Below the pieces are notes generated by a model, which had not been told where the DNA came from, searched no databases, and saw only the letters and a program-made list of their open reading frames with translations. 64,000 nucleotides of DNA, taken from NCBI RefSeq assembly GCF_030323145.1, contig NZ_CP100470.1, positions 3,451,001-3,515,000 of the forward strand. Direction: 5' to 3'. This document shows positions 1 through 64,000 of the stretch, in pieces. This DNA is from Mesorhizobium sp. C432A (GTDB lineage: Bacteria; Pseudomonadota; Alphaproteobacteria; Rhizobiales; Rhizobiaceae). A program made the translations under genes and the position numbers. Position 1 is the stretch's first letter. Every line of letters starts with the position of its first letter.

Positions 1-140
1 GCCTTCAGCACCCATTTGCTGCCGCCGATCTCGCGCGCCCTGTAGGTTGCCTGCTCGGGGCTGTAGGCCAGCCCGCCGCGCGGCACATGCACGCCGTGGC
101 GTGCCAGCAGTTCCTTGGCCTGATATTCGTGGATGTCCAT
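1..140 (-). CDS. mtkA: malate--CoA ligase (malate thiokinase) beta subunit, N-terminal 46 residues only
   Basis: The gene reads leftward and leaves the window at base 1, so only its start is present. The ATG is at 140-138 behind a GGAGG ribosome binding site. The visible peptide begins [12 protein letters not shown], the typical start of the ATP-grasp domain of succinyl-CoA synthetase beta (SucC) and malate thiokinase beta. SucC itself cannot be excluded from 46 residues. The position 18 bases behind malyl-CoA lyase and behind serine-glyoxylate aminotransferase favours MtkA, which activates malate to malyl-CoA with ATP in the serine cycle. The partner mtkB would lie to the left. Confidence 0.85.
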
Positions 141-158
141 TTTGTCCTCCCTGAACGG

Positions 159-1133
159 TCAATGCGTGGCGACGCGCGGCTCACTAGAGAATTGACCGGC
201 GCGTTCGATTGCCTCGTTGACCACCAGAACATTGCGCGCCATGCGTTCCGACGCGGCGTCGATCATCTTGCCGTCGAGGGCCGCCGCGCCCTTGCCCTGC
301 GCCTCCGCCTCCTTCAGCACTTCGAGGATGCGCCGGGCGCGGGTGACCTCTTTTTCCGGTGGAGAGAAGACGTCGTTGGCAAGCGCGATCTGCGAGGGGT
401 GGATCGCCCACTTGCCTTCGATGCCCAGCGCCGCCGCGCGCCTGGCGCCAGCGATGTAGCCCTCCGGATCGGAGAAGTCGCCGAACGGCCCGTCAATGGC
501 GCGCAAGCCATAGGCGCGGCAGGCGACGGTCATGCGCGACAGAGCGAAATGCCACTGATCGCCGGGATAGTCGGGGTTGAGGCCGCCAATGTTGACCGTG
601 CGCGCCTTGCAGCTTGCCGCATAGTCGGCGACGCCGAAATGCATGGCTTCCAGCCGGCCGGGTGTCGCGGCAATCGCCTCGACATTGGCCATGCCGAGCG
701 CGGTCTCGATCAGCGCTTCGAGGCCGACGCGGGTCCTGAAACCCTTTGCCATCTCGATCTGGTTGACCATGGCCTCGACCATGTAGAGGTCGGCCGGCAC
801 GCCGACCTTCGGCACCAAAATGGTGTCCAGCCGGTCACCGGCCTGCTCCATGACGTCAACCACGTCGCGGTACATGTAGTGCGTGTCGAGGCCGTTGATG
901 CGCACCGAGACGGTCTTGCCCTTGGCGCGCCAGTCGATGTCGTTGAGCGCCTGGATGATGTTCTTGCGGGCGCGCTCCTTGTGGGGTGGGGCAACGGCGT
1001 CCTCGATGTCGAGGAAGATGAAGTCGGCGGCGCTGTTCGCCGCCTTGTCGATCATTTCCGGGCTGGAGCCGGGAACCGCCAGCTCGCTGCGCTGCAGGCG
1101 GAGTTTCTTCAGGTGGTTGATGGTGTGGCTCAT
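159..1133 (-). CDS. mcl: L-malyl-CoA / beta-methylmalyl-CoA lyase
   Basis: The 324-residue protein belongs to the CitE/HpcH aldolase family and cleaves malyl-CoA to glyoxylate and acetyl-CoA, the closing step of the serine cycle. Visible family signatures are FIFLDIEDAV near residues 38-47 (acidic metal site), RINGLDT near 78-84, the glutamate of LIETALG at 143, and AIHPSQI near 249. The length is normal for the family. The ATG at 1133 is preceded by AGGAG. The gene sits 10 bases after sgaA and 18 bases before mtkA on the same strand, so the three are probably one operon. I see nothing broken. Confidence 0.95.
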   Translation of the reverse strand: MSHTINHLKKLRLQRSELAVPGSSPEMIDKAANSAADFIFLDIEDAVAPPHKERARKNIIQALNDIDWRAKGKTVSVRINGLDTHYMYRDVVDVMEQAGDRLDTILVPKVGVPADLYMVEAMVNQIEMAKGFRTRVGLEALIETALGMANVEAIAATPGRLEAMHFGVADYAASCKARTVNIGGLNPDYPGDQWHFALSRMTVACRAYGLRAIDGPFGDFSDPEGYIAGARRAAALGIEGKWAIHPSQIALANDVFSPPEKEVTRARRILEVLKEAEAQGKGAAALDGKMIDAASERMARNVLVVNEAIERAGQFSSEPRVATH

Positions 1134-1143
1134 TGTCGGCTCC

Positions 1144-2334
1144 TCAGGCGGCTTCGGCGACCGGCACGGCGGCCGAGGCGCGGAAGTGCTGGATGGCGGC
1201 GCCGACGCCCGAGCCCGGCGCCAGCCGTACGCCGCAGTCGAGCAGCGCCATTTCGGCGGCCGAGAGCGAGGCCAGCACCATCACCTCGTTCAGCCAGCCG
1301 AGATGGCCGATGCGGAAGACCTTGCCGATCACCTTGTTGAGGCCGCCGCCGAGCGAGGTCTGGTAATTCTGGTAGGCGCGCTTGACCACATCGCCGCTGT
1401 CGACGCCGTCCGGCACCAGGATGGCGCTGACGGTGTCGGAGTGCCATTTCGGCGCCTTGGCGCAGAGCTTCAGGCCCCAGGCGTCGACCGCCTTGCGCAC
1501 GCCTTCGGCGAGGCGATGGTGACGGGCGAAGATGTTTTCCAGCCCTTCCTCGGCGATCAGGTCGAGCGAGGCGCGCAGGCCGCGCAGCAGCTGAGTAGCC
1601 GGCGTATAAGGGAAATAGCCGGCGTCGTTGGCGCGGATCATATCTTCGAAGGAGAAGAAACAGCGGCGGTGGGTGGCGCTCCGCGAGGCCACCAGCGCCT
1701 TCTTGCTGACGGAGAGGAAACCGAGGCCGGCGGGCAGCATGAAACCCTTCTGCGAGCCGCTGACCGCGCAATCGACGCCCCATTCCTCCTGGCGAAAGTC
1801 GATCGAGCCGATCGACGAGACGCCGTCGACGAAGAGCAAAGCAGGGTGGTTGGCGTCATCGAGCGCGGCGCGGCAGCCGGCGACGTCGCTGGTCACGCCG
1901 GTCGCGGTCTCGTTTTGGGTGCAGAAGACTGCCTTGATGCGGTGCGCCTTGTCGGCCCTGAGCCGCTCGGCATAGAGCTCGAGCGGCACGCCGGTTCCCC
2001 ATTCGCAGTCGATGACATCGACCTCGAAGCCGAGCCGTTCGGCCATGTCGACCCACAGATGCGAGAACTGGCCGAAGCGCGACATCAGCACGCGGTCACC
2101 GGGGCTGAGCACATTGGTCATCGCCGCTTCCCAGGCGCCGGTGCCGGAGGAGGGATAGATGAAGACGCGGCCGGTCTCGTTCTTGAACACCGTCTTGATG
2201 TCTTCGAACAGCGGTAGCGTGAGATCGGGGAAGGATGCTGCACGCATGTCCTCCATCGGCAGGTTCATCGCCTGGCGGACCTGTTCGGGAATGTTGGTCG
2301 GTCCGGGAATGAAAAGATGGGTGAAACCGGCCAT
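1144..2334 (-). CDS. sgaA: serine--glyoxylate aminotransferase (class V, PLP)
   Basis: The 396-residue class V aminotransferase converts serine plus glyoxylate to hydroxypyruvate plus glycine. This links methylene-tetrahydrofolate-derived serine to the serine cycle. The N-terminus FIPGPTNIPEQV is typical of the alanine/serine-glyoxylate group. The PLP-binding aspartate lies in LLFVDGVSS near 170 and the Schiff-base lysine is K196 in SGSQKGFM. It is the first gene of the sgaA-mcl-mtkA run. Alanine-glyoxylate activity is possible, but the neighbours argue for the serine enzyme. Its promoter region (2335-2480) lies behind the LuxR-type gene and holds repeated motifs. Confidence 0.93.
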   Translation of the reverse strand: MAGFTHLFIPGPTNIPEQVRQAMNLPMEDMRAASFPDLTLPLFEDIKTVFKNETGRVFIYPSSGTGAWEAAMTNVLSPGDRVLMSRFGQFSHLWVDMAERLGFEVDVIDCEWGTGVPLELYAERLRADKAHRIKAVFCTQNETATGVTSDVAGCRAALDDANHPALLFVDGVSSIGSIDFRQEEWGVDCAVSGSQKGFMLPAGLGFLSVSKKALVASRSATHRRCFFSFEDMIRANDAGYFPYTPATQLLRGLRASLDLIAEEGLENIFARHHRLAEGVRKAVDAWGLKLCAKAPKWHSDTVSAILVPDGVDSGDVVKRAYQNYQTSLGGGLNKVIGKVFRIGHLGWLNEVMVLASLSAAEMALLDCGVRLAPGSGVGAAIQHFRASAAVPVAEAA

Positions 2335-2403
2335 GTCGCGAACTCCTCCTGATCCAGCAAAGCGGTGATGGGGAGTTTCGTTTCGACGGCTAATGGCAAC
2401 AAC

Positions 2404-2487
2404 ACCTCAAGAGGTAACATCTTGCCGCGCGCGGGTGGGGGTTGCCTACCCGGGTGACCTACCCGCGGCTCATCGCTTTCCTACCCG
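2404..2487 (-). promoter_or_regulatory. repeat-rich sgaA upstream region (three CCTACCCG copies and a palindrome)
   Basis: CCTACCCG occurs three times in direct orientation, starting at 2445, 2458 and 2480. The last copy overlaps the stop codon of the LuxR-type gene. ACCTC-AA-GAGGT is an inverted repeat at 2404-2415. They lie 70 to 150 bases upstream of the sgaA start. Direct repeats in front of a metabolic operon suggest an operator. The protein that binds is not known; the adjacent LuxR-type regulator is the obvious candidate. Confidence 0.45.
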
Positions 2488-3224
2488 AACGGCTGCTTCT
2501 GGGTACGCCGCTCGCGCGCATAGAGCGCGACGGCCATCGCCCGGTTGCGGACGTCGAGCTTGTCGTAGAGATTCTTGAGGTGATACTTCACCGTGTTCTC
2601 GGAAATCCCCGTACGCGTCGCGATCTGCAAATTGGTCCAGCCGTCGGACAGCACGGCCAGCAGTTCGCGCTCGCGCACGGTGAGCAGCGACAAGGGCGTG
2701 TCGTTGACCTTATTGATGTCGATGTAGGGGATGCAGATGCGTCCATGCGCGACGGCCAGGATGGTCTCGAAGATGATCGCTGGATCGTCGAACTGGAAGC
2801 AGTAGCCCTGGGCGCCGAGGCGCACGCACTGCTTCAGGATGCCGATGTCGTGGTCGTTGGAAAACACCGCGATGCGCACGCCGAGCTTGCGGCTGTGAAC
2901 CTCGGCCAGCACATCGGCGCCGTCCATGTCGGCAAGCTTCCACCCGATGATTGCGACGTCGAATTCGCCTTCCGCTGCCAACTCAAGAAAATGCCTGCCG
3001 CTTTGCACGCAGGCCAGGAGCTCGAAGCGCCCGTCGCAGTCCAGCATGTCGCGCAGCGCCGATATCACGAGCGGATTGCGTTCGGCCACGACCACGCGCA
3101 CGCGCCGTTCCTCGATTGCTTTCTGCGTCTGCGACCTGATCTTCAAGGGCTTCCGGCTGTTCTGGTTGTCGCCTAGGCGGGTCCGGCCTTTGCCTGAACC
3201 TGCATCATGACAATTCTGCCCCAA
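2481..3224 (-). CDS. LuxR/NarL-type regulator with degenerate receiver domain
   Basis: The C-terminal half carries a clear LuxR-type helix-turn-helix (LTVRERELL ... GISENTVKYHLKNLY). The N-terminal half aligns with a CheY-like receiver but lacks phosphorylation residues. The position of the phospho-acceptor aspartate is glycine (AIIGWKLADMDG, residue 94 of the longest frame). The acidic pair is AER, and the conserved lysine of GxxGYxxK is glutamine. It therefore probably does not respond to a histidine kinase in the usual way. The longest frame starts at TTG 3224. An internal GTG near 3102 just before the receiver strand is also possible. It lies upstream of sgaA in the same direction and may control it. 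Confidence 0.8.
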   Translation of the reverse strand: MGQNCHDAGSGKGRTRLGDNQNSRKPLKIRSQTQKAIEERRVRVVVAERNPLVISALRDMLDCDGRFELLACVQSGRHFLELAAEGEFDVAIIGWKLADMDGADVLAEVHSRKLGVRIAVFSNDHDIGILKQCVRLGAQGYCFQFDDPAIIFETILAVAHGRICIPYIDINKVNDTPLSLLTVRERELLAVLSDGWTNLQIATRTGISENTVKYHLKNLYDKLDVRNRAMAVALYARERRTQKQPFG

Positions 3225-3412
3225 CCGTGCTGGGGTGCTCTTTCCCCAGCGACATGCGCTGTCGCGCCGCCTGAATCCTGGGCGGCGTCATATCCTGATG
3301 AAATCGCTCTCGCCCATATGCAGGGCGGGGCGCATTTCGTTTGATATTACCGTGCGTTGCGCGCTAGACCTGACAGGCACCTTTTCCGAAATTCCCATGG
3401 CGGGAGCCGCTG
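3225..3412. promoter_or_regulatory. divergent promoter region between the LuxR-type gene and mgtE
   Basis: No gene is visible. The region holds an inverted repeat GCGACA-N5-TGTCGC at 3249-3265, about 25 bases from the predicted LuxR-type start. The same half-site recurs upstream of the GATase1-AraC regulator at 58.4 kb. I could not recognise a magnesium riboswitch here. Confidence 0.4.
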
Positions 3413-4831
3413 GTGGAACGCCAGGACGACCACACGACCGGCGCCAAAGCCGCTGACGATGCCCACGCCGACATCTATGGCGAGGACGGCGCCGTTCTGT
3501 CATCATTCCTCGCCCAGATCGGGGCGGCGATCGCCGATCGCGATACGCTGACGCTGAAGCGCGAAGTCGACGACCTGCACCAGTCGGAACTTGGCGATCT
3601 GCTCGAGGCCCTGCACCCCGAACAGCGTCGCGCCCTTGTCGAACTGCTCGGCGCCGACTTCGACTTCTCGTCGCTGACCGAGGTCGACGAGGCGATCCGC
3701 CGCGATATCGTCGACAATATGCCCAATGAGCAAATTGCCCAGGGCATGCAGGACCTCGATTCCGACGACGCGGTCTACATTCTCGAAGATCTTGAAAAGG
3801 AAGACCAGGACGAGATCCTGTCGCAGCTGCCGTTCACCGAGCGGATCAGGCTGCGCCGCTCGCTCGACTACCCGGAAGAGACCGCCGGCCGCCGCATGCA
3901 GACCGAGTTTGTCGCCGTGCCGCCGTTCTGGACCATAGGCCAGACCATCGACTACATGCGCGAAGACAAGAACCTGCCCGAGCGGTTCAGCCAGATCTTC
4001 GTCATCGATCCAAGCTTCAAGTTGCTCGGCGCCATCGACCTCGACCAGATCCTGCGCACCAAGCGCACGACCAAGGTCGGAGACGTGATGCACGAGACGA
4101 GGCACGCCATTCCGGCCACCATGGACCAGGAAGAGGCGGCGCGGGACTTCGAGCAATACGATCTTCTGTCCGCCGCCGTCGTCGACGAGAACGAGCGGCT
4201 GGTCGGCGTGCTGACCATCGACGACGTCGTCGATGTCATCCAGCAGGAGGCCGAGGAAGATCTGCTGCGCATGGGCGGCGTCGGCGACGAAGAGTTGTCC
4301 GACAGCATTCTTTCGACCTCGCGCTCGCGCGTGCCCTGGCTGCTGGTCAACCTGTTGACGGCGTTCCTCGCGGCTGCGGTGATCGGGCTGTTCGACCGCA
4401 CCATCGAGCACATCGTGGCGCTGGCCGTGCTGATGCCGATCGTGGCCGGCATGGGCGGCAATGCCGGTTCGCAGACCATGACCGTCACCGTGCGCGCGCT
4501 GGCGACCAGGGACCTCGACATCTACAATGCCGGCCGCATCATCCGCCGCGAAATGGGCGTGGGTTCCATCAACGGCATCATCTTCGCCGTGCTGATCGGC
4601 ATCGTCGCGGCCGTCTGGTTCCGCGATCCCAATCTGGGCGGCATCATAGCGGCGGCGATGATCATCAACATGTTCGTGGCAGCCCTTGCCGGTATCCTGA
4701 TCCCGCTATTGCTCGACCGGTTCAAGATCGACCCGGCGGTGGCGTCGGCGGTTTTCGTCACCACCGTCACCGACGTCGTTGGCTTCTTTGCCTTCCTGGG
4801 GCTGGCCACCTGGTGGTTCGCTATCCCTTGA
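3413..4831 (+). CDS. mgtE: magnesium transporter MgtE
   Basis: The 472-residue protein has the standard MgtE order: a helical cytosolic N-domain (about 30-140) with repeated acidic stretches such as EDLEKEDQDEIL, a pair of CBS domains (about 150-280), and a C-terminal block of five membrane helices from about residue 305. The helix containing MPIVAGMGGNAGSQT is the hallmark pore sequence. MgtE is a homodimeric inner-membrane Mg2+ channel gated by cytosolic Mg2+. Translation starts at GTG 3413 with GGGAG a few bases upstream. It stands alone between divergent and downstream regulators. The length is slightly above the usual 450. Confidence 0.95.
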   Translation: MERQDDHTTGAKAADDAHADIYGEDGAVLSSFLAQIGAAIADRDTLTLKREVDDLHQSELGDLLEALHPEQRRALVELLGADFDFSSLTEVDEAIRRDIVDNMPNEQIAQGMQDLDSDDAVYILEDLEKEDQDEILSQLPFTERIRLRRSLDYPEETAGRRMQTEFVAVPPFWTIGQTIDYMREDKNLPERFSQIFVIDPSFKLLGAIDLDQILRTKRTTKVGDVMHETRHAIPATMDQEEAARDFEQYDLLSAAVVDENERLVGVLTIDDVVDVIQQEAEEDLLRMGGVGDEELSDSILSTSRSRVPWLLVNLLTAFLAAAVIGLFDRTIEHIVALAVLMPIVAGMGGNAGSQTMTVTVRALATRDLDIYNAGRIIRREMGVGSINGIIFAVLIGIVAAVWFRDPNLGGIIAAAMIINMFVAALAGILIPLLLDRFKIDPAVASAVFVTTVTDVVGFFAFLGLATWWFAIP

Positions 4832-4859
4832 GAAAGAGGCGTTGCGGGTTCAATTGACT

Positions 4860-4869
4860 TTTACGTAAA
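4860..4869. promoter_or_regulatory. TTTACGTAAA palindrome upstream of the MerR gene
   Basis: A perfect 10-base palindrome follows TTGACT (4854-4859), which could be a -35 box. It lies about 120 bases before the MerR-type start codon. MerR-family activators bind dyads between -35 and -10, so this is a plausible autoregulatory operator. No convincing -10 box was found. Confidence 0.4.
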
Positions 4870-4989
4870 TGTGGTGCGAGGCTTGCGCGGGGTTCCATGC
4901 CGAGTCCGGCTTGGAACGGGGTTGATCGGAATGCGTTGGAAATCCCGGGCGACCGGGCGTTTTCCGATGTTCCGACATTTGGAGCAAAG

Positions 4990-5376
4990 ATGCGGGAATA
5001 TTATTCGATCACCGAACTGACCCGCGAATTCGACGTGTCGACGCGGACGCTGCGCTTCTACGAGGATGAGGGGCTGGTGCAACCAGTCCGGCGGGGCCGC
5101 ACAAGGCTGTTTCGCCCATCTGACCGGCATCTGATCCGCCAGATCATGCGCGGAAAACGGCTCGGCTTCTCGATCAACGAGATCCGCGAAATCATCCAGA
5201 TGTACAAGGAACCACCCGGCGAGGTCGGTCAACTCAACCTGATGATCAAGCGCATCGAGGAAAAGCGCGAGGATTTGCGCCAGAAGCGGCGCGATCTCGA
5301 GGAGACGCTGGCGGAGCTCGACCAGGCTGAGGAGTCATGTGTTGAGCGGCTGGTGGAGCTGGGGGTTAATACCTGA
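4990..5376 (+). CDS. MerR family transcriptional regulator
   Basis: The 128-residue protein has a canonical MerR winged helix at residues 4-75, with YSITELTREFDVSTRTLRFY and the EGLVQPVRRG wing. A C-terminal coiled coil (about 80-115, rich in E, K and R) serves for dimerisation. The single cysteine at the C-terminus does not form a metal-binding pair, so this is not a heavy-metal sensor. The ATG at 4990 with GGAG eight bases upstream is preferred over an earlier start at 4897. Rhizobial proteins of this type often control acyl-CoA catabolism, but no such genes are adjacent, so the target is unknown. Confidence 0.88.
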   Translation: MREYYSITELTREFDVSTRTLRFYEDEGLVQPVRRGRTRLFRPSDRHLIRQIMRGKRLGFSINEIREIIQMYKEPPGEVGQLNLMIKRIEEKREDLRQKRRDLEETLAELDQAEESCVERLVELGVNT

Positions 5377-5442
5377 GCGGACCCTCGAGCGTTTGCGCGC
5401 CCGTCGCAAACGTTCGCGATTAGCCGGAGCCCTTCCGCACTT

Positions 5443-5625
5443 CGTCATTCTAGGGCGAAGCAGGAGCGAAGCTCCCTCGCGGAGACCCTAGAATCCATTC
5501 CGTGACATCGGTCGTGGAGTGCAGCGGTAGCGAATTCTGGACCATAGCAACGCTCTGGAGTCGCGGCATGGATCCTCGGGTCTGTGCTGCGTCGCTACGC
5601 TCCTTGCTCCGCCCGTGGATGACGA
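5443..5625. repeat. pair of related intergenic repeats in opposite orientation
   Basis: The left copy (about 5443-5505) and the right copy (about 5562-5625) match each other when one is reverse-complemented. Shared blocks include CGTCAT, GGGCG(A/G)AGCA and GGAGCGAAGC-like sequence, and GATCCAT/GAATCCATT ends. The copies are separated by about 55 bases. This accounts for most of the 300-base gap between the MerR gene and the methyltransferase, which holds no convincing gene. It looks like a rhizobial mosaic intergenic element that can fold on itself as RNA. Confidence 0.7.
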
Positions 5626-5677
5626 AGAGACGGATGCGCCAGCTAATCGCCAAGGTATACATCCCTGCCACGTCGCC

Positions 5678-6184
5678 TCAGATCCACCGGCGCACCCGCT
5701 TCGTATAGTCGCGGTACTTCTTGCCGAATTTGGCGAACAGCACCTTCTCCTCGCTCTCGATGGCGACCTTCTGCGTTGCAAATGCCGCGATCAAAGCCAG
5801 CGGCAGGAACCATACGATCCCCGAGACGAAGGCGACGCCGATCAAAAGCAGCGTGTTGGCCAGATACATCGGGTTGCGCGTCACGCCGAACGGGCCGGAC
5901 GTCACCAGATGATCCGGCACGCCATTGGGGTTCATCGTCGTTTTGGCCCGGATCATGGTGCGGATAGCGGTGAACCAGAGGGCTGCGACGGCAAACAGCA
6001 CCACAAAGCCGGCGGCAAACAAAAGGTCGCCCAAGAGGTCGCCGATCCAGGGCAGGGGATAGAACAGGCCGAGCGCGATGCTGATGGCAATGGCGGCGAT
6101 GTAGATCAGCGGCGGCCATGGGATCAGCCGTCGTCTCGGTAGATCGGGTTTTGCCAGCCCGGGTTTTGTGAGCTTGTCGGTCAT
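5678..6184 (-). CDS. isoprenylcysteine carboxyl methyltransferase family integral membrane protein
   Basis: The 168-residue protein has four hydrophobic segments and the diagnostic GPFGVTRNPMYLAN block near residues 95-108, found in the ICMT/PEMT family of S-adenosylmethionine-dependent membrane methyltransferases. The second half carries LFAKFGKKYRDYTKRVRRWI, the usual C-terminal pattern with an (E/K)xYxxYxxxVxRW motif. Bacterial members have few assigned substrates, so the methyl acceptor is unknown. Its ATG at 6184 overlaps the TGA of the upstream acyltransferase-like gene, so the two are translationally coupled and may act on the same lipid or envelope component. Confidence 0.85.
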   Translation of the reverse strand: MTDKLTKPGLAKPDLPRRRLIPWPPLIYIAAIAISIALGLFYPLPWIGDLLGDLLFAAGFVVLFAVAALWFTAIRTMIRAKTTMNPNGVPDHLVTSGPFGVTRNPMYLANTLLLIGVAFVSGIVWFLPLALIAAFATQKVAIESEEKVLFAKFGKKYRDYTKRVRRWI

Positions 6185-7191
6185 TGTTGCCCTCCCTGCG
6201 TCATCGGACTCTCCTCCGTCCTTGCGGTGCAGATGCCGGCGAGTTCACCGAGATGCGCTTTGAACTCCGGGGTCTGGTCACCATTGTAGAGCCGGTCGAA
6301 TGCCGCTTCGCTTTGCAGCGTGTCCAGCATGCACACACAATAGCTGGTGCAGAACTCCGTGTCGCGCTGCTGTTCGCAGGATACCTGGCATTCCTTGAGG
6401 AAGACTACTTCCCGTGTCTCGACCGGCGCCGGCGCGATCTGCGAGAACAGCCAGACGCAGCCGAACAGCAGCGGCTGGTGGATCAGATAGAAAGCCAGGC
6501 TGTGGCGGCCGATGAAGGTGAGCGGCCTGGTCCAGCTTCCTGATCCCAGCTTGGCCAGCCGCGCCAGCAGGCCGGTGGTGGACGCAAACTTTGCCGCGGC
6601 GATGCCGAGAAGCACGGCGCCGAACCAGGGAAACAGCGGCACGTAATCGTTGGAGCGCGGGTTGATCGCCGACAGGCCGACCCACCACAGCGCCGGATGA
6701 TCGAAGGCTTCGGATCGGAAATAGATCGGCCCGGCGATCACCACCGCCGCCACGACAAGCGCCAGCAAGGACGGCAGCCGCAAGAACAAAAGGCCGAGCA
6801 GGCTGGCCAGCGCGATCTGATGCAGGATGCCGAAGAAGATGAAGCTGTCCGGCGTGATGAAGTACGTGACCGCCGATATAGCGGCGGCCGCGACGGCGAC
6901 CATGGCAAAACGTTTCCAGAAGCCGGTCCAGCGGATCTGCCTGCCATGCGCGAGAAACAGGCTGACGCCGACCAGGAACAGGAAGGTCGAGGCGATGCAG
7001 CGCGCATAGATCTTCCACCAGCCGACGGCGGTGAGGCCGGGATCGGTGTAGTGGAAATTTTCGAGATCCCAGGTGAAGTGGTAGCTCGCCATGGCGATCA
7101 GCGCGATGCCGCGTACGACATCGATGGCGACGATGCGCTTCGGTTGATCTCGCTTCAGTTGATCTCCAGGGGGTGCGGTATGGATGCTCAT
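6181..7191 (-). CDS. DUF1624 / heparan-alpha-glucosaminide N-acetyltransferase-like membrane protein
   Basis: The start chosen (ATG 7191, MSIHTAPPG) gives 336 residues with about eight membrane helices and the signature IVAIDVVRGIALIAMASYHFTWDL, typical of the DUF1624/HGSNAT acyltransferase superfamily. A longer frame to 7290 lacks a good ribosome binding site. The C-terminal 70 residues after the last helix are unusual: they are soluble and contain six cysteines (CQVSC, FCTSYCVC, GIC). This could be a small disulfide or metal-binding tail. The substrate is unknown. It is coupled by ATGA overlap to the methyltransferase gene. Confidence 0.8.
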   Translation of the reverse strand: MSIHTAPPGDQLKRDQPKRIVAIDVVRGIALIAMASYHFTWDLENFHYTDPGLTAVGWWKIYARCIASTFLFLVGVSLFLAHGRQIRWTGFWKRFAMVAVAAAAISAVTYFITPDSFIFFGILHQIALASLLGLLFLRLPSLLALVVAAVVIAGPIYFRSEAFDHPALWWVGLSAINPRSNDYVPLFPWFGAVLLGIAAAKFASTTGLLARLAKLGSGSWTRPLTFIGRHSLAFYLIHQPLLFGCVWLFSQIAPAPVETREVVFLKECQVSCEQQRDTEFCTSYCVCMLDTLQSEAAFDRLYNGDQTPEFKAHLGELAGICTARTEESPMTQGGQQ

Positions 7192-7423
7192 GGTCTCGCG
7201 ATCTGATTCAGCCCCAAAGACGACTATCACGGTTGCACCGGACAAAAGAAGGCCGCCCTCTACGCTCCGGGTCGCGCCGTGCGGCTGCATCGCGCGGCGC
7301 TTTAGGCCAGAGCCGGAAAGCCTTTGGCCGAATTCGCTTTTTGCCGGGAAGGGGTCGGTTTCCTGTTACCGGCGGAGGAAGCGCCAGCGCAGATTTGGGC
7401 TGCGAGTCTGATTTGGGGATCAA

Positions 7424-8623
7424 ATGTCCACCCATGTGCGCCATCCGATCTGGCTGCCAGCCCTGCGTCCGGCGGATGCGCGCACCTTTGCCTCGCTCTA
7501 TGCGGTCGAATCCTTCGCCCGTGCCACGGTGTCGAGCGTCATCCCGATCCAGGCTTATGAGATTCTGCACAACGAGCAGATCGTCTCGATCCTCTACACC
7601 ATCGTGGCGCTGCTCGGCCTGTCGGTGACCTTGTTCATGCCGATGCTGATCCGCAGGTTTGACCGGCGCTGGGTCTATACCGCCGGCGCCTGCCTGCTGG
7701 CGATGGGCTCGCTGTTCTTCGTCACCCACACGCTTGCCGGGCAACTGGCAGGCATGCTGTGCCGCGTGATGGGGGCGAGCGCCCTGTCGATCACGCTCAA
7801 CCTCTACATCATGGACCACATCCGCAAGACCGATTTCATGCAGGCCGAATCGCTGCGCATGGCGTGGTCGATGCTGGCCTGGACCGGCGGGCCGACACTC
7901 GGCATCTTCCTCTACACACGCTACGGCATCTATGCCGCGCATGGCGCGGTCGCGGTGTTTGCGTTGGCCTTGCTGGCGCTGTTCTGGACCTACAGGCTGG
8001 GCGACAACCGGTCGATCCGGCCGGGCAAGACACGGCCGGCCAATCCGCTGGCCAATATCGGCCGCTTCGTAGCACAACCCAGGCTCAGGCTGGCCTGGCT
8101 GATCGCCTTCGGCCGCTCCTGCTTCTGGACGACGTTCTTCGTCTACGGGCCGCTGTTCATGGTGATTACCGGCGAGGGCAAGCTTGCCGGCGGCCTGCTG
8201 GTTTCGGCCGGCAACGCGCTGTTGTTCATGGCGATCTTCTGGGGCAAAGCGGGAAAACGCTTCGGCGGCCGGCGCACCATGACCTTCGCCTATTTCGCGA
8301 TGTCGGCGACGCTGCTTGCGGCGGCCGCGGTCGGCACTACCGCGCCGCTGCTTACGGGCTTTTTCCTGCTCTGCGGCGCCTTCTTCACCATCGCGCTCGA
8401 TGCACTGGGCTCGACCGCCTTCATGCGCTCGGTGCGGTCCTATGAGCGGGCGCAGATGGCCGCGGTCTACCGCACCTATCTCGACTTTTCCGAGCTGACG
8501 CCGCCGCTGGTTTATTCGGTGGTGCTGGCGTTTTTCGGCCTCGGCTCGGTGTTCGTGACGCTGGGCATTCTGGCCGCGGTTTGCGGCTTTATCACCTGGC
8601 GCTATCTGCCGAAGTCGCTTTGA
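7424..8623 (+). CDS. MFS transporter
   Basis: The 399-residue protein has twelve predicted membrane helices. It has the basic loop RRFDRRW after helix 2 and a central cytosolic loop around residues 190-215 (YRLGDNRSIRPGKTRPA). This fits the major facilitator superfamily. No substrate-specific motif is recognisable. The ATG at 7424 follows a purine-rich stretch. Its stop codon (8621-8623) directly abuts the stop codon of the convergent Rieske gene. The upstream region 7192-7423 is a divergent promoter region in which I see no clear motif. Confidence 0.88.
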   Translation: MSTHVRHPIWLPALRPADARTFASLYAVESFARATVSSVIPIQAYEILHNEQIVSILYTIVALLGLSVTLFMPMLIRRFDRRWVYTAGACLLAMGSLFFVTHTLAGQLAGMLCRVMGASALSITLNLYIMDHIRKTDFMQAESLRMAWSMLAWTGGPTLGIFLYTRYGIYAAHGAVAVFALALLALFWTYRLGDNRSIRPGKTRPANPLANIGRFVAQPRLRLAWLIAFGRSCFWTTFFVYGPLFMVITGEGKLAGGLLVSAGNALLFMAIFWGKAGKRFGGRRTMTFAYFAMSATLLAAAAVGTTAPLLTGFFLLCGAFFTIALDALGSTAFMRSVRSYERAQMAAVYRTYLDFSELTPPLVYSVVLAFFGLGSVFVTLGILAAVCGFITWRYLPKSL

Positions 8624-9787
8624 TCAGGAGGCCGCATGCCGCTCGCGCACCCAGTTGTGGAAGCGATGCAGATCATACTCCTCCGGCATCAGCACGCCGG
8701 CCGCGTGACGCATCGAGCGCAGGCCTTTCTGGTTGACCTCGCAGATCGCGGCATCCTCCTCCAGCACCTGGGTACCGAAGGCGACGACATTGTCGATGTC
8801 GGTCTCGGCGAGCGCCTCGGGCGCGAACAGCCATTCGGCGGTGAGTTCGGCCTGTTCGGGACCGAGCGGCATCAGTCGCACCGTCCTGACATAATCGACA
8901 TGGCCGACGATGAACATCGAGGGCAGGCTGGTGGCATAGGTCTGTCCGGCCGCACGCTCGGCTGGCGTCAGGCCCGGGAAGACCGGGCCATGGGCGTGTC
9001 CGTCGCGCGACCAGGTCTCGGCGCCGGCGCGCAGGCCACCCGAAAACTCCGGTGCGTCATTGTCGGCATGGCGGACCCAGTCGGGGTCGTCGTGCCGGCT
9101 CATCAGGCCGCGGCCGTATATCGGCACCAGCCGAGACAGGTCCTTGTGGACGCCTGGGCAATGCAGGCACTCGTTGAAGTTCTCCCAGAAGATTTTCCAG
9201 TTGCAGTTCATCACCTTGCGCAGGACATGGCCTGATACCAGCGTTTCCAGCGGCCAGTTGGCGAGGTCGCCGGATGCGGGATCGAAGGAGGTCTCGGCGG
9301 AGCCGGCCGTCGCCTGCTGAAGGTTCACAAAGACAAAGCCGCGCCACACCGACAGCGCCACCCGGTAGAGCGGATGATCTGCCTTGTCGAAACCATCTGG
9401 CAGCGATTTCGAGGGAACGCGCACGAGATCGCCGCGCAGCGAGTAGGACCAGGCATGGTAGGGGCAAGTGATGAGCCGCGCTTTCAGCCGGCCCTCGCTT
9501 TCCTGGCAAAGCTGCGAGCCGCGATGCCGGCAGGTGTTGTGGAAGGCGCGCAACTCGCCGGTGTCGTCGCGCAGCACGACGATTTCCTGCGTGCCGACGC
9601 GGAATGTCCTGAATGCCAAAGGCTGGGCAAGATCGGCCTCGCGGCAGACGAGCAGCCAGCTTTTGTACCAGATGGCCTCGAGATCGCGCTGGTAAGCCTC
9701 GCTATCCCAATAGGCCGATGACGGTAGCGTCGGTTCGGCCCGGCTCAGGCCGTTATAGGGGTCGCGCTCGCTCGGGTTGGGATGCAT
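8624..9787 (-). CDS. Rieske non-heme iron oxygenase, large subunit (GbcA/choline-monooxygenase-like)
   Basis: The 387-residue protein starts at ATG 9787 (MHPNPSERDP). A Rieske [2Fe-2S] domain carries C86-R-H88 and C108-P-Y-H111. The catalytic domain carries the mononuclear iron motif ENFNECLHCPGVH with H209 and H214. The family hydroxylates or oxidatively demethylates substrates using a separate reductase, which is not adjacent. General annotation would be aromatic ring hydroxylase. Some relatives instead demethylate quaternary amines (GbcA, stachydrine demethylase, carnitine and choline monooxygenases). The many methylated-amine genes in this window make the latter plausible, but the substrate is not shown by sequence. 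Confidence 0.85.
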   Translation of the reverse strand: MHPNPSERDPYNGLSRAEPTLPSSAYWDSEAYQRDLEAIWYKSWLLVCREADLAQPLAFRTFRVGTQEIVVLRDDTGELRAFHNTCRHRGSQLCQESEGRLKARLITCPYHAWSYSLRGDLVRVPSKSLPDGFDKADHPLYRVALSVWRGFVFVNLQQATAGSAETSFDPASGDLANWPLETLVSGHVLRKVMNCNWKIFWENFNECLHCPGVHKDLSRLVPIYGRGLMSRHDDPDWVRHADNDAPEFSGGLRAGAETWSRDGHAHGPVFPGLTPAERAAGQTYATSLPSMFIVGHVDYVRTVRLMPLGPEQAELTAEWLFAPEALAETDIDNVVAFGTQVLEEDAAICEVNQKGLRSMRHAAGVLMPEEYDLHRFHNWVRERHAAS

Positions 9788-9879
9788 GGCTGGCTTCCTA
9801 TGAAGCGTCAGCCGACACCCCGGCAAATCGTTTGTCAATCAGAGTGCCGCATTGCCGGTTGCAGGCGCGGCGCATAATC

Positions 9880-10614
9880 ATGTCGTGGACATGGGACATT
9901 CGGAATTGGGGGGATTCGGACGTGGCCGCACGACAGATGTCGCTTACGCCGGAGCTGGTCGCGCGCTGCTGGCGCGAGATCAGGGACCCCGGGCCGGATC
10001 CGGACGCGATGCATCTCGATGAAGCCGACTATGACGCGCTGCTGGATGAATTGCAGGTCGAACTCCCGGACAGCGAACCGCTATGGCTGTTCGGCTATGG
10101 ATCGCTGATCTGGAAACCGGAAATAGATTATGTCGAGGACCGCGTTGCCTTGGCGCGCGGCTGGCATCGGTCCTTTTGCATGAACATGACGCGCTGGCGC
10201 GGCACCAAGGACAGCCCCGGCCTGATGATGGCGCTGGACCGTGGCGGACAATGCAAGGGCGTCGCCTTTCGGCTGACCGACAATAACCGGCGCGAGCAGT
10301 TGGGCCGGCTTTTCCGGCGCGAAGTCACGCTGAAGCCGACAAGCTACCGGCCGCGCATGCTCAAGCTTGCAAGCGAGGCCGGACCGCTCAGGGCATTGGC
10401 CTTCGTCATCAACCGCAACGGCCTGACCTATTCAGGGCCGCTCGACGAGGGCAAGGTCGTCGAAAGGCTGGCAACGTCCTGCGGGCACTGGGGGTCGGGC
10501 GCCGACTATCTCTACAACACGGTGAAAAACCTTGAAGAGCGCGGCATTCACGATCGCCATCTGTGGCGGCTGCAGCGGCTGGTTGCCGAGCGGATCACCG
10601 CGTTGAACCCGTAA
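9880..10614 (+). CDS. chaC: gamma-glutamylcyclotransferase, ChaC type
   Basis: The 244-residue protein contains the ChaC signature YGSLIWKP (Y73 onward), followed by ALARGWHRSFCMNM. In known ChaC enzymes these residues bind the gamma-glutamyl group and release 5-oxoproline from glutathione. The catalytic glutamate should lie in the downstream ALAFVINR/GPLDEG region. The start at ATG 9880 gives an N-terminal extension of about 70 residues before the core, common in proteobacterial members. The gene is divergent from the Rieske gene and upstream of the cobalamin riboswitch. It has no functional tie to either that I can see. Confidence 0.9.
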   Translation: MSWTWDIRNWGDSDVAARQMSLTPELVARCWREIRDPGPDPDAMHLDEADYDALLDELQVELPDSEPLWLFGYGSLIWKPEIDYVEDRVALARGWHRSFCMNMTRWRGTKDSPGLMMALDRGGQCKGVAFRLTDNNRREQLGRLFRREVTLKPTSYRPRMLKLASEAGPLRALAFVINRNGLTYSGPLDEGKVVERLATSCGHWGSGADYLYNTVKNLEERGIHDRHLWRLQRLVAERITALNP

Positions 10615-10695
10615 CGCCGCATGGCGCATTCGCGCTGTTGGCCGGCGGAATTTGGTTTGCCGGATGCGGCCGTTTCAGCCTATAGTCATGCATGT

Positions 10696-10900
10696 CGTCG
10701 GTTCCGTTAGGGACCAAGAGGGAATGCGGTGAGGGCTGACTTGTTGCCCAATGCCGTGGCTGCCCCCGCAACTGTGTGCGGTAGTCCTCTCCAAGCCACT
10801 GGGGATTTTTTCTTCGGGAAGGTGGGGAAGGGCGCTGATCCGCGAGCCAGGAGACCTGCCGGCGACAGGGAACTGACTTCGATGCCCTCGGGTGGAGGGC
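10696..10900 (+). promoter_or_regulatory. cobalamin (AdoCbl) riboswitch
   Basis: The leader has the expected blocks in order: GGTTCC near 10700, GGGAATGCGGTGA near 10720-10732, GCCGTGGCTGCCCCCGCAACTG near 10753-10774, AAGCCACTGGGG near 10795, GGGAAGG near 10816, and the B12 box GCCAGGAGACCTGCC at 10846-10860. Downstream, GCCCTC (10884-10889) can pair with GAGGGC (10895-10900), just before the likely ribosome site GAAAGG and the cbtB ATG at 10914. Control is therefore probably at translation initiation, with cobalamin lowering expression of cbtBA and perhaps cobPO. Confidence 0.93.
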
Positions 10901-10913
10901 GAAAGGACAAGAT

Positions 10914-11093
10914 ATGAATTCCGCTTCCGTCTCCCTCGGCGCTTCCGTCTCCTCGCAGTCGCGCTTCATGCAGCTCGTGCTTAGCGCGTTTCTGGGGATT
11001 TTCGTCGTCGGCGTTGTCGGTTTCTCGCACATCGATGCGGTCCACAATGCGGCGCACGACTATCGCCATTCGATGGCGTTTCCCTGCCACTGA
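10914..11093 (+). CDS. cbtB: cobalt transporter subunit CbtB
   Basis: This 59-residue protein is a single-span membrane protein (residues about 20-40). It has a short histidine-rich C-terminus, HNAAHDYRHSMAFPCH, the conserved metal-binding tail of CbtB. It is the first gene after the cobalamin riboswitch and 15 bases before cbtA. CbtAB is the B12-regulated cobalt uptake system found where CbiMNQO is absent. GAAAGG provides the ribosome site seven bases before the ATG. It is short and easily missed. Confidence 0.93.
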   Translation: MNSASVSLGASVSSQSRFMQLVLSAFLGIFVVGVVGFSHIDAVHNAAHDYRHSMAFPCH

Positions 11094-11108
11094 CGAGGAT
11101 CTGACATC

Positions 11109-11912
11109 ATGAACCTGTTTCGCAACGTCGTGTTCATCGCGGCGATCGCAGGGCTCGTGGCCGGTGTCGCTCTCGCCTGCATGCAGGCCTACGCCACCGT
11201 GCCGCTGATCCTCAAGGCGGAGGTCTACGAAAAGGCTGGTGGCGGCCACGAGCATCAGCATGCCGCGGTGCCCGCCGCCAACGCTACGGACACCAATGCC
11301 ATGAGCACCGCCGCGCCGGCGGAAAATGCGGTGAGCAGCGCAACACCGGCTGAAGCAGCCGCGCCGGCGGAGGACGAAGGCTGGGCGCCGGCCGACGGCT
11401 TCGAGCGCTTCGCCTTCAGTGTCGTCGCCAATATCGTCACCGGCATCGGCTTCGCGCTGGTCCTGGTGGCGGTTTCCGAGTTCGCCGGTGGCATCGGCAG
11501 CTGGCGCCAGGGCGTGTTCTGGGGTCTGGCCGGCTTTGCCGTTTTCACGCTGGCGCCGGGACTCGGCCTGCCGCCGGAACTGCCGGCAATGCCGGCGGCC
11601 GATCTCATGCAGCGCCAGATCTGGTGGTGGGCAACGGTGATGGCAACGGCGATCGGTCTTGCCCTTATCACCTTCCGCACGTCGGCGCCCCTGACCGTGC
11701 TCGCCGTCGTCCTGATCGTCGCCCCGCATATTGTCGGCGCGCCGCAGCCTGACAGTTTTGTAACGCCGATCCCGGAGGGCCTGCATCATCAGTTCGTGGT
11801 GGCGGTGACGCTGACCAATCTGGTGTTCTGGGTGGTGCTCGGCGCGGTTGTCGGCATAGTGCGCGCGCGCTTCACCGGCACCGCGACCAGCCTGCGCGAC
11901 ACCTTTGCCTGA
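11109..11912 (+). CDS. cbtA: cobalt transporter subunit CbtA
   Basis: The 267-residue protein has about six to seven membrane helices. A first helix (residues 5-25) is followed by a periplasmic segment with the potential metal ligands GGGHEHQH (residues about 43-50), then an alanine/glutamate-rich low-complexity linker, and then the hydrophobic core. CbtA is the main subunit of the B12-regulated cobalt transporter with CbtB. AGGAT precedes the ATG at 11109. The stop overlaps the TTG start of cobP, so uptake and corrin-ring amidation/adenosylation genes are expressed together. Confidence 0.92.
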   Translation: MNLFRNVVFIAAIAGLVAGVALACMQAYATVPLILKAEVYEKAGGGHEHQHAAVPAANATDTNAMSTAAPAENAVSSATPAEAAAPAEDEGWAPADGFERFAFSVVANIVTGIGFALVLVAVSEFAGGIGSWRQGVFWGLAGFAVFTLAPGLGLPPELPAMPAADLMQRQIWWWATVMATAIGLALITFRTSAPLTVLAVVLIVAPHIVGAPQPDSFVTPIPEGLHHQFVVAVTLTNLVFWVVLGAVVGIVRARFTGTATSLRDTFA

Positions 11913-12417
11913 TCGCAGTTTGACCTTCATCATCGGCGGTGCGCGCTCCGGCAAGAGCGTGCATGCCGAAAGTTTGGCGACGGCGTTGCCGCCGCCATGG
12001 GCTTATATCGCCACCGCGCAAGCCTATGACGGCGAAATGCGCGAGCGCATCGCGCAGCACCGCTCGCGCCGCGGCGAGGGATGGGCGACCATCGATGCCC
12101 CGCTTGATCTTGCAGGTGCGATCGAGGCATTGCCGGACAACCAGCCGGTGCTTGTCGACTGCCTGACGCTGTGGCTGACCAATCATATGCTGGCCGATCA
12201 TGATCTGGAGGGGGAGTGCCGGCGGCTGGCCGATGTGCTTTCGCGGCCGCGCGGACCGTGGTTCGTGGTCTCCAACGAAGTCGGACAAGGCATTGTGCCC
12301 GACAATGCGCTGGCACGCCGGTTCCGCGATGCCGCCGGCCGGCTCAACCAGCAGATCGCGGTCGTAGCTGATATGGTGCTTCTGATGGTGGCGGGGCTGC
12401 CGCTCAAGGTGAAATGA
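11905..12417 (+). CDS. cobP: adenosylcobinamide kinase / adenosylcobinamide-phosphate guanylyltransferase
   Basis: The 170-residue protein is CobP (CobU of enterobacteria). It phosphorylates adenosylcobinamide and then transfers GMP, the first part of nucleotide-loop assembly. The P-loop GGARSGKS lies at about residues 10-17, and the guanylylation region contains AYIATAQAYDGEM and HRSRRGEGW, the latter with the histidine used for the GMP intermediate. The start is probably TTG 11905, overlapping cbtA, or TTG 11920. It is followed one base later by cobO. Confidence 0.94.
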   Translation: MPDRSLTFIIGGARSGKSVHAESLATALPPPWAYIATAQAYDGEMRERIAQHRSRRGEGWATIDAPLDLAGAIEALPDNQPVLVDCLTLWLTNHMLADHDLEGECRRLADVLSRPRGPWFVVSNEVGQGIVPDNALARRFRDAAGRLNQQIAVVADMVLLMVAGLPLKVK

Positions 12418-12418
12418 G

Positions 12419-13033
12419 ATGACCGATATCGACACAAAAGACGAAGAGCGCCATCGCGCCAAGATGGCCAAGCGCAAGGCGGTGCAGGACGCCGAGGTCG
12501 CGGAAAAGACGGTCGAGAAGGGGCTGCTGATCGTCAACACCGGACCCGGCAAGGGCAAGACCACGGCTGCCTTCGGGCTGGCGCTGCGCATGCTCGGCTA
12601 TGGCAAGCGCGTCGGAATGGTCCAGTTCATCAAGGGCAAATGGCACACCGGCGAGAAGGATGCCTTCGCGGCGTTTGGCGACCGCGTCGTCTGGCACACG
12701 ATGGGCGAGGGTTTCACCTGGGAGACGCAGGATCTGAAGCGCGACATTAAGGCGGCCGAAGCCGCCTGGGCCAAGGCGCTGGAACTGATCGCCGATCCCT
12801 CGATCAGCCTCGTCGTGCTGGACGAACTGAACATCGCGCTGCGTTACGACTATCTCGATCTCGACAGAGTGGTGGCGGCGCTGAAAGCGCGGCGCGAAGG
12901 TCTGCATGTCGTCGTCACCGGCCGCAACGCCAAGCCGGCGCTGGTCGAGGCGGCGGATCTGGTGACGGAGATGGGCGTGACCAAGCATCATTTTTCGGCC
13001 GGCGTTAAAGCACAGCAGGGGATTGAGTTTTGA
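12419..13033 (+). CDS. cobO: cob(I)yrinic acid a,c-diamide adenosyltransferase
   Basis: The 204-residue protein is of the CobO/BtuR (CobA) type. The P-loop is GPGKGKTTAAFG near residue 42, followed by RMLGYGKRVGMVQFIKG and the conserved LVVLDELNIAL segment. It adds the adenosyl ligand to the corrinoid cobalt from ATP. The charged N-terminal 30 residues are normal for the family. It follows cobP by one base and ends at the mirror-image repeat that separates it from the convergent cobD. Confidence 0.95.
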   Translation: MTDIDTKDEERHRAKMAKRKAVQDAEVAEKTVEKGLLIVNTGPGKGKTTAAFGLALRMLGYGKRVGMVQFIKGKWHTGEKDAFAAFGDRVVWHTMGEGFTWETQDLKRDIKAAEAAWAKALELIADPSISLVVLDELNIALRYDYLDLDRVVAALKARREGLHVVVTGRNAKPALVEAADLVTEMGVTKHHFSAGVKAQQGIEF

Positions 13034-13048
13034 GGGGCTATCCTCACC

Positions 13049-13170
13049 TTTTACCCTCCCCCTTGTGGGGAGGGTCGATCCGCGAAGCGGATCGGGGTGG
13101 GGGTTCTCGTAGTACGCAGTCCCCCACCCCGGCGCTTCGCGCCGACCCTCCCCACAAGGGGGAGGGTAAA
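13049..13170. repeat. mirror-image intergenic repeat between cobO and cobD
   Basis: TTTTACCCTCCCCCTTG at 13049 onward is repeated in reverse complement, ending GGGGGAGGGTAAA at 13170, with GTGGGGAGGGTCG and its complement inside. The whole block can fold into a long hairpin. It lies between convergent genes and could act as a two-way terminator. A shorter relative is at 24255-24416. Confidence 0.8.
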
Positions 13171-13189
13171 GGAAGGCGACGGTAAGCTC

Positions 13190-14167
13190 TCAGAACGTCA
13201 CCGCGATAAGCACCGCCGACAGCAACCCGAACAGCCCAATCAGCAGATAGTCCGCCACCTGGTACAATTTCAGCGCCTGCCTGATGTCCTGGCTTTCCGC
13301 CGCGCGCCTACCGCCTTCGCCCATATAGGCGTCCTCGATGATGACGCCGCCATAGCTGCGCGGGCCGGCGAGCGCCAGGCCGAGTGCGCCGGCCATTGCC
13401 GCTTCCGGCCAGCCGGCATTGGGCGAGCGGTGCTTTTTGGCGTCGCGCCGCACTGCTTGCCAGGCGTTGCGGGGATCGGCGCCGTCAACGAGAAAGGCGG
13501 CGGCAACGATCAGCAACGCGGTCAGCCGGGACGCCGGCAGGTTGATCCAGTCGTCGAAGAGTGCTGCCGCGCGGCCGAAGGCCTCGTGGTGCGGGGTGCG
13601 GTGGCCGATCATCGAATCGGCGGTGTTGGCGGCCTTGTAGGCCACGCCGCCGGCCAGACCGCAGACACCTGTCCAGAAGGCGGGCGCAACGATGCCGTCG
13701 GAGAAATTCTCGGCCAGGCTTTCGATGGCGGCGCGGCTGACGCCGGCATGGTCGAGCTTCTCTGGATCGCGACCGACGATGCGCGCAACCGCAATGCGGC
13801 CGAGCGCCAGCCCGCCGGTATCCAGCGAATCGGCCACCGCCTCGACATGTTCGGTAAGGCTCTTTTGCGACAGCAGCGACGAGGCCAGGATTGCCGTGAT
13901 GATCATGCCGGCAGGAAAGAGCTGCCAGAGCAGGATTTGCACGATGAAGGCGATTGCCGCCGGCACCAGCACGATCACCAGCAGCGCCTGCACGCTGCGG
14001 CGGCGACGCAGCGCGTCGGAATCAGTGTCGCGGTTGAGCCTGAGGTCGAGAAAGGCTATCAGCCTGCCGAACCAGGTGACGGGATGGCCGACGGCACGGA
14101 ACAGCCAGTCCGGGTAACCCAGGATGCGTTCGATGGCCAGCGACAGGAAAGCGATCAGGATCGACAT
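13190..14167 (-). CDS. cobD: adenosylcobinamide-phosphate synthase (CbiB type)
   Basis: The 325-residue membrane protein has an N-terminal helix containing the family signature ERILGYPDWLFRAVGHPVTWFGRLIAF (shown here only in part: LGYPDWLFR, HPVTWFG). It also has the conserved SLAENFSDGIVAP and RTPHHEAFGRAAA segments. It joins the aminopropanol or threonine-derived arm to adenosylcobyric acid. Its start codon (14167-14165) overlaps the start codon of the divergent cobC gene. The length is normal. Confidence 0.94.
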   Translation of the reverse strand: MSILIAFLSLAIERILGYPDWLFRAVGHPVTWFGRLIAFLDLRLNRDTDSDALRRRRSVQALLVIVLVPAAIAFIVQILLWQLFPAGMIITAILASSLLSQKSLTEHVEAVADSLDTGGLALGRIAVARIVGRDPEKLDHAGVSRAAIESLAENFSDGIVAPAFWTGVCGLAGGVAYKAANTADSMIGHRTPHHEAFGRAAALFDDWINLPASRLTALLIVAAAFLVDGADPRNAWQAVRRDAKKHRSPNAGWPEAAMAGALGLALAGPRSYGGVIIEDAYMGEGGRRAAESQDIRQALKLYQVADYLLIGLFGLLSAVLIAVTF

Positions 14168-15221
14168 GAAGCTTTCTGATGGAGCGATTACTGTGGTGGA
14201 TCACGGTGGATCCCTTGGCCGGGCGAGGGCGCTCTTCCCTCACGCGCCACAACCTTTCGTCGATCTCTCGACAGGTATCAATCCGCACTCCTACCCGCTT
14301 TTCGAGCTGCCCGCCACCGCCCTGTCACGATTGCCGGAGGCCGCGCGCCTGTGTGAGCTGGCCAGGGTCGCGGCCGGCGCCTATGGCGCGCCTTCGGCCG
14401 AGAATGTGGCGGTCGCCCCGGGCACGCAGATCCTGCTGCCGCGCGTCGCCTCGCTGGTCAGCCCCGGCAAGGCGCTGGTGCTCGGGCCGACCTATGCCGA
14501 GCATGCCAGGGCCGCCGCGATTGCCGGCCATGCGGTGGCGGAGGTCGACGATTTCGAGGCGCTTGCGGGAGCCGAAATTGCCATCGTCGTCAATCCCAAC
14601 AATCCCGACGGGCGCGTCGTGTCGCGGGAGAGGCTGCTTCGGCTTGCCGAGACATTGCGCGCCATAGGCGGTCTGCTGGTCGTCGACGAAGCCTTCATGG
14701 ATGTCGGCCCGCACGCGGAAAGCCTGGCCGGCGATGTCGGGCGGGGCGGCATCGTCGTGCTGCGCTCGTTTGGCAAGTTCTTCGGTCTCGCCGGCCTGCG
14801 GCTCGGCTTCGCACTTTCCGATGCGGTGACGGTCGAAAGGCTTGAAACGCAATTCGGCCCTTGGGCGGTCGCCGGCCCAGCGCTCGAATACGGCATCCGC
14901 GCGCTTGCCGACAGCGGCTGGCAGGCCGGCATGCGGCGGCGGCTGGCGCAGGATGCGGCGCGGCTCGATGCACTGCTTTCGCGCTTTGGCGTTGCTGTCG
15001 CCGGCGGCACGACGCTGTTTCGCTATCTCCGGCTTGCCGATGCACCGGGGCTGTTTTCGACGCTCGGTGAGCGCGGCATATTGCTCAGGCATTTTTCCGA
15101 GCGTCCCCAGGTGCTCCGCGCGGGGCTGCCTGGAAGTCAGGAGGAATGGCAGCGGCTCGAATCGGCGCTTGCCGACTGGCACGCACGGCGCGACGATGGG
15201 TCGAAGGAGATCGCGCCATGA
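14166..15221 (+). CDS. cobC: threonine-phosphate decarboxylase
   Basis: The 351-residue PLP enzyme supplies aminopropanol phosphate for the cobalamin side chain. It has DLSTGINPHSYP near the N-terminus, NPNNPDGR near residue 140, VVDEAFMDV near 175 and the Schiff-base lysine K204 in SFGKFFGLAGLRLGF. The start MKLSDGAI at ATG 14166 is chosen because longer in-frame starts would lie deep within the divergent cobD gene. AGGA at about 14156 is the likely ribosome site. Its stop overlaps the start of the phosphatase gene. Confidence 0.92.
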   Translation: MKLSDGAITVVDHGGSLGRARALFPHAPQPFVDLSTGINPHSYPLFELPATALSRLPEAARLCELARVAAGAYGAPSAENVAVAPGTQILLPRVASLVSPGKALVLGPTYAEHARAAAIAGHAVAEVDDFEALAGAEIAIVVNPNNPDGRVVSRERLLRLAETLRAIGGLLVVDEAFMDVGPHAESLAGDVGRGGIVVLRSFGKFFGLAGLRLGFALSDAVTVERLETQFGPWAVAGPALEYGIRALADSGWQAGMRRRLAQDAARLDALLSRFGVAVAGGTTLFRYLRLADAPGLFSTLGERGILLRHFSERPQVLRAGLPGSQEEWQRLESALADWHARRDDGSKEIAP

Positions 15222-15727
15222 TCCATATCTGTTCGCTGGCAAAGCTTGAGGAGACGGTGGCCAAAAGCGGCGCCGAGCGCGTGCTGTCGCTGCTCGCTGC
15301 CGGCACCGAGGTGACGCGGCCGGCCTCAATCGCGAGGGAAAACCACCTGCATCTGGTCATGCACGACATCGCGGTGGCGCAGGACGGCATGACCATGCCC
15401 GGCGAAGACCATGTGCGCAATCTGCTCGATTTCGCCCGGAAATGGGACCGCGCCAAACCCATGGTCGTCCATTGCTATGCCGGCATCAGCCGCTCGACCG
15501 CCTCGGCCTATATCATTGCGGCGGCGCTCGCCCCGAAGCGCGACGAAGTCGAACTTGCGCAGACATTGCGGAAGCTTTCGCCCTCGGCGACACCCAATCC
15601 ACGGTTGATCGCCGTCGCGGATGCTCTGCTCTCACGACAAGGCCGCATGATCGAAGCGATCGAGGCGATCGGACGCGGCGCCGATGCTTTTGAGGGTACG
15701 CCTTTCGTGTTGAAGATCGACGGCTAA
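15218..15727 (+). CDS. tyrosine/dual-specificity protein phosphatase-like protein
   Basis: The 169-residue protein carries the CX5R phosphatase loop HCYAGISRSTASA, with C86 and R92, in a short PTP-like fold. It overlaps the stop of cobC (ATGA), so it is co-translated with cobalamin genes. This pairing suggests a housekeeping role for a phosphorylated intermediate, but that is inference from position only. The substrate could equally be a protein or a small phosphorylated metabolite. No other domain is present. Confidence 0.82.
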   Translation: MIHICSLAKLEETVAKSGAERVLSLLAAGTEVTRPASIARENHLHLVMHDIAVAQDGMTMPGEDHVRNLLDFARKWDRAKPMVVHCYAGISRSTASAYIIAAALAPKRDEVELAQTLRKLSPSATPNPRLIAVADALLSRQGRMIEAIEAIGRGADAFEGTPFVLKIDG

Positions 15728-15736
15728 GGCGGCCCG

Positions 15737-16540
15737 CTATGCCAGCCAGTCGGCAAGCTTCGCCTTGCGCACATCCTTCAACAGGGTGATGAAGCCGTTG
15801 GCCTGATGCTCCGCCGTCAGTCGGCCTTTCTCGGCCGTGGCAATGCTGGCATCGCCGACCACGCCGTTGGGGTTGAGATCCCCAGCGATCCAGGCGAAAG
15901 CGTGCGTTCCGGTGTGGCGCAGCAGCGCAAATTCGGTTTCGGCGCGGGCGACCTTGGAGGCGAAATTGTCGGCCTTGGCCATGTCGACTAACTCCGGGCG
16001 AAAATGCAGCATCAACGAGGTCTCGACGTCGCCGCCATGGATGCCATGGCGGTCTTCCAGCTCGGTGTACATGCCGGCGGGGCGGCCGAAGCGCTGCCAG
16101 CTGGTCTTCACCGCCAGCATCCTCTCACGCACGCGCAGCTCGCGCGTGACGATGCCCATGATCTCTTCATTGCCGCCATGCGAGTTGACGACGATCAGTT
16201 TCCTTACGCCTGCGCGGGCAACGGACAGGCCAAGCTCGGTCCAGGCATCGACCAGGGTGGCCGCCGGCAGGGTGAGCGTGCCCGGCGCCTGCAGATGCTC
16301 GTTCGACTTGCCGACCGTTTGGACCGGCAGGATGCGGATGTCGAGATCGCCGGGCAGGCGGGCGATGACCGTCTCCAGCATGCCGTTCATGATCGAGGTA
16401 TCGGTTGATACAGGCAGATGCGGGCCGTGCTGCTCGATCGCCGCCACCGGCAGCACGGCAATCGTCGCCTCCGGATCGATCGCGGCGTATTCGGTGGTCC
16501 GGTAGTCGCCCCACCAAACGCGTCTGTTTGCAACGGTCAT
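15737..16540 (-). CDS. creatininase-family amidohydrolase
   Basis: The 267-residue protein has all recognisable metal-site segments of the creatininase family: VAAIEQHGPHLPVSTD (E36, H38, H41, D47), NSHGGNEE (H120) and HGIHGGDVETS (E170). The family includes creatinine amidohydrolase and several enzymes with other cyclic-amide substrates, so creatinine is likely only by context. It is followed on the same strand at some distance by nothing related. It is preceded by the RidA-like gene (16594-16977), about 50 bases upstream on the same strand. AAGAGG precedes the ATG at 16540. Convergent with the phosphatase gene. Confidence 0.87.
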   Translation of the reverse strand: MTVANRRVWWGDYRTTEYAAIDPEATIAVLPVAAIEQHGPHLPVSTDTSIMNGMLETVIARLPGDLDIRILPVQTVGKSNEHLQAPGTLTLPAATLVDAWTELGLSVARAGVRKLIVVNSHGGNEEIMGIVTRELRVRERMLAVKTSWQRFGRPAGMYTELEDRHGIHGGDVETSLMLHFRPELVDMAKADNFASKVARAETEFALLRHTGTHAFAWIAGDLNPNGVVGDASIATAEKGRLTAEHQANGFITLLKDVRKAKLADWLA

Positions 16541-16593
16541 GTCATGCCTCTTGACTGTGAGGGAGACCTAGCGCGCCAAACGTCGCCTGTCGA

Positions 16594-16977
16594 TCACCCA
16601 GCCGCAATCGCCTCGACCTCGACCTTGAACTCCGGCCGCGCAAAGCCTGACACGATCATCAGCGTCGAGGCGGGCGCGGGGCTGGCAAACAAGCGGTCGC
16701 GGACGTCCATATAGGGCCGCAGAAAGGCGCGGTCGGTGACGTAGGCGTTTATGCGCACGATGTCGCCTAGCCCCAGCCCGGCTTCAGCCAGAATCGCCGC
16801 TATGTTTTGAAAGCAGAGCTCGGCCTGCGCGCCGGCATCCTCGGGGATCTGGTCGTCCGCCGTGATCGCGACCTGGCCGGAGCACAGAACCAGCCGCTTG
16901 CCTGGCGGCACCTCGACGCCGTGGCTGTAGCGGGCGAAAGGCGGCTTGATCGACTTCGGCGCGAGGTATCTGAACAT
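16594..16977 (-). CDS. RidA/YjgF/YER057c/UK114 family protein
   Basis: The 127-residue protein (ATG 16977, AGGAG upstream) has the chorismate-mutase-like RidA fold. Indicators are LVLCSGQVA near residues 30-38, the QAELCFQNIAAILAEAG helix, and the C-terminal STLMIVSGFARPEFKVEVEAIA, although the usual R-x-C arginine context is modified (VSGFARPEFKVEVEA). RidA proteins hydrolyse reactive enamine or imine intermediates, or act in amide-ring catabolism when clustered with amidohydrolases. Adjacent to the creatininase-family gene, a role in the same pathway is likely. The gene is divergent from the ABC importer operon. Confidence 0.87.
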   Translation of the reverse strand: MFRYLAPKSIKPPFARYSHGVEVPPGKRLVLCSGQVAITADDQIPEDAGAQAELCFQNIAAILAEAGLGLGDIVRINAYVTDRAFLRPYMDVRDRLFASPAPASTLMIVSGFARPEFKVEVEAIAAG

Positions 16978-17058
16978 GGCAATCTCCTGTCTGCGAGACC
17001 AGCCTAAGACGTGACCGATAGTACGTTCAAGATGTGGTGCATGGCACAAGGGCGATTG

Positions 17059-17072
17059 TGGACAGGCGTCCA
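17059..17072. promoter_or_regulatory. TGGAC-N4-GTCCA inverted repeat in a divergent promoter
   Basis: Between the RidA gene (leftward) and the importer gene (rightward), the region 16978-17232 holds no gene. It does hold a clean inverted repeat with 5-base arms and spacer AGGC, about 80 bases from the RidA start. It resembles GntR-type operators in form. No regulator gene is adjacent. Confidence 0.35.
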
Positions 17073-17232
17073 AAAAATAGGCACGATGCCTCCCGCACAG
17101 CATGACCCGTCCGGTGTTGGCAGTGACTGCCGCGCAAGCAGGCGGCCCGGGCGGTGGCATGTGTCTTGCTTCTTGGATCAATGGTGTCGAGCCCGGCGCG
17201 TGACGCTCCGGAGCCAACAAAGGGTGGTGTCG

Positions 17233-18237
17233 ATGTACGGAAAACAGAAGATTTCAGCGCTTGCGGTCGCGCTGCTTGGAGCCGGCACGTTCGGCGCGGC
17301 AGCAAACGAGAAGGTCACCTTCGGCACCAACTGGCTGGCCGAGCCCGAGCATGGCGGCTACTACCAGGCCGTCGCCGACGGCACCTACGCTGCATGTGGC
17401 CTCGACGTGACGATTTCGCAGGGAGGTCCGCAGGTCAGCGGGCGGCCGCTGCTGCTGGCCGGCAAGCTCGATTTCTACATGGGCGGCAATCTGCTGTCGG
17501 CTTTCGACGCCGTCCAGCAGGGCATCCCGATGCGCGTCGTCGCCGCCGATTTCCAGAAGGACCCTCAAGTCATCATGTCCCACCCGGGGCAGGGGCTGGA
17601 CAAGTGGGAGGATTTGAAGAACGCCGACCAGTACATTCTCGGCGACGAGGGCGTCCAGACCTTCTTCCAGTGGATGGTCATCGAACTCGGTTTCGATGCC
17701 GCCAAGCGCGTGCCCTACACCTACAACACCGCTCCATTCCTGGCCAACAAGAAGTCGATCCAGCAGGGTTACGTCACCTCGGAACCTTTTGCGGTCAAGA
17801 AGGAAGGCGGCTTCGTGCCCAACCAGTTCCTGCTCGCCGACTATGGCTGGGACACCTATTCGACGACGATCGAGGTGATGCAGGACACGATCGACAAGCG
17901 GCCGGAGGTGGTCCAGTGCTTCGTCGATGGCTCGGCCAAGGGCTGGTACAACTACCTCTACGGCGACAACAAGGCCGCCAACGAGATGATCAAGAAAGAC
18001 AATCCCGACATGAGCGACGAGCAGATTGCCTTCTCGATCGAGCAGATGAAGAAGTTCGGCCTGGCCGATTCCGGCGACACCGAAAAGCTCGGCATCGGCG
18101 CCATGAACGAAGACCGGATCAAGAGCTTCTATGACAAGATGGTCAAGGCCAAGGTCACGCCCGAGGGCATCGATATCAAGAAGGCCTATACGCTGGCCTT
18201 CATCAACAAAGGTGTCGGAATCGAGCTGAAGAAGTAA
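17233..18237 (+). CDS. ABC transporter substrate-binding protein, NMT1/THI5-like
   Basis: The 334-residue protein starts at ATG 17233 with a signal peptide (MYGKQKISALAVALLGAGTF, cleaved near residue 22). The mature part begins VTFGTNWLAEPEHGGYYQA, close to the pattern of ThiY/RibY-type binding proteins for pyrimidines and vitamin precursors, and continues through GVQTFFQW and YVTSEPFAV. Longer in-frame starts lack a signal peptide. It is the first gene of a three-gene importer and lies upstream of a CodA-like deaminase. The ligand is probably a nitrogen heterocycle, but this is inferred. Confidence 0.88.
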   Translation: MYGKQKISALAVALLGAGTFGAAANEKVTFGTNWLAEPEHGGYYQAVADGTYAACGLDVTISQGGPQVSGRPLLLAGKLDFYMGGNLLSAFDAVQQGIPMRVVAADFQKDPQVIMSHPGQGLDKWEDLKNADQYILGDEGVQTFFQWMVIELGFDAAKRVPYTYNTAPFLANKKSIQQGYVTSEPFAVKKEGGFVPNQFLLADYGWDTYSTTIEVMQDTIDKRPEVVQCFVDGSAKGWYNYLYGDNKAANEMIKKDNPDMSDEQIAFSIEQMKKFGLADSGDTEKLGIGAMNEDRIKSFYDKMVKAKVTPEGIDIKKAYTLAFINKGVGIELKK

Positions 18238-18239
18238 TC

Positions 18240-19064
18240 GTGAAGCTGGAAAAGATGGCGCAGGCGCCCATGACGGCATCGGGTGAAGGCCCGATGCTGC
18301 TGACGCTGCGCCATGTCGGCAAGGTGTTTTCCAATGGCGTGACTGCATTGAGCGACGTCGATCTCGCCATCCGCGAGGGCGATTTTGTCAGCCTGCTCGG
18401 GCCGTCCGGCTGCGGCAAGTCGACGGCGTTGAGGCTGATCGCGGGCCTGTCGACGCCGACATCCGGTCAGCTCGACTGGGGCGGTTCGATCGACCGCGCC
18501 AATATCGGCTTCGTCTTCCAGGAACCGACGCTGCTGCCTTGGGCCGATGTCTTCGACAATGTCTGGCTGCCGCTCAGGCTGAAAGGCGTGTCGCGTGCCA
18601 AGGCGGCGCCGGTGGTGACGGAGATGCTGGAGCGGGTGCACCTGACCGGTTTCGAAAACGCCGTGCCGCGCGAGCTTTCCGGCGGGATGAAGATGCGCGT
18701 CTCGATCGCACGCGCGATGGTGACGAAGCCGCGCATTCTGTTGATGGACGAGCCGTTCGCCGCCCTCGACGAGATCACCCGCTTCAAGCTCAACAACGAC
18801 CTTCTGGAGCTGTGGCAGGACGAGCGCTTCACCGTCGTCTTCGTCACCCACAGCGTCTTCGAAAGCGTGTTCCTGTCCAACCGCGTCGTCGTCATGGCGG
18901 CGCGGCCGGGCCGCGTCCATGCCGAGCTTGCCATCGACGCCTCCTATCCGCGAGACGAGGTTTTCCGCACTTCGCCCGACTATGCCGCGCTCTGCCGCCA
19001 GGCCTCGGACATCCTGGTCAACGCCATCAACACATCAGCCGGACCGCACCATGACGGCCATTGA
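18240..19064 (+). CDS. ABC transporter ATP-binding protein (nitrate/taurine/pyrimidine group)
   Basis: The 274-residue ATPase has Walker A GPSGCGKST near residue 60, the signature LSGGMKMRVSIARA, Walker B ILLMDEPFAALDE and the switch histidine in FVTHSVFESVF. It starts at GTG 18240, two bases after the binding-protein stop. A start at ATG 18255 is also possible. It overlaps the permease gene by 14 bases. It energises uptake at the inner membrane. Confidence 0.92.
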   Translation: MKLEKMAQAPMTASGEGPMLLTLRHVGKVFSNGVTALSDVDLAIREGDFVSLLGPSGCGKSTALRLIAGLSTPTSGQLDWGGSIDRANIGFVFQEPTLLPWADVFDNVWLPLRLKGVSRAKAAPVVTEMLERVHLTGFENAVPRELSGGMKMRVSIARAMVTKPRILLMDEPFAALDEITRFKLNNDLLELWQDERFTVVFVTHSVFESVFLSNRVVVMAARPGRVHAELAIDASYPRDEVFRTSPDYAALCRQASDILVNAINTSAGPHHDGH

Positions 19065-19902
19065 CCAGAATGCCGCAACGCTCGACGCGGAAGAGGCGGG
19101 CCGCGTACGCCAGGAGCGGCTGGAGCGGATCGGCCGGTGGGTCTTGCCTTTGGCGATCATGATCCTGGCGATCTGGCTGTGGGACCGCATTTGCGTGTGG
19201 AACGCGATCCCGCAATATATCCTGCCGCGCCCCGGCGTGGTGCTGTGGACGCTCTATAGCGATGCGGGGCTCCTGTTCTCCGCGCTGCTGGTCACGTTGC
19301 GCATAACCTTTCTCAGCCTGCTGCTCGCGGTCGTCGGCGGCGTCGGACTGGCGGTGCTGTTTGCGCAATCGAAATGGGTGGAGATGTCGTTCTTTCCCTT
19401 CGCCATCGTGCTGCAGGTAACACCGATCGTGGCGGTCTTCCCGCTCATCAACATCTATGTGGACAACCAGACGGTGAAGCTTTTGCTTTGCGCCTGGATC
19501 GTCGCGTTCTTCCCGATCCTGTCCAACACCACGCTCGGCCTCAATTCGGTCGACCGCAATCTGCGCGACATGTTCAAGCTCAACGGCGCGACGCGCTGGC
19601 AGCAATTGCGCTATCTCAGACTGCCGGCGGCCATGCCGTATTTTCTAGGAGGCTTGAAGATAGCCGGCGGCCTGTCGCTGATCGGCGCCGTGGTGGCCGA
19701 GTTCGTCGCCGGCGCGCAGGGGCAGTCGTCGGGGCTGGCGTCGCGCATCATCGAGGCCGGCTACCGCCTCAACGCGCCAAGGCTGTTCGCGGCGCTGATC
19801 CTGATCTCGCTCACCGGCATATTGATCTTCCTGGTGCTGTCGCTGGTGTCGCATCTCATCCTGCGCCGCTGGCACGAGAGCGCGCTGAAGCAGGAGCGGT
19901 AG
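19051..19902 (+). CDS. ABC transporter permease (BPD type)
   Basis: The 283-residue protein has six membrane helices after a 30-residue charged N-terminus. It also has the cytosolic coupling (EAA-like) loop MFKLNGATRWQQLRYLRLPAAMPYFLGG, seen here in parts such as KLNGATRWQQ and LPAAMPYF. The start ATG 19051 lies inside the end of the ATPase gene, so translation is coupled. It completes the importer and is followed by a mirror-image repeat before the deaminase gene. Confidence 0.92.
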   Translation: MTAIDQNAATLDAEEAGRVRQERLERIGRWVLPLAIMILAIWLWDRICVWNAIPQYILPRPGVVLWTLYSDAGLLFSALLVTLRITFLSLLLAVVGGVGLAVLFAQSKWVEMSFFPFAIVLQVTPIVAVFPLINIYVDNQTVKLLLCAWIVAFFPILSNTTLGLNSVDRNLRDMFKLNGATRWQQLRYLRLPAAMPYFLGGLKIAGGLSLIGAVVAEFVAGAQGQSSGLASRIIEAGYRLNAPRLFAALILISLTGILIFLVLSLVSHLILRRWHESALKQER

Positions 19903-19938
19903 GGGGTTGGGTGACGTGATTGAGATGCTGGCGCGAAA

Positions 19939-20094
19939 CACCCCCCTCTGGCCTGCCGGCCATCTCCCCCTCAAGGGGGGAGATTGGACGTCATCCGGGA
20001 TTTCGCCAATTATCGACGTTGGAAGACGGGTGCTGTCGGAAAAGCTGCCAATCTCCCCCCTTGAGGGGGAGATGCCCGGCAGGGCAGAGGGGGC
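19939..20094. repeat. mirror-image intergenic repeat before the deaminase gene
   Basis: CACCCCCCTCTGGCCTGCCGG and CATCTCCCCCTCAAGGGGGGA-like sequence starting at 19939 return in reverse complement, ending GGCAGGGCAGAGGGGG at 20094. Related to the copy at 22824-23060. The right end supplies the purine-rich stretch before the TTG start at 20100. Confidence 0.8.
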
Positions 20095-20099
20095 GGTCC

Positions 20100-21401
20100 T
20101 TGATACCGACCTCTGGCTCGTACCATCTCACAAACGTCCGCCTTCACCGGTCGCTGACATCAGGCCTTGCCGCCACTTACGACAGCGACGGCTTCGCCCT
20201 GGCCGACATAACGGTCGCCGATGGCAAGACCTCAGCCATCGCCGCGCACAAGAAATCAAAAGCGCCAGCCACCGCCATCGACCTTGCCGGCCGCATCGTG
20301 CTGCCGTGCTTCGTCGACTGCCACACCCACATCGACAAGGGCCATATCTGGCCGCGCAAACCCAATCCCGACGGCAGTTTCATGGGCGCGCTCAATGCCA
20401 CCGGCGCCGACCGTGCAGCGCGCTGGAGCGCCGAGGACGTGGCGCGGCGCATGGATTTCTCGCTGCGCTCGGCCTACGCGCACGGCACCAAGGCGCTGCG
20501 CACGCATCTCGACAGCGTGCCGCCACAGGAGGAAATCTCCTGGCCGGTGTTCGAGGCGATGCGGGAGAAATGGCGCGGCCGCATCGAATTGCAGGCAGCC
20601 TGCCTGCTCGGCATCGAAGGCGTGCGCGACAGAAAGTGGTTCGAGAGGCTGGCCAAGCGCGTGGCTGCGGCCAAGGGCGTGCTCGGCGTCGTCACCTATA
20701 TGGTGCCGGATCTCGAAGAGCTTCTCGACAAGGTGTTCGCCGAGGCGAACAGGCACGGGCTCGATCTCGATTTCCACGCCGACGAGACCGACGACATCGC
20801 GGCGATATCGCTGAAGAAGATCGCCGAGGCGGCACTGTGGAACGGTTTTGAGGGCAACATGCTGGTGGGACATTGCTGCTCGCTGGCGCGCCAGCCGGAT
20901 CTCGACGTGCTGGATACACTCGACAAGGTGGCCAAGGCGCGGCTGGCGGTGGTGTCGCTGCCAATGTGCAATCTCTATCTGCAGGACCGGCGTGCCGACC
21001 AGACCACGCCACGCTGGCGCGGCGTGACGCTGCTGCACGAGATGAAGGCGAGGGGCATCCCGGTCGCGGTCGCCTCCGACAACACCCGCGATCCGTTCTA
21101 TGCCTATGGCGATCTCGACATGCTGGAGGTCTACCGCATGGCGACGCGCATCCTGCATTTCGATCATCCGGTCGGCGACTGGCCGCAGACGGTGGCGGCG
21201 ACGCCGGCCAAGGTGATGCGGCTCGACGGTGTCGGGACACTGGCAGCAGGTGGCAGCGCCGATTTCATCGTCTTCAAAGGGCGGAGCTGGACGGAATTGC
21301 TGTCGCGGCCCGAATCGGATCGCATCGTCGTGCGCAACGGCCGAGCGATCGACAGGCAATTGCCCGACTATGCCGAGCTCGACGAACTGATGGTGGAATG
21401 A
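20100..21401 (+). CDS. CodA-like amidohydrolase / cytosine (creatinine) deaminase family
   Basis: The 433-residue protein is a metal-dependent deaminase of the CodA branch. It has HTHIDKGH (first metal histidines), FHADETDD, VGHCCSLA and SDNTRDPFY (catalytic aspartate). CodA-type enzymes deaminate cytosine, isoguanine, creatinine or related rings. The start is taken as TTG 20100, just after the repeat, because the repeat itself would otherwise be coding. Its stop overlaps the start of the flavin oxidase. Given the NMT1-like importer upstream, a ring compound taken up by it is the likely substrate. Confidence 0.85.
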   Translation: MIPTSGSYHLTNVRLHRSLTSGLAATYDSDGFALADITVADGKTSAIAAHKKSKAPATAIDLAGRIVLPCFVDCHTHIDKGHIWPRKPNPDGSFMGALNATGADRAARWSAEDVARRMDFSLRSAYAHGTKALRTHLDSVPPQEEISWPVFEAMREKWRGRIELQAACLLGIEGVRDRKWFERLAKRVAAAKGVLGVVTYMVPDLEELLDKVFAEANRHGLDLDFHADETDDIAAISLKKIAEAALWNGFEGNMLVGHCCSLARQPDLDVLDTLDKVAKARLAVVSLPMCNLYLQDRRADQTTPRWRGVTLLHEMKARGIPVAVASDNTRDPFYAYGDLDMLEVYRMATRILHFDHPVGDWPQTVAATPAKVMRLDGVGTLAAGGSADFIVFKGRSWTELLSRPESDRIVVRNGRAIDRQLPDYAELDELMVE

Positions 21402-22804
21402 TGGATGTTTCGGCGCTCAAACGCGATCTCGACGGGATAAAGCTCGACGACAATCCGGCCATCGTCCAGCAGAAGAGCCGCGACTTCTACTGGTACAGCC
21501 CGGTGCTGAAGCAGCAGCTCGACCACGTCACCGGCGACCTGATCGTGACGCCCAGGAACGAGGCCGAACTGATCCGCGTGCTTGCCGCTTGCCACCGTCA
21601 TGGCGTTCCGGTGACGCCGCGCGGCAGCGGCACCGGCAATTACGGCCAGGCGATGCCGCTGTCGGGCGGCGTGGTTTTGAACCTCGCCGAGATGAACGAG
21701 ATCAAGGCCATAGCGCCGGGCCGCGTCGTCACCGGGCCGGGCGCGATCCTCGCCGACATCGACAGAGCGACGCGCGCGCATTCCGGGCAGGAACTGCGGC
21801 TGTCGCCGTCGACCTACAACACCGCCTCGATCGGCGGCTTCATCGCCGGCGGCTCGGGCGGCGTTGGCTCGATCAATTTCGGCGGTCTGCGTGATTTCGG
21901 CAATGTGCTGCGCCTGCGCGTCGTCACTATGGAGGCGGAGCCGAAGGCGCTCGAACTCGCCGGCGAGGACCTGCACAAGGTCACCCACGCCTATGGCACC
22001 AACGGCATCATCACCGAGGTCGAGATGCCGCTGACTGCAGCCTATGAATGGACCGACGTGATCGTCGGCTTCGACGCTTTCATGCCGGCAGCCCGCTACG
22101 GCAACGCGCTGGCACGCCAGGACGGCATCCTGACCAAGCTGATCACGCCGATCGCCGCGCCCGTGCCGCAGCTCTATTTCAAGCGCCACCAGAAGTTCTT
22201 CCGGGACGGGCAAAGCATCTGCGTCGTCATGGTTGCCCGGCATGGGCTAGACGCGTTCCTCGCCTTCACCCGCCGCGCCGGCGGCGAAGTCATCTTCAAT
22301 GCGGCGACGGCAACGGACGAAGAGAAAAAGGGCCTGCCGCCGGGCTTCGAACTGGCGTGGAACCACACCACGCTCAGGGCACTGCGGGTCGATCCCGCGA
22401 TCACCTATCTGCAATCGCTCTATCCGTTTCCCAACCAGCTGGCGCTGGTGGAGAAGATGGACGCGATGTTTCCGAACGAGGTCTTTTCGCATCTCGAATT
22501 CGTGCGCCTCGACGGCAACATCACCTGCTTCGGCCTGCCGCTGGTGAAATTCACCACCGAGGCGCGGCTCAACGAAATCATCCGGCTGCATGAGGAGAAT
22601 GGCTGCCCGATCTTCAACCCGCACCGCTACACGCTGGAAGAGGGCGGCATGAAGCAGACGGATGAAATCCAGCTCGCCTTCAAGCGCGAGACCGATCCGC
22701 AAGGCCTGCTCAATCCCGGCAAGATGATCGCCTGGGAAAATCCGGATTACGACTATCGCTCGGGCCGGACTTTTTTGTTCAAGGGGTTGCAGAAAGCAGA
22801 ATGA
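21401..22804 (+). CDS. FAD-binding oxidase (FAD_binding_4 / VAO type)
   Basis: The 467-residue protein has a PCMH-type FAD domain with the N-terminal VTPRNEAELIRVLAACHRHG, the loop TPRGSGTGNYGQAMPLSGG near residues 70-88, and TASIGGFIAGGSGGVGS near 145. The C-terminal domain is a substrate domain ending with NPGKMIAWE, as in glycolate oxidase GlcD and related dehydrogenases. It overlaps the deaminase stop by one base (TGATGG), so it is co-translated with it. It probably oxidises a product of that pathway. Confidence 0.86.
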   Translation: MDVSALKRDLDGIKLDDNPAIVQQKSRDFYWYSPVLKQQLDHVTGDLIVTPRNEAELIRVLAACHRHGVPVTPRGSGTGNYGQAMPLSGGVVLNLAEMNEIKAIAPGRVVTGPGAILADIDRATRAHSGQELRLSPSTYNTASIGGFIAGGSGGVGSINFGGLRDFGNVLRLRVVTMEAEPKALELAGEDLHKVTHAYGTNGIITEVEMPLTAAYEWTDVIVGFDAFMPAARYGNALARQDGILTKLITPIAAPVPQLYFKRHQKFFRDGQSICVVMVARHGLDAFLAFTRRAGGEVIFNAATATDEEKKGLPPGFELAWNHTTLRALRVDPAITYLQSLYPFPNQLALVEKMDAMFPNEVFSHLEFVRLDGNITCFGLPLVKFTTEARLNEIIRLHEENGCPIFNPHRYTLEEGGMKQTDEIQLAFKRETDPQGLLNPGKMIAWENPDYDYRSGRTFLFKGLQKAE

Positions 22805-22823
22805 GCAGAGGTTTGAGCTTGAG

Positions 22824-23060
22824 CACCCCCCTCTGTCCTGCCGGCGCAGGCCCTACGCTGCCGCTTCGGGCGTTCGTCGTTTGGAAAGCCAAGCAATTGG
22901 CTTCCCATCGGCTTCGCCGACCACTTCTCACCCCCCTCAAGGGGGGAGATTATTCGCTCCGCCGCTTTAGCCTATCTACAACGTCGAAAGGAAAGGCGCG
23001 GCGCAGAAGCTGCCAATCTCCCCCTTGAGGGGGAGATGCCCGGCAGGGCAGAGGGGGGTG
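22824..23060. repeat. long mirror-image intergenic repeat
   Basis: CACCCCCCTCTG-TCCTGCCGG at 22824 onward and CTCAAGGGGGGAG near 22938 are matched in reverse complement by CTCCCCCTTGAGGGGGAG and GCCCGGCAGGGCAGAGGGGGGTG at about 23018-23060. The middle (about 22860-22930) is divergent sequence. No gene is seen in this 280-base gap. Same family as 19939-20094. Confidence 0.78.
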
Positions 23061-23086
23061 CCTCGCGCCGACCCCAGCAATTTCCC

Positions 23087-23668
23087 ATGAAAGTCCTCGT
23101 CCTCTACGCACACCCGGTGGAGACCAGCTTCAATGCAGGTCTGCACCGCACGATCGTCGAGCGGCTGACGGCCGCCGGCCATGAGGTCGACGATTGCGAT
23201 CTCTATGCAGAGGATTTCGACCCCAGGCTGACGCGCGGGGAGAGGCTGGATTATCATAACCAACGCAGCCCTGCGGACCCGGCCGCGCCCTATGTCGAGC
23301 GGCTGCTCAAGGCCGAGGCGCTGGTGCTGTCATATCCCGTCTGGAACTACGGCTTCCCGGCCATCCTGAAAGGCTTTTTCGACCGCGTGTTTCTGCCCGG
23401 CGTGTCGTTCAAATTGGTCGACGGCAAGGCGCAGCCTTCGCTCCACAACATCCGCAAGCTGACCGCCGTCACCACCTATGGCGGCAGCCGCTTCCGCGCC
23501 ATGCTGATGGGCGATCCGCCACGCAGATTGGTCAAGCGGATGCTGCGCGCGACGATCAGGCCCGGCGCCTCGGTGTCCTACCTCGCGCATTATTCGATGA
23601 ACCTGTCGACCGACGAGACGCGGGCAGCCTTCATGGCCAAGGTCGCGGCCGGGATGGATGAATTCTGA
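23087..23668 (+). CDS. NAD(P)H dehydrogenase (quinone)-like flavodoxin-fold protein
   Basis: The 193-residue protein starts at ATG 23087 and belongs to the NQO1/MdaB/KefF group. It begins MKVLVLYAHPVETSFN (FMN/FAD phosphate loop) and has PVWNYGFPAILKGFFDRVFLPG near residues 85-105 and TYGGS near 128. Such proteins reduce quinones or small electrophiles with two electrons in the cytosol. It overlaps the next gene, a paralogue of the same fold, by the TGATG junction. Function relative to the upstream deaminase/oxidase genes is unknown. Confidence 0.87.
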   Translation: MKVLVLYAHPVETSFNAGLHRTIVERLTAAGHEVDDCDLYAEDFDPRLTRGERLDYHNQRSPADPAAPYVERLLKAEALVLSYPVWNYGFPAILKGFFDRVFLPGVSFKLVDGKAQPSLHNIRKLTAVTTYGGSRFRAMLMGDPPRRLVKRMLRATIRPGASVSYLAHYSMNLSTDETRAAFMAKVAAGMDEF

Positions 23669-24249
23669 TGCGCGTGCTGGTGGTCTATTGCCATCCGGTG
23701 CCCGAAAGCTTTTGCGCCGCCATCAGAGATGCCGCAGTCGATGTGCTGAAGGCACGCGGCTGGGAGGTGCGGCTGCTCGACCTCTATGCGGAGAAATTCG
23801 ATCCGGTGATGGGCTGCGAAGAGCGACGCGCCTACAATGAGCGGGCGCCGGAGGATCCGGCCCTAAAACCGCATTTCGAGCATCTCGCCTGGGCTGAGGC
23901 GATCCTGTTCATCTATCCGACCTGGTGGTACGGGCTGCCGGCCATGCTGAAGGGCTGGCTCGACCGGGTCTGGGCGACCGATGTCGCCTTCAAGCTGGGC
24001 AAGGGGCGCATCACGTCGCTGATGACACATGTCACCAGGGTCGGCGTCATTACCACCTGCGGCGCGCCGACCTGGTGGAGCGTCGTCGTCGGCCAGCCCG
24101 GCCGCAAGACCTTGCTGCGCGGTATGCGCGCGCTGTGCGCCCGCCGCTGTCGGACGTTTTTCCTGGCGCACTACCTGATGGACGCCTCCACGCCAAGGAC
24201 GAGGGCGGCGTTTCTGGTGAAGGTGCGGGCGAAGCTGGAGCGGTTTTGA
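23668..24249 (+). CDS. NAD(P)H dehydrogenase (quinone)-like flavodoxin-fold protein, second paralogue
   Basis: The 193-residue protein has the same length and fold as the gene before it: MRVLVVYCHPVPESFC at the start, PTWWYGLPAMLKGWLDRVW near residues 88-106, TTCGAPTWW near 130, and the C-terminal STPRTRAAFLVKV. The two are clear tandem paralogues but well diverged, so the duplication is old. They may form a heterodimer, since this family is dimeric with the active site at the interface. The start overlaps the preceding stop. Confidence 0.87.
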   Translation: MRVLVVYCHPVPESFCAAIRDAAVDVLKARGWEVRLLDLYAEKFDPVMGCEERRAYNERAPEDPALKPHFEHLAWAEAILFIYPTWWYGLPAMLKGWLDRVWATDVAFKLGKGRITSLMTHVTRVGVITTCGAPTWWSVVVGQPGRKTLLRGMRALCARRCRTFFLAHYLMDASTPRTRAAFLVKVRAKLERF

Positions 24250-24254
24250 GCTTC

Positions 24255-24416
24255 TTTACCCTCCCCTTGTGGGGAGGGTCGCGCAGCAAATGCCGCAAGG
24301 CGGCTTTTCCGAAGCGGGGTGGGGGGTCTCGTAGGGCGCACCCCCCCACCCCGTCTCGCAATCGCCGCTTCGCTCCGACTGCGAGCCGACCCTCCCCACA
24401 AGGGGAGGGTAAAAAG
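24255..24416. repeat. mirror-image intergenic repeat between convergent genes
   Basis: TTTACCCTCCCCTTGTGGGGAGGG at 24255 onward is mirrored by CCCTCCCCACAAGGGGAGGGTAAA ending at 24416 (each written partly here). The interior also mirrors itself, with GGCGGCTTTTCCGAAGCGGG against CCGCTTCGCTCC. Same family as 13049-13170. It separates the rightward reductases from the leftward dehydrogenase operon and can act as a two-way terminator. Confidence 0.8.
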
Positions 24417-24419
24417 GTG

Positions 24420-26867
24420 CTACATCCTCGTCCGTTCCGCCTTGGGATCGTACATCGGCTTCAGCGATGCTTCCGCCGCAAAACGCTCGCCGGCGATCTC
24501 GATCTCATAGGACGAGGCCAGCACATCCGCCTCGCTCTCGCCCTGGCAGGGCACATAGCCCAGCCCGATCGCGCCGCCGAGATGGTGGCCGTAATTCCCC
24601 GATGTGATCGGGCCGACGATCTTGCCGTCGCGAAGGATCGCCTCGTTGTGGAAGAGCAGAGGCTGCGGGTCCTTCAGCCGGAACTGCACCAGCCGGCGCG
24701 ACAGGCCGGCTTCTTTTTTCTTCAGCACCGCATCGCGGCCGATGAACTCGCCATTGGCGGTTTTGACCGCAAAGCCGAGGCCGGCCTCCAGCACATTGTC
24801 CTCGTCGGTGATGTCGTGGCCGAAATGCCGAAACGCCTTTTCGATGCGACAGGAATCGAGCGTATGCAGGCCGCAAAGTTTCAGGCCGACATCCGCCCCC
24901 GCCTCATCGATCGCCTCGAAAACATGGGCAGCCTGGTCGGTAGAGACATAAAGCTCCCAGCCGAGTTCGCCGACATAGGTGACGCGGTGGGCGCGGGCGA
25001 GGCCCATGCCGATCTCGATCTGCTGGAAGGTGCCGAACGGATTGTTCTCGTTGGAGAAATCGTTAGGGCTGACTTTCTGGATCAGCTTTCGCGCATCCGG
25101 ACCCATCAGGCAGAGCACGCTTTCTGCCGCCGTCACATCGGTGATGACAACGAATTCCTCGCCGACATGCCGCCGCAGCCAGGCGAGATCGCGTTGCAAC
25201 GTCGCGCCCGGTACGACGAGGAAATAGGCCGTGTCCGACAGCCGCGACACGGTAAGATCGCTCTCGATGCCGCCGCGCTGGTTGAGCATCTGGGTGTAGA
25301 CGATCTTGCCCGGCGCCACGTCCATGTCGTTGGCGCAGAGCCTTTGCAGGAACGCGCAGGCATCGCGGCCCTCGACACGGATCTTGCCGAACGAGGTCAT
25401 GTCGAACAGGCCGACCTTGTTGCGGACCGCCAGGTGCTCCTCGCGCTGATTGTCGAACCAGTTCTGCCGCTTCCAGGAATAGCGGTATTCGCGCTCCTGT
25501 CCCTCTCGCGCAAACCAGTTGGCGCGCTCCCAGCCGGCGACTTCGCCGAACACGGCGCCGCGCGCCTTCAGCTGTTCGTGCAGGGGCGAGCGCCTGACAT
25601 TTCTGGACGTCGCCATCTGCCGGTAGGGGAAGTGATCCGCATAGAGCAGGCCGAGTGTTTCGGAGACACGCTCCTTGAGATACCTACGGTTCTTCTGGAA
25701 CGGCTGGGCGCGGCGGATGTCGACTTCCCAGAGGTCGAAGGGCGCTTCGCCGTCATTGATCCACTGCGCCAGCGCCATGCCGGCGCCGCCGGACGAGACG
25801 ATGCCGATGGAATTGTAGCCGGTCGCCATCCAGTAGCCCGACAGCTCCGGGGCCTCGCCGAGATAGTAGCGGTCGTCGGGGGTAAAGCTTTCGGGGCCGT
25901 TGAAGAAGGTGTGAATGCCGGCGGTTGCCAGCATCGGCATGCGGTTGACGCCCATTTCGAGGATCGGCTCGAAATGCTCCATGTCCTCCGGCAACTGGTC
26001 GAAGCAGAAATCCTCGCTTATGCCGTCCATGCCCCAGGGCTTGGCCACCGGCTCGAAGGCGCCGAGCATCATCTTGCCGGCGTCTTCCTTGTAGTAGGCG
26101 CATTCATCGGGAACGCGCAGCACCGGTAGACGACCGAGTCCGGAGATCGGCTCGGTGACGAGATAAAAATGTTCGCAGGCATGCAGCGGGATGGTGACGC
26201 CGTTCTGGGCGCCGAGCTCGCGCGCCCACATGCCGGCGCAGTTGACGACGATGTCGGCCTCGATCGTTCCCTGATCCTCGCCTTGCGCCCACGACACACC
26301 GGTGACGCGACCGGCCTTGGTATGGACCTTGGTGACCTTCACATTCTCGACGATGGCGGCGCCACGCTGGCGGGCGCCCTTGGCCAGCGCCATGGCGATG
26401 TTGGCGGGATCGCACTGGCCGTCGAGCGGCAGATGCACGGCGCCGACCACGTCGGACACGTTGAGATGCGGGTACATTGCCTTGACTTCGTTCGGCGAAA
26501 TCTCGCGCACATCGACATCGAAGGCGCGGGCGAGCGAGGCCTGCCGGTAAATCTCGTGCTTGCGCTCCTCGGTCAGCGCCACGGTGATCGAGCCGACCTG
26601 GCGCATGCCGGTGCCGACTTCCGTTTCGGCTTCCAGCTTGACGTAGAGGTCGGCCGAATATTTCGCCAGCCGCGTCATGTTCTGCGAGCCGCGCAGCTGG
26701 CCGATCAGGCCGGCGGCGTGCCAGGTCGTTCCCGAGGTCAGCTGCTTGCGTTCCAGCAGCACGATGTCGGTCCAGCCGAGCTTGGCCAGGTGGTAGGCGA
26801 CCGAACAGCCGGAGACACCGCCGCCGATAATAACCGCGCGGGCGTTGGTGGGAATGCTTCTGGTCAT
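24420..26867 (-). CDS. FAD-dependent dehydrogenase with GcvT domain (dimethylglycine/sarcosine dehydrogenase family)
   Basis: The 815-residue protein has an N-terminal DAO-type FAD domain (VIIGGGVSGCSVAYHL near 12-27). H50 in the TTWHAAG motif is where mitochondrial dimethylglycine and sarcosine dehydrogenases attach FAD covalently. The C-terminal half (about 430-815) is an aminomethyltransferase (GcvT) domain that would hand the released C1 unit to tetrahydrofolate (DMTSFGKIRVEG, YVGELGWELYV, GEFIGRDAV). It is the last gene of an operon and overlaps the aminotransferase gene (ATGA). A demethylase of an N-methylated amino acid is likely; the exact substrate is unknown. Confidence 0.9.
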   Translation of the reverse strand: MTRSIPTNARAVIIGGGVSGCSVAYHLAKLGWTDIVLLERKQLTSGTTWHAAGLIGQLRGSQNMTRLAKYSADLYVKLEAETEVGTGMRQVGSITVALTEERKHEIYRQASLARAFDVDVREISPNEVKAMYPHLNVSDVVGAVHLPLDGQCDPANIAMALAKGARQRGAAIVENVKVTKVHTKAGRVTGVSWAQGEDQGTIEADIVVNCAGMWARELGAQNGVTIPLHACEHFYLVTEPISGLGRLPVLRVPDECAYYKEDAGKMMLGAFEPVAKPWGMDGISEDFCFDQLPEDMEHFEPILEMGVNRMPMLATAGIHTFFNGPESFTPDDRYYLGEAPELSGYWMATGYNSIGIVSSGGAGMALAQWINDGEAPFDLWEVDIRRAQPFQKNRRYLKERVSETLGLLYADHFPYRQMATSRNVRRSPLHEQLKARGAVFGEVAGWERANWFAREGQEREYRYSWKRQNWFDNQREEHLAVRNKVGLFDMTSFGKIRVEGRDACAFLQRLCANDMDVAPGKIVYTQMLNQRGGIESDLTVSRLSDTAYFLVVPGATLQRDLAWLRRHVGEEFVVITDVTAAESVLCLMGPDARKLIQKVSPNDFSNENNPFGTFQQIEIGMGLARAHRVTYVGELGWELYVSTDQAAHVFEAIDEAGADVGLKLCGLHTLDSCRIEKAFRHFGHDITDEDNVLEAGLGFAVKTANGEFIGRDAVLKKKEAGLSRRLVQFRLKDPQPLLFHNEAILRDGKIVGPITSGNYGHHLGGAIGLGYVPCQGESEADVLASSYEIEIAGERFAAEASLKPMYDPKAERTRM

Positions 26868-28045
26868 GCGGCCTCGCGGCGATAGCCGGATGCGAAGCGG
26901 CGCAGGCGTTTTGCGGCTTCCTGAAGCACCGGTTCCGGTTGGCAGAGGCTGATGCGGATGTGGCCGGCAGCGGCCTTGCCGAAGCTGGAACCCGGCATGA
27001 CGCCGACACTCTCCTGGTCGAGAAAGGCCCAGGCGAATTTCTCGTCGTCGGGCTCGACGGCGGAGATGTCGAGCATGACATACATGCCGCCCTCCGAGCC
27101 GTGCACGCTGATATTGTTCATGCCGCGCACGGCGTCGAGCAGGACGGTGCGGCGCGCCGCATAGCGTTCGGCGATCTCTTTCACGCCATAGCGGTTCTCC
27201 AGCGCCTCGGCGCAGGCGATCGAGATGAAGGCCGGCAGGCCGTAGGTCGTCACCAGATTGAGATTGGTCAACAGCGTGATCATCTGCGTCGGGCCGGTCA
27301 GCCAGCCCATGCGCCAGCCGGTCATGCCATGGCTCTTGGACATCGAATTGATGACCAGCGTGCGCTCGGCCATGCCGGGCAGGCCGCGCGGCGAGATGTG
27401 CTCGCCGCCGCCGAGCGTCCAGTAGACCTCGTCCGACAGCAGCCAGAGATCGTGCTCGCGGCAGATCTCGGCCAGCTCTTCCAGACGTTCACGCGAATAG
27501 ACGGCGCCGGTCGGGTTGTTCGGCGTGTTGATCAAAATGGCGCGCGTGTTGGGCTTGAGCGCCGCGCGGATCATCTCGGCGTGCGGCTGGAAACCGTCCT
27601 CGGCCGGCGTCTCGACGACGGTGAAGCTGGCGCCGGCGGCGCTGAACGTGTTGGGATAAGTCGCGTAGTAGGGCGCCACCACGATAGCGTGGTCGCCCTG
27701 GTCGAGAACGGCCTGCACGGCCGCGTAAAGGGCAGCCTGGCCGCCCGGCGTGGCGATGACTTGGTCAGGTGCCGTCTCGACCCCGGTGCAAGCGGTCGAG
27801 GCCGCCGCCATCGCCCTGCGCAGGCGCGGAACGCCGGGAAGCGGGGTGTAGTGGTGGTTGCTGCCGCGAACCGCCGTCACGCAGGCTTCGATCGTCTGGC
27901 TCGGCGTATCGAAATCATGGTCGCCGACCGACAGCATGATGATGTCCTGGCCGGCCTCCTTGCGGGCCCATGCCTCGGTGTGGACCTCCCAGCCATCCTT
28001 GCCCGAAGGCACGATGCCGGAAATGCGCGATGAGGGTCTGGGCAT
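26864..28045 (-). CDS. pyridoxal phosphate-dependent aminotransferase, class I/II
   Basis: The 393-residue fold-type I enzyme has NTPNNPTG (about 173-180), SDEVYW with D204/205, and the Schiff-base lysine K237 in NSMSKSHGMTGWRMGW. The N-terminus RISGIVPSGKDGWEV differs from aspartate and histidinol-phosphate aminotransferases and resembles a rhizobial group without assigned substrate. It is translationally coupled on both sides to methyl-group enzymes, so it probably transaminates the demethylated amino acid or provides glycine or glyoxylate. The specificity cannot be read from the sequence. Confidence 0.88.
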   Translation of the reverse strand: MPRPSSRISGIVPSGKDGWEVHTEAWARKEAGQDIIMLSVGDHDFDTPSQTIEACVTAVRGSNHHYTPLPGVPRLRRAMAAASTACTGVETAPDQVIATPGGQAALYAAVQAVLDQGDHAIVVAPYYATYPNTFSAAGASFTVVETPAEDGFQPHAEMIRAALKPNTRAILINTPNNPTGAVYSRERLEELAEICREHDLWLLSDEVYWTLGGGEHISPRGLPGMAERTLVINSMSKSHGMTGWRMGWLTGPTQMITLLTNLNLVTTYGLPAFISIACAEALENRYGVKEIAERYAARRTVLLDAVRGMNNISVHGSEGGMYVMLDISAVEPDDEKFAWAFLDQESVGVMPGSSFGKAAAGHIRISLCQPEPVLQEAAKRLRRFASGYRREAA

Positions 28046-28944
28046 CAGGATACTCCCGAGATTTCGTGGCCGGCCTGTTCGAGCTGATCGCGCAACGCGG
28101 CGATGTGGGCAGGGCCGACTTCGCAGCAGCCGCCGACGATGGTGGCGCCAGCGGCGACCCAGCCGAGCGCCTGGTCGGCATAGGCATCCGGATCAAGGTC
28201 GTGGCGTGCGTGCAGCACTTCGACCGTTCCGCCATGCTTGAGCGCTTCGACAGAGGTGAAGCCATTGGCATAGGCGCCGACCGGGCCGCCGAGAGCAATC
28301 AATTCGGGCAGTGCCGCGGCGATCGCTTCTGGCCGGCAGCAATTCACCAGGCGCGCTGCAACCGTCAGGCCGTCGAGGGCGTCCGCCGCTGCCGCTATTG
28401 TTTCGCCGCTGCGCAGCTGCGGCGCGCCGTGATCGGCGAGCGTCCAAGACACCCAGACAGGTTTGCCGCTTTCCGACGCAGCGGTAACGGCCGCACGGCC
28501 TTCGTCGGCTGAGGCCATGGTCTCGCACAGGAACAGGTCGACGCCGTCGGTCTGCTCGGCGACGATGCGGCGATAGATGTCCAGCGTCTCCTCGAACGAT
28601 ATGGTCAGCGCTGGCGCATAGCTGCCGAACAGCGGTGACAGGCAGCCGGCGATCGCTGCATCGCCTGCCTCCTCGCGTGCCTGTCTTGCCAATTCGATGC
28701 CGCGCTTCTGCAAGGGCTTGAAGAGGTCTTCTGCTCCTTCCCGCGCGAGCCGCTCCGGCGTTGCCGAATAGGTGTTGATGGTGATGACGCGAGCGCCGGC
28801 CCGGATGAATTCGGCATGCAGGTCACGCACCAGATCCGGCTCGTCGATCAGCACCCTGGCCGACCAGAGCGGCGTCGGCTCGGAGCTGCTGCGGCGGACC
28901 AGTTCCTGGCCCATGCCGCCATCGGTGAGAATGACTTTCTTCAT
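28045..28944 (-). CDS. homocysteine S-methyltransferase family protein (betaine-homocysteine methyltransferase-like)
   Basis: The 299-residue TIM-barrel protein starts ILTDGGMGQEL. It has all three zinc-binding cysteines of the family (C202 in NCC, C273 and C274 in VGGCCEVGP). It transfers a methyl group from a donor such as glycine betaine or S-methylmethionine to homocysteine. Between two FAD/GcvT dehydrogenases, a betaine-type donor giving dimethylglycine is attractive, and S. meliloti has a short enzyme of this kind. The start is ATG 28944 (MKKVILTDGG); the gene overlaps both neighbours by one to four bases. Confidence 0.88.
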   Translation of the reverse strand: MKKVILTDGGMGQELVRRSSSEPTPLWSARVLIDEPDLVRDLHAEFIRAGARVITINTYSATPERLAREGAEDLFKPLQKRGIELARQAREEAGDAAIAGCLSPLFGSYAPALTISFEETLDIYRRIVAEQTDGVDLFLCETMASADEGRAAVTAASESGKPVWVSWTLADHGAPQLRSGETIAAAADALDGLTVAARLVNCCRPEAIAAALPELIALGGPVGAYANGFTSVEALKHGGTVEVLHARHDLDPDAYADQALGWVAAGATIVGGCCEVGPAHIAALRDQLEQAGHEISGVS

Positions 28945-31394
28945 GCTCTCAGTCTTTCGTTTTTCGGATCCCACAGCGGCTCGTCTTTCTGCACGACCGC
29001 CCTGAAACGATCGCCAAAAATTTCAATCTCGATCGCGGTATCGGGTTCAGCCAGGTCGGCGCGCAGCATGCCGAGCGCGATCGATTTGTCGATGCGATGC
29101 CCCCAGCCGCCGGACGTCGTCTCGCCGACGATCTTGCCGTCATGCCAGAGCGTCGACACGGACGGCGCGTCGCAATCGCCTGGGTTTTCGACCACCAGCG
29201 TGACGAAGCGCTTCTTCACGCCTTGCTGCTTTTCGTTCTGCAGGGCTGCCTTGCCGCGGAAGTCGGGCTTGTCCCATTTGACGAAGCGCTCGAGCCCGCC
29301 CTGCAGGACCGTATAGTCGGTCGACAGGTCGCCCTTCCAGGTCCGGTAGCCCTTTTCGAGGCGCAGCGAATCCAGCGCATACATGCCGAACGGTTTCAGA
29401 CCGTGTTTTTGTCCCGCCGTCCAGACGGCGTCGAAGATGGCGGCGGTGTCTCCCACCTTGGTGTGGATTTCCCAGCCGAGTTCGCCGGCGAAGGATACCC
29501 GCACCAGCTTCGCCCAGCGGCCGGCTATGGTGGTTTCCTGATGCGTCAGCCAGGGCAGCGAGAGATCCGCGCCACAGACCTCGGCCAGGATCTTGCGCGA
29601 ATTGGGGCCGGCGAGGATTTGCGTCGAATAGTCTTCGGTCCTGTCGGTGAGGGTGAAAGCTGCGTCCTTCGGCAGGCGCGACTTCAGCCATTCGAAATCG
29701 TGCCACTGCGCTACCGCCGCGGTGATCAGAGTCATCTGCTCTTCGCCATGGCGCACCACCGACATCTCGGTGACGATGCGGCCTTTGTCGTCGGCGAAAT
29801 AGGCGAGGCCGATTCGGCCGGGCTTGGGCACCAGGCCGGTGACCTGCAGCGCCAGCCATTCGGCTGCACCAGGACCTTCGAGGTTGAAGCGCGAGAAGCC
29901 GGGCAGGTCCAGAATGCCGGCGGCGTCGCGCACCGCCAGGCATTCTTCGCGCACGCGGTGCTGCCACGGCCCGTCGCGGCGGAAGGTGAGTGTTGCTTCT
30001 TCCGACGTGTCGTCACCGGGTTGCGCATACCAGGTGGCACGCTCCCAGCCATTATAGGCGTCGAACTGGGCGCCGAGTGCCTTGATGCGATCGTGGATCG
30101 GCGACAGCTTGCGGTCGCGCCCGGCCGGCCAGGCATGCCGCGGAAACTGGATGGCGTATTCGTTGCCGTAGATCTCCATGCCCTTGGCGACGCTATAGTC
30201 GGGGGCGGCCGCAAAGCTGGTGAAACGGCGCGGATCGCAAGACCACATGTCCCATTCGGTCTGGCCCTGCGTCACCCATTCGGCCAGCACCTTGCCGGCG
30301 CCGCCGCCCTGGGCGATGCCGAAGGTGAAGACACAGGCCTCGAACGCGTTGGGAACGCCGGGCATCGGACCGATCAGCGGATTGCCGTCCGGCGCGTAAG
30401 GGATCGGCCCGTTGATCACCTTGGACAGGCCGGCAGTGCCGAGAATCGGCACGCGGGCGACGGCATCGGCAAGGTAGTGCTCGAGACGGTCGAGATCGTC
30501 GGGGAAGAGCTGGAAGGAAAAATCCTCCGGCATCGGGTCGTTGTGGGTTGCCCAATGCGCGCGGCAATTGCGCTCATAGGGGCCGAGATTCATGCCGTTC
30601 TTTTCCTGGCGCAGATAGTAGGAGGTGTCGACGTCGCGCAGCAGCGGCAGCTTCTTGCCCTGCTCCTTCGACCACGCCACCAGTTCGGGGATCTCCTCGA
30701 ACAAGATGTACTGGTGGCTCATCACCATCATCGGCACGTCGCGGCCGAACATTTTGCCGACTTCGGCGGCACGGTAGCCGGCGGCGTTGACGACGATTTG
30801 GCAGCGGATTTCGCCTTGCGGCGTCTCGACCACCCATTCGTCGTTGTCGCGACGCACGCCTGACACCGGGCAGAAGCGGACGATCCTGGCGCCCATGTCG
30901 CGTGCGCCCTTGGCCAGCGCCTGCGTCAGCTGCGCCGGATCGATGTCGCCGTCGTTCGGATCGTAGAGCGCGCCTTTCAATTCATGCGTCTCGATGAAGG
31001 GATAGCGGCGCTTGATCTCGTCGGGGCCGACAATGTCGATGTCCATGCCCTGGTAGCGGCCCATGCCCTTGGCGCGCTGGAACTCCTGCATGCGCTCCTT
31101 GGTGTGGGCGAGGCGGAGCGAGCCGGTAACGTGGTAGTTCATGGGATAGTCGACCGCGTCGGCGAGACCGCGATAAAGCTCGGTCGAATAGCGCTGCATG
31201 TTCATCAGCGACCAGGACGACGAGAAGGTCGGCACGTTGCCGGCGGCATGCCAGGTCGAGCCCGATGTCAGCTCGTTCTTTTCAAGCAGCACGCAATCGG
31301 TCCAGCCGGCCTTGCAAAGGTGATAGAGCGAGGAGGTGCCGACGACACCGCCTCCGATGATCACCACGCGTGCCGTGGTCGGCAAACCGGCCAT
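28941..31394 (-). CDS. FAD-dependent dehydrogenase with GcvT domain, second copy
   Basis: The 817-residue protein has the same architecture as the 24420-26867 product: an FAD domain (VVIIGGGVVGTSSLYHL), the covalent-flavin motif STWHAAG with H49, and a C-terminal GcvT domain (LDLPGFSRFNLEGP, SFAGELGWEIH, DFRGKAAL). The two copies are only moderately similar, so they probably act on successive substrates, such as dimethylglycine and then sarcosine. It lies 16 bases after the XRE-cupin regulator gene and overlaps the methyltransferase gene by ATGA. Confidence 0.9.
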   Translation of the reverse strand: MAGLPTTARVVIIGGGVVGTSSLYHLCKAGWTDCVLLEKNELTSGSTWHAAGNVPTFSSSWSLMNMQRYSTELYRGLADAVDYPMNYHVTGSLRLAHTKERMQEFQRAKGMGRYQGMDIDIVGPDEIKRRYPFIETHELKGALYDPNDGDIDPAQLTQALAKGARDMGARIVRFCPVSGVRRDNDEWVVETPQGEIRCQIVVNAAGYRAAEVGKMFGRDVPMMVMSHQYILFEEIPELVAWSKEQGKKLPLLRDVDTSYYLRQEKNGMNLGPYERNCRAHWATHNDPMPEDFSFQLFPDDLDRLEHYLADAVARVPILGTAGLSKVINGPIPYAPDGNPLIGPMPGVPNAFEACVFTFGIAQGGGAGKVLAEWVTQGQTEWDMWSCDPRRFTSFAAAPDYSVAKGMEIYGNEYAIQFPRHAWPAGRDRKLSPIHDRIKALGAQFDAYNGWERATWYAQPGDDTSEEATLTFRRDGPWQHRVREECLAVRDAAGILDLPGFSRFNLEGPGAAEWLALQVTGLVPKPGRIGLAYFADDKGRIVTEMSVVRHGEEQMTLITAAVAQWHDFEWLKSRLPKDAAFTLTDRTEDYSTQILAGPNSRKILAEVCGADLSLPWLTHQETTIAGRWAKLVRVSFAGELGWEIHTKVGDTAAIFDAVWTAGQKHGLKPFGMYALDSLRLEKGYRTWKGDLSTDYTVLQGGLERFVKWDKPDFRGKAALQNEKQQGVKKRFVTLVVENPGDCDAPSVSTLWHDGKIVGETTSGGWGHRIDKSIALGMLRADLAEPDTAIEIEIFGDRFRAVVQKDEPLWDPKNERLRA

Positions 31395-31410
31395 ATTAGA
31401 AACCCCTCGT

Positions 31411-31998
31411 TCAGTAGACAGGCGGCGAAACCACCCAGATGATCACGGCCGGCTCGGTGCCGGGATTGCGCCAGCGGTACGGCTTGCGCTCGAAGCGGAA
31501 GGAATCGCCTTCGCCGAGCCGGTGCCAGACGCCGGCGATCTCGATCTCGAAAATGCCAGAGGCGATGTAGCCGGCTTCCTCGGTCGGCCGCAGCTGCTCG
31601 CTCTTCATCTCGGCGCCCGGCGCGAAGATCGAACGCACCATCTCGAAACTACCGCCGAGATCGGGCGACAGAAGCTCCTCCACCAGGCCGGATTCGCTTG
31701 TGCCAAGCGTGCGCCGGCTGCCGGCGCGCACGACAACGCCGCGCTCCTTTTCGATCGGCACGTCGTGGCTGAAGAACAGGCTGAGCGGCACGCCGAATAA
31801 ATCGGCGAAGGCCCTGAGGTCGCCGAGCGAAGGAATCGACAGGCCGCGCTCGACCTGGCTGACCCAGCCGACAGAGCGGCCAAGCTTCAGCGCGATCTCA
31901 GCAAGCGTCAGCCCACGCGCCTTGCGGAGCGCACGGATGTCGCTCGCCAGCAGGCGCTCGTCGGGTCCCTGCAATGTTTTGGGGATAGCTGGGGGCAA
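31411..31998 (-). CDS. XRE-family regulator with C-terminal cupin
   Basis: The protein (up to 195 residues) has an N-terminal HTH_3 domain (DIRALRKARGLTLAEIALKLGRS ... VSQVERGLS) and a C-terminal cupin (residues about 115-190), a layout common in regulators of polyamine and amine catabolism. No ATG is available. TTG 31998 and TTG 31974 are the in-frame choices, and a stop lies just upstream. It leads the five-gene leftward operon to 24420 and probably senses a pathway ligand through the cupin. Confidence 0.87.
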   Translation of the reverse strand: MPPAIPKTLQGPDERLLASDIRALRKARGLTLAEIALKLGRSVGWVSQVERGLSIPSLGDLRAFADLFGVPLSLFFSHDVPIEKERGVVVRAGSRRTLGTSESGLVEELLSPDLGGSFEMVRSIFAPGAEMKSEQLRPTEEAGYIASGIFEIEIAGVWHRLGEGDSFRFERKPYRWRNPGTEPAVIIWVVSPPVY

Positions 31999-32025
31999 AA
32001 ACGCTCACTTGATGAAACTCTGGAA

Positions 32026-32074
32026 ATGAATTTCATGAGAGCTCATGTCCGTGAAAAAATCAAGCGAATTTTCA
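32026..32074. promoter_or_regulatory. overlapping inverted repeats in the XRE / nitroreductase divergent region
   Basis: Three dyads lie within 50 bases: ATGAATTTCAT (32026-32036), CATGAGAGCTCATG (32034-32047), and TGAAAA-N11-TTTTCA (32052-32074). The whole 31999-32236 gap holds no gene and is AT-richer than its surroundings. This is a likely operator/promoter of the XRE-led operon, and the regulator probably acts on itself. Confidence 0.5.
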
Positions 32075-32236
32075 TGGACACACAAGATTTGCTTGCGCCA
32101 TTTTGGCAGTTCATGCAAAGGCTCTGCCACGAGCGGCGGGTGTGGGAATGCGGGTCGGCGACCAAGGATTGAAATCTGCGCAAGGTCTTCTCCGATAGCC
32201 GGTTCGGCTTTCGAAGTGTGCGCAAAGGGACGGCCC

Positions 32237-32941
32237 ATGCTGGAAAAAAACGGCCTGGCAGCGCATAACGCGGCTGTTGTCGACGAGGCGATCATCTCGC
32301 GCCGTTCAGTGCGTGCCTTCCTGCCCGACATGGTCGATGACGAGACGATCCGAGCCATTCTTGGCGTCGCCGCGCGCGCGCCTTCGGGCACCAATATGCA
32401 GCCTTGGCGGGTCTATGTCGTCAAGGGCGAGGTCAAGCAGCAGATCACCGATGCCATCCTGAATTCCGGTATCCGCGCCGAAAAGGCCGATTGGGACGAG
32501 TATCGCTATTATCCCACCCAGTTCTTCGAGCCGTATCTCACCCGCCGCCGCGCCAACGGTTTCGGGCTCTATGGGGCACTCGGCATCGGCCGCCGCGAGG
32601 TCGACAAGATGCGCGCCCAGCACGACCGCAACTTCGTCTTCTTCGACGCGCCGGTCGGCATGATCTTCACCATCGACCGGCGGCTGAACCAGGGCTCGTG
32701 GATCGACTACGGAATGTTCCTGCAGAACATCATGGTGGCGGCGCGAGGCAGGGGCCTGCACACCTGCCCGCAGGCCGCCTTCGCGCCCTATCACCGGCAG
32801 ATCCGGCCGGTGCTCAACATCCCCGACGAGGAGATCGTCGTCTGCGGCATGGCGCTCGGCCTTGAGGATACGTCGAAACCCGAAAACGACTTCCGCACCG
32901 ACCGCGTGCCGCTGGAAGAGTGGGTGACGTTCAGCGGCTAG
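32237..32941 (+). CDS. nitroreductase family FMN oxidoreductase
   Basis: The 234-residue protein starts at ATG 32237 behind AAAGGGA. It has the family start DEAIISRRSVRAFLPD and the FMN-phosphate segment RAPSGTNMQPWRVYVV (residues about 50-65). The C-terminal part has ARGRGLHTCPQAAF and VCGMALG, typical of PnbA/NfnB-like nitroreductases. It reduces nitro or quinone compounds with NAD(P)H; the natural substrate is unknown. It is divergent from the XRE-led operon and convergent with the MFS exporter. Confidence 0.9.
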   Translation: MLEKNGLAAHNAAVVDEAIISRRSVRAFLPDMVDDETIRAILGVAARAPSGTNMQPWRVYVVKGEVKQQITDAILNSGIRAEKADWDEYRYYPTQFFEPYLTRRRANGFGLYGALGIGRREVDKMRAQHDRNFVFFDAPVGMIFTIDRRLNQGSWIDYGMFLQNIMVAARGRGLHTCPQAAFAPYHRQIRPVLNIPDEEIVVCGMALGLEDTSKPENDFRTDRVPLEEWVTFSG

Positions 32942-32959
32942 GCCTCGGCTACCGGGGCC

Positions 32960-34402
32960 TTATTCCACGTTCATCTGCGCGCCATGGCCGCTGACATGGG
33001 CGCCGTCCTGCGGTGTCAGTCTGAGATAGGCGATCAGCGCGCACAAAGTGATGACGCCCTCGACCACGAACAGGATGCGGAAATCGTTGGTCACCGCCGG
33101 CCTGCCGCCAGCCAGGAACGACAACAGCGCCGCCGCCAGGCCGACGCTGATCGCTACCCCCAACTGCCACAGTATGTAGTAGAGCGCGCTGAAGCGGGCG
33201 AGCTGGTCGGGCGCGATGTCGGAATAGGCGAGGTTGCCGGTCGAAGCCCACTGCGCCGAGCGCAGAACGCCGAAGGCAAAGATATAGGCAAGCACGATCC
33301 AGACCGGCGTTGTCGCCTCAATCAAGGCGAAGCCCGCTACCATGGCAGCAACGATCGGCGTGTTGACGACCAGCACGCGGCGAAAGCCGAAACGGTTGAG
33401 CAGGCGCGGCATGAAGACACGCATGATCAGCGAGCCGATTGCGGCGACGAAAGTCAGCGATCCCGCCTGCACCGCGCTCATGCCGAAGCCGAGCTGGAAC
33501 ATCAGCGGCAAAAGGAAAACGACCGAGCTCAGGCCGATCGTGTCCAGCCCACCACCGGTGAGGAAGGAGATGCGAAAGGTGCGGATGCGCAGGAGTTTCA
33601 GGTCAAGCAAGGGGTTGCGGGCGCGCAGGCAGTAGAAGGAGGCAAGCGTCAGGATGACGATCGCCAGCGCCAGCTCGGCCGCGATCATGCTGCCGGCGGC
33701 GTCTTTGGCCGCAAGCGAATCCATGCCGAAGACCAGCAGGACCATGCCGCCGCCGACCAGCAGGAAGCCCGGAAAATCGAACGGCGTGCGCACCGGCTTG
33801 GTGACCGTCGGAAACAGCGAGGCGGCAAGGACGGCAGCCGCCAGCGCGAACGGCACGTTGATGAAGAAGATCCAGCGCCATGAAATGTAAGTCGTCAGCG
33901 CGCCGCCGACGAGCGGGCCGACCAGCGGTCCGGACTGGCCGGCCAGTGAGATATACATGTTGATCTTCAGCGTGCGGCTGCGCGGGAAGGTCGACAGGAT
34001 GACGACCTGGCCGAGCGTCCCGATCAAGGCGCCGCCGAAGCCTTGCAGCGCGCGGGCGCCGACCAGCGTCCAGATGTCGTTGGACAATCCGCACAGCGCC
34101 GATGACGCGGCGAACACCAGCAAGGCGAAGCAGTAAACGTTGCGCAAGCCGAAGCGGTCGGCGGCCCAGCCGCCGAGCGGCATCGAGATGATCAGGCTGG
34201 CGACATAGACGGTGATCAACAGGCCGAGCTGGCTCGGCGGCCGGCCGAGGCTGTCGCTGATGCCGGGCAGGGCGGTGACCACGACATTCTGGTCGAGGCT
34301 GGTCATGAACACGCCGCAGGCGACCGTCAGCGGCAGCAGGAGCAAGGCTCTGGCCGACACATCGGCGCGATCCGTGGCGCCGGCGGATAGTGATGCGGTC
34401 AT
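32960..34402 (-). CDS. MFS transporter, DHA2 (EmrB-like) drug exporter family
   Basis: About 480 residues from the chosen ATG 34402 (MTASLSAGATD), with about fourteen membrane helices. It begins with TVACGVFMTSLDQNVVVTALP and has PLGGWAADRFGLRN (motif A-like) and GPLVGGALTTYISWRWIFFINVPF (motif C-like region of DHA2 exporters). Each is given in part. A longer frame reaches 34480. It lies downstream of soxG on the same strand but behind a terminator-like hairpin, so it is probably separate from the sox operon. Substrate unknown. Confidence 0.87.
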   Translation of the reverse strand: MTASLSAGATDRADVSARALLLLPLTVACGVFMTSLDQNVVVTALPGISDSLGRPPSQLGLLITVYVASLIISMPLGGWAADRFGLRNVYCFALLVFAASSALCGLSNDIWTLVGARALQGFGGALIGTLGQVVILSTFPRSRTLKINMYISLAGQSGPLVGPLVGGALTTYISWRWIFFINVPFALAAAVLAASLFPTVTKPVRTPFDFPGFLLVGGGMVLLVFGMDSLAAKDAAGSMIAAELALAIVILTLASFYCLRARNPLLDLKLLRIRTFRISFLTGGGLDTIGLSSVVFLLPLMFQLGFGMSAVQAGSLTFVAAIGSLIMRVFMPRLLNRFGFRRVLVVNTPIVAAMVAGFALIEATTPVWIVLAYIFAFGVLRSAQWASTGNLAYSDIAPDQLARFSALYYILWQLGVAISVGLAAALLSFLAGGRPAVTNDFRILFVVEGVITLCALIAYLRLTPQDGAHVSGHGAQMNVE

Positions 34403-34433
34403 GGGGATGTTCGAACCAAACGAGGATGCCGAC

Positions 34434-34458
34434 TCTAAAGAAGGGGTTTTCAGACCCC
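34434..34458 (-). terminator. terminator-like hairpin downstream of soxG
   Basis: Read on the minus strand, GGGG-TCTGAAAA-CCCC (34458-34443) is followed by TTCTTT (34442-34437). It lies about 105 bases after the soxG stop and would end the sox transcript before the MFS gene. Confidence 0.5.
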
Positions 34459-34564
34459 CTTTGGACCGTTGGGCGGCCACGTTTATCCATCATGGGCGTC
34501 TAGCGCGGGATTCTCTAGCGGCAGAGCCGGCTGGCCTTGATGCCAGTGGCGGAAGGCGGGACGG

Positions 34565-35182
34565 CTACTGCACCTCGTAGCCGACTTCCTCGCTGGCATG
34601 GCAGAGCGCCTTCCAGAACGAGCGGGCGAAGGAGCGGAAGACATAGATGTCGAACTGGTCGGCGCCGGTGCGCTGGATCTGCGCAAAGACGTCGTGATGG
34701 GTGGTCGAACGGCCGGCGCCGATCGGGAAGGCGGGCAGCGCAAAGTCGATGGCGAAGAATTTCGCCAGCACCCATTCGGCCTTAGGGCCGGCGATGCGGA
34801 TAGCGGTGCGGCCATGCGACAGGTCGGTGATCGTGCCGATTACCGGGGTTACGTCCCCGGCAAAACTCGCCGCCAGGCCCTCGGCATCGTCGACGACGGT
34901 GAATTTTCCAGGCGCGAAACCGAACACGGCCTTGCCGTCCTTGGCGAGACCGCCGCCCGCGCCATCGGGCAAATCGAGGCCGGTGACCTTCCGGATCGCT
35001 TCGATCAGCTGCTTTTCCGCGCCCGGCCATGCGGCCAGCTGCAGGATCGAGCCCGGCCTGGTCTCGGTCAGGATGACATCGACGCCATGCTCGAAATTGC
35101 CGTGCGAACCCGGATGGAACACCGGCTCGAGCGGCGAGAGGCGCTCGGGTGATTGGCGTTCGAGTGATTGGCGCTCAGCCAT
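34565..35182 (-). CDS. soxG: sarcosine oxidase gamma subunit
   Basis: The 205-residue protein is the small gamma subunit of the heterotetrameric sarcosine oxidase. Family features include GTITDLSHGRTAIRIAGPKAEWVLAKFFAIDF and STTHHDVFAQIQR, FDIYVFRSFARSFWKAL, quoted here in part. It starts at ATG 35182, 8 bases before the stop of soxA, with SPER/SLER repeats in its first 15 residues. It is the last gene of soxBDAG. Confidence 0.9.
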   Translation of the reverse strand: MAERQSLERQSPERLSPLEPVFHPGSHGNFEHGVDVILTETRPGSILQLAAWPGAEKQLIEAIRKVTGLDLPDGAGGGLAKDGKAVFGFAPGKFTVVDDAEGLAASFAGDVTPVIGTITDLSHGRTAIRIAGPKAEWVLAKFFAIDFALPAFPIGAGRSTTHHDVFAQIQRTGADQFDIYVFRSFARSFWKALCHASEEVGYEVQ

Positions 35183-38167
35183 GCATGCGGCTCCCGTCCG
35201 GGTCGTAGAAATGGTTGGAGACGATCTCGATGGGCCCGAACCGCTTGCGCAGCGGATCGGAGACGAATGCCCGGGTACCATGGCGCGCCTTGCCGCCTTC
35301 GACCAGGGCCAGCGCGATGTGCTTGCCCAGCGCCGGCGAATAGCAGCAGGCGGTGATGTGGCCGATGGAATCGTGCGGATTGGCTTCGTCCAGTTGCTCG
35401 ACGAGGTGGGCGCCGCCATTGAACGGCCGGTTGTCGAGCGAGACCAGGCCGACCAGTTGCAGCCGCTCGGGCGCGATCAGGCCTTCGCGGTCCATCATCG
35501 CCGAGCCGATGAACGGCTTCTTCTTCGACAGCATCCAGTCGAGATGCAGGTCGCGCGCCGTGGTGCGCCCGTCGATCTCCGCGCCGGTGACATGGCCCTT
35601 TTCGATGCGCATCGTGCCCAACGCCTCCAGCCCGTAGGTGACCAGGGCGAACGGCTTGCCGGCTTCGATAAGGGCTTCCCAGACATGGGTGCCGTAGCCG
35701 GCGCCGCAATAGACCTCGAAGGCCATTTCTCCGGAGAAGGACAGCCGGCAAATCATCACCGGCACGCCTGATATCTCGCCGCGCACGATGCCCATGAAGG
35801 GCAGGGCTGTGTTGTCGACGGCGGTGCCGGTGACACAGGCGGCGAGGATGGCCCGCGCCTTCGGCCCGCCGATGGCCGCGCCCGCCCATTCGTCGGTTAC
35901 CGAGGTGACATGCACTTTGAGTTCCGGCCAGATGACGTCGAGGAAATATTCCAGATGCTGCATCACCTTGCCGGCGTTGGCCGTGGTGGTCGTCATCAGG
36001 AAATCCTGTTCGCCAAGCCGCCATGTGGTGCCGTCGTCGAAGGCCAGCCCGTCCTCGCGCAGCATCAGGCCGTAGCGGGCCTTGCCGACGGGGAGGGTGG
36101 AAAACATGTTGGTGTAGACGCGGTCGAGGAATTCGCCCGCATCCGGCCCTGAACGGCGATCTTGCCCAGCGTCGAGACGTCAACGATGCCGGCGCTTTCG
36201 CGCGTCGCCCTGGCTTCACGGACATAAGCCTGCTCGACCGTCTCGCCGGCAAGGCCGTAGATCATCGGTCGGAACCAAAGGCCGGCCGAATATAGGGTCG
36301 CACCATTGGCGAGGTGCCAATCATGCATCGGCGTCAGCCGCTCGGGCTTCAAATCGCCGAAACGCTCGGCGGCGAGCGAGCCGATCGACACCGCGGAATA
36401 GGGTGGGCGGAAGCGCGTCGTGCCGACTTCGGGGATCGGTTTGCCCAGCGCCTCGGCCATGATGGCGAGCCCCGGGACGTTGGAGTTCTTGCCCTGGTCG
36501 GTCGCCATGCCGAGCGTGGTGTAGCGCTTCAGATGCTCGACGGAGACAAAACCTTCGCGATGCGCCAGCCGCACGTCTTCGGCAGTCACGTCATGCTGGA
36601 AGTCGACGAAGCTTTTTCCCTTGGCTTTGATCTCGAACACCGGCGCCGGATCGGGGTTTCCCGGGGCTGCTTCGACATCCGGCAAAGCTGCCGGCGCAGC
36701 CGCTCCGCCCGCGGCGGACAGGCCGGCTGCACGGCCCTCAGTGATGGCTTCGACGGTCGAAAAGCTGCCGTTGAAAGCGCCGGCGCCAATCCATTGCCGA
36801 GTCGGTTTCGGCGGCAGGAAGGCCTGGCGGGCAGGGTTCCATTCGGCTCTGGCACCGGCCTGGCTGGCGAGATGGATGGTCGGCGACCAGCCACCCGACA
36901 TCAGCAGGCAATCGGCGTGGATGCTGCGGGCGTCACCGCTGAGCGCGCCCGAGGTCATGTCGAAGCGCTGCACCTTGAGGCCGGAGAGCGCCTTGCCGCC
37001 TTCGGTGGCGACCACGGCATGGCCGGAGAGGATTTCGGCTTCGGCCTCGGTGGCGAGGCTGCGCATTTCGGCCGAAAGCTCGGGGCGCACATCGACGATG
37101 GCGACAATAGCCGCCCCGGCCTTCCTCAGCGCCAGCGCCGAGCGATAGGCGCTGTCATTGTTGGTGAACAGCGCGATCCTGTCGCCGGGCAGCACGCCAT
37201 AATCGTTAGCATAGCGCTCGGCGGCATGCGCCAGCATGACGCCCGGCCGGTCATTGCCGGGGAACACAAGCGGCCGCTCGAAAGAGCCGGTGGCCAGCAC
37301 CACCGTCTTGGCGCGGATCGCCCAGTAGCGATGGCGCGGCTCGCCCTTGCCGGGCGTTTCCTTGTGGTCGGTGACGCGCTCGAGCGCGGCTAGCGTGTTG
37401 CCGTCGTAATAGCCCCACACCGTGGTGCGCGGCAGCAGGCGGACCGTGTCATGGCCTTCGAGCTGGCTGAGGGCGCGCGCCGCCCAGTCGGCGGCCGGCG
37501 CGCCGTCGATGGCCTCGCCGGACCAGTTGGCCGAGCCGCCGAAACGCGGCTCGAGTTCGGCCAGGATGACGCGCGCGCCCTGGTCGGCAGCGGCCTTGGC
37601 GGCTGACAGGCCGGCCGGGCCGGAGCCGACCACCAGCACGTCGCAAAACGCGTTCATGCGCTCGTAGCGCGAGGTGTCGGCGGCAATACCGGCGCGGCCC
37701 AGGCCGGCGGCGCGGCGGATGAAATGCTCGCAGAACATCCAGAAGCGGGTGCCTTTCAGGGGGCCGAAGACAGGGCCCATGAAGGTCTTGTAGTAGAAGC
37801 CGGCGGCCAGGATCTTGCCGCCGAGCTGGTTGACGGCGTTGATGTCCCAGGCGAGCGAGGGAAAGCGGTTCTGGCTGACGGCCACCAGCCCGTCATAGAT
37901 CTCGACCATGGTTGCGGCGACGTTGGGCTCGCGCACTTCGCCGCGCAGCACCGTCACCAGCGCGTTCGGTTCCTCGACGCCGGCCGAGAGCAGGCCGCGC
38001 GGGCGGTGGTATTTGAACGAGCGGCCGAAAAGCGTGACGCCGTTGGCAAGCAGCGCCGAGGCCAGCGTGTCGCCGCCATGGCCGGTGTAGGGCGTGCCGT
38101 CGAAGGTGAAGCGGATGGTGCGCATGCGGTCGACGCGGCCGCCGGTCTCGGTGCGGCGCGGGCTCAC
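35175..38167 (-). pseudogene. soxA: sarcosine oxidase alpha subunit, split by a one-base frameshift
   Basis: Two overlapping frames together make one SoxA of about 997 residues. The first (38167 to 36065, GTG start overlapping the soxD stop) carries the N-terminal ferredoxin-like fold (IRFTFDGTPYTGHGGDTLASAL), the NAD/FAD Rossmann motif GSGPAGLSAAKAAADQGA, and the body as far as IVDVSTLGKIAVQG. It then runs into unrelated residues and a stop. The second frame (to 35175) picks up at NMFSTLPVGKARYGL, exactly where SoxA should continue, through the C-terminal GcvT-type domain. One base is missing near 36145 (ATCCGGCCCT where ATCCGGGCCCT is expected). A sequencing error or a real mutation would both explain it. 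Without alpha the oxidase would not assemble. Confidence 0.85.
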
Positions 38168-38460
38168 GACTTGCCTCCGGCCTTGTGCCGGGCGGCGGCA
38201 TTGTGGTCGCCGCGGGCGAAACCGGTGCTGGAAATCTCATGCGTGACCGTGTTGCGCACCATCCTCAGATGGGTGCGGCAGCCGCCCGAATGCTGCCAGA
38301 TCTCATTGTGGTCGCCGGCCGGGTTCAGCCGATCGTAGACATAGGCGTTCCAGGCGTCGAGGTCCTGCGAGGCGGGCTGCGGGCGCTCGCGGTTGCCGTC
38401 GCCCTGATAGGTGAACTCGATGACGTCGCGCGGGCCGCAATAGGGACAAGTGATAAGCAT
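38164..38460 (-). CDS. soxD: sarcosine oxidase delta subunit
   Basis: The 98-residue protein begins MLITCPYCGPRDVIEF and has a later HSGGCRTHL. These supply the three cysteines and one histidine of the zinc site of SoxD. It starts at ATG 38460 and lies 11 bases after soxB. Its stop TGA overlaps the GTG start of soxA. The delta subunit stabilises the heterotetramer. Confidence 0.92.
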   Translation of the reverse strand: MLITCPYCGPRDVIEFTYQGDGNRERPQPASQDLDAWNAYVYDRLNPAGDHNEIWQHSGGCRTHLRMVRNTVTHEISSTGFARGDHNAAARHKAGGKS

Positions 38461-38471
38461 TTGTTTGAACC

Positions 38472-39731
38472 CTAATGCAGCCGGGGCGTTGCGCCCTGGC
38501 CCTTGTCGTCAATCACCAGGCCGCGATAAAAACGGTCGAGCGTGAACGGCGCGTTGAACGCGTGCGGTTCGTCCTTGGCGATGGTGTATGCGAAGCACCA
38601 GCCCGAGGCCGGCGTGGCCTTGAAGCCCCCATAGCACCAGCCGCAGTTGAGATACATGCCGGGCAGCGGGCCGGCGGTGATGATCGGCGAACCGTCCATC
38701 GACATGTCGCAGACGCCGCCCCAGGAGCGCAGCATGCGTACACGCGCAAGGCCGGGAAACAGTGCCAGCATCTCGCTCATGACCTCGTCGACGATGGGCA
38801 GATTACCGCGCTGGGCGTAGCTGTTGTAGCCGTCGATATCGCCGCCATAGACAAGGCCGCCCTTGTCGGACTGCGACATATAGAAATGGCCCATGCCGAA
38901 GGTCAGGACCGTGTTGCAGAACGGTTTCAGCGACTCTGTCACGAAGGCCTGCAGCACATGGCTCTCTATCGGCATGCTATCGATGCCGGCAAGCTGCATC
39001 ACCCGTCCGGTGCTGCCGGCAACGGCCACGGCAACTTTCTTGCCGCGGATCTCTCCGCGCGTCGTCTGCACGCCGGTGACGCGGTCGCCGTCGCGCAGGA
39101 AGCCGGTGACCTCGCAATTCTCGACGATGTCGATGCCGCGTCGGTCGGCGCCGCGGGCATAGCCCCAGGCAACCGCATCGTGACGGGCGGTGCCGGCGCG
39201 CGGCTGCATCAGGCCGCCGACGATCGGAAAGCGCGCCGAGGCCGACATGTCCAGCGCCGGGACCAGGCGCGCGATCTCGGCGGTGCTCATCAGCTCGGCA
39301 TCGACGCCGAGATGGCGCATGGCGTTGCCGCGCCTGGCCAAGTCGTCGAACTGGGCCGGCGTGTGAGCCAGGTTCAGGCAGCCGCGCTGCGAGAACATGA
39401 CGTTGTAGTTGAGGTCGTGCGACAGGTTCTCCCACATCTTCATCGAATGTTCGTAGAAGCGGGTGTTGGAGGGCAGGAGGTAGTTGGAACGCACCGCCGT
39501 GGTGTTGCGGCCGACATTGCCGGAACCCAGCCAGCCCTTTTCCAGCACCGCGACATTGGAGATGCCGTGCTCCTTGGCCAGATAGTACGCCGTCGACAGG
39601 CCATGGCCGCCACCGCCGATGATAATGACATCATAGGAGGCCTTGGGCTCGGGCTTGCGCCAGGCCGGCTTCCAGTCCTTGTTTCCCTTGAGCGCGTTCG
39701 TGAGAAGCGAAAGGGCTGAATATTCCGCCAT
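38472..39731 (-). CDS. soxB: sarcosine oxidase beta subunit
   Basis: The 419-residue flavoprotein has the FAD Rossmann motif IIIGGGGHGLSTAYYLAKEHG near residues 35-54 (quoted in part) and the segments GWLGSGNVGRNTT and MNGWCYGGFKATP-like NCGWCYGGFKATPASG near the C-terminus. SoxB holds covalent FMN (histidine) and FAD and oxidises sarcosine to glycine, giving 5,10-methylene-tetrahydrofolate and hydrogen peroxide with the other subunits. It is the first gene of soxBDAG, with its promoter in the 320-base region up to 40051. Confidence 0.94.
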   Translation of the reverse strand: MAEYSALSLLTNALKGNKDWKPAWRKPEPKASYDVIIIGGGGHGLSTAYYLAKEHGISNVAVLEKGWLGSGNVGRNTTAVRSNYLLPSNTRFYEHSMKMWENLSHDLNYNVMFSQRGCLNLAHTPAQFDDLARRGNAMRHLGVDAELMSTAEIARLVPALDMSASARFPIVGGLMQPRAGTARHDAVAWGYARGADRRGIDIVENCEVTGFLRDGDRVTGVQTTRGEIRGKKVAVAVAGSTGRVMQLAGIDSMPIESHVLQAFVTESLKPFCNTVLTFGMGHFYMSQSDKGGLVYGGDIDGYNSYAQRGNLPIVDEVMSEMLALFPGLARVRMLRSWGGVCDMSMDGSPIITAGPLPGMYLNCGWCYGGFKATPASGWCFAYTIAKDEPHAFNAPFTLDRFYRGLVIDDKGQGATPRLH

Positions 39732-39747
39732 TCTTCATGTCATCCCT

Positions 39748-39859
39748 AGAGCATGATGCCGAAAAGTGTGAAGCGGTTTTCGGACGACATCATGCTCTAT
39801 ATCTTTGATTTTTAGAGCCGGATGAATTCAGGTCGACCAGACCTGAAGCCATCCGGCTC
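39748..39859. repeat. mosaic intergenic palindromes upstream of soxB
   Basis: The first hairpin starts AGAGCATGATG at 39748 and ends CATCATGCTCT at 39798, with CCGAAAA and TTTTCGG inside. The second runs from GAGCCGGATG (39815) to CATCCGGCTC (39859), with CAGGT and ACCTG inside. Elements beginning AGAGCATGAT are frequent in rhizobial genomes. The 320-base gap holds these and otherwise no gene that I can see. Confidence 0.75.
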
Positions 39860-40051
39860 GGGTGCGATGCGGCAGACTATAGAGCAGGCGGCGGGCGCAA
39901 AGCCAAGATTGCGCCATGGCTTTTCGACTGGCCGACTCCCGCAAGGCGCCCAACTGCCCATGACGTCGCCACGACTTGCCCCACGGGATGAGCGTCTCTA
40001 TCAAGGACCGCTTTAGAAGCGGCCTTTGCCGCGCTTCGAGTCGCCACCATT

Positions 40052-42541
40052 ATGTTTTTTCGCTTCTTTCGCCTGATCCTGGTCCTCGCGCTCGTTGCCT
40101 TGGCGCCGCATTCGTTCGGCGCGATGGCGCAGGGGCTGGGCCAGGCGCCTGCCGGGCTGGTCGCCGACCAGCAGAAAATCCTGCAGGGTTTGGCGACGAA
40201 GACCGACGCTCTGGAGAAGAAAGTCCAGGAGGACGGCGTCGACGACACCACCCTTGTCGAGATCCGCCTGCAGCTGGAAGAGCTGTCGCGCGCTGCGCTG
40301 AACAGCGCGCTGGCGTTTCGTTCGCGGCTGGGAGAGATCAATTCGAGGCTCGAGCAGCTTGGCGCACCGCCGGCTGCCGGACAGCCCCCTGAACCGGACA
40401 TCGTGACCGGCGAGCGCCAGGCGCTGGCGTCGGAAAAGGCGGAGATCAACGCCGTCATCGCCGGCGCGCAGAACCTGTCGATCCGCATCAATGCGCTGAT
40501 CGAGAAGATCGGCAACATGCGCAGCGAGCTGTTTCGCAGCGGGCTGACCAAGCGCTATGTGTTGTCCGATGCACTGAGCCCCCAGGTGTTTTCCGACGCA
40601 AGGGACGAATACGCCAACTTCTACAGGGCGGTGTCATCGTGGCTGAGCTTTGCCTTCAAGTTCAAGTTCCAGGCGATGCTCGCGGCGACCCTCATGGCGC
40701 TTGCTTTGGCGGTGGTGCTTCTGGTCGGTGGGCGCCGCCTGTTTGGGCGCATCTTCGAGCCCGACGCGTCGGTTGAAGATCCGACATATCTCAGTCGCCT
40801 GTCGGTGGCGTTCTGGTCGACTTTGCTGCCGACGCTGGCGGTCAGCGCCTTCCTCGCCTCGACGGTGTTCCTGTACAATTACTACAATGTGCTGCGCGGC
40901 GACATAGGCGTGTTCCTCAACGCTCTGGCAGCCGTCATCGCCATAGTGTTCTGTGTCAACCGCCTGACCAATGCGGCGCTGTCGCCCAGCATGCCGAACT
41001 GGCGCCTGATCCAGGTCGAGACCGGCCCGGCGCGTTGGCTGGTGCGGCTGACGACGGCCATGGCAGTCGTCATCGGCATCAACAATTTCCTGTCGATCGT
41101 CAACGACAAGATGGGCTCGCCCCTGTCGCTGACGGTGGCCAGGAGTTTTGTCGCCACGGTCATCGTGGGCGTCATCCTGATCCTTATGGCGCTGCTGAAG
41201 CCTTACAAGGACGCCGACGGGCGCTGGCGCCCCTGGCCGGCCTGGCTGCGCTACACCTGTGTCGCGCTCGGCCTGTTCACGATTGCGGCGGCGCTGTTCG
41301 GCTATATCGGTCTTGCCATCTTCGTCTCGTTGCAGGTCGTGGTCACCGGCACCATCCTGCTCACCGCCTATATCGGCTTCCTGTCGGCACGCGAGATCGG
41401 CGAGGAGGGTGGTTTCGCCGGCACGTCCATCGGGCGCTGGCTGAAGACCAATTCCAGCTATGAGGACACCGCGCTCGACCAACTCGGCCTCGTCGTCAGC
41501 GTCGCCATCAACCTGATGATCGTGCTGGTGTTCCTGCCGCTGATCCTGTTGATGTGGGGCTTCCAGCCCGGCGATATCCAGGCCTGGGGCTATAAATTGG
41601 CGACAGGCGTCACCGTCGGTTCGGTGACGATTTCGGTCACCGGCATCCTCACCGGAATCGTCGTCTTCATCATAGGCTATTTCCTGACCCGCTGGTTCCA
41701 GGGCTGGCTCGACGGCTCGGTAATGGCGCGCGGCAAGGTCGATACCGGCGTGCGCAACTCGATCCGGCTGGCGGTCGGCTATGCCGGCGTCGCGCTCGCT
41801 GGGCTCGTCGGCATCTCGGCGGCGGGCATCGATCTCTCCAACCTGGCGCTCGTTGCAGGCGCACTCTCGCTGGGTATCGGCTTTGGCCTGCAGAATGTCG
41901 TGTCCAACTTCGTGTCCGGCCTGATCCTGCTCGCCGAGCGGCCGTTCAAGGTCGGCGACTGGATCGTCGCCGGCGACACATCAGGCACGGTCAAGAAGAT
42001 CAGCGTGCGCGCCACCGAAATCGAGACCTTCCAGCGGCAATCGGTGATCCTGCCCAATTCGAACCTCATCAACAACGCCGTCGGCAACTGGACGCACCGC
42101 AACAAGCTCGGACGTGTGGAGATCAAGGTCGGGGTCGCCTATGGCAGCGACGTCAAGCGGGTACACGCGGTCCTGCTTGAGATTGCTCGCGGCCATGCGC
42201 TGGTGCTGAAGAACCCGGAACCCTTCGTGCTGTTCACCAATTTCGGGCCGGCAGCACTCGAGTTCGAGATCCGCGTGTTCCTGGCCGATGTGCTGAACGG
42301 CGCCATCGTTCAGAACGATATCCGCTTTGCCGTTCTCGATGCTTTTGACGCCGAGCACATAGAAATCCCCTCGACGCCGCGCGCCGAGGTCAAGGTCAAG
42401 AAGACCGACGCATGGCCGATCGACGACGACAAGATCGAGGTCGAGTTCGCCGAGAAGGAGCAGGCGAAGGCCAGAGCCGCCGCCGAGGCGAAGCGGCTGG
42501 CCAAGACTGGTCGCAAGGCCCGCAAACCCGATCCTAGCTAG
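40052..42541 (+). CDS. large mechanosensitive channel, MscS family with DUF3772
   Basis: The 829-residue protein has a signal peptide (MFFRFFRLILVLALVALA ... GAMAQ). A periplasmic coiled-coil region follows (about 35-185, including the DUF3772-type part DEYANFYRAVSSWL), then about eleven membrane helices. The MscS pore and beta domain cover about residues 565-770 (SLGIGFGLQNVVSNFVSG, ERPFKVGDWI, ILPNSNLI). The C-terminus is charged. It opens under membrane tension to release solutes during hypo-osmotic shock. It stands alone, between the soxB promoter region and a small exported protein gene. Confidence 0.9.
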   Translation: MFFRFFRLILVLALVALAPHSFGAMAQGLGQAPAGLVADQQKILQGLATKTDALEKKVQEDGVDDTTLVEIRLQLEELSRAALNSALAFRSRLGEINSRLEQLGAPPAAGQPPEPDIVTGERQALASEKAEINAVIAGAQNLSIRINALIEKIGNMRSELFRSGLTKRYVLSDALSPQVFSDARDEYANFYRAVSSWLSFAFKFKFQAMLAATLMALALAVVLLVGGRRLFGRIFEPDASVEDPTYLSRLSVAFWSTLLPTLAVSAFLASTVFLYNYYNVLRGDIGVFLNALAAVIAIVFCVNRLTNAALSPSMPNWRLIQVETGPARWLVRLTTAMAVVIGINNFLSIVNDKMGSPLSLTVARSFVATVIVGVILILMALLKPYKDADGRWRPWPAWLRYTCVALGLFTIAAALFGYIGLAIFVSLQVVVTGTILLTAYIGFLSAREIGEEGGFAGTSIGRWLKTNSSYEDTALDQLGLVVSVAINLMIVLVFLPLILLMWGFQPGDIQAWGYKLATGVTVGSVTISVTGILTGIVVFIIGYFLTRWFQGWLDGSVMARGKVDTGVRNSIRLAVGYAGVALAGLVGISAAGIDLSNLALVAGALSLGIGFGLQNVVSNFVSGLILLAERPFKVGDWIVAGDTSGTVKKISVRATEIETFQRQSVILPNSNLINNAVGNWTHRNKLGRVEIKVGVAYGSDVKRVHAVLLEIARGHALVLKNPEPFVLFTNFGPAALEFEIRVFLADVLNGAIVQNDIRFAVLDAFDAEHIEIPSTPRAEVKVKKTDAWPIDDDKIEVEFAEKEQAKARAAAEAKRLAKTGRKARKPDPS

Positions 42542-42686
42542 GGCCCCAAGCCCCTCCCAAACCAATTGCGGCATGAATGCGGCATTCAGTTGCGGTTCAG
42601 CTTGCATCTCATATAAGCTCACATGCAAAGGCGAGAATGCCTTGCGAAATGCAACAGAGGCGGTGTGGAAACACCGATATTGCAAA

Positions 42687-42950
42687 ATGTGGAAGTCGCT
42701 CGTCGTCGCCATCGCTCTTACCGCAGCGAGTGGCTCGGCCTTTGCCGCCAGCGCGGTTAACAAGGATGCTGAGACCCGTACGCTGATCGTGACGGAAGGC
42801 GGCGGCAAGACGGAGCTGGCGCTGGCGGCCGGCGAAACCGTGGAATTCTGCCCTAACGGCTGTTTCGTCACCTTGCCCAATGGTGACCTCGAGGCCCTGA
42901 CCGGCTCGGAAACGGTCGAAATCTCGGGTGGCGTTGCCCGCATCAAGTAA
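42687..42950 (+). CDS. small exported protein of unknown function
   Basis: The 87-residue protein (ATG 42687, MWKSLVVAIALTAASGSAFA) has a clean signal peptide. Its mature part of about 65 residues contains one cysteine pair (EFCPNGCFV) and the ending GDLEALTGSETVEISGGVARIK (quoted in part). The family is not one I can name, though similar small proteins occur in other rhizobia. A longer frame to 42573 would disrupt the signal peptide. A strong terminator follows at 42974-42996, supporting a single-gene unit. Confidence 0.72.
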   Translation: MWKSLVVAIALTAASGSAFAASAVNKDAETRTLIVTEGGGKTELALAAGETVEFCPNGCFVTLPNGDLEALTGSETVEISGGVARIK

Positions 42951-42973
42951 AGTCGGCAGGCAGCTCTTGCAGA

Positions 42974-42996
42974 GGCCGGGCAATGCCCGGCCTTTT
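42974..42996 (+). terminator. rho-independent terminator
   Basis: GGCCGGGCA-A-TGCCCGGCC (42974-42992) is a near-perfect 9-base-pair hairpin followed by TTTT. It lies 23 bases after the small exported protein gene. Confidence 0.85.
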
Positions 42997-43157
42997 CTCG
43001 TCTAGGGCAACGGTTGCTTAACGATGACGAGGGAAATACCCCGGCGCATATCCGTTGCAACCAGACGTTTTAACGTTCGTTGCGCCGTTGCTCGCTATGC
43101 CGGATACCAAGCCGCCGAAACGTGGCGCGACGGGTTTTTGAGCTGGGCAGGAAAGAT

Positions 43158-44591
43158 ATGGATGCGCGGTCGGACAAGAACGCAATCCCGCTTGCGGTCG
43201 ACCTCGACGGCACGCTGATTGCGACCGATCTTCTTTGGGAAGGCCTGTTCATCCTGCTCAAGAAGAATCCGCTGTATGTTTTCCTGGTTCCGTTCTGGCT
43301 GGCCGCCGGCCCGGCGCGGCTGAAACAAGCGATTGCCGACCGCATCGACATCGATCCGGCCTCGCTGCCCTATCGCGAAGCGCTGCTGCAGCGGCTGCTC
43401 GCCGACCATAGCGACGGACGCAAGATCGTGCTGGCGACCGGTACGCCACGCAAGTTCGCCGAGACGATCGCCGCGCATCTGGGCGTCTTCGACTATGTGC
43501 TGGCGACCGACGGTCCCCACAACATGACCTCGGGCCGCAAGCGCGACGCGCTCATCGCCGCCTATGGCGACGGCGGTTTCGACTATGCCGGCAACAGCCG
43601 GCACGACCTCAAGGTTTTCGGAGCCGCGCGCAACGCCATCGTCGTGGCGCCCGATCGCCATGCGAAGCGCTGGCAGGCCGCGCATAGCGCCGAAAGGATG
43701 CCGGCGCCGAAAAGGACATTGAAGACATTCGTCAAGATGATGCGGGTGCATCAGTGGCTGAAGAATTCGCTGATCGCGGTGCCGATGGTGCTGTCGCATG
43801 AATACTTCAACATTAACATGATCTGGCAATGCCTGCTGGCGTTCGTCTCCTTCAGCGCCGTGGCTTCCGCCATCTACATTCTCAACGATTTCTTCGACCT
43901 TGCGCTCGACCGCAAGCATCCGACCAAACGCAACCGGCCTTTCGCCAGCGGCGCTTTGTCGATCCCGTTCGGTCTCGGCGCGATGGCGGTGCTGCTGGCG
44001 ATCGGCATTGCCGCCGGGCTTCTGTTGCCGATCGAGTTCCTGGGCGTGCTCGCCGGCTATCTGGTGGTGACCACAGCCTATTCGCTGTCGTTCAAGCGCA
44101 TGCTCCTAGCCGACGTACTGACGCTGGCCGGGCTCTACACGGTGCGTGTGCTGGCAGGTGCTGCGGCGACCGGGGTCGAAGTCTCGTTCTGGCTGCTCGC
44201 CTTCTCGATTTTCTTCTTCCTGTCGCTGGCGCTGGTGAAGCGCTATGTCGAACTGCGCACCACAGCCATTCCGGTGGGCGAGCGCATTGCCGGTCGCGGC
44301 TACCGCATCGAAGACCAGGAGATCGTCGCCCAGGCAGGAATGGCGTCGGCCTTCTCCTCGGCGCTGGTGCTGGCGCTCTACATGGACAGCGTCGCGGTAC
44401 GCGAACTCTATCCGCATCCCTGGCTGGTCTGGCCGCTGGCGCCGATCGTGCTGTATTTGACCATGCGGGTCTGGATCCTGGCGCGCCGCAACGAGATGAA
44501 TGACGATCCGGTCATCTTCATCATTCGCGACTGGCGAAGCCAGATCGTCGTGGTGATCGGCGCCGCCCTTCTGGTCGCGGGAGGCTGGTAG
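43158..44591 (+). CDS. HAD phosphatase-UbiA prenyltransferase fusion (DppR-like)
   Basis: The 477-residue protein starts at ATG 43158 behind AGGAAAG. Residues 1-190 are a HAD-type hydrolase (AVDLDGTLIATD with D15 and D17, later GTPRKFAE and NSRHDLKVFG). Residues about 195-477 are a UbiA prenyltransferase with nine helices and the metal-diphosphate motif NDFFDLALDRKHPTKRNRP (N near 243). In mycobacteria this second domain (Rv3806c) attaches phosphoribose to decaprenyl phosphate, and a separate phosphatase removes the 5-phosphate. The HAD domain could do that here. DprE1-like FAD oxidase follows at once. Confidence 0.88.
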   Translation: MDARSDKNAIPLAVDLDGTLIATDLLWEGLFILLKKNPLYVFLVPFWLAAGPARLKQAIADRIDIDPASLPYREALLQRLLADHSDGRKIVLATGTPRKFAETIAAHLGVFDYVLATDGPHNMTSGRKRDALIAAYGDGGFDYAGNSRHDLKVFGAARNAIVVAPDRHAKRWQAAHSAERMPAPKRTLKTFVKMMRVHQWLKNSLIAVPMVLSHEYFNINMIWQCLLAFVSFSAVASAIYILNDFFDLALDRKHPTKRNRPFASGALSIPFGLGAMAVLLAIGIAAGLLLPIEFLGVLAGYLVVTTAYSLSFKRMLLADVLTLAGLYTVRVLAGAAATGVEVSFWLLAFSIFFFLSLALVKRYVELRTTAIPVGERIAGRGYRIEDQEIVAQAGMASAFSSALVLALYMDSVAVRELYPHPWLVWPLAPIVLYLTMRVWILARRNEMNDDPVIFIIRDWRSQIVVVIGAALLVAGGW

Positions 44592-44594
44592 GGC

Positions 44595-45947
44595 ATGGCC
44601 GGCGAACGGTACCGGAGTTTTGGCCTCGCCACGCCGGCCGCAAAGCGAGCCATCGCGGCCGACGATGCCATCGCGCTGATGCGAAGCGGCAAGGCGACAA
44701 AGAACGCTCTGCTCGCCTATGGCAATGGCCGCTCCTACGGTGATTCCTGCCAGAACGGGCCAGGTGCGGTCGTGGACATGCGGCCGCTGAACCGCATCGG
44801 CGCCTTCAATGCCGAGACCGGCCTGCTCGAGGCGGAGGCCGGCGTGTTCCTCTCCGATATCATTGCGCACACTGCACCTTACGGTTTCTTTCCGACTGTC
44901 GTCCCAGGCACCCAGTTCGTCACCCTTGGCGGCGCGATCGCCAATGACGTCCATGGCAAGAACCATCACCGGCGCGGCACCTTTGGCTGCCATGTCGAGT
45001 CGTTCACGCTGCTGCGCTCGGACGGGCGGACCTACACCTGCTCGGCAACCGACAATGCAAGGCTGTTTGCGGCGACGATCGGCGGCATGGGGCTGACCGG
45101 CCTGATCCTGTCGGCCTCGATCCGGCTGATGCGGGTGCATTCGCTCGATATCGCCGAGAAGGTAACGCGGTTTGCCGATCTCGGCGAATTCTTCGAACTG
45201 GCCGAGGCCGCCGACCAGGCCAATGAATATGCCGTCGCCTGGATCGACCAGCTTGCCGGCGGCCATGGCCGCGGGCGCGGCCTGTTGTTGACAGGCAATC
45301 ATGCCGAGTATGGCTCGCATGCGGCGTCTCGCGCCGGCTCCCGTTTTTCAGTGCCGTTCCAGCCGCCGTTCAATGTGCTCAACCGGCCGTTCCTCACCGC
45401 CTTCAACGCCGCCTATCGGTGGAAGAAGGGGCGCTCGCCGGGGCCGAGCCAAACCGGCTACCAGGGCTTTTTCTTTCCGCTTGATGGTGTCGGCGACTGG
45501 AATCGGCTGTATGGCCCGAAAGGTCTCTACCAGCACCAGAGCTTGGTGCCGGAAAATGTCGCGCGCCAGACCGTGCCGGCGCTGCTCGAGGCGGCGCGAC
45601 GGGCCGGGCAGGGCTCTTTCCTCACCGTGTTGAAGCGCTTCGGCTCGATCCGCTCGCCGGGGCTGCTGTCTTTTCCGCGGCCAGGCTTCACGTTGACGCT
45701 GGATTTCCCCAATCGCGGCGACAGGACGCTGGCCCTGCTCAGCGAACTCGACGGCATCACGGTCGCGGCCGGCGGCGCGGTCAACCCGTACAAGGATGCG
45801 CGCATGGGCGCTGATACTTTCGCGGCCTCCTTCCCGAATTGGCAGCGGCTTGAAGCGCTGCGCGACCCGGCGTTCGTGTCCAGTTTCTGGCTGCGGACGG
45901 CGAAAAAGCTCAACGTCCGGCCAGGGCGTGTCGAGGCAGCTGAATAG
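44595..45947 (+). CDS. DprE1-like FAD-dependent oxidase
   Basis: The 450-residue protein is a VAO-type flavoenzyme that closely matches DprE1, the oxidase of decaprenylphosphoryl-ribose. It has YGNGRSYGD near residue 43, DVHGKNHHRRGTFGCHVESF near 120-140, and the C-terminal SFPRPGFTLTLDFPNRG near 358-374. The position of the mycobacterial drug-target Cys387 is occupied by threonine (T368). It begins four bases after the UbiA gene. The predicted step is oxidation of C2 of a polyprenyl-phosphoryl pentose; a DprE2-type reductase must complete the epimerisation. Confidence 0.85.
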   Translation: MAGERYRSFGLATPAAKRAIAADDAIALMRSGKATKNALLAYGNGRSYGDSCQNGPGAVVDMRPLNRIGAFNAETGLLEAEAGVFLSDIIAHTAPYGFFPTVVPGTQFVTLGGAIANDVHGKNHHRRGTFGCHVESFTLLRSDGRTYTCSATDNARLFAATIGGMGLTGLILSASIRLMRVHSLDIAEKVTRFADLGEFFELAEAADQANEYAVAWIDQLAGGHGRGRGLLLTGNHAEYGSHAASRAGSRFSVPFQPPFNVLNRPFLTAFNAAYRWKKGRSPGPSQTGYQGFFFPLDGVGDWNRLYGPKGLYQHQSLVPENVARQTVPALLEAARRAGQGSFLTVLKRFGSIRSPGLLSFPRPGFTLTLDFPNRGDRTLALLSELDGITVAAGGAVNPYKDARMGADTFAASFPNWQRLEALRDPAFVSSFWLRTAKKLNVRPGRVEAAE

Positions 45948-46071
45948 GTACAATCCGAATAAGTCATGGTGAATAGATCGTAATTTCCGTGGTTTACTCA
46001 AAGCATTGTCGTGACTTCATGAAATGTTTGCAGGTTCGTAATACGACCGTTGCGAGTGGCGGGTGCAAAAT

Positions 46072-46515
46072 ATGAAATACATCGTCTTCATTCTGTTCAC
46101 GGTCATGACCAATGCCGCCGCGCAGCTGATGCTGAAGCAAGGCATGATGTCACTCGGGCCGATTTCGTTCGAAGGCACCAATCCGCTGTTGAGGCTGTTG
46201 CAGGTCGTTTTCAGCCCATGGGTGTTTCTCGGCCTGTGCACCTTCGTCATCTCGATGGCTTCGCATCTCTATGTGCTGTCCAAGGTCGAGCTCAGCTTTG
46301 CGTATCCGTTCCTCAGCCTTGCCTATGTCGCGGTTGCGATCTTCGCCTATTTCATCTTCCGCGAGGACCTCAATGCCTGGCGCATTGCCGGCATCGCCTT
46401 CATCTGCGTCGGCACCGTGCTGATCGCGCAAAGCGGTCGAGACTTGGGCGGGCGCGGGCATGACGACCAAACCGCTTCCATCATCCCCAACAAGACCAGC
46501 GAGATCGTTCGATGA
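46072..46515 (+). CDS. small multidrug-resistance/EamA-type membrane protein (ArnE-like)
   Basis: The 147-residue protein has four membrane helices and EamA/SMR-like sequence (TNAAAQLMLKQGMM near the start, YPFLSLAYVAVAIFAYFIFRE, GIAFICVGTVLIAQS). ArnE/ArnF-type proteins flip undecaprenyl-phosphate-aminoarabinose across the inner membrane. Within a polyprenyl-phosphate sugar cluster, a flippase subunit role is likely. Its stop overlaps the start of the SDR gene. Its upstream region 45948-46071 may hold a promoter, as it is AT-rich. Confidence 0.83.
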   Translation: MKYIVFILFTVMTNAAAQLMLKQGMMSLGPISFEGTNPLLRLLQVVFSPWVFLGLCTFVISMASHLYVLSKVELSFAYPFLSLAYVAVAIFAYFIFREDLNAWRIAGIAFICVGTVLIAQSGRDLGGRGHDDQTASIIPNKTSEIVR

Positions 46516-47519
46516 GACATGTTATTTTCGGCGGCGACGGCTTCGTCGGCCGTCATCTTGCCCCGAAGCTTGTGGCCGATGGTGAAGAGGTTGTCGTTGC
46601 CGACATCGTCAAGAGCGACCTGGCGCACTATCGCAACGTTCGCTTCGTCACCTGCGATGTCACGGATACGGCCTCGGTGGCCAACATCGGATTGAAGGCC
46701 GACGACATGGTCTACAACCTGTCGGCCAAAATGCTGTCGCCGATCCAGGTGCGGGCCAAGCGTCACGACTTCTTCTTTCCGGTGAATCTCCACGGCACCG
46801 AACACATCATGCAGGCGATGGACAAGGCCGGCGCGTCCAAGCTCGTCCACTACACCACGGACATGATCTACGGCCACACGGTCACCCAGCCGATGACCGA
46901 GGAGCACCCGGTCGCGCCGCTCGGCGAATATGGCTGGTCGAAGCAGAAGACCGAGGAGCTCGCCGCGCAATGGCGCAAGCGCGGCATGTCGATCTCGCTT
47001 TTTCGACCGCGGCTGATCATCGGTCCCGGCCGGCTCGGGATCCTGGAAAAGCTGTTCAAACTGATCGACTGGAATTTTCCTGTGCCGATGATCGGCTCGG
47101 GCAAGAACCCCTATCAGTTCATCTCGGTGTTCGATTGCGCGGAAGCTGCCCGCGCGGCCTGGAAGGCAGGCGTGCCCAACCAGGCCTATAATCTGGGCTC
47201 CCTCAATCCGCCGCCGGTGAAGAAATTGCTGGGCGACCTGATCAAGCATGCCGGCTCGAAATCGCTGCTGATCCCGACGCCGGGCTGGGCGGTCAAGCGC
47301 ACCCTCGACCTGCTCGATCTCATGAACATGCCGATCATGGATCCCGAACAATATCTGATCGCCGATGAGGAGTGCGTGCTCGACGTATCCAAGGCCGAGC
47401 GCCAGCTCGGCTGGGTGCCGCAATATCGCGACGAGGACATGCTGATCGCCGCCTACAGCGAATACCGCGCCAAGAAAGACGGGCTTGCCGTCACCGCAAA
47501 TCATGTCCCCGCCGAATAG
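46512..47519 (+). CDS. NAD(P)-dependent epimerase/dehydratase (extended SDR)
   Basis: The 335-residue protein has the nucleotide-binding motif GGDGFVGRHL at 7-16 and the catalytic pair Y140-G-W-S-K144. The substrate domain includes FRPRLIIGPGRLGILEKL. It fits the extended SDR sugar epimerase group. In this setting it could be the reductase partner of the DprE1-like oxidase (DprE2 of mycobacteria is also an SDR, but a classical one) or it could act on a nucleotide sugar. It follows the ArnE-like gene with ATGA overlap and precedes the aminotransferase gene by 25 bases. Confidence 0.87.
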   Translation: MRHVIFGGDGFVGRHLAPKLVADGEEVVVADIVKSDLAHYRNVRFVTCDVTDTASVANIGLKADDMVYNLSAKMLSPIQVRAKRHDFFFPVNLHGTEHIMQAMDKAGASKLVHYTTDMIYGHTVTQPMTEEHPVAPLGEYGWSKQKTEELAAQWRKRGMSISLFRPRLIIGPGRLGILEKLFKLIDWNFPVPMIGSGKNPYQFISVFDCAEAARAAWKAGVPNQAYNLGSLNPPPVKKLLGDLIKHAGSKSLLIPTPGWAVKRTLDLLDLMNMPIMDPEQYLIADEECVLDVSKAERQLGWVPQYRDEDMLIAAYSEYRAKKDGLAVTANHVPAE

Positions 47520-47544
47520 GTGGGACGACCAGGAGAACTCCGAA

Positions 47545-49017
47545 ATGACCGTCATGGCCAAGCCTGAGCAGACGAACGCGCGCACCATGCTCGGCGCGCC
47601 GGCGTTGTCGCCTACCGCCATCGCCAAGCCCGACCTGATCAGCGTCGAGCAGGCGAAGGCGATGGATGTTGCGCGCATGACCGACTTGTTCAAGGCGCAT
47701 CTCAATCCGGGCCAGCTGCATTTCATGAAGCTGCTCGGCTTCCACAAGATCAAGATCGAGCGTGCCGAAGGCATGTTCTACATCGACCAGAACGGCCGCA
47801 AGATTCTCGACTTCTTCGGCGGCTTCGGTTCGCTGGCCTTCGGCCACAACCATCCGCGCATCCTGGAGGCCCGGCGCAAATTCCAGGAGGAGAAGCGCCA
47901 GGAAATCGCCATCGCCTTCATGTCGCAATATGCATCGGCCCTTGCGCACAACATCGCCAAATGCTCGCCCGGCGATCTCGACATGGTGTTTCTGGGCTCG
48001 TCGGGTTCGGAAGCGATGGAAGCGGCGGTGAAGCTCGCCGAGCGCGCCGCCGGGCCTAAGAGGCCAAAAATCGTCTATGCCGAGAATTCCTTCCACGGCA
48101 AGACCAAGGGCGTGCTCGGCATTACCGATGGCCAGCTCTACCGCGCGGACTTCAAGATGGCTGAGAACACCGTTCGCATTCCGTTCGCCGATATCGAAGC
48201 GGTCGAGCGGCTGTTCCGCTCCGACCCGGAGGTCGGCGTCATCGTGCTTGAGACAATCCAGGGCGGCGGCGGCATCATCCAGGCGCCGGCCAAATACTGG
48301 CAGAAATTGCGCGTGCTCTGCGACCAGTATGGCGTGCTGTGGGTGGCGGACGAAGTGCAGTGCGGCTATGGCCGTTCGGGACGCTTCTATGCCTTCGAGC
48401 ATTATGGCGTCGTGCCCGATGTGACGGCGCTGGCGAAATCGCTCGGCGCCGGCAAGGCGGCGGTCGGCGCGATGATCGCCCGGCGCGAGGTCTATATGAA
48501 GGCCTATGGCACGCCGAAGACGGCGATGATCCATGCCATGGCCACCTTTGGCGGCATGGGCGAGGCCTGCGTCACCGCGATCGAGGGCATCAACGTGCTC
48601 TATGATGAGGGGCTGATCGACAACGCCGCCACTACCGGCGACTATCTGCTGCAGCGCCTGCAGGCGCTGAAGGAGAAGTACCCGAAGATCATCAAGGATG
48701 TGCGCGGCAAAGGCTTTATGGTCGGGCTCGAGTTCCACGACTTCTCGCAGACCTTGCCGATGGTGCTGCGTCCGATCGTCAGCGTCCTCGACGACAAGCT
48801 GAAGGGCTCGCTGTCGGGCTTCGTCGGCGCGCTGTTGCTGCGCGACTATGACGTGCTCGTCGCCTTCACCGAATACAACCGCAACGTCATCCGTCTCGAG
48901 CCGCCGCTGATCTGCCAGCGCGAGCATGTCGACCATTTCGTCGATGCCTTCGATAGCCTGCTGTCGCGCGGCATCGTGGGGATCGTGAAGGATTTCGTCA
49001 AAAGCCAGGTCCGTTAA
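47545..49017 (+). CDS. class III aminotransferase (PLP)
   Basis: The 490-residue protein starts at ATG 47545 after AGGAG. It belongs to the ornithine/acetylornithine/GABA aminotransferase-like group, with GSSGSEAMEAAVKLA near residue 150-164, LWVADEVQCGYGR with D in VADEV, and the catalytic lysine K298 in VTALAKSLGAGKAA. The extra C-terminal length (about 450-490) is modest. Sugar aminotransferases usually come from the DegT family, so this one may act on a small acceptor or an amino-alcohol side group. Its place in the cluster suggests a glycan decoration step. Confidence 0.87.
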   Translation: MTVMAKPEQTNARTMLGAPALSPTAIAKPDLISVEQAKAMDVARMTDLFKAHLNPGQLHFMKLLGFHKIKIERAEGMFYIDQNGRKILDFFGGFGSLAFGHNHPRILEARRKFQEEKRQEIAIAFMSQYASALAHNIAKCSPGDLDMVFLGSSGSEAMEAAVKLAERAAGPKRPKIVYAENSFHGKTKGVLGITDGQLYRADFKMAENTVRIPFADIEAVERLFRSDPEVGVIVLETIQGGGGIIQAPAKYWQKLRVLCDQYGVLWVADEVQCGYGRSGRFYAFEHYGVVPDVTALAKSLGAGKAAVGAMIARREVYMKAYGTPKTAMIHAMATFGGMGEACVTAIEGINVLYDEGLIDNAATTGDYLLQRLQALKEKYPKIIKDVRGKGFMVGLEFHDFSQTLPMVLRPIVSVLDDKLKGSLSGFVGALLLRDYDVLVAFTEYNRNVIRLEPPLICQREHVDHFVDAFDSLLSRGIVGIVKDFVKSQVR

Positions 49018-49050
49018 AGAAGTCCGTTGAGCGAAGTCCCGAGTCCGACA

Positions 49051-50277
49051 ATGCTGAGCAAGTCTCCCGCCCCGCAAAACACACTCGACCGGCTGACCGC
49101 GGCCGCTCTGGCGTGGGGCGAGGGGACTTATGCGCGATGGGCCGCGCCAATCGGCGCGATCGCGTTTTCGCTCTATATCCTGCTGACGGCGTTTACCGCC
49201 TGGACGATGCCCGATGCCAATTGGGACATGCTGCCTTATCTCACAATCGCCGAGGAGGGCGCTTACCCAGATGCCCAGGCGCTGCATGACTATGCCTACA
49301 GGACGGTCCAGGCCGGCGTTTCGGCCGCCGACTACAAGGCGCTGACAGACGATGGCGGCGGCTTCCGCAGCCATATGGCGCAAAATGCCGCCGACTTTCA
49401 CTCGCTGCTTGGCATGTACCGGATCAAGTTTCTCTATGCCGAGATGCTGTCGACGATGAGTTCGGTGATGTCGCCGGTCGAGGCGATGCGGGTGCTGCAG
49501 GTGGTCTCGGTGCTGCTGTTCGGGATGATCACGCTGCTGTGGCTGCGAACCGAAGGCGCGCTTGCGCTGGCGCCTGTGGTCGGCGCGGTGCTGATCATGG
49601 CCGATTTCGGCGATGCCGCACGCGCCTCGACCCCGGATCTGTTGTGCTCGGCGCTGTTCCTCGGCGGGCTGCTTGCCTATGTGCGCGGCCGCGAGGCAGC
49701 GACCGCTGTCCTGCTTTTCCTGGCCTTCATGGCGCGGCCGGACAACATCGTGTTCCTGGCCATTTTCGCCGTGCTGCTGCTGGTCTTCCGGCAGCGGGCG
49801 TGGGGCGCGCTGGCCGGCTTTGCCGCGTCCTTCGTCGCCTATTTCGCGATTTCGCACTGGGCCCAGCATCCCGGCTGGTGGCCGCATCTGTGGTTCTCCA
49901 GCATCGAGCAGCACTACAATATGGATGGCTTCGAGCCGCCGTTCTCGGTTGGCGCCTATCTCAAGGCGTTTGCCGCATCCTTCATTCGCGCTATCAGCAT
50001 CAACAGCTGGGTCGGGGTCTCGGTTCTGGCGCTGGCCGCGTGGTTTGCGCTCGGCCGCGCCGGCTTCCGGCTCGATCGCCGCGCCGGCATCCTGCTTGCA
50101 GCACTGGTGCTCGGCGTGCTGGCGAAATTCACCGTCTTTCCGATCCACGACACCCGCATCTACTTCCCGAACCTTCTGCCGCCCTACCTTTTGCTTGTCG
50201 GCCCGATCATGGCGCTGTGGGCGTCGGCAAGCCTGAATGGAAGGCGGCCCATCGCCATACCTGGAGGTAAGCCATGA
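49051..50277 (+). CDS. polytopic membrane protein, possible GT-C glycosyltransferase
   Basis: The 408-residue protein (ATG 49051, an upstream TTG at 49027 is also possible) has about nine or ten membrane helices. The first large outside loop carries the acidic DANWDMLPYLTIAEEGAYP segment near residues 50-68 (quoted in part), as in GT-C enzymes that use polyprenyl-phosphate sugars. No close family is recognised. The neighbours make it the best candidate for the enzyme that transfers the flipped sugar outside the membrane. It overlaps the FkbM gene by ATGA. Confidence 0.6.
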   Translation: MLSKSPAPQNTLDRLTAAALAWGEGTYARWAAPIGAIAFSLYILLTAFTAWTMPDANWDMLPYLTIAEEGAYPDAQALHDYAYRTVQAGVSAADYKALTDDGGGFRSHMAQNAADFHSLLGMYRIKFLYAEMLSTMSSVMSPVEAMRVLQVVSVLLFGMITLLWLRTEGALALAPVVGAVLIMADFGDAARASTPDLLCSALFLGGLLAYVRGREAATAVLLFLAFMARPDNIVFLAIFAVLLLVFRQRAWGALAGFAASFVAYFAISHWAQHPGWWPHLWFSSIEQHYNMDGFEPPFSVGAYLKAFAASFIRAISINSWVGVSVLALAAWFALGRAGFRLDRRAGILLAALVLGVLAKFTVFPIHDTRIYFPNLLPPYLLLVGPIMALWASASLNGRRPIAIPGGKP

Positions 50278-51029
50278 GTTCCATTTCCGGGCTGGCGCGC
50301 ATCGCCCTTTCGCTCGGCCTGCCCGCCGGCCTGCTCGATCGCGGGCCGGCGTTGCGTGGCACGAAATTCCTGGCCAAGGCGGCGCTGAAGGCGCGGTTTG
50401 GCGGTGGGCAAGCCTTCCAGATGGTCAATGTCGGCGCTTGCGACGGCGCGCTGTTCGACGACGTCACGCCGTGGCTGCACCGCATTCCGCGGGCGCGGGC
50501 CGTGCTGGTCGAGCCGATCCCGTACAATCAGAAGCGGTTGCGCGCCAACTATCCCGACACGGAACGCTTCGTCATCGAACCGGTCGCGGTGACGAAGACC
50601 AAGGGCACGATCACCGTCCACACTTTCGATGCCGCGGCACTCGAGGCCGGCACGCTGCCGATCGAGTTCATCGGCTGCTCGTCGGTCACCGACACCAATC
50701 TGATGTCGGGCAAGAATGCCTGGGGCGAGGACGACGCCAATTTCAACAAGTTCGCGCCGCACGTGAGGGATATCGAGGTGACGTCGGAAACGCTGCAGAC
50801 GCTGCTCGACCGCAACGGCATCACGCATATCGACGCCTTCCTGGTCGATTGCGAGGGCGCCGACTGGATCGTCTTCGAACAGCTCGACCTCAAGCGCTAC
50901 CGCCCCGGCATGATGAAGGTCGAGGTCGGCGCGCTGCCGGCGGCTGAAATCGGCGAGGTCGTGGTCAAGCTCAAGACATCAGGCTATCAGGTCGGCTTCC
51001 AGGCCGAGGACATCTGGGCCTTCGCCTGA
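50274..51029 (+). CDS. FkbM family methyltransferase
   Basis: The 251-residue protein has the FkbM/Methyltransf_21 core. VNVGACDGALFDDVTPWL near residues 49-66 is the SAM-binding glycine loop, VLVEPIPYNQKRLRANYP follows, and FLVDCEGADWIVFEQLDL near 188 is the typical second half. FkbM enzymes O-methylate sugars or polyketides. Overlap with the preceding polytopic gene places it at the end of the glycan cluster, and it could methylate the transferred sugar. Confidence 0.87.
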   Translation: MSSISGLARIALSLGLPAGLLDRGPALRGTKFLAKAALKARFGGGQAFQMVNVGACDGALFDDVTPWLHRIPRARAVLVEPIPYNQKRLRANYPDTERFVIEPVAVTKTKGTITVHTFDAAALEAGTLPIEFIGCSSVTDTNLMSGKNAWGEDDANFNKFAPHVRDIEVTSETLQTLLDRNGITHIDAFLVDCEGADWIVFEQLDLKRYRPGMMKVEVGALPAAEIGEVVVKLKTSGYQVGFQAEDIWAFA

Positions 51030-51064
51030 GATAGATCGCCACTGGCGGCACGCCGGCGCGCCGG

Positions 51065-51091
51065 GTCGCGTCGCATCTGCGACGTGTCGCA
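51065..51091. promoter_or_regulatory. alternating GTCGCA/TGCGAC half-sites upstream of the third GcvT dehydrogenase
   Basis: GTCGCA (51070-51075), TGCGAC (51078-51083) and GTCGCA (51086-51091) alternate with 8-base periodicity and form two overlapping inverted repeats. They lie about 95-115 bases before the ATG at 51184. The same half-site in inverted pairs stands upstream of the GATase1-AraC regulator (58525-58544), so it may be its operator. Confidence 0.5.
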
Positions 51092-51183
51092 AACAGGCGG
51101 TAGCTCCATCCACGTCCTCTGCATATTGTGCGCCATTCGAACGGGCGCGGACACGCCCGCTTTATCCCCTTGGAGTCGCGGCA

Positions 51184-53745
51184 ATGGCAGAGTTTCCGAA
51201 ACAGGCGAAGGTCGTCATCGTCGGCCTGGGTGGCATTGTCGGCGCGTCGATCGCCCATCATCTGATCGAACGCGGCTGGACCGACATTGTCGGCATCGAC
51301 AAATCGGGCATCCCGACCGACATCGGCTCGACGGCGCATGCCTCGGACTTCTGCTACACCACCAGCCACGACTTCTTGTCCTGCTGGACGACGCTCTACT
51401 CGATCGATTTCTACGAAAAGATGGGCCATTATGCCCGCATCGGCGGCCTCGAAGTGGCGCGCGTCGGCGACGACAGCCGCATGGACGAGATCAAGCGCAA
51501 GATCGCCTCGGCCAAATCCTTCGGCACCCGCGCCCGGCTGATCGAACCGGCCGAGATCAAGGAAAAATTCCCGCTGATCGAAGAGTCCATGGTGCAGGGC
51601 GGCCTGTGGGATCCGGACGCCGGCCTGGTCATCCCGCGCTCGCAGACCGTCGCCGGCAAGCTGGTCGACCAGGCGGAAGCTACGGGGAAACTCAAATCCT
51701 TCGCCAACACGCCCGCCAAATCTCTCATCGTCGAGGAAGGCCGCATCAAGGGCGTCGTTACCGACCGCGGCACGATCATGGCCGATTATGTCATCGTCTG
51801 CGCCGGCATCTGGGGCCGGCTGATCGCCGAGATGGTCGGCGAGGACCTGCCGGTCATGCCGATCGACCATCCGCTGACCTTCTTCGGTCCCTACAATGAG
51901 TTTGCCGGCACGGGCAAGGAGATCGGCTGGCCGCTGCTGCGCGACCAGGGTAATTCGGCCTATATGCGCGACACCGGCGACCCCAGGACCGCCGAGGGTG
52001 GGCAGATCGAATGGGGTTATTACGAAGAGACCAATCCGCGCCTCTGCCATCCGCGCGATTTGCTGGAAAAGGATCAGGCGCGGCTGTCACCGTCGCAGCG
52101 CGATCTCGACATGGAGCAGATCCTGGCGCCGCTTGAGCGCGCCATGGAGCTGACGCCGATCCTGGGCGAACTCGGCTACAATGAAAGCCATTCCTTCAAC
52201 GGCCTGTTGCAGGTGACCCCCGATGGCGGCCCGTCCATGGGCGAGAGCCAGAAGGTGAGGGGCCTCTGGTACGCCGTCGCCATCTGGGTCAAGGACGGCC
52301 CCGGCATGGGCAAGCTGATCGCCGACTGGATGACGGACGGCCGCACGGAAATCGACCATCACGCCATCGACTATGCGCGCTTCTATCCGCACCAGACGAA
52401 AGAGCAGTTCATCTGGGATCGTTGCACCGAGACGGCGATGAAGGTCTACAATCCGGCGGTGCATCCGCGCGAGCCGTTCTCCAAAGGTCGCAACATCCGC
52501 CGCTCGCCGTTCTGGGAGCGCGAGAAGGAGCTTGGCGGTTACTTCATGGAGCTGGGCGGTTGGGAGCGCGCGCATGGCTATGCCGCCAACGAGCATCTGC
52601 TGGAGAAGTATGGCAACCGGGTTCCCGTACGTGAGAACGAATGGGACAACCGCCATTTCTGGCGGGTGTCCAATGCCGAGCACCTGGCGATGAGCGAGGA
52701 TTGCGGCATCGTCAACCTCTCGCATTTCTCGATGTACGACATCGAAGGGCCGGACCATGTCGCGCTGCTGGAGTGGCTGTGCGCGGCCAAGATTGGTGGC
52801 GACAACAATATCGGCAAGGGTATCTACACCCACTTCCTCGACGAGGAAGGCATGGTGCGCGCCGACTTCACCGTCATCCGCATGGCCGACCGCTGCCGTC
52901 TGATCGACGGCGCCGACGCCGGTCCGCGCGACTTCCGCTACATGCAGCGCACCGCGCAGGACAAAGGCTTTGACGTCACCATCACCGACGTGACGGAAAA
53001 ATACGTCACCATCGGCATCTGGGGACCGAACGCGCGGGCGACGCTGCAGAAAGTGGTCGAAAATCCGGATGGTCTCTCGCTCGAGAACTTCCCCTTCGCG
53101 GCGATCAAGCCGGTCAGGATCGGCGGCAAGGACGTCACCGCCTTCCGCATCTCTTATGTCGGCGAGCAGGGCTGGGAACTGCATATGCGTTACGAAGACG
53201 GCCTGGCCGTTTGGGACGCGCTGCGCTCGACCGGGGTCATGCCGTTCGGCGTCGAGACCTATGCCAACACCCGGCGCATGGAAAAGAGCCTGCGCCTGCA
53301 GAACGCCGACCTGTTGACCGAGTACAATCTGCTCGAGGCCGACCTTGCTCGACCGAAGGTCAAGGAGAACGATTTCTGCGGCAAGGCAAAACATGTCGAA
53401 TACCGCGCCCGCGAGCACCAGCCGGCGATCCTGTGCACGCTGGTGATGACGGAAAACGTCGATTCGAAGGGTGTTGCCCGCTATCCCGTCGGCACCATGC
53501 CGGTGATGGATCCGAAGACCGGCGAGACGCTGGTCGACGAACTCGGCCGCCGCTCCTTCACCACATCGATGGCCTACGGCCCGACCATCGGCAAGAACAT
53601 CGGCCTCGCCTATCTGCCCTGGGCCCATGCCCAGGAGGGCCGCAAGTTTGCCATCGAATATTTCGGCGAGACCTACCCGGTCGAGGTGGCTGCCGTCGGC
53701 TACAAGCCGCTCTACGATCCAGAGAATCTGAAGCCGAGGAGTTGA
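51184..53745 (+). CDS. FAD-dependent dehydrogenase with GcvT domain, third copy
   Basis: The 853-residue protein has an FAD domain (VVIVGLGGIVGASIAHHL) and a GcvT C-terminal half (VSNAEHLAMSEDCGIVNL, YVGEQGWELHMRYE, VKENDFCGKAK). The flavin-attachment position differs from the other two copies: GSTAHASDFC (H52) stands where they have TWHAAG. The length, N-terminus and central region also differ. It is probably a demethylase for another N-methylated or O-methylated compound. It stands alone, with a terminator at 53772-53799, and a putative operator upstream. Confidence 0.88.
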   Translation: MAEFPKQAKVVIVGLGGIVGASIAHHLIERGWTDIVGIDKSGIPTDIGSTAHASDFCYTTSHDFLSCWTTLYSIDFYEKMGHYARIGGLEVARVGDDSRMDEIKRKIASAKSFGTRARLIEPAEIKEKFPLIEESMVQGGLWDPDAGLVIPRSQTVAGKLVDQAEATGKLKSFANTPAKSLIVEEGRIKGVVTDRGTIMADYVIVCAGIWGRLIAEMVGEDLPVMPIDHPLTFFGPYNEFAGTGKEIGWPLLRDQGNSAYMRDTGDPRTAEGGQIEWGYYEETNPRLCHPRDLLEKDQARLSPSQRDLDMEQILAPLERAMELTPILGELGYNESHSFNGLLQVTPDGGPSMGESQKVRGLWYAVAIWVKDGPGMGKLIADWMTDGRTEIDHHAIDYARFYPHQTKEQFIWDRCTETAMKVYNPAVHPREPFSKGRNIRRSPFWEREKELGGYFMELGGWERAHGYAANEHLLEKYGNRVPVRENEWDNRHFWRVSNAEHLAMSEDCGIVNLSHFSMYDIEGPDHVALLEWLCAAKIGGDNNIGKGIYTHFLDEEGMVRADFTVIRMADRCRLIDGADAGPRDFRYMQRTAQDKGFDVTITDVTEKYVTIGIWGPNARATLQKVVENPDGLSLENFPFAAIKPVRIGGKDVTAFRISYVGEQGWELHMRYEDGLAVWDALRSTGVMPFGVETYANTRRMEKSLRLQNADLLTEYNLLEADLARPKVKENDFCGKAKHVEYRAREHQPAILCTLVMTENVDSKGVARYPVGTMPVMDPKTGETLVDELGRRSFTTSMAYGPTIGKNIGLAYLPWAHAQEGRKFAIEYFGETYPVEVAAVGYKPLYDPENLKPRS

Positions 53746-53771
53746 GCTTCATCGGTTCCAACCAACATATC

Positions 53772-53799
53772 GAAAAGCCGGCACCTCGCCGGGCTTTTT
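53772..53799 (+). terminator. rho-independent terminator
   Basis: AAAAGCCGGC and GCCGGGCTTTTT form a hairpin with one bulge and a T-run, 27 bases after the dehydrogenase stop. Confidence 0.8.
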
Positions 53800-53835
53800 G
53801 CTTTGTCAGCAGCCGGTTTTCGCTTACCTTCGGGT

Positions 53836-54681
53836 ATGTCTGCTTTTTCTTGCGCACGACATTTCCTTTCAGGCAGCGCCGCGCTGGCGCTGGGGCTCTG
53901 GCTGGTGCCGCCGGTTCAAGCCGCCGAGCCGGTCGACGTCGAGCTGGTGCTGGCCGTCGACGTGTCGCTGTCGATGTCGCCGGGCGAACTTGAAATCCAG
54001 CGTCACGGCTATGCTGCTGCGCTGACGCACGACAATGTTCTGCAGGCCATCGCCGATGGCGCCTACGGCAAGGTCGCCGTCACCTATGTCGAATGGGCGG
54101 GAGCGACCACGCAGCAGGTCGTCGTGCCGTGGACGGTGATCGCCAGCCGGGCCGATGCCGAGCGGGTGGCCGCGCAGCTTTCCGCCCATCCGCCGGCCAG
54201 CGCCCGGCGCACCTCGATTTCCGGCGCGCTGGAATTCGGCAGCGATCTGTTCGCCGAAAGCGGTTTTCAGGGGACAAAGCGCGTCATCGATATTTCCGGC
54301 GACGGGCCCAACAACCAGGGCGCGCCCGTCGACATCACCCGCGACGCGGTGGTCAAGCAAGGCATCATCATCAACGGCCTGCCGCTGATGACGCGCGGCG
54401 GGTTCGGCGGCGCCTATGACGTCAACAATCTCGACCGCTACTACAGCGACTGCGTCATCGGCGGTCCCGGATCCTTCATGATCCCGGTCAATGACTGGAC
54501 GCAGTTTCCCGAAGCCATCCGCCGCAAGCTGGTGCTGGAGCTGGCCGGCGCCGCTTCGCCGCAACGGGCGCGCGAGGAGGCCGGGCATCCGCCGGTGGTG
54601 CTGGCGCAGGACCGGCCGACCGACTGCCAGGTCGGCGAAAAGATGTGGCGCGACCGCAGCTGGATGTTCGATGCCCGTTAG
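53836..54681 (+). CDS. DUF1194 von Willebrand-type exported protein
   Basis: The 281-residue protein (ATG 53836) begins with a signal peptide ending near PPVQAAE. The mature part starts VDVELVLAVDVSLSMSPGE, which contains a MIDAS-like DxSxS motif at the start of a vWA fold. It continues with ISGALEFGSDLFAESG and RVIDISGDGPNNQG. DUF1194 proteins are found mainly in alphaproteobacteria and have no assigned function. It precedes the second ABC importer by about 100 bases but has no visible functional tie to it. Confidence 0.86.
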   Translation: MSAFSCARHFLSGSAALALGLWLVPPVQAAEPVDVELVLAVDVSLSMSPGELEIQRHGYAAALTHDNVLQAIADGAYGKVAVTYVEWAGATTQQVVVPWTVIASRADAERVAAQLSAHPPASARRTSISGALEFGSDLFAESGFQGTKRVIDISGDGPNNQGAPVDITRDAVVKQGIIINGLPLMTRGGFGGAYDVNNLDRYYSDCVIGGPGSFMIPVNDWTQFPEAIRRKLVLELAGAASPQRAREEAGHPPVVLAQDRPTDCQVGEKMWRDRSWMFDAR

Positions 54682-54780
54682 CGTTCGCATCATCACGCTG
54701 CCGTGAAGGGCCGGTTTCATTGACAAGCCCATGGGCGTCTGTGACACAATTCGGCATCCGAAAAAACAAGGGGAACCGAC

Positions 54781-55731
54781 ATGAACAAGACCATCGTCGC
54801 TGCCGCGGTATTGGCGCTTGCGGCTGCAATATCCGTGCCGGCCGAGGCTGCCACATCGGTCACCATCGGCATCAGCGGATGGACCGGCTTTGCGCCGCTG
54901 ACGCTCGCCAAGCAGGCCGGCATCTTCGAGAAGCATGGCCTCGACGTGACCCTGAAGAAGGTGCCGCAGGCCAGCCGGCCGCTCGCCATCGCCAGCGGCG
55001 ATCTGCAATGCGCCGCCACCACGGTCGAGACCTGGCTGGTGTGGAACGCCAGCGGCGTCACCACCAAGCAGATCTTCCAGCTCGACAAATCCTATGGCGC
55101 CGACGGCATTGTCGTGCGCAACGACATCAAGACCGTCGCCGACCTCAAGGGCAAGAATGTCGCGTCCTCGGCGCCGGGCACGTCGCCCTATTTCATGCTG
55201 GCCTGGGTGCTGAACAAGAACGGCCTGTCGACCAAGGATGTGACCGTCGTCAACCTGGAACCGGATGCGGCGGCGCAAGCCTTCCTCGCCGGCCAGAACG
55301 ATGCGGCGGTCACCTATGAGCCGTTCATCTCGGCGGTGCGCGACAAGTCCGATCAGGGCCACATATTGGCGACCACGCTCGACTACCCGATGGTGCTCGA
55401 CACGGTCGGCTGCACGCCTGAATTCCTCACCGCCAATCCCGACGCCGCCAAGGCGCTGGCCGACAGCTATTTCGAAGCGCTCGACCTGATCAAGAGCGAT
55501 CCGCAGAGATCCTACGAGATCATGGGCGCCGACGTGAAGCAGTCTGCGAAAGAATTCGAGGATTCGGCGAAATACCTGAAATGGGCCGACAAGGCGGAGA
55601 ACAAGCAGTTCTTCACCAAGGAATTCCAGGACTTTTCCAAGACCGCCGGCGAGCTTCTGCTGCAGATGGGGTTGATCAAGGAAGCGCCAGATGTTGCAGC
55701 GCTTGCCGATACCAGCGCGGTGGCGAACTGA
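54781..55731 (+). CDS. ABC transporter substrate-binding protein, SsuA/NMT1-like
   Basis: The 316-residue protein has a signal peptide (MNKTIVAAAVLALAAAISVPAEAA). The mature start SVTIGISGWTGFAPLTLAKQAGIFEKHG matches the nitrate/sulfonate/taurine binding-protein superfamily (quoted in part). Also visible are LAIASGDLQCAATTVET and GKNVASSAPGTSPYFML. It is the first gene of a three-gene importer. Its position beside a GATase1-AraC regulator and a GcvT dehydrogenase suggests an organic nitrogen or sulfur compound as ligand. Confidence 0.9.
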   Translation: MNKTIVAAAVLALAAAISVPAEAATSVTIGISGWTGFAPLTLAKQAGIFEKHGLDVTLKKVPQASRPLAIASGDLQCAATTVETWLVWNASGVTTKQIFQLDKSYGADGIVVRNDIKTVADLKGKNVASSAPGTSPYFMLAWVLNKNGLSTKDVTVVNLEPDAAAQAFLAGQNDAAVTYEPFISAVRDKSDQGHILATTLDYPMVLDTVGCTPEFLTANPDAAKALADSYFEALDLIKSDPQRSYEIMGADVKQSAKEFEDSAKYLKWADKAENKQFFTKEFQDFSKTAGELLLQMGLIKEAPDVAALADTSAVAN

Positions 55732-55836
55732 TAGTCCGGCCTTTGACCATCATGCGGCGGTGCCAGCGCGCCGCCGCTTTCTACCGGGCAACGCGACTGA
55801 GCATGGGGACGATCTGACGATGCGGACGATCTGAAG

Positions 55837-56610
55837 ATGCGCCCCTTGCATCCGGTGTCGCCGGGCATTCGAACCGTGCTTGGCATTTCCTTCTTCGTGC
55901 TGTTCGTCGCCTTCTGGGCGTGGATCACGCTTGGCGGCCACGTCAACCGCATCTTCCTCGCCGATCCGCTGTCAATGCTGCGGGATGGCTGGCGGCTGCT
56001 GGTCGAGGATCGCTTCTGGCTCGACATATTGATCACCATCTGGCGGGTCTTCGGCGGGTTCCTGCTGGCGTCGATCGTCGCCGTGCCGATCGGCATCGCC
56101 ATGGGCGCCTGGAAGCCAATAGAGGCGTTTCTGGAGCCGTTCGTCTCCTTCGCCCGCTACCTCCCGGCTTCGGCCTTCATTCCGCTGCTCATCCTGTGGG
56201 CCGGCATTGGCGAGCTGGAAAAGCTGCTGGTCATCTTCGTCGGCTCGGTGTTCCAGATCATCCTGATCGTCGCGGTCAAGGTGGGCTCGACGCGGCGCGA
56301 TCTGGTCGAGGCGGCCTATACGCTGGGCTCGACCAACAACGGTATCGTCAAACGGGTCATCATGCCGGCCAATGCGCCCGAGATTGCCGAAACGCTGCGG
56401 CTGGTGCTCGGCTGGGCCTGGACCTATGTTATCGTCGCCGAGCTGATCGGTTCGTCCTCAGGCATCGGCTACATGATCATCAACAGCCAGTCGCGGCTGG
56501 CGACAGGGCAGATCATCTTCGGCATCATCGTCATCGGGCTGATCGGACTGTTGTCCGACTTCGCCTTCAAAGCGTTCAATCGCTGGCTCTTCCCCTGGAG
56601 CCTGGCATGA
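55837..56610 (+). CDS. ABC transporter permease (SsuC/TauC type)
   Basis: The 257-residue protein has six membrane helices with the EAA loop LVEAAYTLGSTNNGIVKRVIMPANAPEI (quoted partly as EAAYTLGSTNNG and VIMPANAPEI). The N-terminus HPVSPGIRTVLGISFF is the first helix. It follows the binding-protein gene by 105 bases and overlaps the ATPase gene by ATGA. Confidence 0.92.
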   Translation: MRPLHPVSPGIRTVLGISFFVLFVAFWAWITLGGHVNRIFLADPLSMLRDGWRLLVEDRFWLDILITIWRVFGGFLLASIVAVPIGIAMGAWKPIEAFLEPFVSFARYLPASAFIPLLILWAGIGELEKLLVIFVGSVFQIILIVAVKVGSTRRDLVEAAYTLGSTNNGIVKRVIMPANAPEIAETLRLVLGWAWTYVIVAELIGSSSGIGYMIINSQSRLATGQIIFGIIVIGLIGLLSDFAFKAFNRWLFPWSLA

Positions 56611-57404
56611 GCAAGTTGCTTATCGAAGGCGTCTCGCGAACCTTCGCCGGCGTGCGCGGCGGGCAGCCGGTCAAGGCGCTGATGCCGGTCGACCTTGCGG
56701 TCGCGGCCAACGACTTCATCACCATTCTGGGGCCGTCCGGCTGCGGGAAGTCGACGCTGCTCAGGATCGTTGCCGGCCTGGAAGCGCCGAGCGAAGGCCG
56801 TGTGCTGCTTGACGGCAAGGCGGTGACGCGGCCGGGACCGGATCGCGGCATGGTGTTCCAGTCCTACACGCTGTTTCCGTGGCTAACGGTGGCGCAGAAT
56901 ATCGCCTTCGGCCTGCGCGAACGTGGCATGGCCGAAAAGGAGCGAGACGGGATCGTCGCTTCCTATGTCGACCTCGTCGGGCTGAAGGGCTTCGAGAACC
57001 ATTGGCCAAAGCAGCTGTCCGGCGGCATGCAGCAGCGCACGGCGATCGCCCGGGCGCTGGCCAACGACCCCGAAATCCTGTTGCTGGACGAGCCGTTCGG
57101 TGCGCTCGACAACCAGACGCGCGGACTGATGCAGGAACTGCTGCTCGGCATCTGGGAGCGGCGCAAGAAGACAGTGCTGTTCGTCACCCACGACATCGAG
57201 GAGGCGATCTTCATGGCCTCGCGGGTGATCGTGATTAGCGCGCGGCCAGGCCGCATCAAGTCGGATGTCGCCATCGACCTGCCGCATCCACGCCACTACA
57301 CGCTGAAGACCAGCCCGGAATTCTCGGCGCTCAAGGCGCGGCTGACCGAGGATATCCGCGTCGAGGCGATGCGGACGGCGCAGGCGCAGCCCGCCGAAGC
57401 CTGA
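56607..57404 (+). CDS. ABC transporter ATP-binding protein (SsuB/TauB type)
   Basis: The 265-residue protein has Walker A GPSGCGKSTLLRIVAG near residue 40, the signature LSGGMQQRTAIARALAN, Walker B ILLLDEPFGALDNQTR and the switch histidine in FVTHDIEEAIFMA. The start overlaps the permease stop. It completes the importer and is convergent, 13 bases apart, with the regulator at 57418. Confidence 0.93.
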   Translation: MSKLLIEGVSRTFAGVRGGQPVKALMPVDLAVAANDFITILGPSGCGKSTLLRIVAGLEAPSEGRVLLDGKAVTRPGPDRGMVFQSYTLFPWLTVAQNIAFGLRERGMAEKERDGIVASYVDLVGLKGFENHWPKQLSGGMQQRTAIARALANDPEILLLDEPFGALDNQTRGLMQELLLGIWERRKKTVLFVTHDIEEAIFMASRVIVISARPGRIKSDVAIDLPHPRHYTLKTSPEFSALKARLTEDIRVEAMRTAQAQPAEA

Positions 57405-57417
57405 GTGCGTTTTCGGA

Positions 57418-58419
57418 TCAGGCCGCCAGCAATTGCTTGCGGTCGACGCGCTCCTGCTGCGGCGAGCGGGCATAGAGTTCGCGGTAGCATTTGGAGAAAT
57501 GCGACGCCGAGACGAAGCCGCAGGCGACCGCTACCTCGACCACCGGCATCGATGACTGGATCAGCAGATGCCGGGCACGGTCGAGGCGAATCTCGAGATA
57601 GTAGCGGGCAGGGGAGCGGCCCATCTCGGTGCGGAACAGCCGCTCGATCTGGCGGCGCGACAGGTCGACATGGTCGGCGATCTCGATCAGCGACAGCGGT
57701 TCGGAGAGATTGCCTTCCATCAGTTCGATGATGGTCAGCACCTTGGAATTCTGGACGCCCAGGCGCGCGCGCAGCGGCAGGCGCTGGCGGTCGGTCGGGC
57801 TGCGCACGCGGTCGGTCAACACCTGCTCGCAGACGCGGTTGACCAGATTGTCGTCGAAATCGTCGCCGATCAGCTTGAGCATCATGTCGAGGGCGGCGGT
57901 GCCGCCGGCGCAGGTGTAGATGTTCTGGTCGATCTCGAAGAGGTCGGCAAAGACGTTGGCCTTGGGAAAGGCCTCGGAAAAGCCCGGCAGGTTTTCCCAA
58001 TGGATGGCGCAGCGCTTGTTGGAGAGCAGGCCGGCGGCGGCAAGGATATGCGCGCCGGTGCACAGGCCGCCGACGGCGACGCCTCTGTTGTATTCCTCGC
58101 GCAGCCAGGCGAAGGCCGACCTGTTCTGGTAGCGCTCGACATTCATGCCGCTGCAGACGATGGCCATGTTCGGCCGATCCGGCCCGGCCATCTTCTTGCG
58201 CTCTTCCTCGAGCGAGGTGTTGACGGCGCATTCGACGCCATTGGAGGCGCGCACCGGCTTGCCGTCGATGCTGGCGAGGCGCCAGCGATAGGCCTCATAG
58301 CCAAGCATGCGGTTGGCCGAGCGCAGCGGGTCGAGCGCCGTCGCAAAGGCGATCATGGTGAAGTCCGGGACAAGGAAGAATACAAACGATCGCTTGATCG
58401 GATGCTTTACGGCGTTCAA
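57418..58419 (-). CDS. GATase1-AraC regulator (GlxA/GbdR-like)
   Basis: The 333-residue protein starts at TTG 58419 after GTGAGG. Residues 1-190 are a DJ-1/PfpI-type domain (FVFFLVPDFTMIAFATALDPLRSANRML ... and GGLCTGAHILAAAGLL), and residues 225-333 carry two AraC helix-turn-helix motifs (LSLIEIADHVDLSRRQIERLF, VAVACGFVSASHFSKCYRELY, quoted in part). This architecture is shared by known regulators of glycine betaine, carnitine, sarcosine and arginine catabolism (GbdR, CdhR, SouR, ArgR). Its binding of a methylated amine is inferred. It faces the second importer and has dyads in its promoter. Confidence 0.88.
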   Translation of the reverse strand: MNAVKHPIKRSFVFFLVPDFTMIAFATALDPLRSANRMLGYEAYRWRLASIDGKPVRASNGVECAVNTSLEEERKKMAGPDRPNMAIVCSGMNVERYQNRSAFAWLREEYNRGVAVGGLCTGAHILAAAGLLSNKRCAIHWENLPGFSEAFPKANVFADLFEIDQNIYTCAGGTAALDMMLKLIGDDFDDNLVNRVCEQVLTDRVRSPTDRQRLPLRARLGVQNSKVLTIIELMEGNLSEPLSLIEIADHVDLSRRQIERLFRTEMGRSPARYYLEIRLDRARHLLIQSSMPVVEVAVACGFVSASHFSKCYRELYARSPQQERVDRKQLLAA

Positions 58420-58451
58420 GGGAACCTCACGCAGCCATGGCGCGAACAGGA

Positions 58452-58544
58452 TGTCGCGAACAGCACAGCGACATCAGGAAAAACCATTCCTGTCAATTGG
58501 CTAGGGGGCTAAGCGGAAACTATATTTGCGACATGGGTCGCAAA
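58452..58544. promoter_or_regulatory. dyads upstream of the GATase1-AraC gene
   Basis: TGTCGC-N10-GCGACA (58452-58473) begins 33 bases before the TTG start. TTTGCGAC-ATGG-GTCGCAAA (58525-58544) is a second perfect inverted repeat about 105 bases upstream. The shared half-site GCGAC also occurs at 51065-51091 and 3249-3265. An autoregulatory operator is likely. Confidence 0.55.
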
Positions 58545-58627
58545 TGGGCAATCGTCCGGGATGACAGGGACGGGCTGCCGACGGATTGGGCATGGTGGTG
58601 GCGGCATAGGTGCCAAAAACGAGAAAC

Positions 58628-58654
58628 GCCGCTTCGGTCAAACCGAAGCGGCGC
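58628..58654 (-). terminator. terminator hairpin for the small gene at 58706-58840
   Basis: CGCCGCTTCGGT and ACCGAAGCGGCG form a perfect 12-base-pair stem with a 3-base loop. On the minus strand it is followed by TTTCTCGTTTTT. It lies 50 bases after the stop of the small gene and is evidence that this gene is transcribed. Confidence 0.8.
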
Positions 58655-58705
58655 TGTTATCGACTGTCGGCAGCGGCAGGGAAGCGCTGAGCGCTAGCCG
58701 TTATC

Positions 58706-58840
58706 TCAGGCAACGAAACCGAGGCGCACCGCATTCATGGCGCCGGTCTGGCCGGGCATGGTGTTGGCAAGGCGCTGGCGCTCGAGAGCGGTCGTCAGGT
58801 TCATTTCGCGGCGGGCAAAGAGGCGGGCAAAAAGCTTCAT
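58706..58840 (-). CDS. small protein of 44 residues, unknown family
   Basis: The frame runs from ATG 58840 (or the ATG triplets at 58843 and 58846) to TGA at 58706. GGAG lies six bases before the ATG at 58840. The product is basic with the start MKLFARLFARREMNLTTALE. A terminator follows it. It has no recognised domain but resembles the small DUF1127-type genes nearby in size and basic character. Coding status rests on the ribosome site, terminator and arrangement. Confidence 0.6.
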   Translation of the reverse strand: MKLFARLFARREMNLTTALERQRLANTMPGQTGAMNAVRLGFVA

Positions 58841-59202
58841 CATCATCTCCTATCGGTTGCTCAGACGGGTCGCCTTCGCTTGATGGAGTGGGGCAGCTCG
58901 TTTGCTGGCGTTGATATAGGCCTGCGTGAGCAGAAACTAAATCGCAAATGCGAAGCGCTTGAATGGAAATGCGACATCGGTTGCGACATTATTGGGTATG
59001 GTGCCCAAAATTTGCGATTATTTACAGCGTGTTATCGGCGACATTGAGGCGCCATGCAAGTGACGCATATGCGCCATGCAGCGGCGACACGGCTCTGAAA
59101 ATCATTTGAATGCAAATAAGTTGGAGAAGCCTGCGGGGCAAATAGAGAAGGCCTGCCGGGCTGGTCTGCGCGGCAGGCCTTCAGCACATGGTACACAATG
59201 GT
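58841..59202. other. intergenic stretch with half-sites and a strong hairpin
   Basis: No gene is seen. TGCGACAT occurs at 58970-58977 and 58982-58989 as a direct repeat, with TCGCAAATGCGA at 58942-58953 and TTTGCGAT near 59011. CATTTG-N4-CAAATA is at 59103-59118. A 12-base-pair hairpin GAAGGCCTGCCG...CGGCAGGCCTTC at 59147-59182 lies just after the DUF1127 gene (59203-59388) and may terminate it. Confidence 0.55.
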
Positions 59203-59388
59203 TTACTTTGCTCCAGCCCAGGATCCGACGCCGTGGCGTGCACCGGTCTTGGTGTCGGCAGCTTCAGGCCAGCCGATATCCTTCTGCAGTTCGATCGGCA
59301 GCGAGCGGATCGCACGTTCGGTCTGGAAGCGGGCGCGGGCCGCGCTGAACTCGGTCGCAAGCCGACCGATGGATGACAGGATAGACAT
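59203..59388 (-). CDS. DUF1127 small protein
   Basis: The 61-residue protein starts at ATG 59388 with AGGAG upstream. It is arginine-rich in the first half (SAARARFQTERAIRSLP) and has the DUF1127 core LPIELQKDIGWPEA. DUF1127 proteins of Rhizobiales are short basic proteins; some affect phosphate and RNA-related physiology in Agrobacterium. A second copy lies at 61831-61998. It is divergent from the LysR gene with which it shares a promoter region. Confidence 0.88.
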   Translation of the reverse strand: MSILSSIGRLATEFSAARARFQTERAIRSLPIELQKDIGWPEAADTKTGARHGVGSWAGAK

Positions 59389-59527
59389 TTCATTCTCCTT
59401 TGGTTGTGGCACGTCCCGCATGAACGCGTTCCGTCGCCTGGATATTCCGCATCGAGTGCAATTCCGTGTCAGGAGCGTTGGAGCCATGGCACGTCCTGCC
59501 TTCGATGGAGTTGACTATCATCCCAAT

Positions 59528-59569
59528 CTGATGTTCAATCAAACGAAATGGAATGATGCTTCACATCAG
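59528..59569. promoter_or_regulatory. LysR-type inverted repeat between DUF1127 and lysR genes
   Basis: CTGATGT (59528-59534) and ACATCAG (59563-59569) form an inverted repeat just upstream of the LysR gene. The 12-base word ATGCTTCACATC (59556-59567) recurs at 62063-62074, upstream of the second DUF1127 gene. Confidence 0.55.
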
Positions 59570-59590
59570 AAAAATTGAAGGTCGATCCCG

Positions 59591-60490
59591 ATGAACGCCC
59601 CACTCAATCATCCGCTGCCGCTGCTCGATCTCGACGTTTTGCGCACCTTCGTGGCCATTGCAGAGACCGGCAGTTTCACCACGGCGGCCAATGCGGTGTT
59701 CCGCACGCCGTCGGCGGTCTCCATGCAGATCAAGAAGCTCGAGGACATTCTCGGGCGCTCTGTTTTCGCGCGGGATGCGCGCTCGGTGACGCTGACCACG
59801 GATGGCGAGATGCTGCTCGGTTATGCCCGCCGGCTGTTGTCGATCAACCGCGAGGTGGTGTCGAAGTTCATCATCCCCGAGATCGTCGGCGTGGTGCGGT
59901 TGGGATCGCCGGACGATTATGGCGAGCGCGTGCTGCCGCATGTGCTGAAGCGGTTCGCGCAATCGCATCCGTCGATCGCCGTCGACGTCACCATCGACCA
60001 GAGCAGCAATCTGCGCCGCCGGATGGACGACCGCGCGCTCGACATCACGCTGCTGACCAATTCCTACAAGACCAGCGCGCTTGGCGCCGAGGTGTTGCTC
60101 ACCGAGCCGATCGTCTGGGCCGGCGCCAAGGGTGGCAGCGCGCATCTGCGCGAGCCTTTGCCGGTGTCGCTGTGGGAAGAGGGCTGCGCCTGGCGGGCCG
60201 GCGCGCTCGATGCGCTGAGCCGTGAAGGCCGCAACTACCGCATCGCCTATATGAGCGCCCACACGGCAGGCCAGCGCGCCGCCATCATGTCGGATCTCGC
60301 GGTTGCACCGTTGCCGAAGTCGTTCCTGGGCAACGACATGGTCGAGCTTTGCCCGAAGGACGGCATGCCCGATATCGGCACCTACAATCTGGCGATGGTG
60401 GTGTCGCCGGACGCCAGCGCGCCGGTCAAGGCCGTCGCCGACCATATCCGCGCGACGTTCGAGCTTTTCCGCGAAACCGGCAAGTTCTAG
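59591..60490 (+). CDS. LysR family transcriptional regulator
   Basis: The 299-residue protein has the winged helix-turn-helix LLDLDVLRTFVAIAETGSFTTAANAVF ... TPSAVSMQIKKLEDILG (quoted in part) at residues 10-70. The substrate-binding domain runs from about 100 (VGVVRLGSPDDYGERVLPHV) to 299. It is divergent from the DUF1127 gene at 59203-59388. Shared operator sequence suggests that it controls both DUF1127 genes. The co-inducer is unknown. Confidence 0.9.
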   Translation: MNAPLNHPLPLLDLDVLRTFVAIAETGSFTTAANAVFRTPSAVSMQIKKLEDILGRSVFARDARSVTLTTDGEMLLGYARRLLSINREVVSKFIIPEIVGVVRLGSPDDYGERVLPHVLKRFAQSHPSIAVDVTIDQSSNLRRRMDDRALDITLLTNSYKTSALGAEVLLTEPIVWAGAKGGSAHLREPLPVSLWEEGCAWRAGALDALSREGRNYRIAYMSAHTAGQRAAIMSDLAVAPLPKSFLGNDMVELCPKDGMPDIGTYNLAMVVSPDASAPVKAVADHIRATFELFRETGKF

Positions 60491-60612
60491 AGCGGTTCAC
60501 CGTTTCACGGAAACGGCGAGCCGCTCTAACTCCTTGTTTGATGCAATTCCCAAGGGAAAGCGCTACACGCTTTTCCCGGGAAAACCGTTTTACACTTTTC
60601 CTGGAATTGCTC
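60489..60612. repeat. intergenic mosaic palindrome between lysR and esterase genes
   Basis: AGAGCGGTTCACCGTTTC ... GAGCCGCTCT (60489-60527) is a hairpin. GGAATT and AATTCC, CTTTTCC and GGAAAAC words follow to 60610. The left end overlaps the lysR stop codon and the right end abuts the esterase stop. Such elements recur throughout rhizobial genomes and can serve as bidirectional terminators between convergent genes. Confidence 0.75.
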
Positions 60613-60614
60613 TG

Positions 60615-61580
60615 CTATTCCGCTGCTTGGGCGGGGCGCGCCGCGAGAGCGGGTCGCGCCGTGCGCCGCGCAGTTGCGCGCCGCTTGGTGGGCTCACCTT
60701 CAAGGAAGGCGACGATGCTGTCCCTGGCGCGACGCGCCTCCGGCATCTCGATCAGCGGCCAGACGTGGAACATGCCTTCCTCGTAGACGACCTGGACGTC
60801 GACGCCGGCAGCGCGCGCCTTTTTGGCGAAGATCAGATTGTCGGGGCTGAGCAGGTCGTGCGAGCCGGTCAGAAGCAGGGTCTTCGGCAGCACCGAGAGG
60901 TCGCCATAGAGCGGGCTGATGTGCCAGTCGCTGCGATCGATGCCGGCACTGTACATGCGGATCGCTTCCAGCCCGCCGGAAATGCCGAGCCACGGATCGT
61001 TGCGTTCCGCCTCGAACACTTCGGGGTTGGACAGCGACATGTCGAGGCCGGGTGAAATCAGCACGTGGCGCGACGGCAAGGGCAGGCCTTCCTCAGCCGC
61101 CATCATGGTCAGCACGACGGCCATGTTGCCGCCCGCGGAATCGCCCATGAAGACGATATCTTCAGCGTCGGTCTCATCCAGCATCTGCCGGTAGACGTCG
61201 CCGACCATGCCGAACATGGCGTGGAAATCATGTTCCGGTGCGATCGGGTAAATCGGCACGGTGATGCCGAAACCCAACCGCTCGGCCATCTCGGCGATCA
61301 ACCCCCAATGATAGGATGTGATCTGGAAGACATAGGCGCCGCCATGCATGTAGAGGATTCGCCTGCGTTCGCCCGCCTTCGGCGCGATCTCGTAGACGGG
61401 AAAGCCATCGACGCTGCGCTCGGTGATATCGAGCCGCTCCCGCAGCAATGCCGGGGGATGATGATCCTCGGTCTTGCGCGCATAAGCGATCCAGCGCTGC
61501 AGGTTTTCCGGGCTGGCAAATGCCTTCTTGCGGCTGTGCCGGAGGATGAAGGAAACGAGGTGGCTTTTGAAACTGGGCAT
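60615..61580 (-). CDS. alpha/beta hydrolase, HSL family
   Basis: The 321-residue protein (ATG 61580, MPSFKSHLVSF) has the hormone-sensitive-lipase signature HGGAYVF (oxyanion hole) near residue 85 and the nucleophile GDSAGGN near 155, with later DLLSPD and FHVWPL supplying aspartate and histidine. It hydrolyses short-chain esters; the natural substrate is unknown. The alanine/arginine-rich tail of about 20 residues (TKRRATARRTARPALAARP) is unusual. The frame extends to 61673 without a better start. Confidence 0.87.
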   Translation of the reverse strand: MPSFKSHLVSFILRHSRKKAFASPENLQRWIAYARKTEDHHPPALLRERLDITERSVDGFPVYEIAPKAGERRRILYMHGGAYVFQITSYHWGLIAEMAERLGFGITVPIYPIAPEHDFHAMFGMVGDVYRQMLDETDAEDIVFMGDSAGGNMAVVLTMMAAEEGLPLPSRHVLISPGLDMSLSNPEVFEAERNDPWLGISGGLEAIRMYSAGIDRSDWHISPLYGDLSVLPKTLLLTGSHDLLSPDNLIFAKKARAAGVDVQVVYEEGMFHVWPLIEMPEARRARDSIVAFLEGEPTKRRATARRTARPALAARPAQAAE

Positions 61581-61723
61581 TCGCGTACACAAGCTCGGCA
61601 GCAGCCGACTAAGAGAATTCCCCACTATCCCGAAAATCGTACCTCCAGCCGAAATGTCAAGATTCTGGCCCAAGCCAACACGGTTGTTTGATCAGCCACG
61701 TCCGCGGCTCTGCGCAGGGCGGC

Positions 61724-61831
61724 TCAGCGCCGGGGCAGCAGCGCGGCGCGCAGCTTGATGTCGGTCGCAGCCGGGACCATGCGGCGGCCTCGGCGCTTAG
61801 TCAGCAATTTGCACTTGTCGGCGAAGGTCAT
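61724..61831 (-). CDS. possible 35-residue coupled small protein
   Basis: The frame begins with ATG 61831-61829, whose first base is the last base of the TGA of the preceding DUF1127 gene on the same strand (TGATG), suggesting translational coupling. The product is basic (MTFADKCKLLTKRRGRRMV...). No domain is recognised and the frame is short, so it may be chance. Confidence 0.35.
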   Translation of the reverse strand: MTFADKCKLLTKRRGRRMVPAATDIKLRAALLPRR

Positions 61832-61998
61832 CAGCGGCCCGAGCCCAGGATCAGGCGCGACAGGTTGGTCTGGGCGTCGATGCGCGGCGACACGGGCCAG
61901 CCGATGTCCTTCTGGATTTCGGGTGGCAGGTTGTTCATGGCGCGCACGGCCTGTGCATTCTTCATGGCCGCACGAAAACGGCCCAGGGTCTCGAACAT
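61831..61998 (-). CDS. DUF1127 small protein, second copy
   Basis: The 55-residue protein starts at ATG 61998 with GGAG about eight bases upstream. It has the same core as the first copy: AMNNLPPEIQKDIGWP against AIRSLPIELQKDIGWP. It belongs to the same short basic family. It lies between the esterase and the RACo-like genes and shares a 12-base promoter word with the first copy. Confidence 0.87.
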   Translation of the reverse strand: MFETLGRFRAAMKNAQAVRAMNNLPPEIQKDIGWPVSPRIDAQTNLSRLILGSGR

Positions 61999-62062
61999 CT
62001 CTATTCTCCTTTGGAGCGTTGTGGCGGCGGAATAGTCCGGTCCGCCATTCGATGTCCGTTAA

Positions 62063-62150
62063 ATGCTTCACATCTGTATCGGACGTATTGCGCCAAAACA
62101 GCGTTTCGGTTTCCAGATCGGTGCGATCTGGAAACATTTGCATACAAATG
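62063..62150. promoter_or_regulatory. shared word and dyads upstream of the second DUF1127 gene
   Basis: ATGCTTCACATC (62063-62074) matches 59556-59567 exactly and lies 65 bases before the DUF1127 start. TTTCCAGATCG-GTG-CGATCTGGAAA (62110-62134) is a perfect 11-base hairpin just behind the RACo gene and could end its transcript. CATTTG-CATA-CAAATG (62135-62150) is a third dyad, similar to 59103-59118. Confidence 0.5.
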
Positions 62151-62184
62151 AAATTGGTCGAATTGGCGGCCTTCGTAAGGCGGC

Positions 62185-64000
62185 TTATTCCCGGCTGCGC
62201 CTGGCGGCATGGCCTTCACGCGAACGCCGGCGTGGGGCGGCGTCGCCGGCGACGCCATCCTCGCTGACGGTCGTGCGTGGCGGCAATTTCACCGCCGCCG
62301 ACAGTTTCGGGAACGGATCGACCTTGTTGGGAAGCGCCATCGCGTAGACGAAATGCTCCTGGAATTTCGGCTCCAGAGCGGTCTCGATCTTCTCGATGTG
62401 GCTGACCGTGTCCTCGATCTCGCGGCGATAGCCACGATTGAGCAGCGCCATGCGCGCACCGGCGCCGGCGGCGTTGCCGACGGCCGAGACCTTGTCGAGG
62501 TCGCAATCCGGGATCAGGCCGAGCACCATGGCGTATTTCGGATCGATGAACGAGCCGAACGCGCCGGCGAAATGGATGCGGTCGACGTGTTCGGTGTTCT
62601 GCTTTTCCATCAGAAGCTTGGTGCCGGCATAGAGCGCCGCCTTGGCAAGCTGGATGGCGCGCACGTCGGTCTGGGTGATGGTGATCTTGGGTTCGCCTTC
62701 CTTCAAGACATAAGAGAAGGTGCGGCCGTTGACCGTGACGCGCGGCGACCGCTCGGCCAGCGACCCGTCGATCACTCCATCCTCGGAGATGATGCCGGCG
62801 AGGTACATTTCGGCCACGATCTCGATGATGCCGGAGCCGCAAATGCCGGTGACGCCGGTCGCCTGCACGCTGTCGAGGAAGCCGGGATCGTCGGACCAGA
62901 GTTCAGAGCCGATGACGCGGTATTTCGGCTCCAGCGTATCGGGGTCGATGCGCACGCGTTCGATGGCGCCGGGGGCAGCGCGTTGGCCGCCGGAGATTTC
63001 CGCGCCCTCGAAGGCGGGACCGGTGGGCGAGGAGGCTGCGACCACCCGCTTGCGGTTGCCAAGCACGATCTCGGCATTGGTGCCGACGTCGACGATCAGC
63101 ATCATCTCGTCCTGGCGGTGCGGGCCTTCCGACAGCGTCACGGCTGCGGCGTCGGCGCCGACATGGCCGGCAATGCAAGGCAGCATATAGAGGCGGGCGC
63201 CCTGGTTGAGCTTCAGGCCGATATCGGAGGCTTTGATGCGCACCGCGCCCGAGACGGCGAGCGCGAAGGGCGCGCCGCCGAGTTCGGTCGGATCGATGCC
63301 GAGGAACAGATGGTGCATGATCGGATTGCCGACAAAGACGGAATCCAGGATGTCGTTGCGCTGGACATTGCCTTCCGCGCAGACCTTGTCGACCAGGCCC
63401 GAGATCGCCTCGCGCACGGCGACCGTCATGCCTTCGCGGCCGTCCGGGTTCATCATCACATAGGAGACGCGGCTCATCAGATCCTCGCCGAAGCGGATCT
63501 GCGGGTTGGAGGTGCCCGACGAAGCGGCGACGCGGCCCGACAGCAACGACACCAGATGCATGGCGATGGTGGTCGAGCCGATGTCGCAGGCCAGTCCATA
63601 GGCCTCGTTCTTGAGGCCGGGCCACAGTGCGATCACGCGGGCGATGTCGCTTTCGGCATCCTTGTGGATGGCGGCGGTCGCGGTCCAGTTACCTTTGCGC
63701 AGTATGCCTTGCACCTGCGGCATCAGGTAGAAATCGAATTCGAGGTTTTTAAAGCCCCAATCCTTCATCAAGGCGATCTTGAGGCGGTCGAGATCGCCCA
63801 GCGGCTTGTGCATGTCGGGCTCTTCGATCTCGACATAGCACATGCGGATTGCCGCATCGCGGGCGATGACGCGCGTGTCGGCATCCTTGCGGATGGTCTG
63901 GCCGTTGATGACCGTGTCCTGCGGCACGTCGATGACGAGGTCGCCGAGAATCTGCGCCGAGCAGGACAGGCGGCGCCGCTCGGGCAGGCCGCGGACGCGC
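62185..64000 (-). CDS. RACo-like corrinoid-activating protein (2Fe-2S ferredoxin plus ASKHA/DUF4445 ATPase), C-terminal part
   Basis: The frame is open to the right edge, so the N-terminus lies outside. The first visible residues include RRRLSCSAQILGDLVIDVP, which supplies the last cysteine of a plant-type [2Fe-2S] ferredoxin domain. The rest is the RACo/DUF4445 region: GLACDIGSTTIAMHLVSLLSGRV, NPQIRFGEDLMSRVSY, LPCIAGHVGADAAA, IVDVGTNAEIVLGN and HFAGAFGSFIDPKYAM. Such proteins use ATP to reactivate Co(II) corrinoid proteins to Co(I) in MttB/MtgB-type methyltransferase systems. The tail contains short direct repeats (RRRSREGHAARRSRE). The methyltransferase genes should lie to the right. Confidence 0.92.
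   Translation of the reverse strand, partial: RVRGLPERRRLSCSAQILGDLVIDVPQDTVINGQTIRKDADTRVIARDAAIRMCYVEIEEPDMHKPLGDLDRLKIALMKDWGFKNLEFDFYLMPQVQGILRKGNWTATAAIHKDAESDIARVIALWPGLKNEAYGLACDIGSTTIAMHLVSLLSGRVAASSGTSNPQIRFGEDLMSRVSYVMMNPDGREGMTVAVREAISGLVDKVCAEGNVQRNDILDSVFVGNPIMHHLFLGIDPTELGGAPFALAVSGAVRIKASDIGLKLNQGARLYMLPCIAGHVGADAAAVTLSEGPHRQDEMMLIVDVGTNAEIVLGNRKRVVAASSPTGPAFEGAEISGGQRAAPGAIERVRIDPDTLEPKYRVIGSELWSDDPGFLDSVQATGVTGICGSGIIEIVAEMYLAGIISEDGVIDGSLAERSPRVTVNGRTFSYVLKEGEPKITITQTDVRAIQLAKAALYAGTKLLMEKQNTEHVDRIHFAGAFGSFIDPKYAMVLGLIPDCDLDKVSAVGNAAGAGARMALLNRGYRREIEDTVSHIEKIETALEPKFQEHFVYAMALPNKVDPFPKLSAAVKLPPRTTVSEDGVAGDAAPRRRSREGHAARRSRE

Follow-up and report, generated by a model that had tools for sequence, protein, structure and literature searches.

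A cluster of seven genes in Mesorhizobium sp. C432A probably encodes a pathway for a polyprenyl-phosphate pentofuranose, with a class III aminotransferase in the place of DprE2, giving a lipid-linked 2-amino-2-deoxypentofuranose that would be flipped and transferred to an outer glycan; we put the probability of this reading at roughly 0.6. The evidence comprises protein families, motifs, gene order, a structural model of the GT-C enzyme, and the lack of DprE2 and GtrA in aminotransferase clusters, and the chemistry is predicted from these. The new element is the aminotransferase, not the phosphatase fusion or the non-actinobacterial host.

Gene content and conservation of the cluster

The window (the whole stretch of 64,000 nucleotides that was analyzed) carries the seven genes in one direction, at positions 43158-51029, each in the family given to it by a preliminary description of this DNA (Table 1). 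Neighboring genes overlap or are separated by 3 to ~125 bases.

Table 1. Genes of the cluster, in window positions
Gene	Product	Position	Strand	Predicted role or basis
1	HAD phosphatase-UbiA fusion	43158..44591	+	predicted polyprenyl-phosphate phosphoribosyltransferase and 5-phosphatase
2	DprE1-like FAD oxidase	44595..45947	+	predicted 2-keto pentose maker
3	ArnE/F-like EamA protein	46063..46515 (alternative ATG 46072)	+	predicted carrier of the lipid-linked sugar
4	extended SDR	46512..47519	+	predicted auxiliary enzyme (epimerase or reductase) acting on the lipid-linked pentose
5	class III aminotransferase	47545..49017	+	predicted amination of the 2-keto pentose, instead of DprE2 reduction
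6	GT-C-fold membrane glycosyltransferase (polytopic)	49027..50277 (alternative ATG 49051)	+	modelled fold
7	FkbM-type methyltransferase	50274..51029	+	optional component; Pfam

Genes 1-5 have an identical order in 77 out of 80 related loci, the remaining three being interrupted by contig ends; the arrangement exceeds chance. In the comparisons of locus content below, genes were identified by profile searches and a codon-usage gene caller. Of these 80 loci, 76 come from named Mesorhizobium. The preliminary description had proposed gene order across the Rhizobiales as a check, and the order is indeed kept among related loci, but across the window's order the cluster is patchy (21 of 397 genomes). 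None of the flanking genes scanned is a nod gene. Two observations concern the surroundings of other loci: a 1-deoxyxylulose-5-phosphate synthase gene lies upstream in L098, the only such locus among the neighbors scanned, and a 549-aa polytopic neighbor in L153 has no convincing relative that we could find among solved structures.

The HAD-UbiA fusion

The fusion protein matches Pfam HAD (37.9 bits) and UbiA (77.8-78.5 bits) and passes the cut-off of NCBIfam model NF006088 (627.5 bits against 351). It carries DLDGT in the HAD part and NDFFDLALD and RYVEL in the UbiA part. Across 22 aminotransferase-linked UbiA genes, NDxxDxxxD is found in 22, RxxE in 21, and DLDGT in 12, with DLDGS, DLDHT, DLDNT, DLNGT, or no aligned HAD motif in the others; in some relatives, then, the phosphatase motif varies or the HAD part is absent. 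No relative of the protein was found in a phage collection at 1e-10.

Membership of the UbiA superfamily would also be compatible with action on a quinone precursor. We regard this as extremely improbable, and reject a quinone role, since the domain scores 150 bits with the decaprenyl-phosphate phosphoribosyltransferase model NF008977 (under that model's cut-off of 234) against 25.6 bits with the ubiquinone UbiA model, has NDxxDxxxD, and matches the Mycobacterium tuberculosis enzyme 8j8j at 9.4e-25, and since three other UbiA-family genes of the same genome score far higher (212.8-221.6 bits, compared with 78.5 for the window copy). For Citrobacter, the HAD-UbiA fusion ORF15 is described as making polyprenyl-phosphate ribose, with biochemical proof (PMC11127046). 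The window fusion, compared by description only, has the domain order and motifs given there for ORF15. From its sequence we predict an ORF15-type polyprenyl phosphoribose synthase with PRPP-dependent transfer.

The aminotransferase and the apparent exclusion of DprE2

The aminotransferase passes the Pfam PF00202 cut-off (284.9 bits against 30.5), and its LAK motif with the PLP lysine, aligned to 4ppm and 4uox, is invariant in 23 out of 23 sequences. In a sample of 249 genomes from the window's order, 36 have a DprE1-like oxidase, 12 with the aminotransferase and 24 without. DprE2 was found in none of the former but in 23 of the latter (P = 1e-8, Fisher's test, kinship ignored). A search of all aminotransferase genomes at E 1e-27 likewise gave DprE2 in 0 of 22, where in 11 of these genomes the best 45 of 52-87 candidates were scored. 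The window's own genome was covered by its 45 best candidates in that search and separately by all 71; the best reaches 81 bits, compared with 148-206 for DprE2 beside related oxidases. More generally, the genome searches scored the best candidates (three to six for the aminotransferase, eight for the SDR where more were listed, up to 45 for DprE2), and the absences are absences among these. The DprE2, GtrA, and flavoprotein profiles were built from aminotransferase-free loci; the NF053786 test alone is independent of that choice.

The plasmids show the same pattern. Sixty-two plasmid records match the DprE1-like oxidase; from these we compared 10 loci that lack the aminotransferase, nine of which have both DprE2 and GtrA, with one Neorhizobium locus that has it and contains neither.

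The preliminary description had treated the aminotransferase as a possible decoration; it appears instead as the gene whose presence excludes DprE2. Might it be a mere neighbor that serves some other pathway of amine or amino-acid metabolism? Its enzyme class is widespread, and its nearest matches, among both models and solved chains, are putrescine aminotransferase and PigE (we take 4ppm to be the PigE of prodigiosin synthesis). However, all 12 aminotransferase genomes of the 249-genome sample have the oxidase, and at 22 of 23 loci the aminotransferase has both UbiA and DprE1 nearby, while DprE2 was never found with it; in the last genome (G759), DprE1 is on another contig. This makes an unrelated route very unlikely. 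From 65 UbiA-positive genomes, the neighborhoods compared were those of the aminotransferase genomes, of all 24 with DprE1 but no aminotransferase, and of 15 others without a DprE1 match. A hopanoid-related role was also considered. To our knowledge, class III sugar aminotransferases act on terminal aldehydes, which counts against amination at C2.

The extended SDR

No NCBIfam model scores above its cut-off for the SDR, among the 25 matches listed. It occurs in 20 of 23 aminotransferase loci, nearly as constantly as the aminotransferase itself, and its NAD motif GGDGFVG and catalytic YGxSK are conserved in every row of a 21-row alignment. This constancy, the retained redox motifs, and the failure to find DprE2 in any aminotransferase genome would suit an SDR that fills the DprE2 role, as the preliminary description had it; in that case arabinose, or some other simple pentose, would be the lipid sugar, with the aminotransferase decorating the glycan, a side group, or the like. 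An SDR is also known to act on a lipid-linked pentose, ORF13 of Citrobacter O2 being described as epimerizing Ribf to Xylf on the lipid (PMC11127046).

Three kinds of genomes speak against such a substitution. UbiA, DprE1, and the aminotransferase are found in G398 and G420, but neither SDR (E 1e-60) nor DprE2 is, among the best few candidates scored per genome; G281 has the SDR together with DprE2, on another contig; and at L134 an SDR of 43% identity adjoins UbiA, no DprE1 having been found, a setting that suits an epimerase like ORF13 better than a partner of DprE1. On the first two of these we reject the SDR as a DprE2 substitute, and the alternative as a whole is unlikely. Since G398 and G420 show neither SDR nor DprE2, it is the aminotransferase that looks like the constant partner of DprE1.

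The DprE1-like oxidase

The best NCBIfam match of the oxidase is NF053785 (DprE1), at 321 bits. This is under the cut-off of 500, so we call the protein DprE1-like only; three oxidases that adjoin a DprE2-like gene (373-403 bits) are likewise under it. The equivalents of Y60, H132, K134, Q334, Q336, K367, and K418 of M. tuberculosis DprE1 are kept in 22 out of 22 aminotransferase-linked homologs, and we take H132, K134, Q334, Q336, K367, and K418 to be active-site residues.

The oxidase tree has two state changes, one leading to a large aminotransferase clade and one to L098; the oxidase of this locus falls with M. tuberculosis DprE1 and 14 enzymes of the DprE2 type (100/99 split). The exchange thus arose, or was re-assembled, twice. 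With only two changes, the strong counts given above mostly reflect one inherited arrangement.

Six positions set most aminotransferase-linked oxidases apart from DprE2-linked ones. Two of these (415 and 417) adjoin K418 in sequence, a third (387) is presumably the cysteine attacked by benzothiazinones in M. tuberculosis DprE1, and some of the six presumably lie near the substrate site. Such differences could mean that another carbon is oxidized, for example ring C3, with a lipid-linked 3-amino-3-deoxypentose or similar as the product. Yet the catalytic positions checked are unchanged, and L098 and L100, both aminotransferase loci, carry the DprE2-type residue at each of the six, so an oxidase of ordinary appearance also works with the aminotransferase. 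Oxidation at another carbon is accordingly a doubtful alternative, less probable than the SDR substitution. The six positions, being absent from L098 and L100, are ruled out as a functional mark of amination and are a mark of lineage only.

Carrier, glycosyltransferase, and methyltransferase

The carrier scores under the NCBIfam cut-offs for both ArnF (51.9 bits against 99) and ArnE (37.7 against 92), for which reason we name it ArnE/F-like only; we found no convincing relative for it among solved structures. ArnE/F-like EamA genes occur in 22 of 23 aminotransferase loci and one of 24 other DprE1 loci, and GtrA has the opposite distribution (0 of 23 and 14 of 24, respectively).

By its modelled fold, gene 6 belongs to the GT-C superfamily. 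The AlphaFold model, made from an alignment of the query, 29 relatives at 76%-98% identity, and one at 29%, has a GT-C fold like that of ArnT, which is second among the structural matches listed; with Pfam GT87 (PF09594) the protein reaches 21.8 bits, under the gathering score of 25. The methyltransferase passes the Pfam FkbM cut-off (49.8 bits against 22.7). Of the 80 related loci, 59 were found to have an FkbM gene; in 13 loci the flanking gene comes directly after gene 6, with no FkbM between.

Proposed pathway

The cluster holds a lipid-pentose synthase, a carrier, and a GT-C enzyme together, as in a three-component pentofuranose glycosylation system. The outline in the preliminary description, a polyprenyl-phosphate pentose system with HAD-UbiA fusion, ArnE-like carrier, and GT-C enzyme, survives apart from the SDR as DprE2. 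In the pathway that we favor, the UbiA domain would join the ribose 5-phosphate of PRPP to polyprenyl phosphate and the HAD domain would remove the 5-phosphate. The SDR may then epimerize the sugar, in the manner of the Ribf-to-Xylf conversion by ORF13. The DprE1-like enzyme would oxidize C2, and the aminotransferase would aminate it, by transamination of the 2-keto sugar instead of reduction. With the aminotransferase present and DprE2 absent, the sugar is likely aminated before it is flipped, putatively by the EamA protein. The GT-C enzyme would transfer the aminopentose onto a surface or outer glycan, and FkbM may methylate the sugar or the glycan.

Stated more broadly, there is about an even chance that these genes represent a nucleotide-free bacterial route to an amino sugar, in which ribose from PRPP becomes a polyprenyl-phosphate 2-amino-2-deoxypentofuranose, flipped by ArnE/F-like carriers and placed by varied GT-C enzymes on surface glycans as a positively charged, undescribed furanose. 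If so, amination would join the dephosphorylation and epimerization of polyprenyl-phosphate pentoses described for bacteria (PMC11127046); lipid-linked aminopentoses would have a second, unrelated origin besides L-Ara4N; and many strains of Mesorhizobium, along with scattered relatives, would be predicted to have a new charged surface sugar. The aminotransferase gene makes it easy to pick out genomes in which to look for the predicted glycan, and because DprE2 is excluded, the role of the enzyme is open to direct test.

Comparison with known systems

Among the literature matches listed, judged by titles and abstract openings and including few subscription papers, none ties an aminotransferase to a UbiA/DprE1 pathway. 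Nor do the titles and abstract openings of the matches listed include a 2-amino-2-deoxypentofuranose made on polyprenyl phosphate, or, by title, a glycan with such an aminopentose from these bacteria.

The mycobacterial decaprenyl-phosphate arabinose pathway (DPPRS, DprE1, DprE2, Rv3789) shares with the window the UbiA enzyme, the oxidase with its catalytic residues, and GT-C transferases as the last step. It differs in that the window has a fused phosphatase, an aminotransferase where DprE2 was not found, and an ArnE/F-like carrier where GtrA, which we take to be the family of Rv3789, is absent.

DprE1/DprE2 systems outside the actinobacteria have already been described (PMC11127046; PMC2443382; PMC5080398). 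The claim of the preliminary description to a system outside the actinobacteria with a fused phosphatase therefore holds but is not new, given Citrobacter ORF15 (PMC11127046) and the noe systems. Compared by description and motifs, Citrobacter youngae O1/O2 (ORF12-ORF15) likewise has a HAD-UbiA fusion, a small carrier, and a GT-C enzyme, and O2 has an auxiliary SDR epimerase comparable to the window SDR; in contrast, the sections consulted of its published account describe no DprE1-like oxidase, the word "aminotransferase" is absent from the main text, and the carrier is termed MATE-family and the GT-C enzyme founds GT136 (PMC11127046), the window carrier being ArnE/F-like. The rhizobial noe systems for Nod factor arabinosylation (noeCHOP/noeCNHOP), as described, have UbiA, a DprE1-like oxidase, and a rhizobial host in common with the window (PMC2443382; PMC5080398). 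We found a noe-like cluster with GtrA and a DprE2-like SDR near nodA/nodB in Sinorhizobium alkalisoli (L180); unlike it, the window has neither of these two genes, and its scanned neighbors are not nod genes.

The Arn pathway to 4-amino-4-deoxy-L-arabinose (ArnB-ArnE/F-ArnT) shares with our prediction a lipid-phosphate aminopentose, an ArnE/F-type carrier, and an ArnT-like GT-C enzyme. In that pathway the amino sugar is assembled on UDP and the aminotransferase is of the DegT type, whereas the amination predicted here would take place on polyprenyl phosphate, on a sugar derived from PRPP, by a class III enzyme.

Gene content and order of the cluster

The genome bearing the window is a single contig of 6.02 Mb. 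Among named organisms, Mesorhizobium strains carry the clusters most closely related to this one, and the order is accordingly taken to be Hyphomicrobiales. The seven genes that a preliminary description had read in one direction indeed all lie on the plus strand. Gene 1 encodes a HAD-UbiA fusion and gene 2 a DprE1-like flavoprotein. Gene 3 codes for a small EamA protein with ArnF and ArnE as its nearest models, gene 4 for an extended SDR, and gene 5 for a class III aminotransferase. A polytopic protein (gene 6) and an FkbM methyltransferase (gene 7) complete the set. Gene order, which the same description proposed to compare, is conserved: Genes 1 to 5 follow in the same order in 77 of 80 related loci (76 of the 80 named Mesorhizobium), and the other three loci end at contig ends. 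The FkbM gene was detected in 59 of these loci; in 13 of the remaining 21 the flanking gene directly adjoins gene 6, so FkbM is truly missing there and is a strain-variable component. Within the window's genus in the order sample, four genomes have UbiA, DprE1, SDR, and aminotransferase and three have none of them at the thresholds used; the module looks all or nothing.

Past the nearest neighbors of the cluster lie putative sarcosine oxidase frames on one side and a dimethylglycine-dehydrogenase-like gene on the other, both seemingly unrelated to it. A relative of gene 6 with 86% identity (P0169) is filed under Bradyrhizobium sp. Arg314, reflecting either a transfer or a misnamed record.

Coordinates of the cluster, its flanking genes, and plasmid loci with DprE1-like genes
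Feature	Sequence	Position	Strand
Seven-gene cluster	window	43158-51029	+
DprE1-like oxidase	window	44595-45947	+
ArnE/F-like EamA carrier	window	46063-46515	+
Extended SDR	window	46512-47519	+
Class III aminotransferase	window	47545-49017	+
FkbM methyltransferase	window	50274-51029	+
Gene with DAO and GCV_T domains	window	51184-53745	+
Putative sarcosine oxidase frames	window	36065-39731	-
UbiA-GtrA-DprE1-DprE2, upstream of nodA and nodB	L180, Sinorhizobium alkalisoli plasmid	4335-9175	
Orphan DprE1-like gene	L173, S. meliloti Ak57 pSymB	5896-7221	
Third cluster kind	L175, Rhizobium tumorigenes plasmid	4433-10623	
Third cluster kind	L176, Agrobacterium salinitolerans plasmid	4409-10591	
Third cluster kind	L178, Burkholderia stagnalis plasmid	4472-10711	

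Aminotransferase loci exclude DprE2 and GtrA

Orthologs of the aminotransferase are patchily spread, with 66%-96% identity in the order samples. Counting the window's own genome each time, we find them in 12 of 249 and 21 of 397 genomes (order samples), two of 240 (class sample), and five of 299 (phylum sample), all five in the window's genus. The 23 loci compared comprise 21 from the order, one from another order of the same class (G205), and one from a Neorhizobium plasmid. In 22 of them, both UbiA and DprE1 are found no more than 10 kb from the aminotransferase; in the 23rd (G759), the DprE1-like gene is on a separate contig.

Profile searches detected the EamA carrier in 22 and the SDR in 20 of the 23 loci, and neither DprE2 nor GtrA in any (0/23 each). 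Scores for the DprE2 profile were stray in four aminotransferase loci (41-48 bits); real ones score 248-385. Of the 24 DprE1-positive genomes without the aminotransferase in the 249-genome sample, 22 have DprE2 within the locus and 14 have a GtrA of one type or the other, and EamA occurs with SDR in one (L114). Genome-wide, using NF053786 at E ≤1e-27 (its curated cut-off of 250 bits is reached by none of the DprE2 matches), DprE2 was found in 23 of these 24 genomes and in none of 22 aminotransferase genomes, the best 45 candidates being scored in 12. In the window's genome, one of these 12, a separate scoring covered all 71 candidates, the best reaching 81 bits versus 148-206 for DprE2s beside an oxidase. 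Across the 36 DprE1 genomes of the 249-genome sample, Fisher's test gives P = 1e-8 with kinship ignored. The one genome with neither partner, G443, also has no UbiA match; its DprE1-like gene (L131) is an orphan with no UbiA, DprE2, or aminotransferase nearby, and falls inside the aminotransferase clade of the tree described below.

Of 62 plasmids bearing DprE1-like genes, only that of Neorhizobium sp. SOG26 has the aminotransferase at 1e-100, and nine of 10 others examined carry UbiA, GtrA, and DprE2. One of the nine, L180, is apparently a noe-type locus for Nod factor arabinosylation. A third kind of cluster combines UbiA, a DprE1-like gene, DprE2, and GtrA with a further extended SDR and a PRK07233-family flavoprotein; the latter two also occur in seven sample genomes, and the cluster is a putative case of further pentose modification.

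Which gene takes the place of DprE2

The preliminary description had suggested that the SDR may fill the DprE2 role, and the distribution of the genes speaks against this. UbiA, DprE1, and the aminotransferase are all present in two genomes, G398 and G420, in which we found no SDR ortholog at 1e-60 among the best few candidates and no DprE2 (all 26 candidates scored in G398, the best 45 of 85 in G420). L157, from a genome outside the SDR sample (G848), is a third aminotransferase locus without the SDR. Conversely, G281 has the SDR and the carrier, DprE2 on another contig, and no aminotransferase ortholog, its four class III enzymes being only 22%-31% identical. The absence of DprE2 is thus better tracked by the aminotransferase than by the SDR. 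In G467 an SDR of 43% identity adjoins UbiA, and DprE1 was detected neither at this locus nor, at 1e-40, elsewhere in the genome, as would be expected of an epimerase like Citrobacter youngae ORF13.

Number of exchanges

In a DprE1 tree of 47 rows (INDEPENDENCE), a single supported clade (96/84) takes in 21 of the 22 oxidases that are linked to the aminotransferase. The clade also includes the oxidases of G281 and G443, which seem to have lost the aminotransferase. The oxidase of L098, the G205 locus, branches outermost in a group (100/99) whose other members are 14 oxidases of DprE2 type and Mtb DprE1. Since its UbiA has no HAD part and its aminotransferase, SDR, and carrier are similar to those of the window (68%, 62%, and 69% identity), this trio goes with two different UbiA/DprE1 backbones; DprE2 is missing with both. 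L098 also has the longest end branch in the aminotransferase tree. With a minimum of two changes of state in the DprE1 tree, the independent events are few.

Active-site residues

Two residues are retained in the aminotransferase: the PLP lysine, in LAK, and the FTEYNRNVxR arginine, taken as the one that binds the carboxylate in ornithine aminotransferase. The motif 'IQGEGG' of solved relatives reads 'IQGGGG', with glycine in all 23 enzymes; what is presumably the gate glutamate has therefore been lost, judging from the alignment. In the DprE1-like enzymes, Y60, H132, K134, Q334, Q336, K367, and K418 are retained in all 22 aminotransferase-linked copies. Positions 332, 364, 387, 415, 417, and 431 separate most of these from DprE2-linked oxidases, but L098 and L100 bear the DprE2-type letters there, so the six positions are probably not required for amination. 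At the equivalent of Mtb DprE1 C387, the benzothiazinone target, 20 of 22 aminotransferase-linked oxidases have Thr and 21 of 22 DprE2-linked ones Ala. In the oxidase of S. meliloti Ak57 (L173), from the tenth of the other plasmids examined, five of these six positions have the letter typical of the aminotransferase clade; no UbiA, GtrA, DprE2, or aminotransferase lies nearby.

The UbiA half of the fusion matches 8j8j, the structure of decaprenyl-phosphate phosphoribosyltransferase from M. tuberculosis (9.4e-25), and scores 150 bits with the model for that enzyme versus 25.6 for ubiquinone UbiA. It carries NDFFDLALD and RYVEL, and the phosphatase part DLDGT. Among 22 aminotransferase-linked UbiA genes, NDxxDxxxD is found in all and RxxE in 21; the HAD motif is DLDGT in 12, a near-variant in six, ambiguous in one (L101), and missing in three. 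These three (L098, L158, and L160) are short frames of 302-343 residues with no HAD motif seen, and the one neighbor scanned per locus in L158 and L160 was not a HAD phosphatase.

Comparison with known pentose systems

The families, motifs, gene order, and exclusion of DprE2 are observed directly. A lipid-linked aminopentose, in the simplest case a 2-amino-2-deoxypentofuranose, is indicated by the gene content, by a proven system whose first enzyme has this architecture, by the GT-C fold modeled for gene 6, and by the replacement of DprE2 and GtrA with an aminotransferase and an ArnE/F-like carrier. All reactions, the aminated carbon, stereochemistry, transport direction, and acceptor are what we infer for such a pathway.

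P. aeruginosa has an arabinose system that acts on pilin. The excerpts of PMC11127046 mention this system, and the Noe precedents of the preliminary description are borne out by excerpts on noeCHOP (PMC2443382) and noeCNHOP (PMC5080398). According to the excerpts of PMC11127046, Citrobacter youngae ORF15, a protein of HAD-UbiA order, converts PRPP to polyprenyl-phosphate ribofuranose in vitro, its HAD domain taking off the 5-phosphate; the SDR ORF13 converts ribose to xylose, and a GT-C enzyme adds the sugar at a site outside the cytoplasm. The fused phosphatase and the occurrence outside actinobacteria, as first described for the window, were thus already known from Citrobacter (PMC11127046). 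By that published description, rather than by sequence, the window fusion resembles ORF15 in having the same HAD-UbiA order.
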